64,000 nt of DNA. Origin: Bacteroidia bacterium. Lineage in GTDB: Bacteria > Bacteroidota > Bacteroidia > B-17B0 > Aurantibacillaceae. Under the pieces are notes generated by a model. It saw nothing but the letters and a program-made list of their open reading frames with translations, was not told the DNA's origin and did no database searches. A program made the position numbers and the translations under genes. The DNA lies in assembly GCA_016787705.1 (NCBI GenBank), contig JAEUTP010000018.1, positions 1 to 64,000 of the forward strand, given 5' to 3'. Shown in pieces: positions 1 to 64,000 of the stretch (positions are counted from its first letter, which is position 1; each line of letters begins with the position of its first letter).

Positions 1-1764
1 AGTATAACTTACAGGCCCCCCTGTTGGTGTACCATTTGGCACTGTATAGGTATTTACATTGGAAATATTAATTGTTGTTAAGCTGGTGGTACCACAACCT
101 ATTGTAAATTGCTGAGGACTGGTTACACTATATGTTGGGAAAGCTGCCAGTGAAGATACTGTAAAGGTTGAACAGCTTGAGCAACCGTTTAAATTATTTA
201 CAATACAATGGGTAAAAGTTCCTGTTTGGCCAGGTAAAAATATAGCTGTTGGTGTACCCGCTGTTAAAGTTCCTCCCGATGGTGACATCCACTGATGTGT
301 AATATTTACGGTAGGGTTAGCAACCGCAGTTACTGTTGTTACCGATGATAAATTACAGGTAATATTTTGTGTTAAAGGACTAATGGTAGCACTTGGCGCG
401 CCTACGCTTTGTGTAACTACAAATGTTTGCGTAGCTATACATCCCGATGAGTTAACCCCTGTTAACGTCCAGGTACCAAGGTTGGCAGATGTAAAGTTTC
501 CTGTTGATCCGGTTTGAGGAGCCGATACACCATTAGTCCAGGAATAGGTATAGCTGCTTGGGTTGGTATTAATTACAACAGTTGGTTGTGCACAGGTTAC
601 TGTATAAGAATTACCACCGGGTACCAGGTTAAACGAAATTGGCGCAGGTGGTGGATTTATGTTAAAGCTGGTAGTTGTAGAACATCCACCTGCTGCAACA
701 ATGGTAGCATTGTATACACCCGGTGTTATATTACCACTAGCCGAGGTTTGCGTTGGCCCGGTAATACCATTTGGAATTGGCGACCAGGTAACTGTATAAT
801 TTGGAACAGGTGTTGCCGGTGTAAATGTTAATCCTAAATTAAAAGCGCTGGTTGAATTGGTGCAGGTAGATTGTGTTACCGTTGGAGCCGCTGCCGGTTG
901 TGGGTTAACCGTAACAATAGAAGTGGCAGTAATAGTCTGCACTGCATTGCTACTGTTTAAGCCAGTAATATAAGTTGTGTACGTTGTTGTAACCAGTGGA
1001 GTAACAACAAAGCTTCCCGTTGTATTTGAGATAGCGCCGGGATTGATTGAAAATGATGGATTTGATAATGCCGCAAAATTTACAGGCGTAATAGTAGCAG
1101 CCGATCCGGCGCATACCTGGTAATTTGGATTACAATTTGGGTTACATGATAAACTTGCCGTGCCCAATGATTGAAAAGAAACTAATGTATTAACACCACT
1201 ATAGTTTGAAATACAAATAATAAATTGTTGGCAGGCGTTTACAGCTAAAGGAGGTTCAAAATTTACAGCGCTACCTCCAACTGCAGCAACATTTGCTGAT
1301 GAAGCGATGCCTGTACCACCAATTGAGGTACCATTCCAGTTACACCTTACGGGAGGTAATGTATTATTTAATATACCCGAACAAGTAGTTGAAGAATAAG
1401 GCCACATGGCCCAATCGTAATAACCCGCCTGTGGATTGGCGCTATTTCCTGCACCAAAAACAAATTCTAAATTACCCGGATTACCAATTGTAATTAATAA
1501 CCATTGAGGCTGGTTTTCAGGATACAATGGCGGTCCTGACAATAAGCATCCAGAATTAGTTGAAGCGGGATTTGTTGTAGGATTACTAATATTATTTCCG
1601 TAAGGAATGTCATTCACATTTCCAAAACTGGTTGTAGGAAAAAAAGTAAAGCTTGGATTACTACAAAGTGGAATTGCATTTATACAATCCGCATTAACAT
1701 TTGTTTGAGAGTATACTTTAGTGTAACCAATCAACAAAAAAATAAATAGTGTGACCTTTTTCAT
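1..1764 (-). CDS. Large secreted repeat protein, probable T9SS cargo (C-terminus outside window)
   Basis: The frame is open from an ATG at 1764 to the window edge, giving 588 residues without a stop; the C-terminus lies outside. It starts with a signal peptide (MKKVTLFIFLLIGYTKVYSQ). Residues 21-190 hold a Cys-containing region of the kind found at the front of Bacteroidota surface proteins, followed by Thr/Ser/Pro-rich beta-sandwich (Ig/PKD-like) repeats with spaced Cys. A segment near the window edge is almost identical to one inside the 1249-residue protein at 2330-6079. By analogy the missing end may carry a gliding-motility-type sorting domain, but that is inference. It starts 9 bp after the stop of the gene at 1774-2229, so the two are probably co-transcribed. 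No enzymatic motif is visible; adhesin or matrix role is a guess. Confidence 0.8.
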   Translation of the reverse strand, partial: MKKVTLFIFLLIGYTKVYSQTNVNADCINAIPLCSNPSFTFFPTTSFGNVNDIPYGNNISNPTTNPASTNSGCLLSGPPLYPENQPQWLLITIGNPGNLEFVFGAGNSANPQAGYYDWAMWPYSSTTCSGILNNTLPPVRCNWNGTSIGGTGIASSANVAAVGGSAVNFEPPLAVNACQQFIICISNYSGVNTLVSFQSLGTASLSCNPNCNPNYQVCAGSAATITPVNFAALSNPSFSINPGAISNTTGSFVVTPLVTTTYTTYITGLNSSNAVQTITATSIVTVNPQPAAAPTVTQSTCTNSTSAFNLGLTFTPATPVPNYTVTWSPIPNGITGPTQTSASGNITPGVYNATIVAAGGCSTTTSFNINPPPAPISFNLVPGGNSYTVTCAQPTVVINTNPSSYTYSWTNGVSAPQTGSTGNFTSANLGTWTLTGVNSSGCIATQTFVVTQSVGAPSATISPLTQNITCNLSSVTTVTAVANPTVNITHQWMSPSGGTLTAGTPTAIFLPGQTGTFTHCIVNNLNGCSSCSTFTVSSLAAFPTYSVTSPQQFTIGCGTTSLTTINISNVNTYTVPNGTPTGGPVSYT

Positions 1765-1773
1765 TTAAAAAAA

Positions 1774-2229
1774 TTATCTTGTGATTAATTTATTGATCGA
1801 TTCAAAAACTTTATCGTTAGCAATATTCTTATAAACCTCAACTCCATTATCATCATAAACAACGTTCCCGTTGGCAACTCCTGTAAGTTCAATACTGTTC
1901 AACTGAATTACTTTTGTTGCACCATCTTTAGTTAATATTATAGATGCACTTTCTCCATCCTTATTTATTGCCACGCAAATAAGACCTTTTAAACCACCTT
2001 TTAATTTTGCAAATTCATAAATGCCGTAAACTTTATTAAATTGTTTGTTAGCCTCGCGCGAAGCTGCGTCGTTTGCAGACCAAACGTTAACGGCTATTAA
2101 ATGATTATCAAAATTTACCTCCGGGTGGGTTTCTTTTAAACTTTTTTTCACTTTCGAAAAAAGATCCGATTGTGCATTTAAAATAACTGATAATGCAACA
2201 AATAAAAATGTTAGTGTAATTTTTCTCAT
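1774..2229 (-). CDS. Small secreted protein of unknown function, possibly thioredoxin-fold-like
   Basis: 151 residues with a clear N-terminal signal peptide (about residues 1-19, ending LNAQ), so it is exported. The mature part has an alternating alpha/beta pattern around HLIAVNVWSANDAASREAN, which resembles a thioredoxin-type core but has no CxxC and no Cys at all in the mature region, so redox activity is not expected. It lies 9 bp upstream of the large repeat protein ending at position 1 and is probably in the same transcript. I do not recognise a named family with certainty. It could be a periplasmic companion of the surface protein next to it. Confidence 0.6.
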   Translation of the reverse strand: MRKITLTFLFVALSVILNAQSDLFSKVKKSLKETHPEVNFDNHLIAVNVWSANDAASREANKQFNKVYGIYEFAKLKGGLKGLICVAINKDGESASIILTKDGATKVIQLNSIELTGVANGNVVYDDNGVEVYKNIANDKVFESINKLITR

Positions 2230-2271
2230 GCTCTAAATTAACCAAAAAAAATAAAAAATAAAATTAAACAA

Positions 2272-2306
2272 TAAAAAAGCCCCGTTTACTTTTAGACGGG
2301 GCTTTT
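2272..2306 (-). terminator. Rho-independent terminator after the 1249-residue surface protein gene
   Basis: Arms GCCCCGT (2279-2285) and ACGGGGC (2296-2302), extended by A/T pairs on both sides, with a 10-nt loop. On the minus strand the stem is followed by a run of T. It lies 24 bp after the stop codon at 2330 and separates that gene from the upstream end of the next unit. Confidence 0.85.
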
Positions 2307-2329
2307 ATTTCAATAGATGAATTTTGTTT

Positions 2330-5300
2330 TTAACGGTAAATACTTACATTACCTTTTTTCTCATATTCAGTTCCGTCTTTACCTGAAGCTTTAAGTGTAT
2401 AGAAGTAAGTTCCTACAGGCATATCTTTTCCTGAAGCAGTTTTACCATCCCAGGTAATATTTCCTGTATTACTTGTACTTTCATATACTTGATTGCCCCA
2501 ACGATCAAAAATATACATGTGAATATCACTTACATTTTGAACTTTTAAGAAGAAGGTATCATTATTACCATCACCATTTGGAGTAAACACGTTTGGCACT
2601 TCTAATTTAGAAGGTAATTCAACAGTAATTACTTTTTGTACTGTATCCATACAAGAGCCTTTTACTACATACATGGTTACTGTATAAGTACCCGCATTAT
2701 TATAAGTTGTGCTTGGTGAGATATTAACGTTTGGTGTTACAGAACTTGTACCATTTCCAAAACTCCATGCTGAAGTAATACTTGCAGTTGGTGTTGTAGA
2801 AGAAGACGAAGCAGATAAGTTAGTAAATGTTACTCCTAATGGAGCAAAACCTGTTACTGCACTTGGATTAAAATCTCCATTTAACGCGCCATTTATTACG
2901 TGAACTTCACCAGATGTAGAGCAGCCGTTTGAAGGATTAGTAACAGTAATAATGTACTCACCCGGTTTATTTACAGTTGTCAACGATGCAGTTAATGTGC
3001 TGAATGATACTGTAGGAACCGCAGTCCATGAGTAAGTGAAGCCGGTTGTGGTGCCTCCCATAATTGGATAGATAGTAGCGTTTGTCGTAGCTGCCGGCCC
3101 GCAATCTAAAATAAATGGCGACGGAGCATTTGGATTATTTACAATCGGATAGATCCTGTTATCAATAACTGTTCTTGTTGCTGTAGCAAAACAACCATTA
3201 TTAAGATCCTGAGCCGTTAATGTATAAATACCAGGTGTATATGCAATGTATGTAGACGAATTAGAGAATGTTGGTTGAGGCGAAGGCCCATTCCATAAAT
3301 AACCCGTTACCGGCAACGCATGCGGGAATGGAGCAGACACTGCATTAGTAAAGCTGGCATTTGTCAAGTTAATAGTTGGTGTACTACATGTAATTGAAGG
3401 CGAACCCGCAGGTGTAATAGATGCAGTTGGCCTCGACGTATTTTGGTAAATAGTCAGAGTTTGCGTGCTCTTACATTTGTTAATATTATCAGTAACAGTT
3501 AATGTATATGTACCAATAGTAGTTGTATTAACAGCAGTAGTAGTAAATACAGTCATTGTATCATTTGGTAACTGACCAGCAGGAGGTCCCGCAAATGCCC
3601 AGCTAAATGAGGTATTAGTATTTGTACTTGTGCCTTGTAAAATAGTTTTATTAGTATAACAGCTTAATGTAGGTGTAACCGCTGCTGCGCTTATCTGAGG
3701 GGCAAAAGTATTAGATATAATAGATATCGCTACATGCGTTTCACATTCGTTGGCATTATCATGTACAACTACGGTATATTGCCCAGGAGTATTTACAGTA
3801 TAAACAGCTGGTCCTGTTGGAGGGTCGATAGCATAAGTGCCTGTAAAGCTAGGAGGTAATAAAGTATAACTTACAGCACCGCCAGTTGGAGGACTTGTAG
3901 ATGAGGTATACGTATTTACGTTAGAAATATTGATAGTTGTTAAGCTTGTAGTACCACAACCAATTGTAAATTGCTGAGGGCTTGTTACTGAATAAGTAGG
4001 GAAGCCGCTCAATGTGTTAATTGTAAGTGTTTTACAAGTAGTACAGCCGTTAACGTTGTTAGTTACACAACTTGTATAAACGCCCGGAGCCAAAAACTGT
4101 TGAATAGAAACTGTACCTCCACTTGTTGCAGCACCTGGAGAGAAAGGAGAATACCATGAGAAAGTATGATTGGTCACGCTGCTGGTTGTGACAGCTGTAA
4201 ATGTAGCAGGTGAACCCGCAGGGCAAATAATGTTTTGCACAACAGGTGTAACTGTTAAGTTAGGAGCTGTAACATCTTGCCCGATTGTAAATACAGAGAA
4301 TGAACTACAACCTGTAGCAGGATCAGTGATCGTTACAGTATAAGTTGCAGGATTGGTAAACGTAACGTTAGTTCCGGTAGCTGTTCCACTCAAACTTACC
4401 CAAGAGTAAGTAACAGCCCCAGCCGTATAATTACTTTGAGCGATATAATTAATTGTAGGATGAGTACAAGTAATACTTCCTGAACCTGTAACATTGGTAA
4501 TAGCTAAAGTAGGAATAGGAGGCGCTCCATTAATATTTACAACTGCTGAAGCCAAACAGCCTAATGGATCAGTAGCTGTAACAGTTACAGGACCTGTGCC
4601 AATTGTATACGTTGCTTGTGTTGTTGTACTATTAAGTGAAACTGGTGTTGGAGACCAAACTATAGTAGAAGCCACAGAGGCTGAACCTGCTGTAGTACAA
4701 GAAGCTATTGCAATAGTGCCACCACATGGTGCTTGCTGTACAGATGCAACTATTTGTGGGGCAGGAGTTATAGAAACAGTTATAACACGAATAATTGGCT
4801 GGCATGATCCCGGAGGATTCATACTTAAAGTATAAATACCTGAAATATTTGTAGTGTAAGTTTGGTTAGTGTAAGCAGGCGTTGTAAATGGAGGCCCAAC
4901 ACCTGGACCAGCCCATGAGTATGGCCCCAGTCCACCCGGAGCTACAATGGTTGCACCACTAGAACCACAAGTAGGTAATGTAATAGAAGGGGTGCCGGCA
5001 GCAAAAGGTTGGCCATTACCAATAATTGTCATCGGACCACATTGCGCATCAAAATAAACATAACCATAATGACCAGAAGCTGTACAATCTGATGCTACAA
5101 CGTCAATAGTAATACTTTGTCCAATATAAGCAGTTAAGTCAATTGAACTCACTTTCCATTTATTAAAAACCAAAGATCCCGAACCTGCATAAGGAGTTCC
5201 CGCAGGTGCATTAAAATATTGAGGTAAGTTTGAACCTGATTGAGCACATTGTGTACTCGGAGCAGAAACCGTAAAATTTGGACAAGGAATTACTGTATTA

Positions 5301-6079
5301 GCAGTTGCATTTGTTAAATTAATTTGAAACGCACCTGCATCGCAGCAAGTATGACCAGTTGAGAAAACAGAAATAAATGCAAATTGGAATAATGCATTGC
5401 TAGATGTAACTAAGAATGTTTTAGACAATTTAGCGATTGAATAATTATTTAAATTACTGTTAATTCGAATAAAATTATTTCCAAACATATTTGGAATAGT
5501 AGGATTAGCAGTATTACCAGCATTTGGATTTGTTCCAAACACTGAATATATTGGATAAACCCCACTAATAACGGGATCAATATATCCACTCGCTGGCGCG
5601 GTAATTAATTCGGTTTCAACCGGGCCACTTGAACAACATCCACTTAAGTTACAAGAATTACTTGGAAACTGATTAGAACCCGAACTAATTGTCCAACCGT
5701 TAATTTGGTTAGAAGTATTAACGATACCAGCGGTTGAACCTTCAAAATCTTCGTTAACGCAAGCAGCAACTGCAGTTGTTTTTAAAGAATTGTACGTAGA
5801 GTTAATATACTTATGAATTTTTGGAGTAATACCGTATTTGGTATTTACATAATGACGTTTTAATTGCCACATTCTCACTTTAAATTCTTCACCTAAAAAT
5901 CCTTCTGAAATAGCCGAATTTCGGGCGGCAGACTCATCAAACCCCGCCAATGAATCGGCAGCGAAGATGTAAGTGTATGCCGGCGTTTGAGCTGTTTTGT
6001 TGGTTTGTGCAAAACTTGCCTGGCAAGCCAGCAACAAGGCAACCACAAACAGTTTAATCGTTTTTTGCATTTTTTTCAT
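2330..6079 (-). CDS. Giant T9SS type B surface protein with Ig/PKD repeats
   Basis: 1249 residues. Signal peptide at residues 1-25 (ATG at 6079; a second in-frame ATG three codons later is equally possible). Residues 95-380 form an N-terminal beta-rich domain with several Cys (GCCSSG motif). About eight Ser/Thr/Pro-rich Ig-like repeats follow, each with Cys pairs and a recurring Y-T-V-T-V/D pattern, then a PKD domain (around residues 1065-1150; AWSFGNGTSS, YNNAGTYTVTM). The last ~90 residues are a textbook gliding-motility-associated C-terminal domain (VPNVFTPNGDGNNDTFF, FDRWGNQVYES), the type B sorting signal of the type IX secretion system. It is expected to be exported and attached at the cell surface, as an adhesin or biofilm component; the ligand is unknown. 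A terminator follows at 2272-2306. Confidence 0.9.
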   Translation of the reverse strand: MKKMQKTIKLFVVALLLACQASFAQTNKTAQTPAYTYIFAADSLAGFDESAARNSAISEGFLGEEFKVRMWQLKRHYVNTKYGITPKIHKYINSTYNSLKTTAVAACVNEDFEGSTAGIVNTSNQINGWTISSGSNQFPSNSCNLSGCCSSGPVETELITAPASGYIDPVISGVYPIYSVFGTNPNAGNTANPTIPNMFGNNFIRINSNLNNYSIAKLSKTFLVTSSNALFQFAFISVFSTGHTCCDAGAFQINLTNATANTVIPCPNFTVSAPSTQCAQSGSNLPQYFNAPAGTPYAGSGSLVFNKWKVSSIDLTAYIGQSITIDVVASDCTASGHYGYVYFDAQCGPMTIIGNGQPFAAGTPSITLPTCGSSGATIVAPGGLGPYSWAGPGVGPPFTTPAYTNQTYTTNISGIYTLSMNPPGSCQPIIRVITVSITPAPQIVASVQQAPCGGTIAIASCTTAGSASVASTIVWSPTPVSLNSTTTQATYTIGTGPVTVTATDPLGCLASAVVNINGAPPIPTLAITNVTGSGSITCTHPTINYIAQSNYTAGAVTYSWVSLSGTATGTNVTFTNPATYTVTITDPATGCSSFSVFTIGQDVTAPNLTVTPVVQNIICPAGSPATFTAVTTSSVTNHTFSWYSPFSPGAATSGGTVSIQQFLAPGVYTSCVTNNVNGCTTCKTLTINTLSGFPTYSVTSPQQFTIGCGTTSLTTINISNVNTYTSSTSPPTGGAVSYTLLPPSFTGTYAIDPPTGPAVYTVNTPGQYTVVVHDNANECETHVAISIISNTFAPQISAAAVTPTLSCYTNKTILQGTSTNTNTSFSWAFAGPPAGQLPNDTMTVFTTTAVNTTTIGTYTLTVTDNINKCKSTQTLTIYQNTSRPTASITPAGSPSITCSTPTINLTNASFTNAVSAPFPHALPVTGYLWNGPSPQPTFSNSSTYIAYTPGIYTLTAQDLNNGCFATATRTVIDNRIYPIVNNPNAPSPFILDCGPAATTNATIYPIMGGTTTGFTYSWTAVPTVSFSTLTASLTTVNKPGEYIITVTNPSNGCSTSGEVHVINGALNGDFNPSAVTGFAPLGVTFTNLSASSSSTTPTASITSAWSFGNGTSSVTPNVNISPSTTYNNAGTYTVTMYVVKGSCMDTVQKVITVELPSKLEVPNVFTPNGDGNNDTFFLKVQNVSDIHMYIFDRWGNQVYESTSNTGNITWDGKTASGKDMPVGTYFYTLKASGKDGTEYEKKGNVSIYR

Positions 6080-6216
6080 GTTTTAAAATTCTAATTAAGG
6101 TTGTAAATATAACTCTTTAAATTATTTTAACAAATAACATCAACATTCGTGCCAAACTTGCAAAATTTGTTAAAATTTAGATTTTTTTGCTCGTTTTTTT
6201 GATGTTAAAATTAACT

Positions 6217-6224
6217 TACCTTTG
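6217..6224 (+). promoter_or_regulatory. Putative -7 box upstream of fabG
   Basis: TACCTTTG matches the Bacteroidota primary-sigma -7 consensus TANNTTTG and lies 20 bp before the fabG ATG, in the divergent region between two transcription units. A T-rich tract at 6194-6201 could serve as the -33 region, though spacing is shorter than usual. Confidence 0.45.
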
Positions 6225-6243
6225 AACTTTATACATTTAAATT

Positions 6244-6990
6244 ATGCAATTATTACAAAATAAAGTAGCCCTTATTACAGGCGCAACACGTGGCATAGGT
6301 CGCGGAATAGCTCTTACATTTGCAAAAAATGGTGCAAATATTGCCTTTACTTATGTTAGCTCTGATGAAAAAGCCAAAGCTTTTGAGACTGAGCTTCAAG
6401 CTCTTGGCATTAAGGCAAAAGCTTATAAAAGCGATGCCGGTGATTTTAAAGCGGCAGATGAACTTGTGAATAATGTAGTGGCCGAATTTGGCACTATTGA
6501 TGTTTTGGTAAATAACGCCGGTATAACCCGCGATACTTTATTGATGAGAATGAGCGAGCAACAATGGGATGAAGTAATGAACGCCAATCTTAAATCCGTT
6601 TTTAATTTAACAAAGGCAGTTCAACGTCCTATGCTTAAAGCTAAAAAAGGTTCTATTATAAATATGAGTTCGGTAGTGGGTGTAAAAGGTAATGCGGGCC
6701 AAAGTAATTATGCGGCATCAAAAGCAGGTATAATTGGTTTTACAAAATCGGTAGCCTTAGAACTTGGCTCAAGAAATATTCGCTCTAACGCAATTGCTCC
6801 CGGTTTTATTGAAACAGAAATGACCGGTGCATTAGATGAAAAAATTGTTCAGCAATGGCGCGATGGCATTCCATTAAAACGTGGCGGCACTACCGATGAT
6901 GTTGCAAACGCTACATTGTTTCTTGCGAGTGATATGAGCGCCTATATTACCGGCCAGTGCATTAATGTATGTGGCGGCATGCTTACTTAA
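6244..6990 (+). CDS. fabG: 3-oxoacyl-[ACP] reductase FabG
   Basis: 248 residues, the normal length for FabG. It reduces 3-oxoacyl-ACP to 3-hydroxyacyl-ACP with NADPH in type II fatty acid synthesis, in the cytosol. The sequence shows the Rossmann glycine motif TGATRGIG (residues 12-19), NNAG (90-93), the helix-4 Asn (N115), and the catalytic Ser143, Tyr156 and Lys160, spaced as in E. coli FabG. The C-terminal GGM motif is also family-like. A membrane vWA protein gene starts 21 bp downstream and is probably co-transcribed. The family includes many similar SDR enzymes, but the whole pattern fits FabG best. Confidence 0.93.
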   Translation: MQLLQNKVALITGATRGIGRGIALTFAKNGANIAFTYVSSDEKAKAFETELQALGIKAKAYKSDAGDFKAADELVNNVVAEFGTIDVLVNNAGITRDTLLMRMSEQQWDEVMNANLKSVFNLTKAVQRPMLKAKKGSIINMSSVVGVKGNAGQSNYAASKAGIIGFTKSVALELGSRNIRSNAIAPGFIETEMTGALDEKIVQQWRDGIPLKRGGTTDDVANATLFLASDMSAYITGQCINVCGGMLT

Positions 6991-7011
6991 TGAGATTAAT
7001 TTCAACCAAAA

Positions 7012-9078
7012 TTGTTTTCAAAAATAATAGTTAATAGTCCCTGGTATTTTTTTTTATTAAGCCTTTGTCTTGGTTTGGCAGCGGCCCTCCTGCTCTATTT
7101 CAGGAATAAAAAAAACACCGATGTACCTAAAAATGTTATACGATTATTATTTGTTTTCCGTTTTTTAAGTATCTCTTTAATTGCATTATTTCTGCTTTCG
7201 ATCTTTTTAAAACAATTAAAGAACGAAACTCAAAATCCCGTTATTTTAGTGGCTATTGATAATTCATCATCAATGGTCATGCAAAAAGATAGTCTTGAAA
7301 TTAAAAAAGATATTCTTGAAAAATTAAAGTCTTTCCAACAAAATATTTCTAAAAATTTTGAAGTAAAAACGCTTTTATTCGGCACTAAAACAAGTAGTGC
7401 TAAAACTGACCCTTCTTTTACCGAAAAAGAAACAGATATCTCCAACTTAATTGCGGAAATTGAGAACAATTTTTCGAACCAAAATATAGGGGCTTTGGTA
7501 GTTGTTAGCGATGGTATTTATAATAAAGGTGCTAATCCCATTTATACTTCCGAAAAATTAAGTTTTCCTGTCTATCCAATTGCAATTGGCGATACAAGTG
7601 AGGTAAAAGACGTTGCCATTCAAAAAATAAACCATAACCAGGTAGCTTATTTAGGAAATAACTTTCCTGCAGAAGTTATTATTTCTGCTAAAAATTTTAT
7701 TGGTAAAGATGTTGTTGTAAGCTTATCCCAAAATCAAATTGAAAAAGCAAAACAAACTCTAAAAATCACCTCCAATAATTTTTTAGCCACCTGCAATTTT
7801 ACCTTTAATGCAACTAACGCAGGTGTTTTAAAATATGTTGCCCGTGTTACGGTTTTAGATGGAGAAAAAAACACTTTAAATAACCAGCAATCATTTATTA
7901 TTGATGTTATTGATAATAAAGAAAAAATTTTGTTACTTGCCACAGCGCCTCATCCTGATGTTGCAGCCATAAAAGATGCTATTTTAAACAGCACCAGTTT
8001 TGATGTGGAGTATGGCCTTGTATCTGAATTTAAAAAACCAATTAAGCCATATAGTTTAATTATTCTTCATGGAACGCAAACTAATAACAACCCCATTGTT
8101 TTAGATTGTAAAACAAATAATATTCCTTTCTGGATTATTAATCCAGGCTCTTCAGAAAATTTACAAGGTATTAAAATAAATTCTGCACTAAATAAATTTA
8201 ATGATGCCGAAGCTTACATCAATTCATCATTTGGTTTATTTACCATTAGCGATGAATTAAAAAAATTCGTTAAAGAATTTCCGGCCATTAAAACTTTTTT
8301 CGGGAATTATTCTTTAGGCAACGGCAGCAATGCCTTAATAAATCAGCGTATTGGTGTTGTTGAAACAGACAGCCCTGTATTACTTTTTACAGAAGTTAAT
8401 GGTGCAAAAAGCGCTGTATTTATTGGCGATGGTTTATGGAAATGGAAAATGAGAGATTTTGCCGAACATAGCAACCACAATTTATTTAATGAATTGGTAA
8501 GCAAATCGGTTCAATATTTAGCGGTGAAAAGTGATAAAAGTTTTTTCAGGATCACCGCTCCAAAAACAATTAACGAAAACGAACCAATTGAAATTGGGGC
8601 TGAAGTTTACAATAAAAGCTATGAATTAATAAACGAACCGGATGTTACATTTATACTCACAAATCCCGAAGGAAAAAAATTCAATTACACCTTTAGTAAA
8701 ACTTCTAATTCACATAAATTAAACCTGGGCTTATTACCTTTTGGCGAATATAAATACGAAGCAAAAGTAAAAGTAAACAACGAGCTTTTTGTAAAACAGG
8801 GTATTATTGTTGTGAAAGAAATTGTTTCTGAAAAAATAAACACGGTTGCCAATCACCAGGTATTAAATGCTATGGCCAAACGCAGCGGTGGAAAATTATT
8901 TTATAAAGATCAACTTGATCAATTAGAGAAAGAAATTTTAAAGAATGAACAAATAAAACCCATTACATATTCACAAAATAATACAACTTTACTGATTGAT
9001 CTTAAATGGTTATTCTGGCTAATTTTAATTTTTCTAACCATTGAATGGTATTTTAGAAAGAGATATACTTCTATATAA
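7012..9078 (+). CDS. Membrane-anchored von Willebrand factor A-like protein
   Basis: 688 residues. Two N-terminal membrane helices (about residues 11-30 and 43-66) and one near the C-terminus (about 662-682) flank a large soluble part. A MIDAS-like DxSxS motif (D83, S85, S87 in DNSSSM) and VVVSDGIYN further on indicate a vWA-type metal-binding fold. A later stretch (KILLLATAPHPDVAAIKDAI) resembles the class I glutamine-amidotransferase-like segment that accompanies vWA in many Bacteroidota membrane proteins. The start is TTG at 7012: an in-frame stop lies five codons upstream and no in-frame ATG precedes the first membrane helix. It follows fabG by 21 bp. Function is unknown. Confidence 0.8.
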   Translation: MFSKIIVNSPWYFFLLSLCLGLAAALLLYFRNKKNTDVPKNVIRLLFVFRFLSISLIALFLLSIFLKQLKNETQNPVILVAIDNSSSMVMQKDSLEIKKDILEKLKSFQQNISKNFEVKTLLFGTKTSSAKTDPSFTEKETDISNLIAEIENNFSNQNIGALVVVSDGIYNKGANPIYTSEKLSFPVYPIAIGDTSEVKDVAIQKINHNQVAYLGNNFPAEVIISAKNFIGKDVVVSLSQNQIEKAKQTLKITSNNFLATCNFTFNATNAGVLKYVARVTVLDGEKNTLNNQQSFIIDVIDNKEKILLLATAPHPDVAAIKDAILNSTSFDVEYGLVSEFKKPIKPYSLIILHGTQTNNNPIVLDCKTNNIPFWIINPGSSENLQGIKINSALNKFNDAEAYINSSFGLFTISDELKKFVKEFPAIKTFFGNYSLGNGSNALINQRIGVVETDSPVLLFTEVNGAKSAVFIGDGLWKWKMRDFAEHSNHNLFNELVSKSVQYLAVKSDKSFFRITAPKTINENEPIEIGAEVYNKSYELINEPDVTFILTNPEGKKFNYTFSKTSNSHKLNLGLLPFGEYKYEAKVKVNNELFVKQGIIVVKEIVSEKINTVANHQVLNAMAKRSGGKLFYKDQLDQLEKEILKNEQIKPITYSQNNTTLLIDLKWLFWLILIFLTIEWYFRKRYTSI

Positions 9079-9087
9079 ATTCAAATT

Positions 9088-9444
9088 ATGTTAAAAAAAA
9101 TGTATACCATTTTTATGGTATTTTTTGTGGTCTCATACTTCCAATTTTGCAGTTTAACGGCAATAAAAGACGAATCCCCAAAAATAAATAGTGTGGAAAA
9201 TGGAACTAAATTTAAAATAAACCTGCCCGAAGATCATTCCAACGGATATTTATGGCAATTAGGCGAAAACTATGATCATTCAAAAATAAAAAACTGTGGA
9301 GCTGTTTGGCATGGCATGGAAAAAGGAATCGACTTCAACCTGCAAGCCTTATCAACAGGGCAAACCACGCTATCTTTTGTTTTATGGAAATATAATGATA
9401 CAGTAAGTAATAAAAATTTCATTGTTAATATCATTAACAAATAA
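9088..9444 (+). CDS. Small exported protein, possible chagasin-like (I42) protease inhibitor
   Basis: 118 residues with an N-terminal hydrophobic segment (about residues 5-24) suggesting export. The mature part has a chagasin-like loop order: DHSNGYLWQL corresponds to the NPTTGY-W loop, and TTLSFVLWKYN sits where the RPW loop is expected. Chagasin family members inhibit papain-like cysteine proteases. The match is by eye and the middle loop is degenerate, so the family call is tentative. It lies 9 bp after the vWA membrane protein gene and is likely in the same operon. Confidence 0.55.
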   Translation: MLKKMYTIFMVFFVVSYFQFCSLTAIKDESPKINSVENGTKFKINLPEDHSNGYLWQLGENYDHSKIKNCGAVWHGMEKGIDFNLQALSTGQTTLSFVLWKYNDTVSNKNFIVNIINK

Positions 9445-9509
9445 TTTTTATTATCTCGTTTGTAATGCTATCTTTACGACACTAAAAAACACAAATAAAT
9501 TTATTGCTA

Positions 9510-10604
9510 ATGAACAATCAAAATGTTATTCGTTTTAATAACGCGAACCGACAATTTTATACCGAACTAAAAAAACGGGTCGATCTTTATTTCAGGGATA
9601 ATAAGATCTCTAAAAGTGGAAATATAAACATGTACCTTAAAACCGTTTTTATGTTTGCAGCTTACTTTGTTCCATACATTTTAATTTGCACAGGCGTTTT
9701 TGAAAGCAAATTGGTATGGTTCTTTCTATCTGTTATTATGGGCTTTTCAATGGCCGGTATTGGCCTTTGTATTATGCATGATGCTAACCACGGCAGCTAT
9801 AGCAAAAACACACGTTTAAACCGCTTTTTAGGATATATTTCTATTAACTTGTTGGGTGGTTATTCTTTAAATTGGCGTATTCAGCACAATGTTATTCACC
9901 ATACTTACACTAATGTGCATGATGTGGATGAAGATATCGCACCTCCGGGCTTTATGCGTTTTGAGCCTCACGCAAAACACAAATGGATTCACAAACTTCA
10001 ATTTCTTTATGCCTGGTTCTTTTATGGCATGATGACCTTAATGTGGAGTACTACAAAAGACTTTAAACAATTAGTGCGTTATAATAAAGAAGGCCACTTA
10101 AAAGCAGCAAATACAACATTTGGTACCGAGTTGGCATTATTAATTCTTTTTAAAATAGGTTATTACGCTTACATGTTACTGCCTTATTTCCTTGTAAAAG
10201 AAATGACCATTTTAAACTGGCTTTGTGGCTATTTAGTATTGCATTACATTGCAGGTTTGGTTTTAGCAATGATCTTTCAGCCTGCACACGTTGTTAGCGA
10301 AACTGAGTTTCCATTGCCATCTGAAGAAGGCAATTTAGAAAATCACTGGGCAGAACATCAATTAAGAACTACCATGAACTTTGGAACAAATGATCCTGTT
10401 TTTTCATGGTTAGTGGGTGGTTTAAATCACCAGGTAGAACATCACTTGTTTCCAACCATCTGCCATGTGCATTATCCTAAAATTTCAAAAATTGTAAAAG
10501 AAACAGCTAAAGAATTTAATTTACCTTATCTTGATAAAAAGACCTTTGTTGGTGCCCTTTGGTCGCACGAGCAAATGCTTTGGAAATTAGGCCGCGCAGC
10601 TTAA
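9510..10604 (+). CDS. Membrane fatty acid desaturase (acyl-lipid or acyl-CoA type)
   Basis: 364 residues when started at the ATG at 9510; an in-frame TTG two codons upstream is a less likely start. The three histidine boxes of integral-membrane desaturases are present: HDANH (residues 90-94), HNVIHH (126-131) and the C-terminal QVEHH, which bind a di-iron centre. Four or so membrane segments lie between them (around 45-90 and 195-255). The Q in the third box is typical of front-end or linoleoyl-CoA desaturase-like members, which insert a double bond in fatty acyl chains using O2 and reduced electron carriers. There is no fused cytochrome b5. A strong terminator follows at 10625-10656. Confidence 0.88.
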   Translation: MNNQNVIRFNNANRQFYTELKKRVDLYFRDNKISKSGNINMYLKTVFMFAAYFVPYILICTGVFESKLVWFFLSVIMGFSMAGIGLCIMHDANHGSYSKNTRLNRFLGYISINLLGGYSLNWRIQHNVIHHTYTNVHDVDEDIAPPGFMRFEPHAKHKWIHKLQFLYAWFFYGMMTLMWSTTKDFKQLVRYNKEGHLKAANTTFGTELALLILFKIGYYAYMLLPYFLVKEMTILNWLCGYLVLHYIAGLVLAMIFQPAHVVSETEFPLPSEEGNLENHWAEHQLRTTMNFGTNDPVFSWLVGGLNHQVEHHLFPTICHVHYPKISKIVKETAKEFNLPYLDKKTFVGALWSHEQMLWKLGRAA

Positions 10605-10624
10605 CATTTCACTAACATTATTCC

Positions 10625-10656
10625 AAATGGGCTTTACTAAAATAAAGCCCATTTTT
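10625..10656 (+). terminator. Rho-independent terminator after the desaturase gene
   Basis: Perfect 12-bp stem AAATGGGCTTTA (10625-10636) / TAAAGCCCATTT (10643-10654) with a 6-nt loop and a T run. It lies 20 bp after the stop codon. Confidence 0.85.
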
Positions 10657-10725
10657 GTTTTCAACTCCCCACATCTATTTATAAAAAAACTGTAACTTCG
10701 GGTTGATTTTTAATCTCAGTTATTT

Positions 10726-12132
10726 ATGGAAAAATTTGATGTTACAATTATCGGAGGTGGTCCTGGTGGATACGTTGCAGCCATTCGTTGCGCACAATTA
10801 GGTATGAAAACCGCTTTGATAGAAAAATATCCTGCCCTTGGCGGAACTTGTTTAAATGTAGGTTGTATACCTTCTAAAGCTTTGTTAGATTCAAGTGAGC
10901 ATTTTCATAATGCCATGCACAATTTTAAAGAACATGGTATTGATATCAACACGCCAAAACCCAATATCAAACAAATGATAGAGCGTAAACGCGGCGTTGT
11001 AAAAATGACAGTTGACGGCATTAATTTTTTAATGAAAAAAAATAAGATCACTGTTTTTACAGGACATGGAACTTTTGTTACAAAAAACACAATTGAAATT
11101 GCAAAAGCAGATGGTTCTAAAGAACAAATAGAAACTGCAAAAACAATCATAGCAACCGGTTCAAAACCCTCTTCGTTACCAGGAATTGAAATTGATAAAA
11201 AACGTGTTATCACTTCAACCGAAGCATTAGAGCTACAAGAGATACCAAAACATTTGATCATTATTGGCGGTGGCGTTATTGGTTTAGAGTTAGGAAGCGT
11301 TTACGGACGTTTAGGAAGTAAAGTAACTGTTGTTGAATTTATGGATCGCATCATCGCAGGTATGGATGGATCGTTAAGTAAAGAATTACAACGCGTTCTT
11401 AAAAAAGAATTAAGCTTTGAATTTTTAACTAAGCATAAAGTTACAGGTACCAAAGCAACTGCCAAAGAGGTAACCGTTAGTGCGTTAAATGCAAAAGATG
11501 AAAAAGTAGAAATTAAAGGCGACTATTGTTTAGTTGCCGTTGGCAGAAAACCATACACTGATAATTTGGGCCTTGAAAAAATTGGTGTAAAAGTAGATAA
11601 TCGCGGTAAGATAGAAACAGATGATCATTTGCGTACCAACATTGAAGGCATTTATGCTATTGGTGATGTGATTAAGGGCGCTATGTTAGCACATAAAGCT
11701 GAAGAAGAAGGTGTGTTTGTTGCTGAGCAATTGGCCGGACAAAAACCACACATTGATTACAACTTAATTCCCGGCGTTGTTTATACATGGCCTGAAGTTG
11801 CTGCAGTTGGGTTAACAGAAGAGCAATTAAAAGAACAAGGCAGAAAATATAAAGTTGGTAATTTTCCATTTAAAGCAAGTGGCCGAGCCCGCGCGAGTAT
11901 GGATACTGATGGCTTTGTAAAAGTTTTAGCAGATGAAATAACGGACGAAATATTAGGTGTTCACATGATCGGTCCGCGTACTGCTGATATGATAGCCGAA
12001 GCAGTTGTTGCTATGGAATACAAAGCAAGTGCTGAAGATATTTCGCGCATGAGTCACGCACATCCAACATTTACCGAAAGTATGAAAGAAGCATGTTTGG
12101 ATGCAACCGGCAAACGCGCAATACATATTTAA
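10726..12132 (+). CDS. lpdA: Dihydrolipoyl dehydrogenase (E3)
   Basis: 468 residues, standard E3 length. It reoxidises dihydrolipoamide in the 2-oxoacid dehydrogenase and glycine cleavage complexes with FAD and NAD+. The sequence shows the FAD motif GGGPGG (residues 10-15), the redox-active disulfide GGTCLNVGC (C42 and C47), the NAD motif GGGVIGLELGSVYGRLG, the second FAD motif (YAIGDV), and the C-terminal catalytic dyad in HAHPTFTE (H446, E451). A TAACTTCG box at 10693-10700 is a possible -7 element. A long imperfect inverted repeat lies directly downstream at 12142-12203. Confidence 0.95.
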   Translation: MEKFDVTIIGGGPGGYVAAIRCAQLGMKTALIEKYPALGGTCLNVGCIPSKALLDSSEHFHNAMHNFKEHGIDINTPKPNIKQMIERKRGVVKMTVDGINFLMKKNKITVFTGHGTFVTKNTIEIAKADGSKEQIETAKTIIATGSKPSSLPGIEIDKKRVITSTEALELQEIPKHLIIIGGGVIGLELGSVYGRLGSKVTVVEFMDRIIAGMDGSLSKELQRVLKKELSFEFLTKHKVTGTKATAKEVTVSALNAKDEKVEIKGDYCLVAVGRKPYTDNLGLEKIGVKVDNRGKIETDDHLRTNIEGIYAIGDVIKGAMLAHKAEEEGVFVAEQLAGQKPHIDYNLIPGVVYTWPEVAAVGLTEEQLKEQGRKYKVGNFPFKASGRARASMDTDGFVKVLADEITDEILGVHMIGPRTADMIAEAVVAMEYKASAEDISRMSHAHPTFTESMKEACLDATGKRAIHI

Positions 12133-12141
12133 TAAAGATGC

Positions 12142-12203
12142 AAGAATCAGGACAACATGATTCAAGACAAATTTCGGTCTTACATTCTGTTGTCTTGATT
12201 CCT
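12142..12203. repeat. Long imperfect inverted repeat between lpdA and purE
   Basis: The left arm 12142-12168 and right arm 12177-12203 are 27 nt each, with about 80 percent complementarity and an 8-nt loop. The arms are built from GGACAAC/GATTC/AAGAC words. Similar words recur at 40957-40990, so this may belong to a palindromic intergenic repeat family. It lacks a T tract and is not a standard terminator. Confidence 0.6.
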
Positions 12204-12240
12204 GGGTCATAATAAAAAAATCCGCTAAGCGGTAAAAAAC

Positions 12241-12753
12241 ATGAGCAATCCAAAAGTAGGAATCATTATGGGCAGCAAAAGCGACTTGCCAACCATGCAG
12301 GCCGCTGCCGATATTTTAAAAGAATTTGGTATTGAGCACGAAATTGATGTAGTATCTGCTCATCGCACTCCCGAAAAAATGTTCGACTATGCGAAAAACG
12401 CACACACACGCGGTTTGCAGGTTATTATTGCCGGCGCCGGTGGTGCAGCGCATTTGCCGGGCATGGTAGCATCATTAACCCCTCTTCCCGTAATTGGAGT
12501 ACCTGTAAAAAGCAGCAACAGTATTGATGGCTGGGATAGTTTATTAAGCATTGTACAAATGCCAAACGGTGTACCTGTTGCTACAGTGGCGGTTAACGCT
12601 TCGCAGAATGCCGGAATTTTAGCAGCACAAATTTTAGGCGCTTCAGATAAAACTGTTTTAGAAAAAATGATATCTTTTAAAAATACTTTAAAAGAAAAAG
12701 TGATCGAGGCAAGTGATGCAATGAAAAGCACAAGTCCGAAAAAATACCTGTAA
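12241..12753 (+). CDS. purE: N5-carboxyaminoimidazole ribonucleotide mutase (class I PurE)
   Basis: 170 residues, normal for class I PurE. It converts N5-CAIR to CAIR in purine synthesis. The sequence has the signature [10 protein letters not shown] near residue 10, the SAHRTPE motif with its catalytic His, and [12 protein letters not shown] followed by the [10 protein letters not shown] segment. All these fit the bacterial mutase rather than the class II carboxylase. A small CCGC/GCGG hairpin lies at 12222-12232, just before the ATG. The small lipoprotein gene downstream starts 1 bp after the stop and probably shares the transcript. Confidence 0.94.
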
Positions 12754-12754
12754 G

Positions 12755-12985
12755 ATGTATAATATGAACAGGCTATTCGCTTTATCTCTTTTAATCCTAT
12801 TTATATCAGGTTGTAAAAAAGAATACAAATGCAATTGCTATACCGTTCATCCTCGCAGGGGTTCACAAAATTCGGTAGATTATACTTACAAAGAAAAAAA
12901 AGAATCTGACGCTCTGGCCAAATGTATTCAGTCATATGAAGAAAGCGGTTTGGCGCTTTACGGAACAAATTGTGTCGTAAAATAA
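12755..12985 (+). CDS. Small lipoprotein of unknown function
   Basis: 76 residues. A lipoprotein signal is clear: hydrophobic stretch LFALSLLILFISGC with lipobox ISGC, giving a mature protein of about 56 residues rich in Lys, Tyr and Cys (CNCYT, a later C in KCIQ and a C-terminal NCVVK). Either the ATG at 12755 or the one three codons later could be used. It sits between purE and a DciA-like gene with 1-bp and 0-bp gaps. I do not recognise a family. Confidence 0.65.
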   Translation: MYNMNRLFALSLLILFISGCKKEYKCNCYTVHPRRGSQNSVDYTYKEKKESDALAKCIQSYEESGLALYGTNCVVK

Positions 12986-13279
12986 ATGGCAAAAAAAAGT
13001 AATCTTATAAAGTTGGGCGATGCCATTAACCAGTTATTTAAACAGGAAAAACTCGACGTAAAGATCTCACAGTTTACAGTTAAAAATAACTGGAAAGATA
13101 TTGTAGGTGAAGTGATCGCAAAAAGTACAACAGAGATCTTCTTTAATGATAAAACTATTTTTGTGTCTTTAAATTCCGCAGCACTTAAACACGAACTCTC
13201 TTTTAGAAAAGAAGAAATTGTTACAAGCGTTAATAAATTTTGCGGCTATAAATTAATCGAACACATTGTTATAAAATGA
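12986..13279 (+). CDS. DciA-like protein (DUF721)
   Basis: 97 residues with the DUF721 pattern: N-terminal helix, NNWKDIVGEVIAKST (the conserved W-x-x-I/V-V-G), then FVSLNSAALKHELSFRKEEIV, the usual beta-strand and Leu/Arg helix. DciA proteins load the replicative helicase DnaB in bacteria lacking DnaC/DnaI, so a role in replication initiation is expected from the family. It starts immediately after the small lipoprotein gene and its stop overlaps the start of the M28 peptidase (ATGA), so translation is probably coupled. Confidence 0.8.
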   Translation: MAKKSNLIKLGDAINQLFKQEKLDVKISQFTVKNNWKDIVGEVIAKSTTEIFFNDKTIFVSLNSAALKHELSFRKEEIVTSVNKFCGYKLIEHIVIK

Positions 13280-14649
13280 AATTATTTAAGTTCATACCTA
13301 TTTTGTTTTGTTTTGTTTCTTTTTCACAAAAAGAAGATTCAATAGCATTAAAAAAGATCTACAATTATTATCTAACTAAAAGCAAATGCTATTCTAATTT
13401 AGAATATCTTTCTACGAAAATCGGCGGCCGTTTAAGTGGTTCTCCGCAAGCGGCGCAGGCCGTTGAATGGGCAAAAAAAGCCATGTACGCCGCAGGAGCC
13501 GATACCGTTATTTTACAACCCTGCATGGTACCACATTGGGTGCGTGGCGCAAAAGAAAAATGTAATTTAATTTCTACAAAATTAAAATTAAACAAAGCTT
13601 TAAATTGCTGTGCGCTTGGTAATTGTATTGGCACCGGCGCAAAAGGTGTTAACGCGCAGGTTATTGAAATAAAAAGTTTTGAAGAACTAGAATTATTAGG
13701 TGCTAAAAAAATGATTGAAGGGAAAATTGTTTTTTATAATGTATTCTTTGATCAAACGCACGTAAGAACCGGGTCTGCTTATGGCGAATCTGTAGTATAT
13801 CGAGGCAAAGGGGCCAGTTATGCTGCAAGATATGGCGCTGTTGGGTCAATTGTTAGAAGCATGACATCCGTTGCTGATGATGAACCACACACCGGTAATA
13901 TGAATTACGATAGCACTATCAGCAAAGTAAAAATTCCTACTATTGCCATTAGTTATAAAGCTGCTGATCTTTTAAGTGAGTCATTAAAAAAAGATTCAGA
14001 ATTAAAAGTATATATTGAAACACATTGCCAAACATTACCTGACGAACCTTCGTTTAATGTTGTAGGACAAATTACCGGCACAGAAAAACCAAATGAATTT
14101 ATTATTGCCGGTGGCCATTTAGATAGTTGGGATAACGGGCAGGGCGCGCATGATGATGGCACAGGCATTGTACAAAGCATTGAAATTTTAGAGGTATATA
14201 AATTGCTTAGCATTAAACCAAAACACAGCATTCGAGCAGTAGCTTTTATGAATGAAGAAAATGGTTTACGTGGCGGTGAAGCGTATGCAAAATTTGCAAA
14301 ACAAAATAACGAAAAACATTTAGCGGCATTAGAAACAGACGCCGGTGGTTATACACCACGCGGCTTTGGAGCAGATACTGCAAATGGATTATACGACCTT
14401 GTTGTAAAATGGAAAACATTATTTACACCTTATTTTGTTGAGCGTATTCAAAAAGATGGTGGCGGTGCTGATCTTATCGCTTTAGAAAAAATGGGTGTGC
14501 CTTGCCTAAGTTTTGAGCCCGATACACAACGTTATTTTGACATTCACCATACAGCAGCCGATACTTTCGACAAAGTGAATAAACGCGAGCTAGAGCTCGG
14601 TTCTGCAGCTATTGGCGCGCTTATTTATTTGTTGGATAAATACAAATAA
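13276..14649 (+). CDS. Exported M28 family metallopeptidase
   Basis: 457 residues with an N-terminal signal peptide (residues 1-18). An M28 aminopeptidase/carboxypeptidase-like catalytic core is visible: GGHLDSWDNGQGAHDDGTG provides the first zinc His and bridging Asp, FMNEENGLRGGEAYA the catalytic Glu and zinc Glu, and DAGGY and the later FDIHHTAADTFD the remaining ligands. An inserted PA-like region lies between residues 120 and 240. This type usually removes residues from peptides in the periplasm. The start overlaps the upstream gene by 4 bp. Confidence 0.88.
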   Translation: MKLFKFIPILFCFVSFSQKEDSIALKKIYNYYLTKSKCYSNLEYLSTKIGGRLSGSPQAAQAVEWAKKAMYAAGADTVILQPCMVPHWVRGAKEKCNLISTKLKLNKALNCCALGNCIGTGAKGVNAQVIEIKSFEELELLGAKKMIEGKIVFYNVFFDQTHVRTGSAYGESVVYRGKGASYAARYGAVGSIVRSMTSVADDEPHTGNMNYDSTISKVKIPTIAISYKAADLLSESLKKDSELKVYIETHCQTLPDEPSFNVVGQITGTEKPNEFIIAGGHLDSWDNGQGAHDDGTGIVQSIEILEVYKLLSIKPKHSIRAVAFMNEENGLRGGEAYAKFAKQNNEKHLAALETDAGGYTPRGFGADTANGLYDLVVKWKTLFTPYFVERIQKDGGGADLIALEKMGVPCLSFEPDTQRYFDIHHTAADTFDKVNKRELELGSAAIGALIYLLDKYK

Positions 14650-14686
14650 ATAGCCTATTTTCTCTCTAAAAATCAGCGTTTTTTCA

Positions 14687-14694
14687 TATATTTG
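14687..14694 (+). promoter_or_regulatory. Putative -7 box upstream of rocD
   Basis: TATATTTG matches the Bacteroidota consensus TANNTTTG exactly and lies 17 bp before the rocD start codon. No clear TTTG is seen at the -33 position. Confidence 0.5.
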
Positions 14695-14711
14695 TATATA
14701 AATCTATTATT

Positions 14712-15941
14712 ATGATCGATACTATGACAAAGAGCGCAGAGTTGATGGAACTTGAAGAAAAATTTGGAGCTCATAATTATCATCCCATTCCTGTTGTCTT
14801 AGAAAAAGGTGAAGGTGTTTATGTTTGGGACGTTGAAGGAAAAAGATATTTTGATTTTCTTGCTGCATATAGCGCCGTTAACCAGGGGCATTGTCATCCA
14901 CGCATCCTAAAAGCTTTAACTACACAAGCACAAAAGCTAACGCTAACTTCGCGCGCTTTTTATAATTCGCAGTTAGGCGAATACGAAAAATTTATTACCA
15001 ACTATTTTGGTTACGATAAAGTATTACCAATGAACACCGGTGTTGAAGGGGGCGAAACAGCAATTAAATTAGCGCGCCGCTGGGCATATGATGTAAAAGG
15101 TGTAAAAGAAAACCAGGCAAAAGTTGTTTTTGCGAACGGCAATTTTTGGGGAAGAACGCTGGCAGCAATCTCTGCAAGCAACGACCCCAGCAGCTATAAA
15201 GGTTTTGGTCCTTACATGACCGGCTACCAACTTGTAGATTATAATGATCTTCAAGCCTTGGAAAATGCAATAAAAGATCCCAATACAGCTGCATTTATGG
15301 TTGAACCTATCCAGGGTGAAGCCGGTGTAGTTGTTCCGGACGAAGGGTATCTGAAAGGTGTTAGAGCCCTTTGTACAAAGTATAACGTTTTGTTCATTGC
15401 CGACGAGGTGCAAACAGGTTTAGCAAGAACCGGAAAAATGTTAGCTTGTGATCATGAAAATGTAAAACCGGATATTTTGGTTTTAGGTAAAGCATTAAGC
15501 GGTGGTATTTTACCGGTAAGCGCTGTACTGGCATCTAACGAAATTATGCTAACCATTAAACCTGGTGAGCACGGAAGCACTTACGGTGGCAATCCTTTAG
15601 CCTGTGCCGTTGCTATGGAAGCTTTAAAAGTTTTAAAAGATGAAAAGCTGGCAGAGAATTCTGAAAAGCTTGGCATCATTTTTCGCGAGGAAATGAATAA
15701 ATTAAAGGCAGAAACAGATCTTATTACAAGTGTTAGGGGCCGTGGTTTATTTAATGCCATTGTTATTAAAGAAAAAGATGGTAAAACCGCCTGGGAAGTT
15801 TGCTTAAAATTTGCAGAAGCAGGTTTACTGGCTAAACCAACTCATGGTGATATTATTCGTTTTGCCCCCCCTTTGGTTATTACTAAAGAACAATTAATGG
15901 AATGTGTGGCCATTATCCGTAAAGTAATTTTGAATTTTTAA
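14712..15941 (+). CDS. rocD: Ornithine aminotransferase
   Basis: 409 residues, typical for ornithine--oxo-acid transaminase, a class III PLP enzyme that makes glutamate semialdehyde from ornithine in arginine catabolism or proline synthesis. Key features are [21 protein letters not shown] at the N-terminus, [19 protein letters not shown], the PLP-binding ADEVQTG and the Schiff-base Lys in [24 protein letters not shown] is also family-specific. A TATATTTG promoter box lies at 14687. The nucleotidyltransferase gene starts 6 bp downstream. Confidence 0.94.
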
Positions 15942-15947
15942 ACTTTA

Positions 15948-16430
15948 ATGGAATACCAGAAATTATTTAAAACACTTAACCAATACAAAGTAAATTATTT
16001 AATTTGTGGGGGAATGGCTGTTAACATTTATGGCATTCCAAGAATGACCGCAGATATTGATATTATTTTGGATTTCGAAGAAAACAATCTTTCAAATTTT
16101 GAAAATGCACTTAAGCTTCTTTTATATCAAAATAGCATTCCTGTTTCTATAAGGAATTTTCTTAATAAAGACGAACGAAAAAAAGCAGTTTCTGAAAAAA
16201 ATTTAATTGCATATTCGTATTACAATTCTATCTCGGGTTTTGTAACGCTTGATGTTTTATTAGATACACCTATAGAGTTTAGTGAACTGTGGAAAAATAG
16301 ATCTGAAAGGGATTTAGGTAATTTGGTTGTAAATATCATTGGTATTGAGGACCTTATATCACTTAAGAAATATGCAAACCGAATTCAGGATCAAAATGAT
16401 GTTTTACTTTTATCAAAACTTATAAAATGA
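15948..16430 (+). CDS. Nucleotidyltransferase-superfamily protein, possible toxin of a two-gene module
   Basis: 160 residues. The N-terminal half shows the nucleotidyltransferase signature: ICGGMAVNIYGIPR (the GG helix) followed by TADIDIILD with two catalytic Asp residues, and a third Asp in TLDVLLDT. This is the pattern of DUF6036/AbiEii-like minimal nucleotidyltransferases, many of which are toxins or antitoxins. The next gene encodes a 65-residue protein and overlaps by 4 bp (ATGA), the arrangement of a toxin-antitoxin pair. Whether it is a TA system is inference; it could also be a solitary NTase with a small partner. Confidence 0.7.
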   Translation: MEYQKLFKTLNQYKVNYLICGGMAVNIYGIPRMTADIDIILDFEENNLSNFENALKLLLYQNSIPVSIRNFLNKDERKKAVSEKNLIAYSYYNSISGFVTLDVLLDTPIEFSELWKNRSERDLGNLVVNIIGIEDLISLKKYANRIQDQNDVLLLSKLIK

Positions 16431-16624
16431 AAATCAATCCCAAAAAAGAAAATGAGAATATTGGTTTTCATTATACAGCAACAGATGAGCAAATAAAATT
16501 GCACCAACAAAAAAGTGCCGAAGAAATTGTTAATTGGTTAGAATCTACAGCAAAGTTTATTTATGAAATGCAAACTCCGGAAGAAAGAGAACGTGTAAAA
16601 AAAGCAAAGAACTTTAAATGGTAA
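16427..16624 (+). CDS. Small partner of the nucleotidyltransferase
   Basis: 65 residues, highly charged and helical by eye, with no signal peptide or membrane segment. It carries HYTATDEQIKLHQQKSAEEI and a C-terminal TPEERERVKKAKN, a pattern seen in small antitoxin-like partners of nucleotidyltransferases in Bacteroidota. It overlaps the upstream gene by 4 bp and the downstream bestrophin-like gene by 7 bp, so it is translationally linked on both sides. No established family name can be given. Confidence 0.6.
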   Translation: MKINPKKENENIGFHYTATDEQIKLHQQKSAEEIVNWLESTAKFIYEMQTPEERERVKKAKNFKW

Positions 16625-17493
16625 CATACAATCCAAAAGACTGGCTTAAACTCATACTGCGTTTTCATAAATCAGATACAGTACGTATTTTAACGCCTGC
16701 TCTATTAATTATTGGTGCTGTAACAGCAGCTATCAGTTATTTTGAGCAAAATCACTTTCATAAGTTTTTACCGGGCAACTTAACTATCTTTCACCAGATC
16801 TCAGGTTTTATTATTTCGTTGGTACTTGTGTTCCGCATTAACTCTGCTTACGATCGCTGGTGGGAAGGTCGTAAATTATGGGGCTCGCTTTTAAACAATG
16901 CCAGAAATCTTGCCATTAAATTAAACGCGCTTATTCCTGAAAAAGATTTAGACACACGCAGGCAAATACAAAGTTTAATTGGCAATTATGCATTTGCAGT
17001 AAAAGATCATTTACGTGGCAACACCGGTTACTTTGAAATTGAATTTAGTGATGAACTTAAAAAAGAAAATTTTGATAACGCCTCTCATAAACCAAATTAC
17101 ATTGCAAAACAGCTTACTTCTTACATTTTAAACATCTGTAAAAAAAATCCACAAACACCAAACGATTACCTTATTGTTAGCGAAAACCTCGACGACTTTA
17201 CCGAAATATGTGGTGCCTGTGAACGTATCAAGAATACACCTATTCCCTACTCTTACAGCATTTTTATTAAAAAAATAGTTTTTATCTATATCATAACCAT
17301 GCCAATTTCGTTTGGCCTTACTACAGGTTATTGGTCAATACCAATTGTTATGATAATGTTCTATGCCTTTGCTTCATTAGAATTAATAAGTGAAGAAATT
17401 GAAGATCCGTTTGGTACAGACGATAACGATTTGCCAACCGATGAGATAGCTGAAAAAATAAAAGCAAACACTAAAGAAATACTTTTACATTGA
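16618..17493 (+). CDS. Bestrophin-like membrane channel
   Basis: 291 residues with four hydrophobic segments (around residues 20-42, 52-70, 210-232 and 238-255). The sequence SAYDRWWEGRKLWGSLLNNARN is the hallmark of the bestrophin/UPF0187 family, and the C-terminal IEDPFGTDDNDLP corresponds to the conserved E-D-P-F-G motif. Bacterial members form pentameric ion channels in the inner membrane. It starts inside the small-partner gene and ends overlapping a TTG start of the next gene. Confidence 0.85.
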   Translation: MVTYNPKDWLKLILRFHKSDTVRILTPALLIIGAVTAAISYFEQNHFHKFLPGNLTIFHQISGFIISLVLVFRINSAYDRWWEGRKLWGSLLNNARNLAIKLNALIPEKDLDTRRQIQSLIGNYAFAVKDHLRGNTGYFEIEFSDELKKENFDNASHKPNYIAKQLTSYILNICKKNPQTPNDYLIVSENLDDFTEICGACERIKNTPIPYSYSIFIKKIVFIYIITMPISFGLTTGYWSIPIVMIMFYAFASLELISEEIEDPFGTDDNDLPTDEIAEKIKANTKEILLH

Positions 17494-18689
17494 ATTTAAA
17501 ATACGATTTTACACATACAGGTGATTTTGAAATGAAGGTCACTACTTTTTTTGGTCTTGAAGAAGTTCTTGCTAAAGAATTATTACATCTTGGTGGCCGC
17601 GATATTGTTGAGTTTAAGCGTGGTGTATCGGTTGTTGGTGATCTTGGGTTTTTATACAAAGCCAATTTATGTTTGCACACCGCTTTAAAAATTGTTATTC
17701 CTATTACAAAATTTACAGCCGATAGCGAATATGAATTTTACGATAATATTAAACGCATAGAATGGGAAAAATTCATTTCTGTCACTGATAGTATCATGAT
17801 AGAAAGTGTTTTAAACTCCGAAATATTTACACACTCTTTATTTGCCAATCAAAAAGCTAAAGATGCCATTGTGGATCGTTTTCGTGAGAAGACGGGCAAC
17901 AGGCCGGATGTAGATCTTCTTCGCCCTATGTTTAAATTATATATTCATATTTTTAAAAATGAAGTAACCTTAAATTTAGACAGCAGCGGCGATCCTTTAT
18001 ACAAACGCGGTTACCGTTCAGATATAAACGAAGCACCTATGAAAGAAGTGTTAGCCGCAGGATTAGTAAAATTAAGCGGATGGGAACGGCATCTGGAATT
18101 AATTGACGGTATGTGTGGCGCGGGCACCATTGCAATTGAAGCAGCGTTGTGGGCAAATAATATTCCGCCGGGTTATTACCGCTCGGATTTTACATTTATG
18201 CGCTGGCGCAATTATGATGAAAAATTATATGAGACCATTTACGACAGCAGTATTAATAAAATAAAAGAGAACGAAGTAAATATCATTGCCAATGATATTG
18301 AAGAAGATACTTACAAAAAAGCCATTATCAACACACAAAACGCAAAAGTGGATGATGCAGTTACCTGTGTTAACCAATCTTTTTTTGATCTCATGCCAAA
18401 ACGTGGCAGCGGTGTGGTTATTTTAAATCCGCCTTACGGTGAGCGTTTACCTGTTCCTGAAATTGAAAAAATGTATAAAGAGATTGGCAACAAACTCAAA
18501 AAAGATTTTCAGAACTATAATGCCTGGATAATTACAAGTAGTCCGGAAGCCATTAAGAGCATTGGTTTAAGGCCATCACGTAAAATTCATATTTATAATG
18601 GTTCGCTGGAGTGCCGTTATTTAAAATTTGAATTGTATGGTGGCAGTAAAAAGGCAGTAAAAAATCCTGAGACAATGACGAAGCGTTAA
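17490..18689 (+). CDS. rlmL: 23S rRNA (guanine-N2)-methyltransferase RlmL/K-like, THUMP domain
   Basis: 399 residues from a TTG that overlaps the upstream stop; the ATG at 17532 (14 codons later, beginning MKVTTFFGLEEVLAKEL) is an equally reasonable start. The N-terminal half is a THUMP RNA-binding domain; the C-terminal half is a class I SAM methyltransferase with DGMCGAGTIAIEAAL (SAM-binding loop) and the catalytic NPPYGERL motif, typical of N2-guanine methyltransferases acting on 23S rRNA. The KxK fusion found in E. coli RlmKL is absent. The gene ends next to an inverted-repeat-bounded spacer at 18697-18829. Confidence 0.85.
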   Translation: MNLKYDFTHTGDFEMKVTTFFGLEEVLAKELLHLGGRDIVEFKRGVSVVGDLGFLYKANLCLHTALKIVIPITKFTADSEYEFYDNIKRIEWEKFISVTDSIMIESVLNSEIFTHSLFANQKAKDAIVDRFREKTGNRPDVDLLRPMFKLYIHIFKNEVTLNLDSSGDPLYKRGYRSDINEAPMKEVLAAGLVKLSGWERHLELIDGMCGAGTIAIEAALWANNIPPGYYRSDFTFMRWRNYDEKLYETIYDSSINKIKENEVNIIANDIEEDTYKKAIINTQNAKVDDAVTCVNQSFFDLMPKRGSGVVILNPPYGERLPVPEIEKMYKEIGNKLKKDFQNYNAWIITSSPEAIKSIGLRPSRKIHIYNGSLECRYLKFELYGGSKKAVKNPETMTKR

Positions 18690-18696
18690 TTCTTTT

Positions 18697-18829
18697 GCCA
18701 CAAATTACTCAAATTTCCTTCTCAATTAAAGCATCTATGATGCAATGATTGCACTAAAAAAGTAGAATTACACTAACAAACATTTTTTTTAAGCAATATT
18801 TACTTTGCGAAATTCTTGTAATTAGTGGC
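18697..18829. repeat. Spacer bounded by 21-nt inverted repeats
   Basis: GCCACAAATTACTCAAATTTC at 18697-18717 pairs with 18809-18829 on the opposite strand at 17 of 21 positions. The 133-bp segment is AT-rich, has no reading frame, and lies between the convergent rlmL-like and comB genes. It resembles a short non-autonomous element or remnant. No target duplication was evident. Confidence 0.5.
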
Positions 18830-18845
18830 TTTCAAATCTGTAGAA

Positions 18846-19553
18846 TTAAGCCTTCACCAAAAATTTTCCCTGCATTACAGGTACAACCGGACACTGATTA
18901 GGAGTTAAGCAATACTTAATATCTCTTTCTAAATTTAAATTTGCCAAACGGTTACGATGTGATGAGTTGGCCAGGTATTGTACAAGATCGTGTTTTGCTA
19001 ATTTATAAAGATCAATGGCTGCTAGAGTTGAATCGCAATTAGTATCAAAACCGTGCTTAAAAATTAATTTATCGGCTACGGCGCCCGCCAGTAAAGTATC
19101 TTCCAGATTAAATTTATTTTTCCATCCTGCGCATAAGAACAAAACATCCTTTTTTTCTTCGTTTAAAAAATCAATAACCGAATCTAAATTTAAAAAACTG
19201 CCTATAATAATTTTGTGTGCTTTTTTTGCGGCATCAATTGCTTGTGTACCATTAGTTGTTGTTATGGCAATGGTCTTTCCTTTTACTTTTGAATTCATAT
19301 AACCAAACGGGCTGTTTCCTAGGTCAAATCCTTCAACAATTTCGCCATTTCGCTCGGCAGCAACCATAAAGCCGTTGTTCTTATATTCCAAAGCCTCTTC
19401 AACAGTGGCTACAGGAATCATTTTTGTAACACCATTATAAAATGCAGTAGTAATGGCAGAAGTGGCTCTCAGCACGTCTATAACCACCACCACCGAGTTT
19501 GGGTTATGAAAGAGCGGGTATGCCTGGGGAGTGAAACAAACTTCGATGTTCAT
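18846..19553 (-). CDS. comB: 2-phosphosulfolactate phosphatase (ComB family)
   Basis: 235 residues. The family signature is clear: VVVIDVLRATSAITTAF, AAERNGEIVEGFDLGNSP and AITTTNGTQAI. ComB hydrolyses 2-phospho-3-sulfolactate in coenzyme M synthesis in archaea; in Bacteroidota, which lack coenzyme M, it may serve sulfolactate or sulfolipid metabolism, so the physiological substrate is uncertain. The gene is convergent with the rlmL-like gene and divergent from gmhA. Confidence 0.87.
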   Translation of the reverse strand: MNIEVCFTPQAYPLFHNPNSVVVVIDVLRATSAITTAFYNGVTKMIPVATVEEALEYKNNGFMVAAERNGEIVEGFDLGNSPFGYMNSKVKGKTIAITTTNGTQAIDAAKKAHKIIIGSFLNLDSVIDFLNEEKKDVLFLCAGWKNKFNLEDTLLAGAVADKLIFKHGFDTNCDSTLAAIDLYKLAKHDLVQYLANSSHRNRLANLNLERDIKYCLTPNQCPVVPVMQGKFLVKA

Positions 19554-19656
19554 CGTTAAAACAGTATTTCTATAACAAACTTAAGGTTTTAAAATTACAA
19601 TTAAAAAATTACGGCTAATTAAGCCAAAATAGCTATAAAAAACATAAATTTAAGGC

Positions 19657-20238
19657 ATGATAAATTTTATAAAATCTAAAATTGAAGGGTCAATTTCTCT
19701 AAAAACCTCTTTATTATCAAATACTGAAATTTTGAATACGGTAAACAACGTGGTTACCGATATTGTTGCCTGTTATAAAAATGGGGGCAAAGTGTTGTGG
19801 TGTGGTAATGGTGGCAGTGCTGCGGATGCACAGCATATGGCAGCTGAACTAAGTGGTAGATTTTATTACGACCGTCCGCCTTTGTTCTCTGAGGCATTGC
19901 ATGTAAATACAAGCTACACAACAGCTGTGGCAAACGATTACAGTTACGATATTATTTATAGTCGCCTTGTAGAAGCCATGGGCAAAAGAGGCGACGTATT
20001 AATAGGCCTTAGTACAAGCGGCAACAGCGGCAATGTTCTTAAAGCAATTGAAAAAGCTAATGCCATGGGCATGACAACCGTTGCTTTTACCGGCGAAACC
20101 GGTGGCAAGATAAAAGGCCTAAGCAAATATCTTGTTAACATTCCAAGTACTGATACGCCAAGGATACAGGAATGCCATATGTTATTAGGCCATACCATTT
20201 GCGAACTGGTTGAAATGAATTTATTTCCGAAAAAATAA
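19657..20238 (+). CDS. gmhA: Sedoheptulose 7-phosphate isomerase (SIS domain)
   Basis: 193 residues, the standard length for GmhA, which converts sedoheptulose 7-phosphate to D-glycero-D-manno-heptose 7-phosphate, the first step of heptose nucleotide synthesis. The sequence has GNGGSAADAQHMAAELSGRF (substrate and zinc site), the SIS-domain LSTSGNSGNVLKAI and the C-terminal QECHMLLGHTICELVE with metal-binding His and Glu. Two later pathway genes, hddC and gmhB, follow after one unrelated gene. Confidence 0.93.
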   Translation: MINFIKSKIEGSISLKTSLLSNTEILNTVNNVVTDIVACYKNGGKVLWCGNGGSAADAQHMAAELSGRFYYDRPPLFSEALHVNTSYTTAVANDYSYDIIYSRLVEAMGKRGDVLIGLSTSGNSGNVLKAIEKANAMGMTTVAFTGETGGKIKGLSKYLVNIPSTDTPRIQECHMLLGHTICELVEMNLFPKK

Positions 20239-20240
20239 AT

Positions 20241-22235
20241 ATGCCCATACGTAAAATAGTTTTCGCTTTATGCTTCATTCTTGTTGCAGTTGCTATTTTA
20301 CCTGCCCAGCTTTCCATAGGAAAAAGAGATAGTATCAATAAAAAGATACGTAGCTCTCACGATACTTTAAAAGTATTAACACTCTGTAAACTATCGCGCG
20401 TAATGGTTAGCAATAGCCCCGACAGCGCTTTAATATTTGCAGATAGTGCCAATAAGATAGCCTTGCGCATCAATTACGAGCGGGGCCTTGCGCAATCGTA
20501 TGCAAATATTGGCGGCGCACAAAATACCATTGGTAAATACGATCTGGCCATAAAGAATTTTATTATGGCCGCCGATCTTTTTGAAAATCAAAAAAACAAA
20601 TATGGACTTTCTAATGTGCTTAATTCTATTGGTAATGCTTACCTGGGGATAAAAAATAATGATAAAGCTTATGAATATTATTTAAAGGCTTACGATATAG
20701 CTAAGCAGGAACCTGTAAACGAGAACATGATAGCTGTTACGTCTTTTGGTATTGGAAGTATTTTGATTGAGCAGCGTAAAAGCAAGGAGGCAATAAACTA
20801 TTTTAGAAAAGCAGAAGCAAGTTTTAGAAAACAAAATATTTTAAATTACGCTGCTATGGCCGTTTCGATGATAGGCGAAACGTATTTTAGGGATTCTAAT
20901 TTTGTGGAAGCAGAAAAAACCTACCAAAGTGTAATTCCGGTTTTTAGAGAAATGCATGATGACTATGCCCTCGCCTCTGCCCTTGCAAACATGGGTGCCA
21001 TTGAACTCGAAAAAAAACACTATGCAATTGCAACAGATTATTATAAAGAAGCGATTGACATAAACTTTAAGCGCAATGCCTATGCCAATATTTTAACCAA
21101 CGCAAAAGCTTTAAGTACTTTAATGGAATTACAGAATAAACCTGCCGAAGCCTTAAAATATTATAAAACCTATACACAATACAACGATTCTGTATTAAAC
21201 ATTGAACGTAATAAAGCGTTTACTGAAGCAGAATCAAAATACGAATCTGAGAAAAAAGAACAGCAACTAAAATTAAAAAATCTTGAATTAGAAAAATCGC
21301 AGATACAATCTTCACAGCGCGGCAAGCTGGTTTATGTTTTTGCCGTTGCTATGCTTATCTTTTTAATTCTTTTATTTTTTGTTTACAAACAATTCAGCGA
21401 AAAGAAAAAAGCAAACGTGCTGCTAACAAATAAAAACGAAGAAATAGAAAAGCAAAAATCAATTATAGAAGAAAAGAATAAAAATATTACCGATAGCATT
21501 AATTATTCAAAACACATTCAGCAGGCCATTATTCCTTCTACCATCAAAGTAAAATCTACTTTAAGCGAATCGCTGATATTTTTCAGGCCAAAAGATATTA
21601 TAAGCGGTGATTTTTATTTTGTTGAGAAGATCGGTAGTTCCATCTACATTGCTGTTATTGATTGCACAGGTCATGGTGTGCCTGGTGCTTTATTAAGTGT
21701 ATTCGCCTACTCTAATATTAAAAATATTATATCTACCGGAAACTACTCTACAAATCCGGCAGGTATTTTATCCGAACTTTGTAAACAATTTAAATCCAAT
21801 TTACAATCAAACGCTATTAAAATTAATGATGGTGTAGATATGAGCATTTGCATTCTAAATACCAATACACAGAAATTATACTATTCAGGCGCTAAAAATA
21901 ATATGATCCAGATCAATAAAGAGGGTTTAAAAGAATATAATGCAAACCGCTGGGGCGTGAGCGGATCGAACGAAGAAGCGCATACCGTATTTACCAATTA
22001 CGAGTTGCTGGCTAAACCTGGCGAAAAATATTTTTTATTTACTGATGGCTTTGCCGACCAGTTTGGTGGACCAAAAGGAAAAAAATTTAAATTAAAACAG
22101 TTGGAAGAATTATTACTAAGAACACACGATATGCCGTTTGAACAGCAAAGCTTTACCTTAAGCGAAACCTTTGTAAACTGGAAAGGCAATTTAGAGCAGA
22201 TAGATGATGTAACTATAATTGGTTTTGGAATTTGA
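20241..22235 (+). CDS. TPR-containing membrane SpoIIE-type (PP2C) phosphatase
   Basis: 664 residues. An N-terminal signal peptide/anchor (residues 1-25) precedes about six TPR motifs (roughly 60-320), a coiled-coil-like KESEKKEQQLKLKNLELEK stretch, one membrane helix (about 355-378), a second coiled coil and a SpoIIE/PP2C phosphatase domain (about 430-664) with SGDFYFVEK, DCTGHGVPGA and DDVTIIGFG, which hold metal-binding Asp residues. This is the architecture of sensor phosphatases that dephosphorylate anti-sigma-factor antagonists or similar proteins. It lies 2 bp after gmhA and overlaps hddC by 4 bp, so it appears embedded in the heptose cluster. Target unknown. Confidence 0.85.
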   Translation: MPIRKIVFALCFILVAVAILPAQLSIGKRDSINKKIRSSHDTLKVLTLCKLSRVMVSNSPDSALIFADSANKIALRINYERGLAQSYANIGGAQNTIGKYDLAIKNFIMAADLFENQKNKYGLSNVLNSIGNAYLGIKNNDKAYEYYLKAYDIAKQEPVNENMIAVTSFGIGSILIEQRKSKEAINYFRKAEASFRKQNILNYAAMAVSMIGETYFRDSNFVEAEKTYQSVIPVFREMHDDYALASALANMGAIELEKKHYAIATDYYKEAIDINFKRNAYANILTNAKALSTLMELQNKPAEALKYYKTYTQYNDSVLNIERNKAFTEAESKYESEKKEQQLKLKNLELEKSQIQSSQRGKLVYVFAVAMLIFLILLFFVYKQFSEKKKANVLLTNKNEEIEKQKSIIEEKNKNITDSINYSKHIQQAIIPSTIKVKSTLSESLIFFRPKDIISGDFYFVEKIGSSIYIAVIDCTGHGVPGALLSVFAYSNIKNIISTGNYSTNPAGILSELCKQFKSNLQSNAIKINDGVDMSICILNTNTQKLYYSGAKNNMIQINKEGLKEYNANRWGVSGSNEEAHTVFTNYELLAKPGEKYFLFTDGFADQFGGPKGKKFKLKQLEELLLRTHDMPFEQQSFTLSETFVNWKGNLEQIDDVTIIGFGI

Positions 22236-22948
22236 TGATTACAACCGCCATTATATTAGCCGGAGGCTTTGGAACACGTTTGCAAAGTGTAGTGAGTGAT
22301 TTGCCTAAACCAATGGCTCCTGTTAATGATCAACCTTTTTTAAATTATCAGCTTAATTACCTAAAACATTACGGTATAAAAAAAGTAATTCTTTCGTTAG
22401 GTTATTTACCCGAAAAAATAAAAGACTTTTATGGTTATAATTTTAACGGCATTGAAATTGAGTATGTAATTGAAAAAGATCCTTTGGGCACCGGTGGCGG
22501 TATTCGTTTAGCTTTAGAAAAATGTACTGCAGAAAAAGTATTTGTTTTAAATGGCGATTCTTTTTTTGATGTTGAGCTGAATAAGTTTTACAAATTGCAT
22601 ACAACAAATAATTCCGAAATATCTTTAGCGCTTCGTAAAGTTAATAATGCTGCGCGCTATGGTACTATTGAAAAAGATAAAAACAGCAGGATCATCTCAT
22701 TTATAGAAAAAAAGGGGGTTGAAAAAGAAGGACTTATTAATGGAGGCGTTTATATTTTAGATAAAAAAATATATTCAACCTTAACACCGGCAAATAAAAA
22801 CTTTTCTATAGAAAAAGATTTTTTTGAAAAACAATTGCAAGTCATTCAAATAAAAGGATATGAATTTGAAGGATATTTTATAGATATTGGCATACCCGAA
22901 GATTACGCAAAAGCACAGCATGACTTTAAAGGATTTAAATATAACTAA
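22232..22948 (+). CDS. hddC: D-glycero-D-manno-heptose 1-phosphate guanylyltransferase-like nucleotidyltransferase
   Basis: 238 residues. The NTP-transferase signature LAGGFGTRL with PKPMAPVNDQPFL at the N-terminus, LNGDSFFDVE (catalytic Asp) and the C-terminal IDIGIPEDYAKA are typical of HddC. HddC makes GDP-heptose for surface glycans or S-layers. Pairing with gmhA and gmhB supports this over mannose-1-phosphate guanylyltransferase. It overlaps the phosphatase gene by 4 bp. Confidence 0.85.
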   Translation: MMITTAIILAGGFGTRLQSVVSDLPKPMAPVNDQPFLNYQLNYLKHYGIKKVILSLGYLPEKIKDFYGYNFNGIEIEYVIEKDPLGTGGGIRLALEKCTAEKVFVLNGDSFFDVELNKFYKLHTTNNSEISLALRKVNNAARYGTIEKDKNSRIISFIEKKGVEKEGLINGGVYILDKKIYSTLTPANKNFSIEKDFFEKQLQVIQIKGYEFEGYFIDIGIPEDYAKAQHDFKGFKYN

Positions 22949-23465
22949 GAATTGGACCTTGTTTTTAGACAGGGATGGCGTTATCAATAAAAAGCTGGAT
23001 AACGACTATGTGAAGCATTGGATAGAATTTGAATTTTTAGAAGGTGTATTCGAAGCTTTAAAAAAATTAGATAGTTTTTTTGGAAAAATTGTTGTAGTTA
23101 CCAATCAACAGGGTATAGGTAAAGGGTTATACAGAACAGAAGATCTTGAACTGATCCATAAAAATATGTTATACGAAATAACTTATTTAGGTGGACGCAT
23201 AGATAAAGTGTATTTTTCTCCATATTTAAATTCATTAAATCATCCAACCCGAAAACCCGGAATTGGTATGGCCATACAAGCACAAAAAGATTTTCCGGAA
23301 ATTGATTTTTCAAAAAGCATTATTGTTGGAGATAGCTTAAGTGATATGGAATTTGGAAGAAATGCAGGCATGAAAACAGTTTTTATTTCAGAAGAAAAAA
23401 AGATGGATGAACGCATTGATATGCAATTTAGTTCGTTAAGCGAATTTGTAAATAATTTATATTGA
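22920..23465 (+). CDS. gmhB: D-glycero-D-manno-heptose 1,7-bisphosphate 7-phosphatase (HAD)
   Basis: 181 residues from the ATG at 22920; a longer frame from 22887 overlaps hddC more and adds 11 residues. The HAD motifs are FLDRDGVINKK (nucleophile Asp), VVTNQQGIGKG, a zinc-loop-like RKPGIGMA and IVGDSLSDMEFG. This enzyme removes the 7-phosphate in heptose nucleotide synthesis. A GT2 gene begins at its stop. The heptose 7-phosphate kinase (HddA/HldE) is not in the window. Confidence 0.85.
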   Translation: MTLKDLNITKNWTLFLDRDGVINKKLDNDYVKHWIEFEFLEGVFEALKKLDSFFGKIVVVTNQQGIGKGLYRTEDLELIHKNMLYEITYLGGRIDKVYFSPYLNSLNHPTRKPGIGMAIQAQKDFPEIDFSKSIIVGDSLSDMEFGRNAGMKTVFISEEKKMDERIDMQFSSLSEFVNNLY

Positions 23466-24205
23466 AGATCTCTATCATAACCATTACTTACAATTCTGCT
23501 GCTACTATTGAGCAAACGATCAACTCTGTTTTAAAACAAGACTATAAAAACATTGAGTACATTATTGTTGATGGTGGATCTACTGATAATACATTACAGA
23601 TCATTGAAAAATATAAAACCAGGATCTCTAAATTCATTTCCGAAAAAGATAATGGTTTGTACGATGCGCTTAATAAAGGTTTAGCTTTAGCTACTGGAGA
23701 TTTTATTGGCATATTACACTCTGATGATTTTTATATTGACAACACTATTCTTGAAAAATACGCAAACACCTTTATTAAAAATAATTCAGATGCCGTTTAC
23801 AGCGACCTGTTTTACGTAAATAAAGATGATACAAACAAAGTTATTCGTAAATGGAAAAGTGGTAACCATAAACCTAATTCATTTTTACATGGCTGGATGC
23901 CGCCACACCCTACCTTTTTTGTAAAACGAAGTCTTTACGAAAAATACGGAAAATTTAATCTTGATTTTAAACACTCAGCAGATTATGAATTAATGCTTCG
24001 TTTTATTCATAAGCACAAAATAAAATTAACTTATCTTAAAGAATTTACCATTAAAATGCGCGTAGGTGGCCAAAGCAATGCCTCTGTCCAAAATAGGTTA
24101 AACGCCAACTTAGAAGACCGTAAAGCCTGGAAAGTAAACGGCCTGAAGCCCAGGTTCTACACCTCTTACCTTAAGCCATTTAGAAAGATCCTACAATTTT
24201 TTTAA
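23462..24205 (+). CDS. Glycosyltransferase family 2
   Basis: 247 residues from a TTG overlapping the gmhB stop (TTGA); it starts exactly at MKISIITITYNSAATIEQTI, the usual first strand of GT2 enzymes, so the TTG is probably real. The family features DGGSTDNT, the metal-binding LHSDDFYID and HPTFFVKRSLYEKYG are present. It likely adds a sugar to a surface polysaccharide; the donor may be a heptose nucleotide from this cluster but that is inference. Confidence 0.88.
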   Translation: MKISIITITYNSAATIEQTINSVLKQDYKNIEYIIVDGGSTDNTLQIIEKYKTRISKFISEKDNGLYDALNKGLALATGDFIGILHSDDFYIDNTILEKYANTFIKNNSDAVYSDLFYVNKDDTNKVIRKWKSGNHKPNSFLHGWMPPHPTFFVKRSLYEKYGKFNLDFKHSADYELMLRFIHKHKIKLTYLKEFTIKMRVGGQSNASVQNRLNANLEDRKAWKVNGLKPRFYTSYLKPFRKILQFF

Positions 24206-24273
24206 TATAGCATAAACTGACATTTGATTTATAGATTTATTTTTATATATTAGTATAATCTAAACTTTATCAA

Positions 24274-26940
24274 ATGAAAAAAATCTACCCTGTAATTATT
24301 GTACTGGTTATTTTATTATCTAATAACATATTTGGCCAATGTTCTTTATACCCTGTTTCATTAGCTTCAAAGATCAATAACAGTTCTTTGATCGTTGAAG
24401 GAAAAGTAATTTCGCAAAAATCATATTGGAATGCAGAAAGAAATTACATTCGTACTTCTAACGTTATTAATGTAACACAGGTTATTAAAGGTAATCTCAA
24501 TTTTTCTTTTATTGAAGTAATAACTGAAGGTGGAGAAGTTGATATGAATAAGCAGGTAGTTGATCCTTCGCTTCAATTGACAATAAATGATGAAGGTATC
24601 TTTACATTAAATTCTATCAATTACCCCTCTCAATTTGGTTACCCTGTATACCAGGTATATTCTGACCAACAGGGCTTTTACAAATTCAATACAAAAGAAA
24701 ATACAGCTATTGTGCCTTTTAAAACTTATGCAGATATTAATAATGTTTATAAAGAATTTGAAATGCTTTTAGGAATTGATCTGCCGGCATATGTAAATCC
24801 AAATTCAAATAAATTTTCATCTCCAAGTTCTATAGCTGCTATTAGTGGAATTTCTCCATTAATTATTACCGCGGGTACAGCCAGCGTTTTAACTATTACG
24901 GGCACAGGGTTTGGCTCAACACAAGGTTCATCTATTGTAGAATTTAGAAATGCAGATGATGGTGGCGCAACTTTTATTCAACCGCATTCTTCACAATATG
25001 TTTCGTGGAGTAGCACACAGATACAGGTGATTGTACCAACGCGATCATCAACATTAACAGGTAATGGTACTGCGGGTACAGGCCAGGTTAGAGTAACCGT
25101 TGGTTCATCTACTTTAAGCGCGCAAACACTTACTGTTGATTATGGTGAATTAAATGTATTAATTACAAATACACTTGCTGCACAACAGGTTTTTAATACC
25201 CGCCACGTTGATCTTAATAACCAAAATGGCATAACCTGGCAAATGTATACAGGTTTTAATTCTAATGCGGCAGCCAAAACTTCTTTTTTAAGCGCCTTTA
25301 ATACCTGGCGTTGTAATACAAATATTAATTGGTTAATTGGCACCGCTGTTTCTACTAACACTATTGCTTCGGATGGTGTTAATGTTATTCGATTTGATAT
25401 AGGAAGTGAATTGCCTGCTGGGGTTTTAGGCCGCTGTACAAGCTATTTCAGCGCCTGTAGTTTAGGGCCAAACATTTATGTTTATGTTTCTGAATTGGAT
25501 ATTTGTTTTGATGATGCAACTAACTGGAATTTTGGTCCGGCACTTGCCACTGGTGCTCAGTTTGATTTTGAGTCGGTTGCCGTTCACGAATTAGGACATG
25601 GACATCAACTCTCTCATGTAATAAACAACAACGATGTAATGCATTACGCTATTGGCCCTGCAACAAATAAACGTACTTTAATTTCTGCAAATATTGCCGC
25701 CGGTAATGATGTAATGTCTAGAAATACATCAGCAGGTATTTGCGGCAAAGGTAATATGGTGCCAATTGCTGCCAGTGTTTGCTCGGTAACAGCGCCAACT
25801 TCTACCTTTAATCTAACAACTCCTGTTTGTATTGGACAAGTTGTTGCTTTAACAAGTAACGCAACAGGTGGGCCTACTAACTTTAGCTGGACAGCCACAG
25901 GTGGAAGTACTTCTACATCTACTTTACAAAATACAACAACCAGTTATGCATCGCCGGGAACTTACTCTGTAACTTTATTGGTAACAAATGGAATGGGCTC
26001 TTCAACATTAACAAAAACAATTTCTGTTTTAGCAATTCCAAGTGTTGTTGTTACCTCATCTAACATTTGTTCGGGCGGCTCGGCAAATATGTCGGCAACA
26101 GGCGCTAGCTCTTACACATGGAACCCAGGCGGACTTACAGGTGCCAATCAAACATTAAGCCCTGCAACTACGCAAGTATATACAGTTATAGGAAGTAATG
26201 GGACCTGCACAAACAGTTCAACAGGATCCATAAATGTTACCACAACACCAACAGTTGCGGTGTCAAATGCAAGTACCTGTGCCGGCACACCGGTTGCTGT
26301 TACTGCAAGTGGTGCAACTAATTACACCTTTAATCCCGGCGCTTTAACCGGTGCTACTCAAAACTTAAATCCTGCTAATACAACAACCTATACTGTTACA
26401 GGAGCTAACGGTTCGTGTACTAACGCAAAAAGCTTTACTTTAACGGTTGTGTCTAATCCAACAGTTGGCGCCTCGGCTACTGCTACCTTAATTTGCGCGA
26501 GTGCACAAACTACAACATTAAACGGAACAGGTGCTACAAGCTATGTTTGGAATCCAGGAAATATTTCCGGTAATAATATTACTACCACGCTTACATCTTC
26601 TACAACGTTTACTGTTACAGGAACAATAAACGGTTGTTCAAATACTGCAACTGTTGCCATTTCAGTTTCGCCTTGTACTGGTATTGCAACAGCTAACGGG
26701 GCCGGTAATTTTAAAATATATCCAAATCCATCGCAAGGCATAGTAACATTAAATTTTGGCGAAACATTTAGCGGACGTTTGAACTTATTTAATGCTTTGG
26801 GCCAGTTATTGGGTGAACAAAAAATAAATGAGATAGAAAAAACAGAACTTAATTTAAGCTCCTATCCTAAAGGTGTTTATCTTATTAAATTAATGCCTGA
26901 TAATGGCAAAGAAAGATCTGTAAGAATTGTTAGAGATTAA
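24274..26940 (+). CDS. Secreted metzincin-like metalloprotease with IPT and Ig-like repeats, T9SS type A signal
   Basis: 888 residues. Signal peptide at residues 1-21. An IPT/TIG-like domain lies around 190-290 (ISGISPLIITAGT, ITGTGFGSTQ). The protease core has HELGHGHQLSH (zinc ligands H438, H442, H448 and catalytic E439) and NDVMHY, a plausible Met-turn, as in metzincins, although the Gly of HExxHxxGxxH is Gln. A PKD domain and three Ig-like repeats (the LTGANQTLSP/LTGATQNLNP pattern) follow. The last 80 residues (IYPNPSQGIVTLNF, YPKGVYLIKL) are a type A sorting domain of type IX secretion. An extracellular protease or adhesin is expected. A bidirectional terminator follows. Confidence 0.87.
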   Translation: MKKIYPVIIVLVILLSNNIFGQCSLYPVSLASKINNSSLIVEGKVISQKSYWNAERNYIRTSNVINVTQVIKGNLNFSFIEVITEGGEVDMNKQVVDPSLQLTINDEGIFTLNSINYPSQFGYPVYQVYSDQQGFYKFNTKENTAIVPFKTYADINNVYKEFEMLLGIDLPAYVNPNSNKFSSPSSIAAISGISPLIITAGTASVLTITGTGFGSTQGSSIVEFRNADDGGATFIQPHSSQYVSWSSTQIQVIVPTRSSTLTGNGTAGTGQVRVTVGSSTLSAQTLTVDYGELNVLITNTLAAQQVFNTRHVDLNNQNGITWQMYTGFNSNAAAKTSFLSAFNTWRCNTNINWLIGTAVSTNTIASDGVNVIRFDIGSELPAGVLGRCTSYFSACSLGPNIYVYVSELDICFDDATNWNFGPALATGAQFDFESVAVHELGHGHQLSHVINNNDVMHYAIGPATNKRTLISANIAAGNDVMSRNTSAGICGKGNMVPIAASVCSVTAPTSTFNLTTPVCIGQVVALTSNATGGPTNFSWTATGGSTSTSTLQNTTTSYASPGTYSVTLLVTNGMGSSTLTKTISVLAIPSVVVTSSNICSGGSANMSATGASSYTWNPGGLTGANQTLSPATTQVYTVIGSNGTCTNSSTGSINVTTTPTVAVSNASTCAGTPVAVTASGATNYTFNPGALTGATQNLNPANTTTYTVTGANGSCTNAKSFTLTVVSNPTVGASATATLICASAQTTTLNGTGATSYVWNPGNISGNNITTTLTSSTTFTVTGTINGCSNTATVAISVSPCTGIATANGAGNFKIYPNPSQGIVTLNFGETFSGRLNLFNALGQLLGEQKINEIEKTELNLSSYPKGVYLIKLMPDNGKERSVRIVRD

Positions 26941-26955
26941 AAATTATATGTAAAT

Positions 26956-26987
26956 AAAAAAGGAGCGATATGTATCGCTCCTTTTTT
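26956..26987. terminator. Bidirectional terminator between convergent genes
   Basis: A 15-bp perfect stem (AAAAAAGGAGCGATA / TATCGCTCCTTTTTT) with a 2-nt loop and T runs on both strands. It can end both the metalloprotease gene and the acetyltransferase gene, whose stop codon lies within its right arm. Confidence 0.88.
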
Positions 26988-27456
26988 ATTTTAAGATCAT
27001 ATCATACCTGTCAAGATTTTTACCGTAGCCTTCTCTTGTAATCTTTTTCACAGTAAAACCCATTTTTTCAAAAAAAGAAAATGTATGCTGTGAAGTATCT
27101 AATGAAATTATGCTTTCGGGATAGTGTTGTTTGATCTCTTCTAAACGATACAACAAAAACTCTTTGCCAATACCTTTTTTATGATACGAATTTTCAACCA
27201 TGCCCCAGGTTATTTTAGCATCTGTTTCGTTGGTTAAATAAAAACCACCGCAAGCAACAACCATAGAGTTTTTTTCGACCACGTAAAAATGTTCGGCATG
27301 ATTATTCTCATAGGCGATCTCATTTTTATCTTTTGAATCAAGCCAATTCTCTAATAAAGGAAATTCTTCGGGTGCAAAATACAAAGGCATATTGCTTTTA
27401 AAAATGGCAATACAAGCGCTTCTATCTGAAGCTCTATATTCGCGAATCAACAACAT
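26986..27456 (-). CDS. GNAT family acetyltransferase
   Basis: 156 residues from the ATG at 27456 (MLLIREYRASDRSAC); a longer frame needs a TTG 13 codons upstream and is less likely. GNAT features are the N-terminal REYRASD strand, the ENSYHKKGIGKEFLLYRLEE acetyl-CoA-binding loop and FSFFEKMGF. The substrate is unknown. It is a single-gene unit convergent with the protease gene. Confidence 0.85.
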   Translation of the reverse strand: MLLIREYRASDRSACIAIFKSNMPLYFAPEEFPLLENWLDSKDKNEIAYENNHAEHFYVVEKNSMVVACGGFYLTNETDAKITWGMVENSYHKKGIGKEFLLYRLEEIKQHYPESIISLDTSQHTFSFFEKMGFTVKKITREGYGKNLDRYDMILK

Positions 27457-27633
27457 TTCGTTTGCACTAACAACTATTTTTACTCTTGTAGTCAATATTA
27501 CGATTTTTATTTGATGATTACCCTTTTGTCAATTGATACTTAGTTATTTTTTTTAAGGCATCGGTTAAATTAATCTTGCCTTCAATATATCATGGTTTTA
27601 ATTTTTTAATTAATAATAAAACTGAAAGTTAAT

Positions 27634-27667
27634 AAAAAACCCTTTCATGTTTATGAAAGGGTTTTTT
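27634..27667 (-). terminator. Rho-independent terminator of the efflux operon
   Basis: Stem AAAAAACCCTTTCAT (27634-27648) / ATGAAAGGGTTTTTT (27653-27667), perfectly paired with a 4-nt loop. It lies 6 bp after the stop of the RND gene on the minus strand. Confidence 0.88.
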
Positions 27668-27672
27668 GAGAT

Positions 27673-30600
27673 CTAATAATCTAAGTTACCGTAATCTAAT
27701 TTTTTTCTTTGGATGGCTAATACTAATCTTAAGATCAAAATAAAGAACGGAATATACATTGTTGCTTTTGGCAGATCAAAATGATTTAAGATGATCGTTG
27801 ATTTACGTTTTAATCTTTCTGTTATTAAATACATAGAAGGAATTAATAACAACGTAAGAATAGTTGCGAAAATCAAACCGAAAATCATTGTCCAGCTTAA
27901 CGGTCCCCAGAATACAACGCTATCACCACCAAAGAAGATATGCGGATTTAATTCAGAAAATAATGTTTCGAAATTGATATTTAAACCAACTGCTAAGGGA
28001 ATTAAACCAAGAATAGCAGCAATAGCGGTAAGAATTACCGGTGTCATACGCGTGCGACCGGCTTCAACAGTAGCCTCATATAAGCTCATACCACCTTCAC
28101 GCGCAAACTCTGCAAACTCAACCAATAAAATACCATTACGCACCACTATACCGCCCAATGCTATGATACCTACACCTGTCATAATGATACTCATATCCAT
28201 CTTAAACGCAGCCACACCAATCAATACACCAATGATACTGAATAAGATCTCTGATAGGATGATCAATGGTTTACCTAACGAATTAAATAAGCCAACTAAC
28301 ACCAATAACATTAAACCAATGGCGATACCCATTGCGCGACCTAAGAAGCCCATGGTCTCCGCCTGGTCTTCGGCCTGGCCACCAAACTTAACGGTAACAC
28401 CGCTTGTTGGTTTGTATTCTTTAATTGCCTTGGTAACTTTTTCGGCAACCTCGTTAGGGTTATAACCTTCTTTAACATCGCTGGATAATGTTATTATACG
28501 CGTATTGTTTTTACGTTTAATACCGGCATAAGTATAGTCATAATGTATATTGCTTACTGCAGATAACGGTACGCTTCTTACCGCACCACCCATATTCATA
28601 TCACGATAGTTGATTTTTAAGTTACGGATAGTTTCAATATCAATACGTTGATCGTATTTAAAACGAAGGTTTACGGGGTATTCATCATCTGTATCTCTGA
28701 ATTTAGTTGCCTCGTATCCAAATACGGCGCTGCGTATTTCAAATGCCAATTGTTGCGTTGATAAACCTTCACGCTGAGCGCGTTCACGATCGATATCAAA
28801 AACAATCTCAGGTTTATTGCTTACGAAATCTGATTTCAAATTATCAACACCCTCGATTTTAGCATTAATCAGGAATTTTTTTACCGCCGCGGCATTATCA
28901 GCCAGTGCTTTAAAATCATCGCCTGTTACTTCAATAGTAATTGGTTTTGCCTGTGGCGGACCGGCTTGTTCTTTATTAACTGTAATTTCAACGCCAGGTA
29001 ATTGCCAATCAAGTGCTTGTAATTTTGAAAGATACTCTGAAGTAGATTTACCATGACGTTCTTCAAATTCAACAAAGTTAATAGCGATCTTGCCTTTGTT
29101 AGGGTAAGAGTTCTGATCTCCATCCTGCGGATCGGTTACACCAATAGTTACATTAGAGATCATGGATTCTACAACAGGATCGTTCTGATCAATTACAGTA
29201 TACACTTTCTTTTCTACTTTTCTCATTACTGCGTTAGTTACAGATGGATCTGTACCCTCAGGCAGTTTTACGTAAACATAAACGTTGTTAGGATCGCCTT
29301 GGGGAAAGAAAACAACTTTAGGCCCGCGCGCTGCAAAGAACATAAACGAAAAAACAAATAAAACTAAAACAGCAACTAAAGGCCTCCAAGGTTTACGAAG
29401 GCACCATTGAAGTACTTTTGTATAACGGTTAACAAAGCCTGGCCAGATACGGAATTGCCAAGCTTCAATAGCTTTGTATAACCATAACCTGTGTAATACC
29501 AAAAAGAAAGCCAGGAATATAATAAAGTTACCTACGCCAACATGTCCGCTCATATAACTTAATAAAGCAACTACTGCATAAAGAACTAATTGCATTCTTG
29601 CTTTTTTATTTATTTTACCATAATTGCTATGTTCTTCTTCGTGCGATTTCATAAAATCAACCGCAAATACGGGATTAATAATGTAGGCAACAAAGAGGGA
29701 TGCGAGCAGGGATATAATTAAGGTTATAGGTAAAAAGTACATGAACTTACCAATAATACCTGTCCAGAATGCCAAAGGAATAAATGGCGCAAGGGTTGTA
29801 ATGGTGCCTGAAAGTACAGGCATGAACACTTCACCTGCCGCCATTTTTGCAGCTGTTTTAATATCACGCTTACCATTCTCAAACAAACGGTGCGTATTTT
29901 CAATTACCACAATAGCGTCATCTACCACAATACCAAGAGCAAGAAGGAAAGCAAAGAGTACGATCATGTTAAACGAGAAGCCAATGCTTGGCATTACTAA
30001 AAACGCAATGAACATTGACAATGGTACCGAGAGTGCCACAAATAAAGCGTTGGTAACACCCATAAAAAACATTAATACAATGGTTACCAGAATAAAACCA
30101 ATAATAATAGTATTAATCAAATCCTGCAAAGTTGTTTTTGTTTTCGCGCTTTGGTCACCGCTAATGCTTATTTCAAGTCCTTCAGGCAACTTGCCTTTTT
30201 TCATTTCGGCAATTTTCTTTTTGATATTATCGGCAGCATCAATTAAGTTTTCACCCGAACGTTTAATAATGTTCAATGTAATAACATTTTGTCCTTTTGA
30301 GCTGGAGTAGCTTTCCTTTTCTTTAAAACCATCCTTTACTTCGGCAACATCTTTTAAAAATAATTTGGCGCCAACAGCGGATGTAATAATGATGTTCTCA
30401 ATTTCTTTGGGATCTTTAAATTCGCCTTTTATACTTAAAGTTGGTTTCATACCTTCAAGCGGCAAGTTACCACCCGTTATAGAAAGGTTTTCACGGGCAA
30501 TCGCCCCCGCAATGTCCTGGAAGGTCAATTGGGCAGCCTGCATTTTGTATGCGTCCACATTTACCTGGATCTCGCGGTCTAAAGCACCAACAATTTTCAC

Positions 30601-31137
30601 TTCGTTAATCTCTTTTAAGCCTTCAATCTCGTCCTGCAAATCTTCAGCATATTCTTTCATTTGCTTAAGGTCATAATTACCAGCAAGGTTAATGTACATA
30701 ATAGGAATCTCTGAAAAGGCGATCTCTTTTATCATTGGTTCTTTGGTAAGTGTAGCCGGCATATCGGCGCGGGCCTCATCTACCGCATCTTTTACCTTTT
30801 GTTTGGCCACATCTACTTTTACATCTGTTCTAAATTCAACAATAATAACCGAAACGTCTTGTAAGGAAGTACTGTTGAATTTTTTAATTCCCGAAATACC
30901 TTTTAAGCGTTTTTCAATTGGCTTTGTAATAGTATTCTCGATATTTGTTGGCGAGTTACCCCAGTTAATTGTGCTTACATAAATAGTTGGAACGGTGATA
31001 TCAGGAAAATTCTCTTTTGGAAGAGAGTTGTAAGCCATAATACCTGCAAGAGTAATAAAAATGGTGATCAGGTAGACCGTCATTTTATTATCTATTGCCC
31101 AGCTGGATGGTTTAAATTCTTTTATTTTATCTAACAT
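27673..31137 (-). CDS. RND efflux transporter, inner-membrane subunit (AcrB/HAE1 type)
   Basis: 1154 residues, longer than AcrB (~1050). It shows the N-terminal YLITIFITLAGIMAY helix, periplasmic porter domains, the GIVVDDAIVVIEN motif in TM4 with its paired Asp residues and the second half with GGIVVRNGILLVEFA. An inserted hydrophobic stretch of about 60 residues lies around 500-570 between the two halves. It expels drugs, bile salts or metals using the proton gradient with the adaptor and outer-membrane factor encoded upstream in the same operon. Substrate class cannot be read with confidence. Confidence 0.9.
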   Translation of the reverse strand: MLDKIKEFKPSSWAIDNKMTVYLITIFITLAGIMAYNSLPKENFPDITVPTIYVSTINWGNSPTNIENTITKPIEKRLKGISGIKKFNSTSLQDVSVIIVEFRTDVKVDVAKQKVKDAVDEARADMPATLTKEPMIKEIAFSEIPIMYINLAGNYDLKQMKEYAEDLQDEIEGLKEINEVKIVGALDREIQVNVDAYKMQAAQLTFQDIAGAIARENLSITGGNLPLEGMKPTLSIKGEFKDPKEIENIIITSAVGAKLFLKDVAEVKDGFKEKESYSSSKGQNVITLNIIKRSGENLIDAADNIKKKIAEMKKGKLPEGLEISISGDQSAKTKTTLQDLINTIIIGFILVTIVLMFFMGVTNALFVALSVPLSMFIAFLVMPSIGFSFNMIVLFAFLLALGIVVDDAIVVIENTHRLFENGKRDIKTAAKMAAGEVFMPVLSGTITTLAPFIPLAFWTGIIGKFMYFLPITLIISLLASLFVAYIINPVFAVDFMKSHEEEHSNYGKINKKARMQLVLYAVVALLSYMSGHVGVGNFIIFLAFFLVLHRLWLYKAIEAWQFRIWPGFVNRYTKVLQWCLRKPWRPLVAVLVLFVFSFMFFAARGPKVVFFPQGDPNNVYVYVKLPEGTDPSVTNAVMRKVEKKVYTVIDQNDPVVESMISNVTIGVTDPQDGDQNSYPNKGKIAINFVEFEERHGKSTSEYLSKLQALDWQLPGVEITVNKEQAGPPQAKPITIEVTGDDFKALADNAAAVKKFLINAKIEGVDNLKSDFVSNKPEIVFDIDRERAQREGLSTQQLAFEIRSAVFGYEATKFRDTDDEYPVNLRFKYDQRIDIETIRNLKINYRDMNMGGAVRSVPLSAVSNIHYDYTYAGIKRKNNTRIITLSSDVKEGYNPNEVAEKVTKAIKEYKPTSGVTVKFGGQAEDQAETMGFLGRAMGIAIGLMLLVLVGLFNSLGKPLIILSEILFSIIGVLIGVAAFKMDMSIIMTGVGIIALGGIVVRNGILLVEFAEFAREGGMSLYEATVEAGRTRMTPVILTAIAAILGLIPLAVGLNINFETLFSELNPHIFFGGDSVVFWGPLSWTMIFGLIFATILTLLLIPSMYLITERLKRKSTIILNHFDLPKATMYIPFFILILRLVLAIQRKKLDYGNLDY

Positions 31138-31175
31138 AATTTGTAGTTTTTATTTTAACACTTATGTGAATTAGT

Positions 31176-32282
31176 CTAGCCTTTTGTTGTTTTAACAGCG
31201 GCTCCTTCTATAACAAGATCATAACCTTCTGTAATCATAAGGTCGCCTTCTTTTAACCCGCTTGTTACTTCAGCCATACCGTTATATTCGCGACCTATTT
31301 TCACTACTTTTTTAACCGCTTTACCATTTTCAACTACCATCACAAAACTTTCGTCGGCACCTTTTTGAACATATTTTACAGGAACAATTATTTCAGGTTT
31401 TTCTGATTTGTAATCATTGATCTTTAATCTTGCAACCATATTTGGGTGATACTCTTTATTGCCATCCAATAAAACCTCAACACCAAATGTTCTTGTTAAA
31501 TTATTAATACCTCTTGAAGCGTAGTGAACTTTTGAGGTCAAAGAATCTTTCATGTCAGGAAAAAGAACCAATACTTCGTTACCTGTTTTTACACGAGCCG
31601 TATAAGCTTCTGCAACATCGGCCTTCACCTTTAGGTTAGAAAAATTAATAACGCTGATAGCACCCATTCCCGGAGCAATTGCCTGACCTACCTTAATATT
31701 TAAATTATCTACTGTACCGTTTATTGGAGAAATGATCTTACTCATACGAACTTGTTCCTGCATGGTAGCCATTTTATTTTCAAGACTCTCTTTATTTGTC
31801 TTGCTTTGTAAAAACTGTATCTCAGTTCCTATTTTTTGGTCCCACAAGCTTTTTTGCTTTTCGTAAACCTGTTTTGCAAGATCTAAATTCGTTTGCAGAT
31901 CATTCATTTGCTGGTAAATTGCGCGCGCATCCGTTTCGGCCAGTACCTGGCCTTTACTTACCTCATCACCCACTTTTACATTTATTTTAGTAACCGTGCC
32001 CGGCATTTCAGAAGAAAGCGCAACGTTCTCATCAGCGTCAATGCGGCCTTGTATCTCGATATAGGTTTTAAATACTTTGGCTTCTACAGGCAAAGCAACA
32101 ACTTCCATAGCTTTTTCTTTTTTGGTAGTGTCTGTTTTAGCCAATTCTTCTTCGATAGACGCTATTTTAGTTTCTAACTCTGTTTTTTGCTTTTTCAGCT
32201 TTTCTAATTCTGCTTTTTTATCTCCGCCACCGCAAGCTGATATTAAAGCAACCATTACAAGTATTAAGATTGAATTTTTCAT
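31176..32282 (-). CDS. RND efflux periplasmic adaptor lipoprotein
   Basis: 368 residues from the ATG at 32282; a longer frame starts with a TTG upstream and adds a non-hydrophobic lysine-rich leader, so it is rejected. The lipoprotein signal ends in ALISAC. A long coiled coil (AELEKLKKQKTELETKIASI) is followed by the biotinyl-lipoyl-like hairpin (MPGTVTKINVKVGDEVSKGQ) and beta-barrel and membrane-proximal domains (GREYNGMAEVTSGLKEGD). It bridges the RND pump and the TolC channel. Confidence 0.9.
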   Translation of the reverse strand: MKNSILILVMVALISACGGGDKKAELEKLKKQKTELETKIASIEEELAKTDTTKKEKAMEVVALPVEAKVFKTYIEIQGRIDADENVALSSEMPGTVTKINVKVGDEVSKGQVLAETDARAIYQQMNDLQTNLDLAKQVYEKQKSLWDQKIGTEIQFLQSKTNKESLENKMATMQEQVRMSKIISPINGTVDNLNIKVGQAIAPGMGAISVINFSNLKVKADVAEAYTARVKTGNEVLVLFPDMKDSLTSKVHYASRGINNLTRTFGVEVLLDGNKEYHPNMVARLKINDYKSEKPEIIVPVKYVQKGADESFVMVVENGKAVKKVVKIGREYNGMAEVTSGLKEGDLMITEGYDLVIEGAAVKTTKG

Positions 32283-32325
32283 TTTATTATTATTTAAAAT
32301 TGTGGTTATATAATTTTTCTTTTTT

Positions 32326-33684
32326 TTATTTTGCAAGATCGCCGATTGCTTTTTGATAATCGATCTTAGCTATCATCATGTCATAAAGAGAGCCATAATA
32401 ATTTACCTGAGCAGTGATCATTTGCGTTTGCGCTAATGTTACTTCTATACTGCTACCAACGCCGGCTTCATACTTCTTTTGCGCAACTTCGTATACGTGG
32501 CTTGCAAGATCCATGTTTTTCTTTTGATTTGTAAAATTTATATAAGCCGATTTATAATTTATACTTGAGGTTAATATCTCAGCTTCACTATTCATTTGAA
32601 TCATACGAAGATTATTGCTGTTTTTTAGTGAAGCAATTTTAGCTTGTTGAATTTTATAATGACGTTGAAACCCATCAAAAATATTTATGTTTAATGTTGC
32701 GCCGATTATAGCTATCTTAAACCATTTATTGGTGGGGTCGTTATTGTTATTAGAAAAGAAGTCGAACTCGTTTCTTTGTTTGTTAAACTGGTATGAACCA
32801 TAGGCAGCAAGTGTTGGCATATAACCCCATTTTAAACGTTTAACATCAAGATCTAAAAAAGATTGTTGAGCCTGCGCCAACTGATAATCAGGTCGACGTG
32901 TTATATCGGCTTTAGGATTTAAGTCCTCAAATTGATTTACATCCTGAGAAAGGCTGTCCGTTAAATTAATTGGATCGTTAATATTATAACCCATCTGAAA
33001 CTTTAGCATAGCTTCAATATTTGCAAGACTTCTAACAGCCTTATCTCTTTCTAATACAAAATTATTATATTCTACTTCCTGTCTTTCAACATCAATTAAT
33101 TCTACCAAACCTTGTTTATTACCGGCTTTAGCATTTTCGTAAGTTACTTTTGTTCTTACCACATTCGCTTCCAATAGTTTTATCCTGTCTTTAGTAATAA
33201 CATATAAATAATATGCTTTAGCTACCTGCGCAGTTAATTCTGATTTATTGCGGGTAACACTAATTTTAGATAAGTTCATAAATACTTTTGAACCTTTAAG
33301 TGCAAAAATATAATCACTGCTAAATATGAGTTGTGAAGCGCTAACACCTGCAGTGGCATTATATTTTGTACCAAATTTTACAGGTATAAAACTTCCCGCA
33401 GGGCCACCAAATATCTGACCTGGCAATAAAGAAGTTGGGATCTCAAGATAATCCTTAATATCTACACTTCCGTTTACTTGTGGCAATCCCAGCCCACGTA
33501 CTTCTTTGCGTTTTGCTTCAGCACTTTCGTAATCCAACTCAGCATTTAAATAATTAGGACTGTGTTTTAGCGCATACTCAATAGATTGCTGCAAACTAAA
33601 GTTGCCTGATGTGGCTTCCTGGGCCCTGATGTTAGCACATACTATTAAGGCAAAAAGCAGTGCGTATTTTTTTAACTGTGTCAT
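32326..33684 (-). CDS. TolC-like outer membrane efflux protein
   Basis: 452 residues with a signal peptide ending ANIRAQ. The duplicated TolC helical/beta pattern is visible: LQQSIEYALKHSPNYLNAELDYESAEAKRKE at the first half and a second repeat around SFLDLDVKRLKWGYMP. It forms the outer-membrane channel of the tripartite pump encoded with it. It lies 11 bp after the TetR gene stop. Confidence 0.9.
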   Translation of the reverse strand: MTQLKKYALLFALIVCANIRAQEATSGNFSLQQSIEYALKHSPNYLNAELDYESAEAKRKEVRGLGLPQVNGSVDIKDYLEIPTSLLPGQIFGGPAGSFIPVKFGTKYNATAGVSASQLIFSSDYIFALKGSKVFMNLSKISVTRNKSELTAQVAKAYYLYVITKDRIKLLEANVVRTKVTYENAKAGNKQGLVELIDVERQEVEYNNFVLERDKAVRSLANIEAMLKFQMGYNINDPINLTDSLSQDVNQFEDLNPKADITRRPDYQLAQAQQSFLDLDVKRLKWGYMPTLAAYGSYQFNKQRNEFDFFSNNNNDPTNKWFKIAIIGATLNINIFDGFQRHYKIQQAKIASLKNSNNLRMIQMNSEAEILTSSINYKSAYINFTNQKKNMDLASHVYEVAQKKYEAGVGSSIEVTLAQTQMITAQVNYYGSLYDMMIAKIDYQKAIGDLAK

Positions 33685-33695
33685 ATATATAATTT

Positions 33696-34313
33696 TTATT
33701 CTTCTTCTTCTTTTATTTTTTTGTAATTGTTGATGAGTTTATGTCCTTTCATGGTACAAATTCCGTAAGCAAAAAGATCCAATATCAACTCCGATGTTTT
33801 AATGAAACTTATTCTCTCAAAAGAAAAATAACCTCCAAACATTAACATATCTATTTGCGCCAGGCGATAACGTGCAGTAAATTCTACATCAATATCGGCC
33901 CTGTAAATACCCAGTTCTTTTCCACGCTTAATATTGATAAGCACATTTTTGTATGCACAATCTTCTTTAAAGCTTTGAAAGCGTTTAAAAGCGGTTGGAT
34001 AGAATTTTTGCAGATCCAGGAAAAAAATGGGGTTGATGTTTTGCATCAATTCTCTCATTTTAGTAGAAATTAACATAATTTCATGGATGGGATCTTTGGC
34101 ATCTTCGTTCATTTTATTGAATTGATACTCCTCAAGCAACAATACATTATCGCATAATTGGTTTACCAGGTCATCTTTTTCTTTATAAAATTGGTATATC
34201 GTTTTTTTAGACATACCCAGCTCTTTCGCAATGTCATCCATGGTTACACGCTTAATGCCATACTTAAAAAATAAGGCTAAGGCTGTTTTTTGGATCTTTT
34301 CTTGTGCTTCCAT
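33696..34313 (-). CDS. TetR family regulator of the efflux operon
   Basis: 205 residues. The N-terminal helix-turn-helix is seen in RVTMDDIAKELGMSKKTIYQFYKEKDDLV, the usual TetR motif at residues 19-48. It is the first gene of the minus-strand efflux operon, and an 8-bp inverted repeat overlaps its own promoter (34330-34366), consistent with autorepression. The effector ligand is unknown. Confidence 0.88.
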   Translation of the reverse strand: MEAQEKIQKTALALFFKYGIKRVTMDDIAKELGMSKKTIYQFYKEKDDLVNQLCDNVLLLEEYQFNKMNEDAKDPIHEIMLISTKMRELMQNINPIFFLDLQKFYPTAFKRFQSFKEDCAYKNVLINIKRGKELGIYRADIDVEFTARYRLAQIDMLMFGGYFSFERISFIKTSELILDLFAYGICTMKGHKLINNYKKIKEEEE

Positions 34314-34329
34314 TTTTCGATTTCGGGGA

Positions 34330-34366
34330 CAAAACTACGGAAACTTCTATTGTCTCACAAGTTTCC
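34330..34366 (-). promoter_or_regulatory. Promoter and TetR operator of the efflux operon
   Basis: On the minus strand, a TTG (34358-34360) and TAGTTTTG (34337-34330) are 20 nt apart and form a Bacteroidota-type promoter. Between them lies a perfect inverted repeat, GGAAACTT (34339-34346) and AAGTTTCC (34359-34366), with a 12-nt spacer. TetR binding here would block transcription of tetR and the pump genes. Confidence 0.7.
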
Positions 34367-34401
34367 ATTAAAAAATATTTTTTCGCATCTTTACAGTCTG
34401 A

Positions 34402-35268
34402 ATGGTAGATAAAAAAAATACCCGTTTACAAAGATTTGGTGCGTTTTTGCGCAATAAATACCGCCTGGTTATCTTAAACGACAGTACTTTTGGCGAGAAG
34501 GTATCGCTACGTTTATCGCCACTAGGCTTAATTATTGGAATTTCTGCCATAACTATAGTAATGACAACCCTTGTAATAAGTCTTGTGGCCTTTACGCCTT
34601 TAAGAGAATACATTCCCGGGTATGGTACTGTAAGTGAAAGAAAGGAAATATTGGACCTGAGTCAAAAAGCCGACTCTATGGAGCAAACTTTAGAGGCAAG
34701 AGCAGCCTATATGCAAAGTATTTTAAATGTGTTAAATGAAAAATTTGAAACAAAACCTGAAAAACCAAAAAAAGATACAACCGGCAAATACGCAAAAATA
34801 GATACCAAAGCCAGCCCTAATGATATTGAATTTAGAAACGATTATGAACTTAATAAAAACAATTCAATAGCTACAAAAGCAAAATACAAAGGCTTAAGCG
34901 ATCTTGTATTTTTTACACCTGCAAAAGGGCTAATTACCGAATCGTTTAATTTATCGCAAAACCATTATGGTTTGGATATTGTAACCAAGGCAGATGAAAC
35001 AGTTAAATCTACTTTAGACGGAACAATTGTATTTACAGGTTTTTCTGCAGAGGATGGTAATATCATACAAGTACAACACAGTAATAATCTTACAAGCATT
35101 TACAAACATAATTCTGCTTTATTAAAAAAGACCGGTGATCGGATAAAAGCAGGTGAAGCTATTTCGGTAGTTGGTAATACCGGCGAAAAAAGTAAAGGTC
35201 CGCATTTACATTTTGAATTGTGGTTTGATGGGCAACCTATAAACCCGCAGGATTTTGTTGCTTTTTAA
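34402..35268 (+). CDS. M23 family peptidase (LytM-like), membrane anchored
   Basis: 288 residues. One membrane helix (about residues 42-66) follows a short Lys-rich cytoplasmic tail; a coiled-coil segment (about 78-110) precedes the LytM domain, which has HYGLDIV (zinc His and Asp), and GPHLHFELW near the end with the HxH ligand pair. M23 proteins cut or help remodel peptidoglycan. All zinc ligands seem present, so it may be active. Its 3' end overlaps the convergent O-antigen-ligase-like gene by 32 bp. Confidence 0.87.
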   Translation: MVDKKNTRLQRFGAFLRNKYRLVILNDSTFGEKVSLRLSPLGLIIGISAITIVMTTLVISLVAFTPLREYIPGYGTVSERKEILDLSQKADSMEQTLEARAAYMQSILNVLNEKFETKPEKPKKDTTGKYAKIDTKASPNDIEFRNDYELNKNNSIATKAKYKGLSDLVFFTPAKGLITESFNLSQNHYGLDIVTKADETVKSTLDGTIVFTGFSAEDGNIIQVQHSNNLTSIYKHNSALLKKTGDRIKAGEAISVVGNTGEKSKGPHLHFELWFDGQPINPQDFVAF

Positions 35269-36811
35269 GATAGTACGCCTGTGCGATAAAGATTGAATAA
35301 AAGAAAGCGTAAAAGCTTAATCCTGCCTGAGTTTCTAAAGTATCTTCTAAAATAAACGAGATACACAGTATTAAAAAATACGGCCAGAATAAAATGTGTA
35401 TTTGTTTTTTTAATTTAATTACAGGATAAATAAAACTGAAAAGAAAAATAAGCAAACCAAACATGCCAAGTGAAACTGTAATAGTTATAAATTGATTGTG
35501 CGGTCGTTTAAACCAATCTTTACTTAAGGGTGAATGAGTTTCAACATATGTTTTATTTAATTGGTTTTGCACATCGCCGGTACCAACACCAAACAATAAA
35601 TTGTTTTTGATAATAACGCTTGCCGCCTTCCAAAAATATAAACGCATGGTTAAAGAATGTCCATTAACGCTGCGGTCGTTCATAAACTCATCATACTCCC
35701 AAACAAATTCATAAATGCGCTTTTGCATAAAACCCCATTCAGGATATTTGTAATTGGTAATATTATTCTGAATGTTCTTAAAATCTTCATTACTCAATAA
35801 AGAAATGCCCGCTGAATCTTTATAAAGTCCTTTGCTGGCCATATACCTTATTAAAACATTATAGCGCTGTAAATTGTAAGGCGGTGTATAAGTAAAACTA
35901 TCCTCAGGAAATCTTCTGCTCCATTCTTTTTGCAATTCAATGGTTTGAATATTCATGTACACATAATTACCGTTTTCTTTTTGAGTAGAAATTTCTGAAT
36001 TAAGACAAATATTTCCTGCTGCATTATACATGCGCGGTGAATTCGTTTCTGTTTTTTGCACTACAAGCTGTGAGTTTAAAAAAGAAGTAAAATAATATAT
36101 CATATAACATATAACTCCTAACAGAATTACAATAGAACCTAGCTTAACATATAATTTTTGTTTGAATAAAAAAGAAATCAATGCAAACGCCGAAAGTATT
36201 GATAAGTTTACAAAGCCTGAAGCCAAGCCCAGTGCATACAAACTGAAAATAAAATACAAAAGCAGTATACCAAACAGCATTTTATATACTGTTTTAGCAT
36301 GTTGTAACATAAAATAAAAACAAGAAGCAATAGCAACATTTAAATACAGACCAAGGCGTATATGGCTCATAAACCTCGAAGCATTTCTTGCAACATCATT
36401 TGTATGCAATATATAATTATAAATAAGGCACCAGCCTGTATTTACAGCAGAGCCCGCAATAAAACAGTATAAAAGAATCTTAAATTCTTTTACATCAATT
36501 GGGTTAGAACTAAAAAGAAGACCGGGCAAAAATAATAATGGCAACTTAATGCGAAGATCAGTCAATCCATCGTTTATATTTTCAGTATATAACATACCAA
36601 TTAAATGCAAGAAAAAAATGGAAGTAATAATCCAGAATAATTTATTTGTTTTTAAAAGATTGAATTTTCTTTTATAGTCCCCTTCAATTATCCAGTTGCC
36701 CAATAAAATAAATTGCGGTACACTTGTTGGCACGGAGCCCACCATTAAACCAAAAGCAAGGGAAAAAAGCCCAAACAGGAATAAATATCTATGGATATTT
36801 GGTGAGAACAT
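35237..36811 (-). CDS. O-antigen ligase-like membrane protein (Wzy_C)
   Basis: 524 residues with about 12 membrane segments and one large periplasmic loop (about residues 250-380). The Wzy_C/O-antigen ligase motif is seen around GVGTGDVQNQLNKTY...RPHNQFITITVSLGMFG. Members join or polymerise surface polysaccharides in the inner membrane. Whether it is a ligase, a polymerase or a protein O-glycosyltransferase cannot be told from the sequence. Confidence 0.8.
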   Translation of the reverse strand: MFSPNIHRYLFLFGLFSLAFGLMVGSVPTSVPQFILLGNWIIEGDYKRKFNLLKTNKLFWIITSIFFLHLIGMLYTENINDGLTDLRIKLPLLFLPGLLFSSNPIDVKEFKILLYCFIAGSAVNTGWCLIYNYILHTNDVARNASRFMSHIRLGLYLNVAIASCFYFMLQHAKTVYKMLFGILLLYFIFSLYALGLASGFVNLSILSAFALISFLFKQKLYVKLGSIVILLGVICYMIYYFTSFLNSQLVVQKTETNSPRMYNAAGNICLNSEISTQKENGNYVYMNIQTIELQKEWSRRFPEDSFTYTPPYNLQRYNVLIRYMASKGLYKDSAGISLLSNEDFKNIQNNITNYKYPEWGFMQKRIYEFVWEYDEFMNDRSVNGHSLTMRLYFWKAASVIIKNNLLFGVGTGDVQNQLNKTYVETHSPLSKDWFKRPHNQFITITVSLGMFGLLIFLFSFIYPVIKLKKQIHILFWPYFLILCISFILEDTLETQAGLSFYAFFYSIFIAQAYYLKKQQNPAGL

Positions 36812-36890
36812 GATAATTTATAAAGAAACGAAAAAAAAGAAAATATATTACAAAAAGAAGGCTCAAAAAGTTGAAAAGTAATATCTATGA

Positions 36891-36928
36891 AAAAAGATCC
36901 CGTCTAAAAAAATAAACGGGATCTTTTT
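36891..36928 (-). terminator. Rho-independent terminator after recQ
   Basis: Perfect 13-bp stem AAAAAGATCCCGT (36891-36903) / ACGGGATCTTTTT (36916-36928) with a 12-nt A-rich loop, located 15 bp after the recQ stop on the minus strand. Confidence 0.85.
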
Positions 36929-36943
36929 ATAAATCTTAAAAAA

Positions 36944-39166
36944 TTAATTTCCGAAATCGGATAAGAATTTAATGCGCATAACGCGGATCTCTTCTTCGGT
37001 GTAATCATTCTCACCAAGTTCTTTTAAAGCTTCGGCAACGCTATCCGTTTTACTTTCTTTAAAGTATTCCATTGCTTCCTCTTGTTTTTCTTCATCAACA
37101 ATATCTTCAATGTAATAGTTAATATTTACTTTGGTACCTGATTCAACTATCGTTTCAATTTCGGTTAACAAAGCAGGAAGCGTTAAGTTTTTGCTCTTAG
37201 CCATATCTCTTAGACTGATCTTCCTGTCGATGTTTTGAATGATGTAAACTTTTAAACCCGATTTATTTACAACCGATTTAATAACCATATCAACAGGGCG
37301 CTCAATCTCATTATCATCTACATATTTTTTAATAAGATCTATAAACGGCTTGCCAAACTTAGCAGCCTTACCCGCACCAACACCACTTATCTTAGTCATT
37401 TCATCCATAGTGATAGGATATTGAATTGACATTTCTTCCAAAGAAGATTCCTGAAAAATAACGTAAGGCGGTAAATTTTTTGCCTTAGCTGTTTTCTTAA
37501 CTAGATCTTTTAATAAAGCGTACAGTGTTTCATCAGCTGCTCCGCCTCCGGCTTTTCCTCCAACTACCACATCATCATCACTATCCCTATCTGTATTATT
37601 ATAATCGTGATCGCGTGTTAATTTAATACTGTACGGTTTCTTTAAAAATGCAAGGCCTTTATCTGTTACGCGTAACAGGCCGTAGTTCTCTATATCTTTA
37701 GATAAATAGCCATTTACAATTGCCTGGCGCAAAATAGCCTGCCAGAATTTTTCATCTTTATCATGATCAACACCTTTACCCCAGCTCTCTAAATTATTAT
37801 GCTTATACGTTTTTGCTGTTGCAGTTAACGTGCCCATTAACACATTAATAACGTCTTTTAATTTATGACGTTCTTTGATCTCAAGCACGGCTTCAATAGC
37901 TAATTCAAGATCTTCTTTAGCTTCAAATTTTTGTTTTGGATGGCGGCAATTATCGCACATCTTACCACAACCCTCTTCAGCAAACTCTTCACCAAAATAA
38001 TGTAATATAAATTTACGGCGGCAACTACTTGTTTCTGCAAATGAAGCTGTTTCTGCCAGCATTTGTTTTCCAATCTCCTGTTCGGCAACAGGTTTATCTT
38101 TCATGAATTTTTCTAATTTAAGAATATCATCATGACTATAAAATGTAACACAATTTCCTTCTCCTCCATCACGACCTGCACGGCCTGTTTCCTGGTAATA
38201 ACCCTCTAAAGATTTTGGAATATCGTGGTGAATAACAAAACGTACATCAGGTTTATCAATACCCATTCCAAAAGCAATTGTTGCAACAATTACATTTAGT
38301 TCTTCCATTAAAAACTGATCCTGCGTTCTTGCACGTTCTTTTGCATCAAGGCCGGCGTGATAAGGTGCTGCTTTAATACCATTTACTTTTAACGCCTCTG
38401 CTATTTCTTCTACTTTTTTACGGCTTAAACAATAAATGATACCGCTTTTACCGCTGTTTTGTTTTACGTATTTAATGATCTCTTTATTTACGTTTTGCTT
38501 TGCGCGAACTTCGTAATATAAATTGGCACGGTTAAATGACGATTTAAATAAATTGGCACTCATCATGCCAAGATTTTTTTGAATATCCTGTTGTACTTTT
38601 GGCGTTGCAGTAGCTGTTAAAGCCATTACGGGCACATTTCCAACCGCATCTATTATAGGACGCAATCTTCTGTATTCAGGACGGAAATCATGACCCCATT
38701 CCGAAATACAATGCGCTTCATCAATAGCAAAAAAAGAAATTTTAAATTCTTTAAAAAAGGCAATGTTATCTTCTTTGGTTAAAGTTTCAGGCGCAACGTA
38801 CAATAATTTAGTTTTACCCGACAGAACATCTTTTTTTACCGTAGCAATTTCTGCTTTATTTAGTGATGAATTTAAAAAATGTGCAATACCGTTTTCATTA
38901 CTAAAACCACGAATAGCATCTACCTGGTTTTTCATTAATGCAATTAATGGCGAAACCACAATAGCAGTTCCTTCTGATATTATTGCCGGTAATTGGTAAC
39001 ATAAGCTTTTACCACCGCCGGTAGGCATTATTACAAATGTATCCTTACCTGCAAGCAGGTTCATGATGATCTTCTCCTGAGTCCCCTTAAATCCGTCAAA
39101 TCCAAAAAAGCTCTTTAACGTTTCAAGAACTTCTGTTGTTTCAACCTCGCCAACCATACTTTTCAT
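36944..39166 (-). CDS. recQ: ATP-dependent DNA helicase RecQ
   Basis: 740 residues. SF2 helicase motifs are present: [15 protein letters not shown] (Walker A), [20 protein letters not shown] (residues 149-168; DEAH and the RecQ aromatic-rich loop) and [13 protein letters not shown] (motif VI). The RQC zinc site ([22 protein letters not shown]) and winged-helix region, then an HRDC-like domain ([22 protein letters not shown]) follow. A ~120-residue C-terminal extension beyond HRDC makes it longer than E. coli RecQ. It unwinds DNA in recombinational repair. Confidence 0.93.
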
Positions 39167-39312
39167 TGATTAAATTGTGTCTTATACTGAGTAAATAATT
39201 TTATTTCTACTTTAAAGATATACAATTTATTTTCTATTAAACAAAACTTTTATCTATAAAAGGTTAAAATATAGATGACATTGGCAATTTTTTAGATATA
39301 ATTTTTAAGATT

Positions 39313-39651
39313 TTACAGATTTGGGTTCATTTTGGGATAAAACCTCAGCATAATAATTATAAAAATAAAAGAGACTGAACAATTAAAATAAAAACCAAAA
39401 CCTAACTGATCTGCAAGAATATAAAAAAGTGTTTTTGCAAAAACCGACACAATATATAATTGCACGCCCCATTGCTTAAAATACCAAAGGCCAACGCATG
39501 CAATAAAATTAGTAGCAACCAAAATGCCATATATTGCCGGCATTAATACACCCAGCTTTTTTATTTGAGGCGAAAAAACCTGTGGAAAAGTAAATACAAC
39601 CGATAAATAACCGATAATGCAGATAAAGGATATGATCTTGGGCCTTATCAT
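39313..39651 (-). CDS. Small integral membrane protein of unknown function
   Basis: 112 residues with four hydrophobic segments, nearly all membrane-embedded, with few charged residues. It follows the ABC permease gene by 2 bp on the same strand and is probably co-transcribed. I do not recognise a family. Confidence 0.6.
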   Translation of the reverse strand: MIRPKIISFICIIGYLSVVFTFPQVFSPQIKKLGVLMPAIYGILVATNFIACVGLWYFKQWGVQLYIVSVFAKTLFYILADQLGFGFYFNCSVSFIFIIIMLRFYPKMNPNL

Positions 39652-39653
39652 TT

Positions 39654-40895
39654 CTAATTACTTCTTATTGCTTCTACCGGATCTAATTGTGAGGCGCTAT
39701 AAGCGGGAATAAACCCACTGATGATCCCTATCAAAATAGAAATAGTAAATCCTAAAATAATATTTGTACTTGTTAAGCTAATATCCATTTCAATAGCATC
39801 TTTACCAATTATAGTGATGATGTATGTGACCAGCAATCCAAAAAAACCACCAATAGTACTTAACATTACACTTTCGCCCAAAAACTGAACAAGAATGAAA
39901 AAATTTTTTGCTCCTAAGCTTTTTTGAATGCCAATTAAATTGGTTCTTTCTTTAACCGAAACAAACATAATATTGGCAATACCAAACCCGCCAACTAAAA
40001 TAGAAAAACCGCCTATTATCCAACCTGCGGTACCAATAATATCAAACAAACCATCAAAGCCTTTGCTTATTAAACTTGTTTCGTTCAATGCAAAATTGGG
40101 TTCGCCCATTGGTTTTAATTTACGTATACCTCTTAAAATGCCTGTAAGCTCACTTATCATTTCGGCATTTGAAACATTTGGCTTTGCTTTTGCATAGATC
40201 ATAGGATCTGCATTTTCTGATTTTACATCTAAAAATGAACGCGCAAAATTAAATGGTGTAATAACCTGGTAATCGAAACTAATACCCAATAAACTTTCAC
40301 CTTCTTTTTTTATTACACCAATTACTACCGCTTTATTTCCTGCAATTTTTATTTCTTTTCCAATTGGATCTTCGTTTGGGAAAAGTCCTTCGGCAATGCT
40401 GGCACCAATTAGCGCCAGATGGTAACCTGCTTCTGTTTCATTTTGTGTAAAGTATCTACCGGCTGTGAGATCAAAATTCTTTATCTTATAAAAATCGTGC
40501 GAGATGCCGGCAACAATTGCATTTTGTATACTGTTTGAACGGTATTTGATGGTGCGCCTTCTACCCATACGATAAGCCAAAGCTTCGGTACTTTTGCATC
40601 TTTTTTGCAATTCATCTAATTCGTAATATTGTGGTACGGGCCGGTTAATATATTTCCACCAGGGATAATCAGGACCAAAATCCCAGGGCCATTTTTGAAT
40701 ATACACTACATTGTTACCAAGCGATTGAATGCTGCCTCGGATATTACTTTCCAATCCGTCGACAATTGTAAATACAAGAATAATAGCAAAGATACCAATG
40801 GTAATACCCAACAGACTTAAAAACGACCGCAGCTTGTTTGCCACCAGCGATTGCCAGGCAAACAATAAACTTTCTTTAAATAATACCCATAACAT
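39654..40895 (-). CDS. MacB-like ABC transporter permease (FtsX/MacB_PCD)
   Basis: 413 residues. An N-terminal membrane helix (LRSFLSLLGITIGIFAIILVF) is followed by a large periplasmic MacB-PCD domain (about 50-280) and three C-terminal helices with KERTNLIGIQKSLGAK, the FtsX coupling motif, and PVEAIRSN at the end. It works with an ATPase not encoded next to it; the cargo (lipoprotein, peptide or drug) is unknown. Confidence 0.87.
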   Translation of the reverse strand: MLWVLFKESLLFAWQSLVANKLRSFLSLLGITIGIFAIILVFTIVDGLESNIRGSIQSLGNNVVYIQKWPWDFGPDYPWWKYINRPVPQYYELDELQKRCKSTEALAYRMGRRRTIKYRSNSIQNAIVAGISHDFYKIKNFDLTAGRYFTQNETEAGYHLALIGASIAEGLFPNEDPIGKEIKIAGNKAVVIGVIKKEGESLLGISFDYQVITPFNFARSFLDVKSENADPMIYAKAKPNVSNAEMISELTGILRGIRKLKPMGEPNFALNETSLISKGFDGLFDIIGTAGWIIGGFSILVGGFGIANIMFVSVKERTNLIGIQKSLGAKNFFILVQFLGESVMLSTIGGFFGLLVTYIITIIGKDAIEMDISLTSTNIILGFTISILIGIISGFIPAYSASQLDPVEAIRSN

Positions 40896-40956
40896 TGTAG
40901 TTTAAAGGTACGATTTTATACAGTTATTGATTAATTTTTAGGATGAAAGGTTATTT

Positions 40957-40990
40957 GGATACAGGACACAGGACTTATGACAAAAGACCG
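40957..40990. repeat. Short sequence related to the lpdA-purE inverted repeat
   Basis: The 34-bp stretch contains AGGACACAGGACTTATGACAA and resembles one arm of the inverted repeat at 12142-12203 (words AGGACA, GACAAA, AGACC). It could be a half copy of the same family. The likeness is by eye and modest. Confidence 0.35.
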
Positions 40991-40991
40991 T

Positions 40992-41234
40992 TTATTTTTT
41001 GCTAATGTTCTTCTCTTCTTCTTTGTGTTTAAGATACGCTTCGTGTTTTTTACGTTGGCGTTTACGCATTAAATAAATAATGGATGCTAAAATAAAAAAA
41101 CCAAAAAAGAATAATGCGCTGTCGTTATCTTTCATTATCAAAAAATAAATAACTAAAATAATGCCAAGCACAACTCCAACCAGCCAAAGCCGTTCTAAAA
41201 AAATAAATGTTTTGTTTTGAAAATCAGAGTTCAT
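40992..41234 (-). CDS. Small membrane protein of unknown function
   Basis: 80 residues with two hydrophobic helices (about residues 14-31 and 39-56) and a basic, charged C-terminal tail. It overlaps the lptC gene by 11 bp, so it is translationally coupled and may assist the same envelope process. No family recognised. Confidence 0.6.
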   Translation of the reverse strand: MNSDFQNKTFIFLERLWLVGVVLGIILVIYFLIMKDNDSALFFFGFFILASIIYLMRKRQRKKHEAYLKHKEEEKNISKK

Positions 41235-41781
41235 TGTTCTTTAATTTTATTGTTCCGGTTACTTCGTTAATTGAATATTTTGTAAAATCCTGATTGCTCT
41301 TTAAACCCTTACCCATTATTATCTGATCAGCAGTAGTTATTTTTACAAAGGCATCGGTATAAATTGTTTTATTAAATTCATCCCAGGTTAATTTTTCAGT
41401 TTCTAATTTTTCGCCATTCTTATTTACAACTTCTACTTTGTAACGCGCTTCCATTTTTTTTGACTGATCGTAACGGATACCATAATCTGCTTTTAAAGTG
41501 CTGGATATTTTTTCCTCAGTATCAAAAAAAGTAACAAAAACACCTTTAGGTAAAATAGTAAAAGGCTCGCTTACATTTTTTGTAAAAATAAGCATTCTGT
41601 TGGCCTTTAAAACTATTTTAAGTTGTGCGCTATCGGTAAAAAGTAAAGTAACGCTATCGCCTACCTGCGAAGGGCTTTTTTTGTTGTTTGGCAATGCCAT
41701 TACATCTTTTAGATCGTTTGTGCAGGAACCAAAAAAATAAATAATGGCTGCAATAAAAACTATCAGCTTAAGTTTTAACAC
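41224..41781 (-). CDS. lptC: LptC-like LPS export lipoprotein
   Basis: 185 residues. A lipoprotein signal ends in FFGSC, followed by an LptC beta-jellyroll with LKANRMLIFTK, DYGIRYDQSKKMEARYKVEVVNKNGEKLETEKLTWDE and the repeated FVKITTADQIIMGKGLKSNQDFTKYSI motif, which is the LptC/LptA pattern. LptC receives LPS from LptFGB at the inner membrane and passes it to LptA. It lies 3 bp after the outer-membrane barrel gene, in the coaX group commonly seen in Bacteroidota. Confidence 0.85.
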   Translation of the reverse strand: MLKLKLIVFIAAIIYFFGSCTNDLKDVMALPNNKKSPSQVGDSVTLLFTDSAQLKIVLKANRMLIFTKNVSEPFTILPKGVFVTFFDTEEKISSTLKADYGIRYDQSKKMEARYKVEVVNKNGEKLETEKLTWDEFNKTIYTDAFVKITTADQIIMGKGLKSNQDFTKYSINEVTGTIKLKNNEL

Positions 41782-41784
41782 GCG

Positions 41785-43248
41785 TTAATCATGTCTGAAT
41801 TTTTGAAACCACCTGTCGGAGAAATTAAAACCAAAATTTACTTTCCAGTAATTTTCTTTTATAAGATTATTATTGGTAGTACCCATTTGGCCGTACTGCA
41901 CACTTACATTTACCATAGATGATAAACGGCCAATGCCAACAGGAATGCCAAGTCCGGCGGTAATACCGTATGATGATATAATAGTATTTTTAATATTGAT
42001 GTAACCGGTATTATAATTAAGTCCAAAACGGTAATTTAATTTCCTGAAAAAGGCACCGCTACCAGATGCGTATTTTTCGGGTACATAATTTACGCCCAAA
42101 GCAACACGGTAATTATCTTTAAGATCACTAACATTATCTAAATATTTAAATTGCGACCAGTTGGTAATTGCAAAATCGGCCACAACATTTATTCTTTCGC
42201 CCTTTTTAAAACCAATGCCAAAGCCCTGTTCAAGCGGTAATGTAATAGTGCCTTTTTGATCGGCAATATACAAAACGGTATCTCGTATAACTTCAGAACC
42301 GCCACTGTTTAAAATATAGTTAAGTACTTTGGCATCGTAATTTACTTTAAGCGCATTGTTTAAAGCCATATAATAACCAAATGTTATTTTTACTTTTTCT
42401 GCCATTGGTCTTTTACGTAAACCATCTTTTTGCTTAATACTATCAATGGTAATAGCGGTTTGTATACCAAAGTTTCCGGTAAAATCGCCAAGGGTAAGAG
42501 AACGTTCACGGTAGGTGTTATTAAAAAATACAGAGTTCGGGTAAACTACTCTTGCTTTTTGCTCCATGCTTCCAAAAATATAATTGGCATTAAAACCAAT
42601 AGAAAGATCGCTTAATAACTTATTACCCAACTCCTTTACCTTGTAGGCACCTTGTCCTAATGTTTTTAATGAATCGGCAACGTATAAATTATGTGTTCTG
42701 AAATTGATAAGCGCCTTTTTAAAAGGCATGATGCCATAACCTGCAAACACTTTGTTTAACCCTCCGCTACCGCTATATAAATAACTAACAGAACCAATGC
42801 CCTCTTCAGTCACAGTGTTTTTAAGGTCATATCCCACACTGCTGTATGGCATAATGCCAAAGCAAGCCCCGCCGTTCGTTCTAATTGGAAAACCAAGTGC
42901 CCCGTAAGTAAAATTGGTTGCCCATTTATTTAAGCTTGAATTATTCCCTTTAAAAGTTGAATTGATGAAGGTTCCGCCAACTTCCAGTGTACTGTATTTA
43001 ATGTAGGGGTAAGCGGCAGGATTACCGGCATTAATGAACATGGCCTCGGCCATACCGTTTCGTAAAGCTCCCGAATCGGGCTTTAAAGCTACATAAGCGC
43101 CCCCCATGGCTGCGGTATGCGCAAATACAGTGCTATTCATATCTCCCAAGCCGTAGCGTGAGTAAGGACTGAATGTATTATTTTGAGCCTTATAAAAAGA
43201 AGTCGTTAAGACAAAAAGAAAAAGAATGAAAGCTAATCTATTTTTCAA
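41785..43248 (-). CDS. Outer membrane beta-barrel protein
   Basis: 487 residues with a signal peptide (1-21) and a beta-barrel pattern of alternating residues. The N-terminal SPYSRYGLGD and repeated Gly-aromatic turns resemble FadL/PorV-type barrels of Bacteroidota, and this protein type is commonly found between coaX and lptC. The C-terminus ends in aromatic/charged residues (FNFSDRWFQKFRHD). Transported substrate unknown. Confidence 0.75.
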   Translation of the reverse strand: MKNRLAFILFLFVLTTSFYKAQNNTFSPYSRYGLGDMNSTVFAHTAAMGGAYVALKPDSGALRNGMAEAMFINAGNPAAYPYIKYSTLEVGGTFINSTFKGNNSSLNKWATNFTYGALGFPIRTNGGACFGIMPYSSVGYDLKNTVTEEGIGSVSYLYSGSGGLNKVFAGYGIMPFKKALINFRTHNLYVADSLKTLGQGAYKVKELGNKLLSDLSIGFNANYIFGSMEQKARVVYPNSVFFNNTYRERSLTLGDFTGNFGIQTAITIDSIKQKDGLRKRPMAEKVKITFGYYMALNNALKVNYDAKVLNYILNSGGSEVIRDTVLYIADQKGTITLPLEQGFGIGFKKGERINVVADFAITNWSQFKYLDNVSDLKDNYRVALGVNYVPEKYASGSGAFFRKLNYRFGLNYNTGYINIKNTIISSYGITAGLGIPVGIGRLSSMVNVSVQYGQMGTTNNNLIKENYWKVNFGFNFSDRWFQKFRHD

Positions 43249-43963
43249 GGTTATAATTTAAAATGGTATTTAAACCGTAAAGCAATAAGTTTTGGTTGGC
43301 AAATAAACGATTTTTAAGTTGTTTGCCCAAATAATCAGAGTCTCCGCCCGTTAATACTACCTGTAAATTAGCATAATTTAAGAGGTATTTATCTATCATA
43401 CCGTCGACTTCGGCAACCGCGCCTGTTAATGCCCCGCTTAGCATCGAATCTTTTGTATTTGTACCTATTAATTCCTCAAAATTCTTATCCACTTCTACTA
43501 TTGGCAGGGCGTGGGTAAACTCTTTCATAGCTTTTAAGCGCATGGGCATGCCGGGCGATATGGCCCCACCAAGGTATTCGTTTTTGGCATTTACAAAGTT
43601 GTATTTTATACAGGTACCTGCATCTATGGTCAGTACATTTTGATTGGGATAAAAACTATATGCCCCAACCGAGCCTGCAATTCTATCAGAACCCAGTGTT
43701 AATGCACTTTTATAAAGGTTTTTAAGTGGAATTGGCGTGGTGGCTTCAAATAAAATTACGTTTCTGCCTTTTCTTATGGCTTTTATAAATTCGGTATGCA
43801 TGCCTGTAACTGAGCCAATCAAACAATTTTGAAACGCAGGAATCTCTTTTACAGCTTCTATGAGGCCCTGAACCGAATTAAATACGTAAGAGTGCTGTAA
43901 CCCAGCAGCATCAAACATACCGGCTTTGATACGGGTATTTCCAAAATCTACAACAAAATTCAT
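43238..43963 (-). CDS. coaX: Type III pantothenate kinase
   Basis: 241 residues, normal for CoaX, which phosphorylates pantothenate in coenzyme A synthesis. Motifs are VVDFGNTRIKAGMF (phosphate loop), LGSDRIAG, TIDAGTCIKY (catalytic Asp) and GGAISPGMPMR. CoaX is the usual pantothenate kinase of this phylum. It overlaps the barrel gene by 11 bp. Confidence 0.94.
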   Translation of the reverse strand: MNFVVDFGNTRIKAGMFDAAGLQHSYVFNSVQGLIEAVKEIPAFQNCLIGSVTGMHTEFIKAIRKGRNVILFEATTPIPLKNLYKSALTLGSDRIAGSVGAYSFYPNQNVLTIDAGTCIKYNFVNAKNEYLGGAISPGMPMRLKAMKEFTHALPIVEVDKNFEELIGTNTKDSMLSGALTGAVAEVDGMIDKYLLNYANLQVVLTGGDSDYLGKQLKNRLFANQNLLLYGLNTILNYNLEK

Positions 43964-44024
43964 TATGGTAAAGATAGATTTAAAATATAAAGTGAGATTT
44001 TAATTAAGATTTTTTTAGAAAAAT

Positions 44025-44054
44025 TTTGCAGGCTAAATAAAATATGTATTTTTG
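44025..44054 (+). promoter_or_regulatory. Promoter of tRNA-Phe
   Basis: TTTG (44025-44028), 18-nt spacer and TATTTTTG (44047-44054), matching the Bacteroidota TTTG-N19-TANNTTTG consensus. It lies 22 bp before the mature 5' end of the tRNA. Confidence 0.75.
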
Positions 44055-44076
44055 CACCCTCGAATAAAGAGTGAGC

Positions 44077-44152
44077 GGTGCCTTAGCTCAGTCGGTAGAG
44101 CAAAGGACTGAAAATCCTTGTGTCCCTGGTTCGATTCCTGGAGGCACCACCA
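44077..44152 (+). tRNA. tRNA-Phe (GAA)
   Basis: 76 nt with encoded CCA. It folds as a cloverleaf: acceptor GGTGCCT/AGGCACC, D arm GCTC/GAGC, anticodon loop CTGAAAA with anticodon GAA at 44110-44112, and T arm CCTGG/CCTGG with TTCGATT. The 3' end adjoins the serine recombinase gene, whose frame runs antisense through it, so the tRNA is the probable attachment site of the element to its right. Confidence 0.95.
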
Positions 44153-45713
44153 AGTGGGGGATTTCAAACAATACGTTTGAATCCCCCATTTTTATTTCCG
44201 CCATATCCCGCACCAATTGGGCGATGTACGTGAACACTGAATTTACTTTGGTGGTTCGACACTGGTTAATTTTTTTGCTGTAGCGGATTCCTTCAGGAAA
44301 GAGTAAAAATTGAAGCAATTGTTTGTCCTTATAAGCCATTAAACCCCACGCTTTCGGGAGGTTAGCGGCAAAGTCCATTATAATATTTACGCAATTTTCA
44401 AGGTTCGACACCCTCTTTTGGGTTTTTACAAGGCTCTTCTCTAAATCCAGCCTTTCCTGCTTTAATTTCTCGGTAAACTTATTGAAAATTTCGAGGGTTA
44501 ATTCCTCATTTATTAGCCTTTCCTCTAACCTTTCGAGTTTCTTTTCAATCTCCACAATTTGGCGTTTTAAGCCCTCCTTTGACTGATCCTTTTCTTTATG
44601 CTCCTTATTATAGTTTGCCATGATTTGTTTCGCCACAAAGCCCCTAATTGTGTCATTTCCGACCAAGCTAAAGGAAGCTAATACCTTCTCGAAAAAGGTG
44701 TGGATTTCCCTTGCACTTTTGTTATTACCGCACCCCTTGGTGTTGCACTTGTAATAAGGGAGGTTTTTGGCTTTTACCACATACCCCCTCATAAAGGAGC
44801 CGCAATGATCGCACCGTAAGAATCGCTTTAATGGAATATGCTCCGATTCTTCGTGGCATGAATAGCCGTGTTTATTCTCGCTTAAAATTTCATTCACTTT
44901 CAGGAACACTTCTTTTGAAACCATTTTCTCCTGATTACCTTCTACCAATTGTCCTTTCAAAGCTGAATGCGCCATAAGCCCACAATAAAAAGGGTTTCTG
45001 AAATATCCCGATAATCGCTTCTCGTCAAGTTTCAATCCGAGGGCTTCCAATCGTTCAGAAATTTCTGTATGCGTTATTCGTTCATTTGCTTTCCAATGAA
45101 ATGCCCTTTGTAAAAGTTTGCCTTTTTCATTCAGTACAATTTTACGTTTACCGTTCTCTTTAATTTCATCGTATCCGTAAGGTGCTTTATGACACCACTC
45201 TCCCTTCATTAAAGCTTCACGAACTCCTGCCATGCATTTTTCTCTTCGCAATTGATTATCATACTGCGAAAAAATAATCTGAATGTTTTGTTGAAAGTCT
45301 CCACTCGATGTTGAAGCGTCTCCGGGTTGCGTTACCGCAACAAGATAAATTCCTTGTTCTCGAAGTTGATCCTTAATGTAAATTGCGTTCGCACCTGATC
45401 GAGAAAATCGGTCAACGCTGTAAACAATAATGTAGGAGATTTTCTCTCTACTCTTTTTTACAAATGAAAGCATCCGGTTAAACTCTTTACGTTCATCCGT
45501 TTTTGCACTTTCATAAGTTCCACCAAAAACACCCATCACAGAATATTGATGCTTCTTAGCGTATTCTTCACACGCCTTTCGTTGCGTCTCCAAACTGTAA
45601 CCCAGTTCTTGTTCTTTACTTGATACCCTTGTGTAAATAACACAATTGTTCGTTCGCTTAAGGTGCTGCGATTTCCCTTTTGCAAACTGATCGAATAAAA
45701 CTAATCCTTTCAT
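44088..45713 (-). CDS. Large serine recombinase (integrase), C-terminal end reading into tRNA-Phe
   Basis: 541 residues. The N-terminal resolvase domain has the catalytic Ser in YTRVSSKEQ (S31), followed by YSVDRFSRSG and the recombinase domain with RNPFYCGLM. A zinc-ribbon with CDHCGSFMRG and YKCNTKGCG, then a coiled coil (LKRQIVEIEKKLERLEERL) complete the large serine integrase type. The last about 21 residues (PPGIEPGTQGFSVLCSTD) are the antisense translation of tRNA-Phe and 44155-44188 is its terminator, so the natural protein end before insertion was probably different. It overlaps the upstream small gene by 4 bp. Confidence 0.88.
   Translation of the reverse strand: MKGLVLFDQFAKGKSQHLKRTNNCVIYTRVSSKEQELGYSLETQRKACEEYAKKHQYSVMGVFGGTYESAKTDERKEFNRMLSFVKKSREKISYIIVYSVDRFSRSGANAIYIKDQLREQGIYLVAVTQPGDASTSSGDFQQNIQIIFSQYDNQLRREKCMAGVREALMKGEWCHKAPYGYDEIKENGKRKIVLNEKGKLLQRAFHWKANERITHTEISERLEALGLKLDEKRLSGYFRNPFYCGLMAHSALKGQLVEGNQEKMVSKEVFLKVNEILSENKHGYSCHEESEHIPLKRFLRCDHCGSFMRGYVVKAKNLPYYKCNTKGCGNNKSAREIHTFFEKVLASFSLVGNDTIRGFVAKQIMANYNKEHKEKDQSKEGLKRQIVEIEKKLERLEERLINEELTLEIFNKFTEKLKQERLDLEKSLVKTQKRVSNLENCVNIIMDFAANLPKAWGLMAYKDKQLLQFLLFPEGIRYSKKINQCRTTKVNSVFTYIAQLVRDMAEIKMGDSNVLFEIPHLVVPPGIEPGTQGFSVLCSTD
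44155..44193 (+). terminator. Terminator after tRNA-Phe
   Basis: Stem TGGGGGATTTCAAAC (44155-44169) and GTTTGAATCCCCCA (44175-44188) with one bulged T and a 5-nt loop, then a T run. It starts 3 nt after the tRNA and lies inside the 3' end of the recombinase frame. Confidence 0.75.
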
Positions 45714-45952
45714 GCTGCATTTCTTATTGGTTTATAATTGTTATTTGTTTCATTGTCTTCAATCACAATTTCAGGTTCGTATTGCTTTTTATAGAGGGAA
45801 TAAAAAACCGTACTTACTGTTCTAACAAAATCAACAACTTCCTTCGCTTGTTCTTCGCTGAGGTTTTTAAATTCCTCTATAGCTAAAACTTCTTCTACCG
45901 TTATATCATGCTCTCTCGCCTCGTCACTGTAGGCATTTCCAACCTTCTCCAT
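45710..45952 (-). CDS. Small protein of unknown function paired with the recombinase
   Basis: 80 residues from the ATG at 45952; a longer frame to 46051 needs a GTG start and is less likely. Acidic and helical (ITVEEVLAIEEFKNLSEEQAKEVVDFVRT). It overlaps the recombinase start by 4 bp, so it may be an accessory (for example a directionality factor), but no family is recognised. Confidence 0.55.
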   Translation of the reverse strand: MEKVGNAYSDEAREHDITVEEVLAIEEFKNLSEEQAKEVVDFVRTVSTVFYSLYKKQYEPEIVIEDNETNNNYKPIRNAA

Positions 45953-46242
45953 TTTTGTTATTATTGAAAAATTACGTACACTTTTGGGAACGTGGTAGCG
46001 ATTCCAACTATCTTTTTTTGAGGGGAAAAAATCAAGGGAATAAACTTGCACGTCTAAAAACTAAATGCCATACTCAATGGCAAATACCACTAAGAATCGT
46101 CTATTTTCGGGGGATATGGGGTTAAACAACACACAGGGCAAAACTATGCCCGTGTATAAGGATGGTTTCTTGGTTTGGAAAATATTTTGAATTTCTTGAA
46201 AAAGATTTTTAATCCTTTTTAATCTTTTGAATTCAAATAAAA
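45953..46242. other. Non-coding gap at the left end of the element
   Basis: About 290 bp with no convincing gene. It includes an alternative GTG extension of the upstream gene, an AT-rich region, and a 10-bp tandem repeat (TTTTTAATCC / TTTTTAATCT) at about 46206-46225. The promoter of the recombinase pair is expected here but no clear -7 box was found. Confidence 0.5.
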
Positions 46243-46266
46243 AAGCCCACGAAGTTACGTGGGCTT
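46243..46266 (-). terminator. Rho-independent terminator of the metalloid operon
   Basis: Stem AAGCCCACG (46243-46251) / CGTGGGCTT (46258-46266) with a 6-nt loop and A/T flanks, 20 bp after the aquaporin stop codon on the minus strand. Confidence 0.85.
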
Positions 46267-46286
46267 AAAAATATGGTTTGCGCTGA

Positions 46287-46931
46287 CTACTTTTTTTCTT
46301 TTAATCCCTGCCAAACTAAGACTGCTAATACTGCTCCCAAAGTCGGAGCTGAAAGATAAACCCATAAATGCTCTAAGTGTCCCGAAACAACTGCCGGGCT
46401 TAACGAACGAATTGGATTCATGGATGCTCCGCAAATCGGACCAGCGAACATAGCTTCCAATAATACTACTGAGCCGATTGCTATTCCTGCAAACATACCT
46501 TGCTCTTTACTTCCTTTAGCAACATGAATTATTGTGAACATTAAAAGGAACGTAAGTATCAGTTCCAAAATAAATGATTGCATGGCTGTTCCGGCAGGTG
46601 ATGTTGCCCCAAGTGTAGCATTGTTCGGAAACAAATAATGCAAAGTAAAGCTTGCTAAAAACGCACCGATTCCTTGACTGATAATGTATGGCAATATCTC
46701 TTTAGCAGGGAAAACTTTAGCTACCCAAAATGCAATGGTAACAGCAGGATTCAAATGCGCCCCTGAAATATCACCAACTGTATAAATCATAGCTGCAACG
46801 ATTAACCCAAATGTAGCAGCAATCCCTGCATGGGTAATTGCACCGACTGATTCCTGATTAATTATAATAGCTCCTGTCCCACAAAAGATAAGAGCAAATG
46901 TTCCTATTATTTCCGCTATATATTTTCTCAT
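46287..46931 (-). CDS. aqpS: Aquaglyceroporin-like MIP channel (AqpS-type candidate)
   Basis: 214 residues with six membrane helices. The first NPA box is intact (GAHLNPAVTI, residues 61-63). The second is NPI (GASMNPIRSL, 172-174) rather than NPA. MIP channels of ars operons (AqpS) release arsenite produced by arsenate reductase. The gene is the last of the metalloid operon, next to the arsenate reductase, and no ArsB or Acr3 pump is present, so a role in arsenite exit is a reasonable inference. A general water or glycerol channel is the alternative. Confidence 0.8.
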   Translation of the reverse strand: MRKYIAEIIGTFALIFCGTGAIIINQESVGAITHAGIAATFGLIVAAMIYTVGDISGAHLNPAVTIAFWVAKVFPAKEILPYIISQGIGAFLASFTLHYLFPNNATLGATSPAGTAMQSFILELILTFLLMFTIIHVAKGSKEQGMFAGIAIGSVVLLEAMFAGPICGASMNPIRSLSPAVVSGHLEHLWVYLSAPTLGAVLAVLVWQGLKEKK

Positions 46932-46932
46932 T

Positions 46933-47661
46933 TTATTCTTTCTTTTTTCTAAAGTCTAAATGACTGATCCATGTCAACTGAAAATAGTATTGGTTAAACC
47001 AACTTTGTTTTCCAATGTTCCAAGTAACGTATAAAATTCCGGCTTCTATTTTATTCTTTTCATTTAATTTTTTGCCTAATGCTGCGTAAGCCCAATTCTC
47101 GCCATAAACTGCACCTGCATTCTCAAACGTATTAAAGAAGGCTTCTTCATAGGCTGTGAAGTAAAGTTTCTCATTTATTGGTACATCCATTCCAATCAGA
47201 TATCTCACACGGTGCGTGAATGGTGTTTCATTCGTAAATCTGTTATGAACGAATCTACCATCGAAACGTAAACGATGTGTCAGGTTTACTTTCTTAATAG
47301 AATGCTTGTACTTAGCCTGAACATAAAACCTATTTTCGTTTACATAGTTATCGTAAACCACATTAGCTCTCTGATAAACATAGCTACCTGTTAAAGAAAA
47401 CTTACTGTTTACATTATAGCTCAAAGCTTGCTCTGAGTAAAACAGATGGAAGTCGGAATCTTTAGAAACATCAGGCTTGTCGAAATTTACAAGTGGAAAA
47501 GCAGCGAAATAATATAAACTATAATCAAGCTTGTTACTTATTGTTCCCGAATGGTCGATGGTTGGGAATACACCGCCAACATTAATGCTTTGAGCATTTA
47601 TACTTGGCGCAGATAATAGAACAGCTAAGACCGAAACAAACCAATGTTTTCTCAGATTCAT
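46933..47661 (-). CDS. DUF2490-like outer membrane protein
   Basis: 242 residues with a signal peptide (1-23) and a beta-barrel-like pattern rich in aromatic residues (FYVQAKYKHSIKK, HRLRFDGRFVHNRF, YFTAYEEAFFN). It matches the general pattern of DUF2490, often annotated as hypothetical barrel proteins. It sits between the arsenate reductase and the aquaporin genes, which suggests outer-membrane passage, but there is no direct evidence. Confidence 0.65.
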   Translation of the reverse strand: MNLRKHWFVSVLAVLLSAPSINAQSINVGGVFPTIDHSGTISNKLDYSLYYFAAFPLVNFDKPDVSKDSDFHLFYSEQALSYNVNSKFSLTGSYVYQRANVVYDNYVNENRFYVQAKYKHSIKKVNLTHRLRFDGRFVHNRFTNETPFTHRVRYLIGMDVPINEKLYFTAYEEAFFNTFENAGAVYGENWAYAALGKKLNEKNKIEAGILYVTWNIGKQSWFNQYYFQLTWISHLDFRKKKE

Positions 47662-47664
47662 AAA

Positions 47665-48276
47665 TTACAGTTTCGAGAATACATAAAGTGTTTCTAATGC
47701 AATCTGTTTGCATCTTTCATCATACTTAGCATCTTGTTGTGGTGTATTATCAAATGCTTTAGGATCATCGTATGTAGTTCCAATACGCAATTCAACACCC
47801 GGAATAAAAGGACAATTCTCCTCTGCATCACTACAGGTCATTATTGCAGCAAATTCCTTCTGTGGATTTTTAGCATCATCATAGGTTTTAGAAAAACAAA
47901 CACTCGGAGTTTCATTATCATCATGGAATACATGATAGGTCGTGTTTTTTTCAATATTGATTGGTTTGATAGTGAAGCCAACTCTTTTTAGTGAGTTGAT
48001 CGCATTAATATTAAATGCTGTTGCCTCTGTCCCACCTGAATAAGTGTTAACATTTTTAATTCCATAGTAACTTGCAGCCACATGCGCCCAAACTTGCCCA
48101 AAATGACTCCTTCGGGAATTATGGGTACAGATGTAAACTAAATTAATTGGACTACCCATTACTCGTTTTTTAGCAATGTACTGTGTGATTTTTTCTAAAA
48201 TCTCTTTTCTGTTTTCAGGAATGGATTTAAACTCTTTTGTTAAACCATCCACATACGTTTTAATGTTTGGATACAT
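47665..48276 (-). CDS. arsC: Arsenate reductase, thioredoxin-coupled (LMW-PTP-like)
   Basis: 203 residues. The CX5R P-loop is CTHNSRR (C50 to R56), and the two resolving Cys are C148 and C155 in MTCSDAEENCP, spaced 7 apart as in the Staphylococcus enzyme. It reduces As(V) to As(III) by a three-Cys cascade recycled by thioredoxin. The N-terminal ~40 residues are a family extension. Its place after an ArsR-type regulator and before the aquaporin supports the arsenic role. Confidence 0.87.
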   Translation of the reverse strand: MYPNIKTYVDGLTKEFKSIPENRKEILEKITQYIAKKRVMGSPINLVYICTHNSRRSHFGQVWAHVAASYYGIKNVNTYSGGTEATAFNINAINSLKRVGFTIKPINIEKNTTYHVFHDDNETPSVCFSKTYDDAKNPQKEFAAIMTCSDAEENCPFIPGVELRIGTTYDDPKAFDNTPQQDAKYDERCKQIALETLYVFSKL

Positions 48277-48282
48277 AATTTA

Positions 48283-48615
48283 TTATTTACAACAATTCTT
48301 TTTATTAGTATAAGATTCAAATAAAACTCCTAAATATTCTTTTGCTTCTGCCCATGCTTTTTCATCAATACAATAGCAAACCGATTTTCCTGTGATATCT
48401 CCCTTAATCAATCCAACATCTTTTAATTCCTTTAAATGCTGTGAAACGGTGCTTTGTGATAATGGCAGTTCATCTACAATATCTCCGCAAACACACGCTT
48501 CTTTTTTTACTAATAATCGTAAAATTGCGATTCGTGCTGGATGCCCCAAGGCTTTTGCATACTTGGCGATCTTGTTATCTTTTATAGTAAACTCTTCAGT
48601 TTTTGCTGTTCCCAT
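48283..48615 (-). CDS. arsR: ArsR family metalloregulator
   Basis: 110 residues. The alpha-3 metal site CVCGD (C41, C43) and the winged-helix motif LSQSTVSQHLKELKDVGLI are the classic ArsR/SmtB pattern, giving As(III)/Sb(III)-responsive repression. Two further Cys are at the C-terminus (NCC). It starts 2 bp after the upstream HTH gene and is followed by arsC, so it probably controls this subunit of the operon. Confidence 0.87.
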   Translation of the reverse strand: MGTAKTEEFTIKDNKIAKYAKALGHPARIAILRLLVKKEACVCGDIVDELPLSQSTVSQHLKELKDVGLIKGDITGKSVCYCIDEKAWAEAKEYLGVLFESYTNKKNCCK

Positions 48616-48617
48616 AA

Positions 48618-48977
48618 TTATTCATTTAAGCAATTGCCTTTATTAGCATCAATATTTCCACGATTACGATTAATGCGCTCATAAAACTCATCGAACTGTT
48701 TTTTTAGTTCATCCAGTTTTTGATAATTTAGACAATAAGATAACTTCTTTGAACTAAGATTCCCGTTGACTAACTCAAACTTTTTTAAATACTTCAGGTT
48801 CATGCCAACGGTAAATTTTGACATACCTTCAAGGTCAATAAAGTCATTTTTAATACAAGTGCCATCACAAGCCAACTTTTCGAGCAGAGCAATGCGTGAG
48901 GGATTACTCAACGCTCCGCATAATCGTGCTAAGTCCGAATGGCGATTGTTAGTAATTGGCCTGCTTTCGTCTTTCAT
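48618..48977 (-). CDS. Divergent ArsR-like winged helix regulator
   Basis: 119 residues. It contains LARLCGALSNPSRIALLEKLACDGTCIKNDF and a winged-helix core (SKFTVGMNLKYLKKFELVNG), close to ArsR/SmtB but with an unusual CDGTC pair. A perfect 10-bp inverted repeat (48977-49004) overlaps its start codon, a likely operator for itself or for the adjacent ArsR. The two consecutive regulators (119 and 110 residues) are unusual. Confidence 0.7.
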   Translation of the reverse strand: MKDESRPITNNRHSDLARLCGALSNPSRIALLEKLACDGTCIKNDFIDLEGMSKFTVGMNLKYLKKFELVNGNLSSKKLSYCLNYQKLDELKKQFDEFYERINRNRGNIDANKGNCLNE

Positions 48978-49004
48978 TTAATATCGCAATAATACGATAT
49001 TAAA
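48977..49004 (-). promoter_or_regulatory. Operator-like inverted repeat within the metalloid operon
   Basis: TTTAATATCG (48977-48986) and CGATATTAAA (48995-49004) are perfectly complementary with an 8-nt spacer. It fills the 28-bp gap between the FmdE gene stop and the HTH regulator start, so it probably controls an internal transcript starting here. Confidence 0.75.
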
Positions 49005-49658
49005 TTATTTCGGCAAACAGTTTTGTAACTTTTTATTCAACACATCGGTTTTGAGGAAGTTACCTTTTAGAACAGGTAACCATTTGTAGTTCTTAATTTC
49101 CTCAATGATAAAGAGGTCTTGGGGATTTTTGGAAAGTAAAAAACTTGAAAATTCGCTTTCCAATTTTCTGAGGCTATCAATCCCACAGGCATCCAATTCG
49201 CCTTTGGTAGCTAATCTACCCAAACTATCAATTGCAGTTGGCATCAAGCCGGGTTTTAGCTTAATTCCGTAAGCTTTTTCATTGTCTATTCGCTGAACAA
49301 TAAATTGATATTTGATGCTATCAGAAACATAATAGGTGTTGTATTGGTATCTTGCTCCTGTCATAAAAATGGCAATATCAGTTAAACAGGGAGATGGTTT
49401 ACTTACAATTCGATTATTGGTTCTATCGATGATGCTATCGGGATATAATTTATAAAGCCCCTCTTTTAATCCTAAAAAACCTACGACCAAACCATCACAT
49501 AAATGCCCATGTAATTTAACAGCATCGTTTAAAGTAATGGTTTGTACGTTTTGCAATCTGCCTTTAGAAAAGTCAGTATCTAAAACTTTAATGGAGGGAT
49601 TTTGAGCCAATAAAATATTCGCAAATAAAACAAGTAGTATTAAGTTAAACCATTTCAT
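49005..49658 (-). CDS. Exported FmdE-domain protein
   Basis: 217 residues with a signal peptide (1-19). It contains LHGHLCDGLVVG (H50, H52, C54), the metal-binding motif of the FmdE family (formylmethanofuran dehydrogenase subunit E-like), and CLTDIAIFMTG. Beyond that the role is unknown; location between an ArsG-like permease and metalloregulators suggests metal or metalloid handling. Its stop is next to the operator at 48977-49004. Confidence 0.75.
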   Translation of the reverse strand: MKWFNLILLVLFANILLAQNPSIKVLDTDFSKGRLQNVQTITLNDAVKLHGHLCDGLVVGFLGLKEGLYKLYPDSIIDRTNNRIVSKPSPCLTDIAIFMTGARYQYNTYYVSDSIKYQFIVQRIDNEKAYGIKLKPGLMPTAIDSLGRLATKGELDACGIDSLRKLESEFSSFLLSKNPQDLFIIEEIKNYKWLPVLKGNFLKTDVLNKKLQNCLPK

Positions 49659-50374
49659 TATTCGATCACTTTTAAATAAATTAAGATATAGTACAACCCT
49701 GTTAATACAAACAATAACCCGGCAATGATCCGCATTACCTTTTCAGTTTTTTGAATCGCTTTAAAATATTTTCCTAATTGCGAAATACTAAAAGCAATAA
49801 TACCTGTAAAGAACATTACCAATGTTCCGGCTCCGAGTGCATAGAATAACGGATACATAATTCCTGCTCCACCTTTGATGCTCATTGGTATTAACGCCCC
49901 AAAATATAATGCTCCGCTATAAGGACAAAACGCCATTGCGAATAATGCGCCTAATAAAAATGCACCAAGCAATCCTTTTTCTTTAAACTTATCGCTCCAC
50001 TTTTCTGTAAAATTTCCTTTCCCTAAAAAATTAAGTTTAATTACATTCAACATCACCAAGCCTACAAGAACCATAATCGGTCCGACATACTTTTCTCCAT
50101 TACCCTGAAAAAATTTAGCAACATGAAATTTACTTGCACCGAAAGTGATAATAAGCGCAATGCTCGTATAAGTAAAAGCTAAACCTAAAGTGTAAAGCAA
50201 GCCACTCAACAAAACCTTTTTTCTTCCTTCAGAATTATTCTTTGAAATAAAAGCAATGGCGGTAATATTTGTGGCTAAAGGGCAAGGGCTAATTGCTGTA
50301 AGTATCCCTAACAGTAAAGCAGAAACTAAAGGAAAGTTGCTGCTATTCATCCATTGGTAAAGTGTCTCGGTCAT
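49658..50374 (-). CDS. arsG: CcdA/DsbD-like membrane protein, ArsG-type permease candidate
   Basis: 238 residues with six to seven membrane helices. The DsbD/CcdA thiol motifs are seen as TAISPCPLATN and MAFCPYSGALYFGALIP, each with a single membrane-embedded Cys-Pro. The order with the ArsF-like protein upstream and the regulators downstream matches arsEFG-type arrangements reported for aromatic arsenical resistance. Whether it transports electrons (as CcdA) or arsenicals is not decidable here. Confidence 0.72.
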   Translation of the reverse strand: MTETLYQWMNSSNFPLVSALLLGILTAISPCPLATNITAIAFISKNNSEGRKKVLLSGLLYTLGLAFTYTSIALIITFGASKFHVAKFFQGNGEKYVGPIMVLVGLVMLNVIKLNFLGKGNFTEKWSDKFKEKGLLGAFLLGALFAMAFCPYSGALYFGALIPMSIKGGAGIMYPLFYALGAGTLVMFFTGIIAFSISQLGKYFKAIQKTEKVMRIIAGLLFVLTGLYYILIYLKVIE

Positions 50375-50823
50375 TATTTCAGAGCAGCGTCTATCATTGT
50401 TTTTAACTCGGAAATAAATACTTCATTGTCGTTCGCTTTCTCAAAAGCAAAATCACTCCAATCGATAATACTGTCTTTTCCATTTACTACTTTGTTAATC
50501 ATTAAAGCAGTTCCGGTTGCTTGAAATTTCTCGGCTAACTTTTCATTTTTTTCATCATCCACATCAACTATTGAGAAAACAATTGAGCTATCTTTCAATT
50601 GGGTTGCAAAGTATTTATCCAATGCTGTTTTAGTATTTGCTTTCATGTTTTTGCAGGTCTCACATTGGCGAGTACCATGAAAACAATACACCTCTAAGCG
50701 ATTTTGTTTGGCAACGGAGGTCGTTGCTTCAACTTTAGCAGTTTCATTCTCTACTTTTGGCGCAGAGTTACAAGCTGTGAATAGCCCAGTAGCTATGGTA
50801 AGAATAATTAAAAGTTGTTTCAT
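50374..50823 (-). CDS. arsF: ArsF-like thioredoxin-fold lipoprotein
   Basis: 149 residues. A lipoprotein signal ends LFTAC (C18). The mature part has CFHGTRQCETCKNM (C47, C54, C57), a thioredoxin-like active site with an extra Cys, followed by FSIVDVDDEKNEKLAEKFQATGTALM, matching the ArsF family pattern. It lies immediately next to the ArsG-like gene (1-bp overlap) and presumably delivers reducing power or arsenicals to it in the periplasm. Confidence 0.72.
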   Translation of the reverse strand: MKQLLIILTIATGLFTACNSAPKVENETAKVEATTSVAKQNRLEVYCFHGTRQCETCKNMKANTKTALDKYFATQLKDSSIVFSIVDVDDEKNEKLAEKFQATGTALMINKVVNGKDSIIDWSDFAFEKANDNEVFISELKTMIDAALK

Positions 50824-50824
50824 C

Positions 50825-51271
50825 TTAATTTGCGTATTTTAAAATTAAACCTATTTGTCCTGCGTGATATGCAGTATGAGAAATGATACGAGATAAAGCT
50901 TCTGCTTTAGTTACTGTTCCAAATTCAGCGGTTGTTACGTTGCTACTCCAGTCTGCATCTGTTTGTTTTAAAATGGCTTGTTCCAATACCGAAGCGGCTT
51001 CATTCAAACCTTCTAATTCTGCTTGCAGATTGGTGAACTTTCCGGTGTCATGTATTCCTTTTCCAATGGTTGATGCCATCACTCTAATATCCAAACCGAA
51101 TACATTTTTGGCAAACAAGTGTTCCACTTCGTTAATGTGACGGAGCAAAAATCCAACCGAGTTTGAATTCGGATGCAATTTTTTAGTAAGATCACTTTCC
51201 TTAATGTTAGGCAGTTGATTGGTTAAACGGGTTCTCCCCATTTTAAACATCTTTAATAATTCTTGAGTCAT
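50825..51271 (-). CDS. DinB-family protein
   Basis: 148 residues starting at the ATG at 51271. A longer frame (to 51481) is an artefact: its first 70 residues lie antisense in another frame of the rhodanese gene. DinB-like metal-binding His are seen in LLRHINEVEH and HTAYHAGQIGLIL. DinB/YfiT proteins are thiol- or metal-dependent transferases; a role in metalloid-thiol conjugation is possible but unproven. Confidence 0.75.
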   Translation of the reverse strand: MTQELLKMFKMGRTRLTNQLPNIKESDLTKKLHPNSNSVGFLLRHINEVEHLFAKNVFGLDIRVMASTIGKGIHDTGKFTNLQAELEGLNEAASVLEQAILKQTDADWSSNVTTAEFGTVTKAEALSRIISHTAYHAGQIGLILKYAN

Positions 51272-51275
51272 AGTC

Positions 51276-51878
51276 TTATTTTTTATCGGTAGGTTTTTTA
51301 CATGTACCATCAGGGTTACAATCTTTGCTGTTTGGATTTTCACAACAAGCTTTTTTCTCAGCAGGTTTCTTGCAAGTGCCATCAGGATTACAATCTTTAC
51401 TGTTTGGGTTTTCGCAACAAGCTTTCTTTTCTCCTCCTGCAAGGGTTGGTAAACCTTTCTCACTCCAAGCATCCATGCCACCTTCCATGTTGGCTACGTT
51501 TTCAAATCCTTTTCCTTTTAATAATTCATAGGCTTGAGAACTTCTACCACCTTTTTTACAAACAACAATTACTTGTTTATCTTTTGGTACTTCAGCTAAT
51601 CTTGATTCTAATTCTCCTAATGGAATATTTTTGATATCCTTTACATCATATGCCAATTCAGCTAATTCATCAGGCTCCCGTACATCAATAATTAATGCGC
51701 CTTCTTTACTTAAAGCCAATGCTTCATCCACGGTGATGTCAGCTTTAGGGCTTTTAAAATAGGTTGAAGTAGAATCCTTTTTATTGGCCTCTGTACTGGC
51801 AGTTTCAGTTTGATTGTTATTACAAGCTACTAAAAATATACTTGCTACTGTTGACAGAATTAGAATTGTTTTTTTCAT
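51276..51878 (-). CDS. Rhodanese lipoprotein with Cys-rich tandem-repeat tail
   Basis: 200 residues. Lipoprotein signal peptide with lipobox VAC (C19). The rhodanese domain spans about 45-145 with catalytic C107 in VVCKKGGRSSQ. The C-terminus has two near-identical 24-residue repeats (151-174, 175-198) with CCENPNSKDCNPDGTC, four Cys each, followed by PTDKK. The repeats are visible in the DNA too. Sulfur transfer or metalloid binding on the outer face of the envelope is a plausible function; it is encoded in the metalloid operon. Confidence 0.85.
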   Translation of the reverse strand: MKKTILILSTVASIFLVACNNNQTETASTEANKKDSTSTYFKSPKADITVDEALALSKEGALIIDVREPDELAELAYDVKDIKNIPLGELESRLAEVPKDKQVIVVCKKGGRSSQAYELLKGKGFENVANMEGGMDAWSEKGLPTLAGGEKKACCENPNSKDCNPDGTCKKPAEKKACCENPNSKDCNPDGTCKKPTDKK

Positions 51879-51888
51879 GCTTTGATTA

Positions 51889-52866
51889 TTATAAGATTAA
51901 GTTGAATAAATATCCTGAAATGATAATACACGCTGTTACTACTCCAAAGAAGATAAACAGCATTTTGGTTGACATCACTTTTTTAAGCAGCAATCCTTCG
52001 GGGATTGATAAGCCAACCACCGCCATTGAAAATGCAATAGCAGTTCCCAATGGTATACCTTTTTGAACTAATACTTGCATAACAGGCAAAACACCTGCTG
52101 CGTTGCTATACATTGGAACGCCTAAAATCACGGCAATAGGAACAGCGAATGGATTTTCTTTGCTAATGTATTCTTCAAAAAATCCTGTTGGGATAAAACC
52201 ATGCATTAAACCGCCAATGGCAATTCCAATAAGAATATAAAGTGAAACGCCTTTAACAATGCCTAATGCTTCTTTTCCAATTTCAGGTAAGCGTTGGAAG
52301 AATGTTTTTTTCTCCGCTTCAAATTCTTCATCAGCTATTTGTTTATTTTCTAAGATCTTCTTTACCCAATCGGTTAGCAAATGCTCCAAATTCAATTTAC
52401 CTAAAATGTAGCCTGCAATCATTGAAAGAACTATTCCACTAATTACATACACGATGGTTGTTTTCCAACCGAACATGCCAATGAACATAGCAACCGAAAC
52501 TGCATCAACCAGTGGCGATGAAATCAAGAAAGCTAAAGTAACACCTAATGGAATACCGCCTTTTACAAAGCCTATGAATAAAGGAACAGAAGAGCAAGAA
52601 CAAAACGGTGTAATAGTTCCAAAGAATGAGGCTAAGAAATAATCCAAGCCATACCAGTTGCGTTTGGTTAAAAAATTACGAACTCTGTCAATAGGAAAAT
52701 AAGAGTTTACAATTCCCATCACGAAGGTTACTAATCCTAACAGAATAAAAATCTTAATCGTATCAAACACAAAGAAGTTTAGCGCATCGCCGACTTTTGA
52801 ACCATGCGTTAATCCGAAAAGGGAATAAATTAACCAATCAGCGAAATGCTGTAACCAATCAAACAT
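51889..52866 (-). CDS. arsP: ArsP-like permease
   Basis: 325 residues with eight or so membrane segments. The motif TPFCSCSSVPLFIGF (residues 87-101) is typical of the permease family (DUF318) to which the trivalent organoarsenical efflux permease ArsP belongs. Gene neighbours support export of an arsenical, but other members move thiol-linked metals, so the substrate is inferred. Confidence 0.8.
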   Translation of the reverse strand: MFDWLQHFADWLIYSLFGLTHGSKVGDALNFFVFDTIKIFILLGLVTFVMGIVNSYFPIDRVRNFLTKRNWYGLDYFLASFFGTITPFCSCSSVPLFIGFVKGGIPLGVTLAFLISSPLVDAVSVAMFIGMFGWKTTIVYVISGIVLSMIAGYILGKLNLEHLLTDWVKKILENKQIADEEFEAEKKTFFQRLPEIGKEALGIVKGVSLYILIGIAIGGLMHGFIPTGFFEEYISKENPFAVPIAVILGVPMYSNAAGVLPVMQVLVQKGIPLGTAIAFSMAVVGLSIPEGLLLKKVMSTKMLFIFFGVVTACIIISGYLFNLIL

Positions 52867-52878
52867 AAGCTTCTAATA

Positions 52879-53367
52879 TTAGCAACAGCCAGGCTTGCTG
52901 CAATCGCAGCTATTACCCAAATCTGCCATGTTTACTTTTTGTTTTTCATTTGTAGGGGTGCAGCATGATGATTGTGAACTGTCATTTGTATCACAACATC
53001 CGCTGCTTTGCGTGTTATTTCCTAATACAGATGAAACATCACCTTTTGTAGGAAATCCTTTTGTTGCCCAACGGATCATACCATGTTCCATATTTACCAC
53101 ATTGGTGTAACCATGATTCACTAAAAAGCCCGCTGCTCTCAAACTTCTGCCTCCACTACGACAAACCATTACCACTTCTTTATCTTTTGGAATTTCATTA
53201 AAGCGTTCTTCAAATTCGCTTAAAGGAATGTTGATGATGTTTGGTACATCATAAGCTAATTGTGCCACTTCATCCTTTTCACGTACATCAACTAATAATG
53301 CACCGTTTTTAACCCAACCTTGTGTAGTAGTTGGGCATATTTCTTTTACTAATGTTTGCTTTTCCAT
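52879..53367 (-). CDS. Cytosolic rhodanese with Cys-rich tail
   Basis: 162 residues without a signal peptide. The rhodanese domain has catalytic C69 in VVMVCRSGGRSLRAAG. The tail (about 110-162) has Cys pairs: SSGCCDT, SSCCTPT, SCDCSKPGCC. It is paralogous to the lipoprotein rhodanese further down the operon, but the tail sequences are not repeats of each other. It probably serves in sulfide or metalloid binding in the cytosol. Confidence 0.83.
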   Translation of the reverse strand: MEKQTLVKEICPTTTQGWVKNGALLVDVREKDEVAQLAYDVPNIINIPLSEFEERFNEIPKDKEVVMVCRSGGRSLRAAGFLVNHGYTNVVNMEHGMIRWATKGFPTKGDVSSVLGNNTQSSGCCDTNDSSQSSCCTPTNEKQKVNMADLGNSCDCSKPGCC

Positions 53368-53377
53368 TGTTGTAATT

Positions 53378-53617
53378 TTAAGCTGTTAATAATGTTTTTA
53401 TTTCGTTGATGTCTGCAACTCTTCCTTTTATTTTAATTACATCATCAACCATTAAAACAGGAGTTGTAAGCACATTGTATTTCATCATCTCTTCAATGTC
53501 TTCAATTTTTGTTACATCTGCTTCAATGCCTAATTGTTTTACAGCTTCTAATACATTGTTGTAGGTGGTTTTACATTTTGCACAACCCGGTCCTAATACT
53601 TTTACTTGCTTTTTCAT
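53378..53617 (-). CDS. Small thioredoxin-family redox-active disulfide protein
   Basis: 79 residues with CAKC (C12, C15) and the fold of redox-active disulfide protein 2 (KVLGPGCAKCKTTYNNV, TTPVLMVDDVIKIKGRV). Such small thioredoxins are common in ars and permease operons and may recycle the arsenate reductase. A palindromic site at 53668-53683 lies upstream. Confidence 0.85.
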   Translation of the reverse strand: MKKQVKVLGPGCAKCKTTYNNVLEAVKQLGIEADVTKIEDIEEMMKYNVLTTPVLMVDDVIKIKGRVADINEIKTLLTA

Positions 53618-53667
53618 ATCTTATTTTATGTTTTGTTTCCGTTGTTGAATTTACTTATTGTTCGTAG

Positions 53668-53683
53668 TTCGTAAGATGACGAA
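53668..53683 (-). promoter_or_regulatory. Second ArsR-type operator upstream of the thioredoxin gene
   Basis: TTCGT (53668-53672), 6-nt spacer and ACGAA (53679-53683), 16 bp in total, nearly identical to the core of the dyad at 54016-54033. It lies in the gap between arsR and the thioredoxin-like gene. Confidence 0.6.
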
Positions 53684-53701
53684 TATCATGGTCAAATTTT
53701 T

Positions 53702-54001
53702 TTAATCAAAGAATCCTATCATCAACCCTTTTGCTAAGTTCCAATTCTCTTTATTAATACAATATTTTGTCTTAGGAGGATCAATTTCACCTTGTATGAG
53801 TCCTGCTTCTCTTAATACTTTTAAATGCTGCGACAGGGTACTATTGGCTATGGGTAATACTTCTGCCATGTCTCCATGAAAACAACAACTTTGTTTTGAG
53901 AGTTGTTGAAGGATGGCTACCCTTACTGGATGCCCAAGTGCATTGCTGAACTTAGCAATTAACTCTTGTTTATCGGTGTATTTTTTTATTTCGGTTGGCA
54001 T
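53702..54001 (-). CDS. arsR: ArsR family regulator at the head of the metalloid operon
   Basis: 99 residues. It has SCCFHGDM (C39, C40) in the metal-binding helix and IANSTLSQHLKVLREAGLI, the recognition helix. Its start is 14 bp from a perfect 18-bp dyad (54016-54033) that overlaps the -7 box, so autoregulation is likely. It is the first gene of the operon. Confidence 0.88.
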   Translation of the reverse strand: MPTEIKKYTDKQELIAKFSNALGHPVRVAILQQLSKQSCCFHGDMAEVLPIANSTLSQHLKVLREAGLIQGEIDPPKTKYCINKENWNLAKGLMIGFFD

Positions 54002-54015
54002 GTGCTTTTATTTCT

Positions 54016-54033
54016 GTTCGTAAAGATACGAAC
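54016..54033 (-). promoter_or_regulatory. ArsR operator and promoter of the metalloid operon
   Basis: GTTCGTA (54016-54022), 4-nt spacer AAGA, and TACGAAC (54027-54033) form a perfect inverted repeat. On the minus strand it contains a TATCTTTA -7 box with a TTG 20 nt upstream, so bound ArsR would cover the promoter. Confidence 0.8.
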
Positions 54034-54158
54034 AATATTTATTCGCCACAATTTTTGGATGAGAAAATTTGTTAAGGCTCTAAAATATTGATTACTAATA
54101 CTAATGGAAATAAAAGCGTAAAAACCTGACAATCATTTCGTTAAAATGCGTATATTTC

Positions 54159-54176
54159 TACCTCTAAATTGAGGTA
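54159..54176 (+). promoter_or_regulatory. Dyad directly before the hsdR start, with -7-like box upstream
   Basis: TACCTC (54159-54164) and GAGGTA (54171-54176) are perfectly complementary with a 6-nt spacer. It overlaps the end of a TATATTTC box (54151-54158) and ends 2 nt before the TTG start. The right arm contains GAGG, a possible ribosome-binding sequence. It could be an operator or a translation-gating hairpin for the whole defence operon. Confidence 0.55.
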
Positions 54177-54178
54177 AA

Positions 54179-56950
54179 TTGAATCAAAACCCTGAACAAA
54201 TAGCAAGAGATAATATCGACAAGCAGTTGAAGGCTTGTGGGTGGATTATTCAGGGTAAGAAGGAAATTAATCTTGGCGCAGGGCTTGGCGTAGCTGTTCG
54301 TGAATATCAAACTGATATCGGGCCAGCCGATTACGTACTGTTTTTAGATAAAAAGCCTGTAGGAATCATTGAAGCCAAGAGAGAGGAAGAAGGTCACCGC
54401 TTAACTACTGTTGAAGACCAATCTACAGATTACGCAAGCAGCAAATTAAAATATTTAAACAACGATCCACTCCCCTTTGTTTATGAAAGCACCGGAGAGA
54501 TAACTCGCTTTACAGATTATACTGATCCCAAACCACGCTCAAGAGAAGTATTTACATTTCATCGTCCGGAAACCTTTAAGGACTGGATTAAGAAAGCCAA
54601 ATCACTTAGAAAAAGATTACTTGATTTACCTGTACTTCCCATTGAAGGGCTGCGTGAATGTCAGATCAACGCAATAAATAATCTTGAAGTTTCTTTAAAG
54701 GAAAACCGACCTCGTGCCTTAATTCAAATGGCAACAGGATCAGGGAAAACATTTACTGCTATTACATTTATATATCGCCTCTTAAAATATGCTCAGGCAA
54801 AAAGAGTTTTATTTTTAGTTGATACAAAAAACCTCGGTGAACAGGCGGAACAAGAGTTTATGGCTTTTCAGCCAAATGATGATAATAGAAAGTTTACTGA
54901 ACTTTACAATGTACAACGATTGAAAAACAGTTACGTTGCTACTGACAGTCAAGTTTGTATTAGTACGATACAAAGATTATACTCAATTCTTAAAGGAACA
55001 GAATTAGATGAGACTTCGGAAACAGAAAATCCGAATGAAAAGAAGTTTGAACCAAAGGAAGCAGTTCCGGTTGGTTATAATGAAAAAGTACCAATAGAGT
55101 TTTTTGACTTCATTGTGATTGATGAATGCCATAGAAGCATTTACAACCTATGGAAGCAAGTATTAGATTACTTTGATGGTTTTTTAATAGGTTTAACTGC
55201 AACACCTGACAATAGAACATTCGGATTCTTTAATCAGAATGTTGTGAGCGAGTACACTCATGAACAAGCTGTGATTGATGGTGTAAATGTTGGTAGTGAT
55301 GTTTATCAGATTGAAACAGAAATCACAAAAAAAGGCGGTGTAATTTGGAAGGGGCAGTACGTTGACCATCGAGAGAAATTATCTCGAAAAAAAAGATGGC
55401 AACAAGTAGATGAGGATACTGCTTATTCTAATAAGCAGTTGGATGATGCGGTTGTGAATCCAAATCAGATAAGATTGATTATAAAAACCTTTAAAGATCA
55501 TCTGCCGGAAATGTTTCCGGAACGATTGGATAAGGATGGCAAATATGAAGTTCCAAAAACACTCATTTTTGCTAAAACAGATTCTCATGCAGACGACATT
55601 ATACAAATTGTGAGGGAAGAATTTGCAGAAGAAAATAAATTCTGTAAAAAAATCACTTACAATGCCGAAGATCCAAAATCAGTTCTTGCTCAATTCCGCA
55701 ATGATTACTATCCTCGGATAGCGGTAACGGTAGATATGATTGCTACCGGAACTGATGTAAAGCCTTTGGAATGTTTGCTTTTTATGCGTGATGTGAAGAG
55801 TAAGAACTACTTTGAGCAAATGAAAGGTCGTGGCACAAGAACAGTTGATTTAGACACTCTAAAAAAGGTCACTCCAAGTGCTAAATACACGAAAGATCAC
55901 TTTGTAATTGTAGATGCAATTGGAGTTACAAAAAGTTTAAAGACAGATAGTCGACCACTTGAGAAAAAGCCATCTGTTCCTCTAAAAGATTTATTAGGAG
56001 CTATTGCAGTTGGGGTGCGTGAAGAGGAAGTTTTCACTTCTGTTGCGAATAGACTACTCCGATTAGAGAAACAGTTAACTGAAAAAGAGAAAGCTGCGTT
56101 CTCGGATAAAACAAAAGGAAGAACAATTACCCAAGTTGCGAAGGCTTTACTTAATGCTTATAATCCTGATACGATTGAAGATTTAGAAAACGATGTAAGA
56201 AAAAAGCTTGTTGGTAAATCTATTGAAGAAATTAATAATGAAATTGAATCGAGAAAATCTCAATTGATCGAGAGTGCAGCCGAAGTTTTTACGGGTGAAC
56301 TTAATTTGTTTATTGATAATGTTAGAAAAGCACACGAGCAAATTATAGACATTGTAAATCCGGATAAGCTTGTGAATGTTGGTTGGGCTAAAGATAGCAC
56401 AGAGCAGGCGAATGAGTTAATCAAGTCGTTCTCTGATTGGTTATTTGCACATAAAGATGAAATTACGGCTTTACAAATTTTCTATAATCAACCTTTCAGA
56501 AGAAGGGAATTGACATTTGACATGATCAAAGAGGTCTTGGAAAAATTGAAGTTAGATAAACCAACCCTTGCTCCAATGCGCCTGTGGTCAGCCTATGAGC
56601 AATTAGGTAAGACAAATGGTAGTGCAAAGAATGAACTTATTGCCATTGTTTCCCTGATTCGAAAGGTCATGGATATTGATGAAGTGCTTACTCCATATGA
56701 TAAAACGGTAGACAAGAATTTTCAAGATTGGGTTTTCAAAAAACAAGCCGGTAATCTTAAGTTTACTGAAGAGCAAATGAATTGGCTACGGACAATTAAA
56801 GATTACATAGCCAATAGTTTCCATATTGAAAAGGATGACTTTGATTTAAACCCTTTCAATGCAATGGGTGGACTTGGCAAGCTATGGAGTTTATTTGGAG
56901 ATAAAACAGATGATATTATTAACGAATTAAATGAAGTATTGGCAGCATAA
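54179..56950 (+). CDS. hsdR: Type I restriction endonuclease R subunit
   Basis: 923 residues. An N-terminal PD-(D/E)xK nuclease domain has D51 and E65-A-K67 (in GPADYVLFLDKKPVGIIEAKR). The motor follows with Walker A ATGSGKT (residues 185-191), DECH (315-318), and motif QMKGRGTRT. The C-terminal part (about 640-923) is helical and contacts the methyltransferase. Start is TTG at 54179; no ATG is better placed. It begins the defence operon and its stop TAA overlaps the next start codon by one base. HsdR translocates DNA and cuts it when the HsdS target is unmethylated. Confidence 0.92.
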   Translation: MNQNPEQIARDNIDKQLKACGWIIQGKKEINLGAGLGVAVREYQTDIGPADYVLFLDKKPVGIIEAKREEEGHRLTTVEDQSTDYASSKLKYLNNDPLPFVYESTGEITRFTDYTDPKPRSREVFTFHRPETFKDWIKKAKSLRKRLLDLPVLPIEGLRECQINAINNLEVSLKENRPRALIQMATGSGKTFTAITFIYRLLKYAQAKRVLFLVDTKNLGEQAEQEFMAFQPNDDNRKFTELYNVQRLKNSYVATDSQVCISTIQRLYSILKGTELDETSETENPNEKKFEPKEAVPVGYNEKVPIEFFDFIVIDECHRSIYNLWKQVLDYFDGFLIGLTATPDNRTFGFFNQNVVSEYTHEQAVIDGVNVGSDVYQIETEITKKGGVIWKGQYVDHREKLSRKKRWQQVDEDTAYSNKQLDDAVVNPNQIRLIIKTFKDHLPEMFPERLDKDGKYEVPKTLIFAKTDSHADDIIQIVREEFAEENKFCKKITYNAEDPKSVLAQFRNDYYPRIAVTVDMIATGTDVKPLECLLFMRDVKSKNYFEQMKGRGTRTVDLDTLKKVTPSAKYTKDHFVIVDAIGVTKSLKTDSRPLEKKPSVPLKDLLGAIAVGVREEEVFTSVANRLLRLEKQLTEKEKAAFSDKTKGRTITQVAKALLNAYNPDTIEDLENDVRKKLVGKSIEEINNEIESRKSQLIESAAEVFTGELNLFIDNVRKAHEQIIDIVNPDKLVNVGWAKDSTEQANELIKSFSDWLFAHKDEITALQIFYNQPFRRRELTFDMIKEVLEKLKLDKPTLAPMRLWSAYEQLGKTNGSAKNELIAIVSLIRKVMDIDEVLTPYDKTVDKNFQDWVFKKQAGNLKFTEEQMNWLRTIKDYIANSFHIEKDDFDLNPFNAMGGLGKLWSLFGDKTDDIINELNEVLAA

Positions 56951-58947
56951 TGAGCGGTTTATTTTTAAATTTTTACCAAGTAGATTTATCTACCAAATCA
57001 ATCGATTTGGAGTATTTGAATTACGCAGATTATGAATCAAAAGAGAAATTCAAGGAACTCAGGGACAATAACAAAGACAAATACTTTCATCGTTCTGATG
57101 ACAAAATAGTTTATTGGAATAAGAATAATGCTTCTTCTGATAGCCTATCTCAAAACAGAATGAGCATTACGGACGAGGATGATCCTAAAGTGTTTTCCAA
57201 AATAATTGAAGATTCAATAATTACTTTTTTAAGATCAAAGCCCGAATACAATATTTTTAAGAATAAGCACGCCAGTACTTGGGACATTATTTCTAAAAAA
57301 GATTTATTACAAGGAAAAATTGATGGATTGGTTGTAAATCGTATTGTTCATCTATCTTCTTACTTTTTTTTGAAGGATGAAACATTAATATTCGGTTTTA
57401 CCCTTTCTACATCCCTTAAAAACTCATTTACTTGGACAAGAGAAGACTTTATTAAGAATGGTATCGATGTTCTTGGATTGAAAGGCGATGCTCAAAAAAT
57501 ATTTTCTAATAAGCAGAGTCTTAAACGATTTCTTGAATCACGAGGCGCATCTTCAACTTATGACACTGCTATAAAACAAGAAAACTCAAGAGAGAAAAGT
57601 TTTCAGGTCATTGATGGTTTTTATAATTGGATTGCAAAAAAGAAGGATGAAATAATCCTTCCTTCCGGTATTCAAATTAACAGTATCGTTAAAAGATATA
57701 TTCCATTTGAAAATAATTTAATTAAATCCGAGATACTTCCAAAACCTGAAAGATATTTTTACAGTAACAAAACCAACACTAACGGATTGAAGTATTATAA
57801 TGATATGGTTAAGAATTATAAACCATATTCATTAGAACTTTATCAGAATAAACGAATAAATTTCGGAATAATTTGTCCTACAGAATTTCAAGGCGAAACG
57901 GAAGCATATCTTAAACGAATTGAAGCCAAGCTTAAAGAGACTTTTCATTTTAATGATATCGGATTCACTCTTATAACGATTGCAAGTAAGGGTTTGGAAG
58001 ATTATAAAAAGGCAGTTTATGACGACAATATCTTGAAGTCAGATTTAATTTTTGTTATCGTTTCAAAAGATCATGAAAAGCTTGATGAAAGGAACTCGCC
58101 ATATCATGTGTGCAAGGCTAAATTGATAGGGAACGGTATTCCAACTCAGGACATACAGGTGGAAACAATTAGACAGAATACATCTGATTTTACCATGACG
58201 AATATCTGTCTTAATACTTATGCAAAGCTTGGCGGTACTGCTTGGACTATTGAAAAGGAAGAAAAAATCAGGGAAGAATTGGTTGTTGGTATTGGTTCAA
58301 CAACTGGAGATAACGGTGAACATATCTTAGGAATTGCACAGGTCTTTCATAATGACGGAAGATATATCATGGGCGACTGCGCTCCCCTTTCTACTTTCGA
58401 CAACTACGCTACAAACCTGGAGAATCATTTATTCAACACTTTGAAACCGATTATTGATGGAATAAAAAAGGACGAAACCTTTAGATTAATTTTTCATCTC
58501 TATAAATCAGCAAGTGAGAAATATGAAATAACAGCCATTAACAATTTAAAAAATAGGCTTTCGGGGTATAATTTTGAATTCGCCTTAGTTCATTTAGGTT
58601 ATGGTCACAACTTCAGAATGTACTACAACGATGGGAAGTATGATACCACCCAAGGAACATACGTCCAATTAAGCAAGCATTCCGCTTTACTAAACTTTGT
58701 AGCTAAAAGCGATTTGCCATTGAAAATTGATTTAGATAAGAGATCAACTTTTACAAGTTTGTTTTACATTGCAAAACAGGTCTATTGGTTTTCTCACCTT
58801 TCTCACAGAAGTTATATGCCTTCAAAACGAACTGTTACAATAATGTATCCATCGTTAATGGCTAAAATGACTGAAGAATTAAAGAAAGTAGATGGTTGGG
58901 ATTATGACAGATTAAAAGCGGTAAGCGAGAAATTATGGTTTATTTAA
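56950..58947 (+). CDS. Argonaute-like (pAgo) PIWI protein, catalytically inactive
   Basis: 665 residues. The C-terminal half is a MID-PIWI module: the 5'-end binding residues follow the Y-K-Q-K pattern (Y385, K389, Q400, K426) in PYHVCKAKLIGNGIPTQ and NTYAKLGGTAW, spaced 4, 11 and 26 residues as in known PIWI proteins. In the PIWI core the first catalytic Asp (normally GID) is GIG (447-449), and HLYK (516-519) replaces the second Asp segment, so slicing is not expected. PTIMYPSLMA-like C-terminus (TVTIMYPSLMA) fits. The N-terminal ~300 residues hold a reduced N/PAZ-like region. It overlaps hsdR by 1 bp and the nuclease gene by 13 bp. The family binds guide nucleic acid and triggers a partner effector. 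Confidence 0.83.
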   Translation: MSGLFLNFYQVDLSTKSIDLEYLNYADYESKEKFKELRDNNKDKYFHRSDDKIVYWNKNNASSDSLSQNRMSITDEDDPKVFSKIIEDSIITFLRSKPEYNIFKNKHASTWDIISKKDLLQGKIDGLVVNRIVHLSSYFFLKDETLIFGFTLSTSLKNSFTWTREDFIKNGIDVLGLKGDAQKIFSNKQSLKRFLESRGASSTYDTAIKQENSREKSFQVIDGFYNWIAKKKDEIILPSGIQINSIVKRYIPFENNLIKSEILPKPERYFYSNKTNTNGLKYYNDMVKNYKPYSLELYQNKRINFGIICPTEFQGETEAYLKRIEAKLKETFHFNDIGFTLITIASKGLEDYKKAVYDDNILKSDLIFVIVSKDHEKLDERNSPYHVCKAKLIGNGIPTQDIQVETIRQNTSDFTMTNICLNTYAKLGGTAWTIEKEEKIREELVVGIGSTTGDNGEHILGIAQVFHNDGRYIMGDCAPLSTFDNYATNLENHLFNTLKPIIDGIKKDETFRLIFHLYKSASEKYEITAINNLKNRLSGYNFEFALVHLGYGHNFRMYYNDGKYDTTQGTYVQLSKHSALLNFVAKSDLPLKIDLDKRSTFTSLFYIAKQVYWFSHLSHRSYMPSKRTVTIMYPSLMAKMTEELKKVDGWDYDRLKAVSEKLWFI

Positions 58948-59966
58948 GAACAATAATAAATGAAAACAAGGCAAAACTTGCTTCTGCAAACAACATTGAG
59001 TTTGCAGCTTACCTTGGCGTAACAAATAAGGAGGATATATCTTCTTATAGCTTTAATTTATCCCCGCAAGAAGCTGTTGCTCTCAAAGGCTACTCTGGGG
59101 ACACTGTAAGTAAAGATGAAGTTCTTGAAATATTTAATAAGAAGGCAGTTAAGGGAGTTGATGCGACTTCCAACATTTACAAATTTGCCGGACTTTATCT
59201 CGCTGCAAAAGATGATTTAAAAGGGAAATTTGAAGAGAAATATAATTCGGGTAATCTGAAACAAAAATATTTTTTGACATTAGTTGAGCCAAATTATTCC
59301 GGCAAGTTATTATCCGAACTTTCTAATGTTAGTGATCCGACAACTTTAATTTTAAAAGTTATACTTGAACCTGATAGTGTAATCAAAAACCTTGATGCAG
59401 CCATTGTTGATTTTTGCAAAGCAGATATCGGTGTTGAAGATTTATTAATACTTGAAGGACTTGAAAAGGCACTCATTAAAACGAAGTACAACAACCAAAC
59501 AGCTGAAGAGTTAGTTAGAAGTATCCTTAATAATTTTGGCAATTCGGTAAATAAAATAATTAAAGGCAGAAGACAAGGCCATCCGGATTTTGAAATCAAA
59601 GATGAATATGACGTTCAAGACGTACTGTATGTCATACTTAAATCTGTATTCCCTAACCTACGTGATGAGGATGCAATTGCAAAAGTAGGGGCAAAATCAA
59701 CAAAAATAGACTTAATTATTCGAGAGGAAGGTTTATTGATAGAAGCAAAAATGATGAAGCAAAGTGATTCTAATGAAACAAAATTTATTGAGGAACTGAA
59801 AATTGATTTTGAATCGTATCACGAATGTAAATGGTTGAAAAAATTATTTTGCTTTGTGTACGATCCTTTAAAAAAGACAAGAGACATTTCAAATTTTAAT
59901 GATTTGAATGGCAAAAGAAATAAAAATGGACATGAATTTGAAGTTGAAGTAATTGTAATAAATTAA
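58935..59966 (+). CDS. PD-(D/E)xK nuclease, probable pAgo effector
   Basis: 343 residues. The C-terminal ~120 residues have a restriction-nuclease-like fold: DVQDVLYVILKSVFP, KIDLIIREEGLLIEAKMM with D259 and E270-A-K272, the metal-dependent core, and a downstream FCFVYDPLKKTRDIS motif. The N-terminal ~220 residues are helical and unfamiliar, perhaps the part that contacts the Argonaute. It overlaps the pAgo gene by 13 bp and hsdS by 1 bp. Inactive pAgo proteins are known to work with such separate nucleases that kill the infected cell. Confidence 0.8.
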   Translation: MVYLRTIINENKAKLASANNIEFAAYLGVTNKEDISSYSFNLSPQEAVALKGYSGDTVSKDEVLEIFNKKAVKGVDATSNIYKFAGLYLAAKDDLKGKFEEKYNSGNLKQKYFLTLVEPNYSGKLLSELSNVSDPTTLILKVILEPDSVIKNLDAAIVDFCKADIGVEDLLILEGLEKALIKTKYNNQTAEELVRSILNNFGNSVNKIIKGRRQGHPDFEIKDEYDVQDVLYVILKSVFPNLRDEDAIAKVGAKSTKIDLIIREEGLLIEAKMMKQSDSNETKFIEELKIDFESYHECKWLKKLFCFVYDPLKKTRDISNFNDLNGKRNKNGHEFEVEVIVIN

Positions 59967-61228
59967 TGGCGGAACAGGAAAACAATCTGCCAAAAGGCTG
60001 GCAGTCTAAAACACTTGGTGAAGTATTTACAATTGAACGTGGGGGTTCTCCTCGCCCTATTGAAGATTTTATAACCAGTGATAGTAAAGGCATCAACTGG
60101 ATAAAAATTGGCGATACCAAAAACGCAACAAAATACATATATGAAACTGCTGAGAAAATTAAACCCGAAGGAGCCAAACGATCAAGAATGGTTTATGAAG
60201 GGGATTTTCTTCTTTCCAATTCAATGAGTTTCGGGAGACCATACATAATGAAGACAAGCGGTTGTATTCATGACGGTTGGTTAGTAATTAGAAATAATGA
60301 AAATATAGACAATGATTATCTGTATCATATACTAAGCTCTAATTATCTGTATCAGCAATTTTCAAACTTAGCCAAAGGATCAACGGTAAAGAATTTGAAT
60401 ATTGAGGCTGTAAAAAAGGCGGTTATTCGATTTCCTTCTATTGAAAAACAGAGGGCAATAGTTTTAAAGGTTGAAGAACTATTGAGTGAGTTAGAATCGA
60501 CAAAGAATACCTTACTGCTTGTACAAGATCAATTAAAAGTATTCCGCAGTAGTACCTTAAAATTTGCTTTTGAAGGAAGATTCACCAATAATAATGTTCC
60601 CTCTAATGGATTACCAAAAGACTGGAAGCAAGTGAAATTGGGTGAATTAGCCAATGCAGTTGATCCTCAACCAAGCCATAGAACTCCCCCAATCGATCCC
60701 GAAGGTATACCATATGCGAGCATAAAGGACTTTGATTCTGAATTGGACAAAATTGATTTAACATCTGCAAGGAAAGTATCCCCAAGCGTTCTTAAAGAAC
60801 ATATTAGTAGATACACATTACAAAAGGGTGATTTTGTCATCGGAAAAATTGGCACCATTGGCAAACCGGTGAGGATCGTATTGCCTCAAAACTACTGCTT
60901 ATCTGCAAACATAGTTTTGATTCAACCACGAAAAATTGATCCAACTTTTCTTTTTTATTTTTTTCAATCAAATATTATTGAAAAGGCTTTTTCCTCTGGT
61001 GCAAATTCAACCACTCAAGCGGCTTTTGGTATCCAAAAAGTGAGAGAGTTAGTTATAAATTTGCCAAGTCCTGAAGAACAAAAGAAAATTGTGATTGAAA
61101 TAGAAAACAGAATTAGTGTCGCTGAAAAAATTGGAGAGGATGTTAAAACCTCATTGAAGCAATTAGAGACATTGAAGCAAAGTGTTTTAAAAAAAGCATT
61201 TGAGGGAAAACTGGTGAATGAAAATTAA
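59966..61228 (+). CDS. hsdS: Type I restriction specificity subunit
   Basis: 420 residues with two target-recognition domains beginning LPKGWQSKTLGEVFTIERGG and LPKDWKQVKLGELANAVD, each followed by a long helix (RAIVLKVEELLSELESTKN and KKIVIEIENRISVAEKIGED). The spacer helices end QSVLKKAFEGKLV, the classic HsdS C-terminal motif. It binds the bipartite DNA target for both HsdM and HsdR. It lies between the Argonaute-nuclease pair and the PRTase gene, with 1-bp and 11-bp overlaps. Confidence 0.92.
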   Translation: MAEQENNLPKGWQSKTLGEVFTIERGGSPRPIEDFITSDSKGINWIKIGDTKNATKYIYETAEKIKPEGAKRSRMVYEGDFLLSNSMSFGRPYIMKTSGCIHDGWLVIRNNENIDNDYLYHILSSNYLYQQFSNLAKGSTVKNLNIEAVKKAVIRFPSIEKQRAIVLKVEELLSELESTKNTLLLVQDQLKVFRSSTLKFAFEGRFTNNNVPSNGLPKDWKQVKLGELANAVDPQPSHRTPPIDPEGIPYASIKDFDSELDKIDLTSARKVSPSVLKEHISRYTLQKGDFVIGKIGTIGKPVRIVLPQNYCLSANIVLIQPRKIDPTFLFYFFQSNIIEKAFSSGANSTTQAAFGIQKVRELVINLPSPEEQKKIVIEIENRISVAEKIGEDVKTSLKQLETLKQSVLKKAFEGKLVNEN

Positions 61229-62507
61229 GGGGCAAATAGATGAAGTAATAAAATTGCAAGTCGAATCAATTTCAAAGAGATTGAAAGGCTCTGTAAGTTC
61301 TATCGACATTATTAACTGGCTTGGGAATTTCCATGAAAAAGATCATTTAAAGGCTCTTATAGTTTTAAGTAAATTGGAATATATATCTGAGCATGAGCTT
61401 GTAGAGCTACTTAATGAAAGATTAGAAAATATCATTACATCGACACCGGCGGATCACAATTTCATAATTCATCCAAGTGGTGAGTATGGCAAGAGTGGTA
61501 CATTAATGATTTACTACTTAAAGAAAACTCCTTGCTATGTAACAAATGCAGATAGAATTCAGTTTTATGAGACTTATAAGTTTTTTAAGAATGAAAAAAA
61601 ACAATTTCGGATCAAGCCGAAGTCTGTGCTTATAATTCTTGATGATTTCTTGGGTTCAGGATATTCTCTTTTAAGCTACTATAAGACCTATGTTGCACCA
61701 CAAGTGTTAGCCATTCCGAATATTGTTAAACAGTATGTTCTTTCAATTTTTCATTTAAGAAGAGCAGAGAGTCTCTTTAAAAAAACCTATGGATCAAAGT
61801 TACTTTTAGTGAGTGCCGAAAAATATCCGGCCTTCTCATATAAAAAATCAATATTTGGGTATAGGGAAAAAATGTTGCCCATTCGGGAATTTGCTCATGA
61901 GTATGGTAAGAACTTATTTTCATTACCAAATAGAGAGACCGGGAAAGAGGATATCTTTCCTTTAGGATATGAGAATTCACAGGCTCTAATTGTTTTTCCA
62001 TATAACCCGCCTAATAACACATTGCCTATAATCTGGTCAAACAAAGCGAATTGGAATCCGTTATATCCGAGATCGCAACAGATTAAGATAAATAAGTCTA
62101 AGGCTTTTAGAAAAGATTTAGCCCACAATTTGGGATTACTTCGACATTCCGAAGTAGCTGATGCATTGTACTCAGGAAGCAGAGATTTGGGTTGGAAAAG
62201 TTTTAATTTCATTACAAAAACTGATTTTGCATTATTTGCAATTCTGAATTTATTAAAGAAAAAAAGACCGATTCCATTAATTTGTCAGGAGTTAGGAATA
62301 ACTGAGAATGATTTTAATGAAATAATCTTAAGCGGAATAAATAAGGGAATTTTCAATGCAGATAATTCGATTACTGAATATGGAGAGGATATCTATTTTG
62401 ACGCGGTAAAAAAACTAAAGTATTTGAAAAGAGACAACATAAAGGAATTAGAATTTAAAAATTATAAAATTGATTATGTCCCAAAAACATTTAATGGTAG
62501 GTCATAA
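61218..62507 (+). CDS. Phosphoribosyltransferase-like retron-associated protein
   Basis: 429 residues. The N-terminal helical domain has WLGNFHEKDHLKALIVLSKLEYIS, seen in PRTase-CE-type conflict proteins; HPSGEYGKSGTLMIYYL and VLIILDDFLGSGYSLLSYY (141-155) make a phosphoribosyltransferase-like fold with a PRPP-loop-like DDFLGSG. The C-terminal part (about 340-420) resembles a winged helix (FALFAILNLLKKKRPIPLICQELGI). Adjacent to a retron RNA and RT it is probably the retron effector. The stop codon lies inside the a1 part of the RNA. Catalytic activity is not certain, since the motif is degenerate. Confidence 0.75.
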   Translation: MKIKGQIDEVIKLQVESISKRLKGSVSSIDIINWLGNFHEKDHLKALIVLSKLEYISEHELVELLNERLENIITSTPADHNFIIHPSGEYGKSGTLMIYYLKKTPCYVTNADRIQFYETYKFFKNEKKQFRIKPKSVLIILDDFLGSGYSLLSYYKTYVAPQVLAIPNIVKQYVLSIFHLRRAESLFKKTYGSKLLLVSAEKYPAFSYKKSIFGYREKMLPIREFAHEYGKNLFSLPNRETGKEDIFPLGYENSQALIVFPYNPPNNTLPIIWSNKANWNPLYPRSQQIKINKSKAFRKDLAHNLGLLRHSEVADALYSGSRDLGWKSFNFITKTDFALFAILNLLKKKRPIPLICQELGITENDFNEIILSGINKGIFNADNSITEYGEDIYFDAVKKLKYLKRDNIKELEFKNYKIDYVPKTFNGRS

Positions 62508-62664
62508 TAGGATTAGCAATTGTTTCAATTTTATTGAGACACCATGCACAGTGGGCATGGTTGCTGTAAAGCTACTCTACATCATTTTGATGTACAACAC
62601 CCTTCGGGGCTGTACATCAGAACGCGCGCGTTCATTCATGTAACTCGTAATCCTATTTATGACC
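62500..62664 (+). ncRNA. Retron msr-msd RNA
   Basis: About 165 nt. The ends pair: a1 GGTCATAATAGGATTA (62500-62515) with a2 TAATCCTATTTATGACC (62648-62664), 16 pairs and one bulge. TTAGC at 62513-62517 matches the branching-guanosine motif, with G62516 as candidate. Two msr hairpins follow: TGTTTCAAT/ATTGAGACA (62521-62541) and CCATGC/GCATGG (62542-62560). The msd part has a long hairpin with a TTCG loop (62589-62618) and a GC-rich palindrome GAACGCGCGCGTTC (62620-62633). It immediately precedes the RT gene. Confidence 0.82.
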
Positions 62665-63759
62665 TCACCATTAGATAACATATTAGACAAAGCTAAAGCT
62701 GAAGAACACTCTCCTGAGTATATTTCGGATATAACCGCTTACGCAAAAAATTTAATTGATAAAAAACTCCCGGTTATCTTCTCGAGAACTAATTTAGCAT
62801 TGTCAATTGGAATTCCAAGGAGCCATTTGGAATTTCTACTTGCTAATCGGGAGATGAAATATAAATTTTACAAATTACGAAAGAAACATGGCGGATATAG
62901 GTGGATAAGCAGCCCAGAAAAGGAACTCAAATATATTCAGGGATGGATAAAAGTAAATATTTTTGATAATATTGAAATTCATCCTGCTGCTTGTGGCTTC
63001 AGCAAAGGCACTTCGATTAAAAAAAATGCCACTGCTCATCAAAAACAAGATTTAATATTGAATATTGACTTATATCGCTTTTTCGATTCAATCACTGAGA
63101 ACAGAGTCTTTGGAATCTTAAATTGGCTGGGATATCATAAGAACATAGCTATTGATATGGCTAAACTTTTATGTTATCAACCAACAGACAAATACTTTGA
63201 AGAGGTAGCTAAAGAAGGAATATTCTCTAAAAGTATTTTGGATCAAAAGCCATCTATTCTACCTCAAGGCTCGCCGGCGAGTCCGGTAATTTCAAACCTG
63301 CTATCATATAAGCTTGATGTGAGATTAAGTAAAATGGCATCAAAGTTAGGAATTAACTACTCAAGATATGCTGACGATATCACTTTTTCCGGAGAGAGAA
63401 AAAATATGGTTTCACTTAATACGGTGAAAAAGATAATTACTGAAGAGGGCTTTTACATTAATAAGGATAAAATTAAATATTTAGCACAAAACAGAAGACA
63501 GGATGTTACCGGAATTGTCGTAAATAAAGGGCTTAAAATAAATTCCAAGTATAAAAAGAAAGTTCTAACAGAAATTTATTTTTCTGAGAAATACGGTGTT
63601 AAAAATCATTTAGGTTATCTAATTGATAGAAAAGGGGCAGAAAAAAAGGCAAACTATAAGGATCATTTACTTGGTAAAATTTATTTCATTTACTCCGTTG
63701 AGCCTGAAGTTGGAAAAAAGATGCTTGAAAAATACGATCAAATAAAATGGGAAATTTAA
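62659..63759 (+). CDS. ret: Retron reverse transcriptase
   Basis: 366 residues. RT motifs: motif A IDLYRFFDSI (D137), QGSPASP (203-209), YADD (237-240) with two catalytic Asp. The two retron-specific features are present: NATAH (123-127, the NAxxH box) and VTG (283-285). No maturase or endonuclease domain is present. It makes the DNA part of msDNA using the upstream RNA. The start codon ATG at 62659 overlaps the a2 segment. hsdM starts 2 bp after the stop. Confidence 0.9.
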   Translation: MTSPLDNILDKAKAEEHSPEYISDITAYAKNLIDKKLPVIFSRTNLALSIGIPRSHLEFLLANREMKYKFYKLRKKHGGYRWISSPEKELKYIQGWIKVNIFDNIEIHPAACGFSKGTSIKKNATAHQKQDLILNIDLYRFFDSITENRVFGILNWLGYHKNIAIDMAKLLCYQPTDKYFEEVAKEGIFSKSILDQKPSILPQGSPASPVISNLLSYKLDVRLSKMASKLGINYSRYADDITFSGERKNMVSLNTVKKIITEEGFYINKDKIKYLAQNRRQDVTGIVVNKGLKINSKYKKKVLTEIYFSEKYGVKNHLGYLIDRKGAEKKANYKDHLLGKIYFIYSVEPEVGKKMLEKYDQIKWEI

Positions 63760-63761
63760 TT

Positions 63762-64000
63762 ATGAAAGAAATATCGAACAATACAAATTCAATAGTATCA
63801 AAAGTATGGGCATTTTGTAACACGTTGCGTGATGATGGTGTGGGTTATGGTGATTACTTGGAGCAGTTAACATATCTTCTGTTTCTAAAAATGGCGGATG
63901 AGTATAGCAAACCACCATACAACCGGAAACTTGAAATTCCAAAAAAATACAGTTGGGATTCCCTCACAGAAAAGAAAGGTGCTGAGTTAGAAGTTCATTA
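63762..64000 (+). CDS. hsdM: Type I restriction methyltransferase subunit (N-terminal part)
   Basis: The window ends after 79 codons. The N-terminus (YGDYLEQLTYLLFLKMADEY) is the typical HsdM N-terminal helix, and the gene starts 2 bp after the retron RT stop. The methyltransferase domain is outside the window. Its presence as the last gene supports the view that the retron and Argonaute genes are inserted in an otherwise complete R-S-M operon. Confidence 0.9.
   Translation, partial: MKEISNNTNSIVSKVWAFCNTLRDDGVGYGDYLEQLTYLLFLKMADEYSKPPYNRKLEIPKKYSWDSLTEKKGAELEVH

Follow-up and report, generated by a model that had tools for sequence, protein, structure and literature searches.

How does the gene of a large serine recombinase come to end inside an intact tRNA gene, and what becomes of the protein when it does? 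This question was raised by one locus in a window of 64,000 nucleotides, the whole stretch of DNA analyzed here, which derives from a draft genome of 4.5 Mb with its relatives among the Bacteroidota. The recombinase, hereafter the integrase (541 aa), is encoded on the minus strand at 44088..45713, and a tRNA-Phe (GAA) gene occupies 44077..44152 on the plus strand, with C74 at 44150 and its CCA end at 44150-44152. A Pfam-type domain search identified Resolvase, Recombinase, and Zn_ribbon_recom domains in the product; PF00239 was matched with E=1.2e-27, PF07508 and PF13408 both scored above the cut-off, and the Y-x-R-V-S motif was present, YTRVS being nearly invariant in the family. Matches in the PDB were restricted to the catalytic domain. 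Among the best matches in phage records, no relative of the integrase exceeded 26% identity, and IMG/VR yielded three relatives, all of them distant and all lacking a complete attP. An AlphaFold model of the relative L149 (542 aa, 35 sequences) had a mean pLDDT of 80 and was well folded to about residue 506, with long helices at 348-425, in keeping with the coiled coil of large serine recombinases; the tail was of low confidence, and the model therefore gives no hint of its role.

The initial annotation had placed the recombinase stop at 44088 inside tRNA-Phe, read the final residues as the tRNA on the other strand, and ascribed the residues ahead of them to the terminator hairpin. The ORF and tRNA coordinates confirmed the first point, the overlap amounting to 65 nt (44088-44152), and inspection of the sequence bore out the other two: the C-terminal residues VVPPGIEPGTQGFSVLCSTD are an antisense reading of tRNA-Phe, the source of the residues beyond LVV.P, and a hairpin and T-run at about 44153-44196 encode the residues immediately preceding this antisense tail. 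The tRNA itself is undamaged, its 3' CCA included, and element DNA starts at C75 (44151).

We then compared the two ends of the element. The earlier proposal of an insertion at the tRNA, with the end of the integrase exchanged for host sequence, gained support from the partner attR at G000:C16:4935-4939, which holds the displaced native tail (VGERSYYEVEDFHKILEFTGLIEPLTD). The core common to attL and attR is ACCAC (44146..44150, plus strand). To its left, the tRNA forms the B half of attL; to its right, the element-borne half of attP (P', 44151..44196, plus strand) consists of CA and AGTGGGGG... followed by the hairpin and T-run, serves as the new tRNA terminator, and also encodes the final element-derived residues of the integrase. 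In four relatives, the element-free tRNA-Phe reads GGYACCAC and then unrelated sequence without CCA, whereas occupied tRNA-Phe sites read GGCACCACCA and then hairpin and T-run. This comparison indicates that the element supplies the CA of the CCA end together with a new terminator. An element-free counterpart of exactly this site, with both flanks, was not found, and the attB of the window is inferred.

The G018 attR was found from the native right flank beside that element and reads ...CTTGGGACCAC, followed by a terminator like that of an empty tRNA-Phe; on the integrase strand, a frame in phase with the integrase is open ahead of the core (SGENANKFNEHLELILEFMGVLEHEPELWDQIKQP). Other right ends were located by a peptide search and then by a profile search for the orphan tail, and a tail of the same kind was present at 21 distinct right ends (G018, G035, the window's own, G030, G060, G072, and others). 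Two of these lie in the window genome, on contigs C13 and C16. The end of C24, the window's contig, overlaps the start of C16 by an exact 141 bp, and the DNA just downstream of the C16 attR recurs 8 kb beyond the G018 attR, in the tRNA-Phe flank. On the basis of these two observations, the window element measures about 39.4 kb, from 44151 to C16:4939, and extends past the window to C24:78739 and C16:4939. Pairs of attL and attR on the same contig were obtained for G035 (tRNA-Leu, 21.5 kb), G072 (tRNA-Val, about 19 kb), and G060 (tRNA-Phe, about 35 kb).

A downstream repeat of the tRNA 3' end, or a short core, had been suggested as a mark of the far end. Only the short core, about 5 bp (ACCAC), was recovered; no tRNA fragment was present at attR, and so small a part common to both ends is what is expected of a serine integrase. 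A search for a repeat of P' (CAAGTGGGGGATTTC) downstream on the same contig returned none, and a search of the own genome with the pattern CTTGGNNCCAC returned nothing but chance matches, because the window clade has a different P arm; the tail profile found the attR instead. The attR of the G017 element was not found within its own contig, and tRNA-Phe right flanks elsewhere (L042) were of limited use as guides to the far end, the synteny being only partial.

We consider it probable (roughly 0.82) that the integrase of this element of about 39 kb recombines an internal attP with tRNA 3' ends via the T-loop and in doing so swaps its own C-terminus. The anatomy, the attL/attR pairs, and the frames are seen in the sequence; the recombination activity is inferred. 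The attB would be the 3' end of the tRNA gene, with the crossover at about tRNA positions 71-72; the attP lies within the integrase gene, close to its 3' end. The zinc-ribbon domain would read the T-loop GTTCGA, which tRNA architecture sets 22 nt before C74, and since tRNAs in general and tmRNA share these features, a single enzyme could use many of them if the crossover dinucleotide matched. In the integrated state, the tRNA is intact with its CCA and terminator coming from the element, the native tail of about 30 residues is left orphaned at attR, and the integrase frame continues into antisense tRNA. Excision or the formation of tandem arrays would restore the native tail to the integrase. 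In the likeliest scenario, the enzyme acts on the circle with its full tail, and integration alters the swapped form; this too is inferred, as is any use of the tail swap as a switch.

To evaluate the orphan tail, we counted codon changes outside attP, starting at codon 12, which lies over 30 bp away from the core. Changes at codon positions 1/2/3 numbered 39/0/87 in group A, 3/3/31 in group B, and 44/31/96 in group C, whereas the corresponding counts just past the tail stop were 98/106/102, 37/29/47, and 85/87/93. Judged by these substitution patterns, the orphan tail evolves like a protein in the tested alignments, and the motif GE.SNF..DL.KI.EF is kept across distant hosts. An integrated element cannot translate the tail together with its integrase; therefore, selection must act where both are joined. 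One such joined state is shown by the tandem array L255 at tRNA-Glu, in which the second integrase reads in frame into the first element's tail. A joined state is also expected in the excised circle; none was seen, and the native-tail junctions that were found proved to be tandem arrays or unresolved contigs. L149 and L170 were considered as free circles and rejected, as they had no terminal overlap, and L170/L255 turned out to be a tandem array. Tandem accretion was also noted at tRNA-Phe (L261), and there, as at tRNA-Glu in L255, a second integrase or its remnant sits at the tail of the first element.

The function of the tail is nevertheless inferred, and the exchange may be a functionless by-product of an attP that happens to overlap the gene end, with the antisense tail merely tolerated. 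This remains a possibility to be reckoned with, for the enzyme fold seems complete ahead of the tail in the AlphaFold model, and antisense tails and stop positions vary widely among family members, which evidently tolerate many of both. What it leaves unexplained is that a tail untranslatable with the integrase in the integrated state keeps protein-like constraint outside attP and that its motif persists in distant hosts. The conservation could instead be purely that of DNA, the tail being part of attP or another binding site. The first ten tail codons do overlap the attP half-site, and their GTTCGA and CCCC runs are conserved as DNA; however, codons 12 onward change mainly at third positions and the constraint ends at the stop codon. 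A DNA-only origin of the conservation is thus largely contradicted already and has little left to recommend it.

We also weighed whether the recombinase merely hitch-hikes on islands that owe their position to homologous recombination or to a separate tyrosine integrase. The ends of tRNA genes are common tyrosine-integrase sites, and one relative (L045) has a tyrosine-type integrase gene beside its tRNA-Phe, but the element ends coincide with the end of the serine integrase gene in every case, and attR and attL share about 5 bp rather than the tDNA fragment usual for tyrosine islands (PMC4383910), which makes such passive carriage very improbable. Least credible of all is that the overlap is an annotation artefact in which the real integrase stops earlier and its frame enters the tRNA by accident: antisense tRNA frames frequently look open, yet no stop precedes the tRNA, the frame is equal across the family, and the native tails join in the same phase at the same core.

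We also investigated which targets the relatives of the integrase occupy. The window genome contains a second integrase copy, 97% identical, on tRNA-Arg(ACG), where the stop is a TAG supplied by that tRNA. We examined 60 relatives and 80 loci in named genomes (Chitinophaga, Sphingobacterium, Mucilaginibacter, Pedobacter, Taibaiella, Flavisolibacter, and MAGs), the genomes compared being mostly draft MAGs. The integrase overlapped a tRNA or tmRNA in 59 of the 80 Bacteroidota loci, and no tRNA could be called in 15 of the 80. The targets observed in the relatives were the 3' ends of tRNAs for Phe, Arg, Met (both kinds), Leu, Val, Ser, Glu, Ala, and Pro, and of tmRNA. In the 78 related integrases with a callable tRNA or tmRNA, the gene was convergent with it and the offset was nearly always equal, an arrangement far beyond chance. 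A strong hairpin directly followed the tRNA end at 77 of these 78 sites (median -21.4 kcal/mol vs -6.3 kcal/mol in shuffles), and the stems at occupied sites differed in sequence. Mapped onto a tree of these 78 integrases, the tRNA species shows at least 35 changes, compared with an average of 51 in shuffles, which indicates that target use is heritable yet often switched. A recombinase-tRNA order fixed in all genomes would have refuted the insertion; instead, 97%-identical copies lie at tRNA-Phe, tRNA-Arg, and tRNA-Met, and relatives have tRNA-Phe without the recombinase. The initial annotation missed this general targeting of tRNAs, along with the conservation of the lost tail and the position of attP within the gene.

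Two further observations were made among the relatives. Three of them (L002, L024, and L034; 40-44% identity) have no tRNA end and lie beside TCGACTCCGCTCGA-like palindromic repeats, perhaps another type of target. In L130 (strain SZAS-3), an extra GTACCAC between tRNA-Phe and the element forms a 7-bp duplication at attL and moves the integrase frame into a different antisense tail; this duplication is unaccounted for by the explanation that we favor and counts against it.

The geometry of the sites suggested how one enzyme might recognize so many genes. In tRNA genes, the T-loop GTTCGA begins 22 nt ahead of C74 (44129..44134, plus strand, in the window), a distance held constant by tRNA structure. 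In attP, GTTCGA(C) begins exactly 27 nt ahead of the core end in 23 of 23 sites, all 23 also having T at -26. In the LI integrase, the zinc-domain motif lies 5 bp nearer the center in attB than in attP (Rutherford et al., PMC3783163). The distal motif observed here is likewise 5 bp further out in attP (-27) than in attB (-22), meeting this serine-integrase criterion; given a crossover at tRNA positions 71-72, T falls at positions 17-18 in attB and 22-23 in attP. The agreement with the LI integrase argues that the zinc ribbon reads the T-loop, and 44129..44134 is accordingly proposed, on the model of PMC3783163, as the zinc-ribbon (ZD) motif of attB. In the absence of binding data, we infer that the zinc ribbon probably recognizes the universal T-loop GTTCGA.

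The crossover dinucleotide probably lies at tRNA positions 71-72 (CC at 44147-44148, plus strand), a position inferred from dinucleotide agreement and not proven. Integrase pairs at least 79% identical but located at different tRNAs agree at positions 71-72 (CC/CC, CT/CT), except for pairs with L008, in whose element both ends carry GT, its own attR included. Nearly all attL/attR pairs also agree there, the exceptions being G002 and the position-70 pattern of G030. A crossover at 70-71, which would give the most symmetric attP, was rejected, as the base at position 70 is not the same in attL as in attR for G035, G000, G018, and G072. The G030 pattern comes from two mini-elements that are 96% identical (L213/L214 at G030:C1 about 1921.6-1922.2k and L215 at G030:C1 about 3444.1-3444.8k). 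Located at tRNA-Met and tRNA-Arg, they carry a GIY-YIG-like ORF, identified by eye, and the tail end without an integrase; the terminator of tRNA-Met is copied at their left end, and each attR matches its local tRNA at position 70. This difference at position 70 is the pattern expected with a crossover further left, and it counts against the placement at 71-72.

Two more GTTCGA motifs (GGTTCGACA) lie on the plus strand inside the integrase gene, at 44254..44259 (codons C-R-T, +104 from C74) and at 44403..44408 (codons V-S-N-L, +253 from C74). The Arg486 codon was CGA in 98 of 100 integrases against a background of 17%, and the Ser436 codon was TCG in 97 of 99 against 13%; among all conserved codons in 101 integrases, these two showed the strongest non-random synonymous choice. 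Read on the tRNA strand, both codons give GGTTCGACA, in most integrases at +253 (Ser436) and +104 (Arg486) from C74. Judged by codon choice, the two motifs are conserved at the DNA level. Their spacing of 149 bp follows from conserved protein length and alone is no evidence. The likeliest role is accessory binding of the recombinase, which is unproven. A wider proposition, that a phylum-wide clade combines the T-loop as zinc-ribbon target, a tail switch set by integration, and internal GGTTCGACA accessory binding sites, in contrast to known serine integrases with their simple att sites, is put forward only tentatively.

Among the closest known parallels is DsiB, the serine recombinase of Dehalococcoides ssrA islands, which sits at tmRNA with an unclear stop (McMurdie et al. 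2011, PMC3146451) and whose gene, in its authors' view, is perhaps fully functional only on the circle (PMC3146451). In both systems, a serine recombinase (about 540 aa) is encoded next to an RNA gene at its 3' end, the recombinase gene ends over attL with a stop only outside the island, and islands occur in tandem; the sequences were not compared. DsiB is described as CcrB-like, is accompanied by a second small recombinase, DsiA, and uses a single target with a 20-bp ssrA direct repeat and mid T-loop insertion. The present family, by contrast, belongs to the Bacteroidota, uses many tRNAs and tmRNA with about 5 bp shared and a crossover near the acceptor end, and has neither a visible DsiA-like neighbor nor the conserved integration module of the DsiB islands, the adjacent gene being a 113-aa ORF without Pfam match. 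Its displaced integrase tail has also been identified and its conservation demonstrated.

The integrases of A118/LI, phiC31, and Bxb1 share the Resolvase, Recombinase, and zinc-ribbon domains, and in that of LI the distal motif is likewise displaced by 5 bp in attP relative to attB (PMC3783163); they act at protein-coding or intergenic sites, whereas the window integrase lies at a tRNA and its gene has two additional conserved GGTTCGACA motifs. In mycobacteriophage BPs, integration shortens the repressor by 33 residues and removes an ssrA-like tag (PMC4557955). There, as here, attP lies inside a gene whose product is altered at the C-terminus, but here the integrase itself is altered and its tail replaced by an antisense-tRNA tail. 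Multi-targeting large serine recombinases also use several chromosomal sites per enzyme (Durrant et al., PMC10083194); we found no mention of tRNA in that paper, and the sites of the window family differ in sharing tRNA T-arm geometry. Islands of tyrosine integrases in tDNA differ in that the window integrase has serine domains and its element no displaced tDNA fragment at the far end. Serine integrases have been stated not to target tRNA genes (PMC4383910), and the literature searched, which was limited to open-licence papers, contained no account of T-loop geometry as a means of targeting many tRNAs. What appears to be new is the range of tRNAs used, the geometry of the T-loop, the internal motifs, and the tail, both its identification and its conservation; a large serine integrase island as such is known.

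The clade appears to target tRNA genes across the Bacteroidota through one invariant of tRNA architecture, and T-loop targeting would account for the ability of a single enzyme to locate sites that are safe and always present in nearly every host. The half-recognized oddity of the unclear dsiB stop becomes testable as a protein switch set by integration, natural attP/attB pairs are available for testing the 5-bp zinc-motif model, and the family could be a source of integration tools for which most genomes already contain sites.

The 113-aa partner ORF (45710..46051, minus strand) overlaps the integrase start and had no Pfam or PHROG match. An ORF placed in a similar manner is present in the G017 element and in the G018 element (L062:3381-3725), and toward the right end of the latter (L062, about 18.9-19.2 kb) a similar short ORF was seen by eye. 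We infer that it is a candidate directionality factor or accessory protein. Beyond it, the minus strand at 46287..54001 carries an arsenic/metal-like set comprising a MIP channel, ArsR-type regulators, an ArsP_1 permease, and a DsbD_2 protein. The plus strand at 54179..64000 carries a type I restriction operon, inside which lie pAgo and helical REase genes and the retron III-A genes (PRTase, RT). Three defence systems, namely type I restriction, a class II pAgo with a DpnII/helical-REase pair, and retron III-A, thus form one operon-like run at 54179-63759. The other elements that we looked at also bear defence systems: a type I system and an E1-E2-like gene are present in the G018 element, and DrmB in L255. 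After its defence genes, the window element has a further module of an amidase, a Dam-like methylase, and conserved unknown ORFs, noted in L037 (C24:67070-78739) and L211:1-2286, as well as in L210 and L067. It is 70-95% alike in the G017 element, its DNA is about 73% alike on C13, and it looks like a virus-like or particle module with no recognizable capsid.
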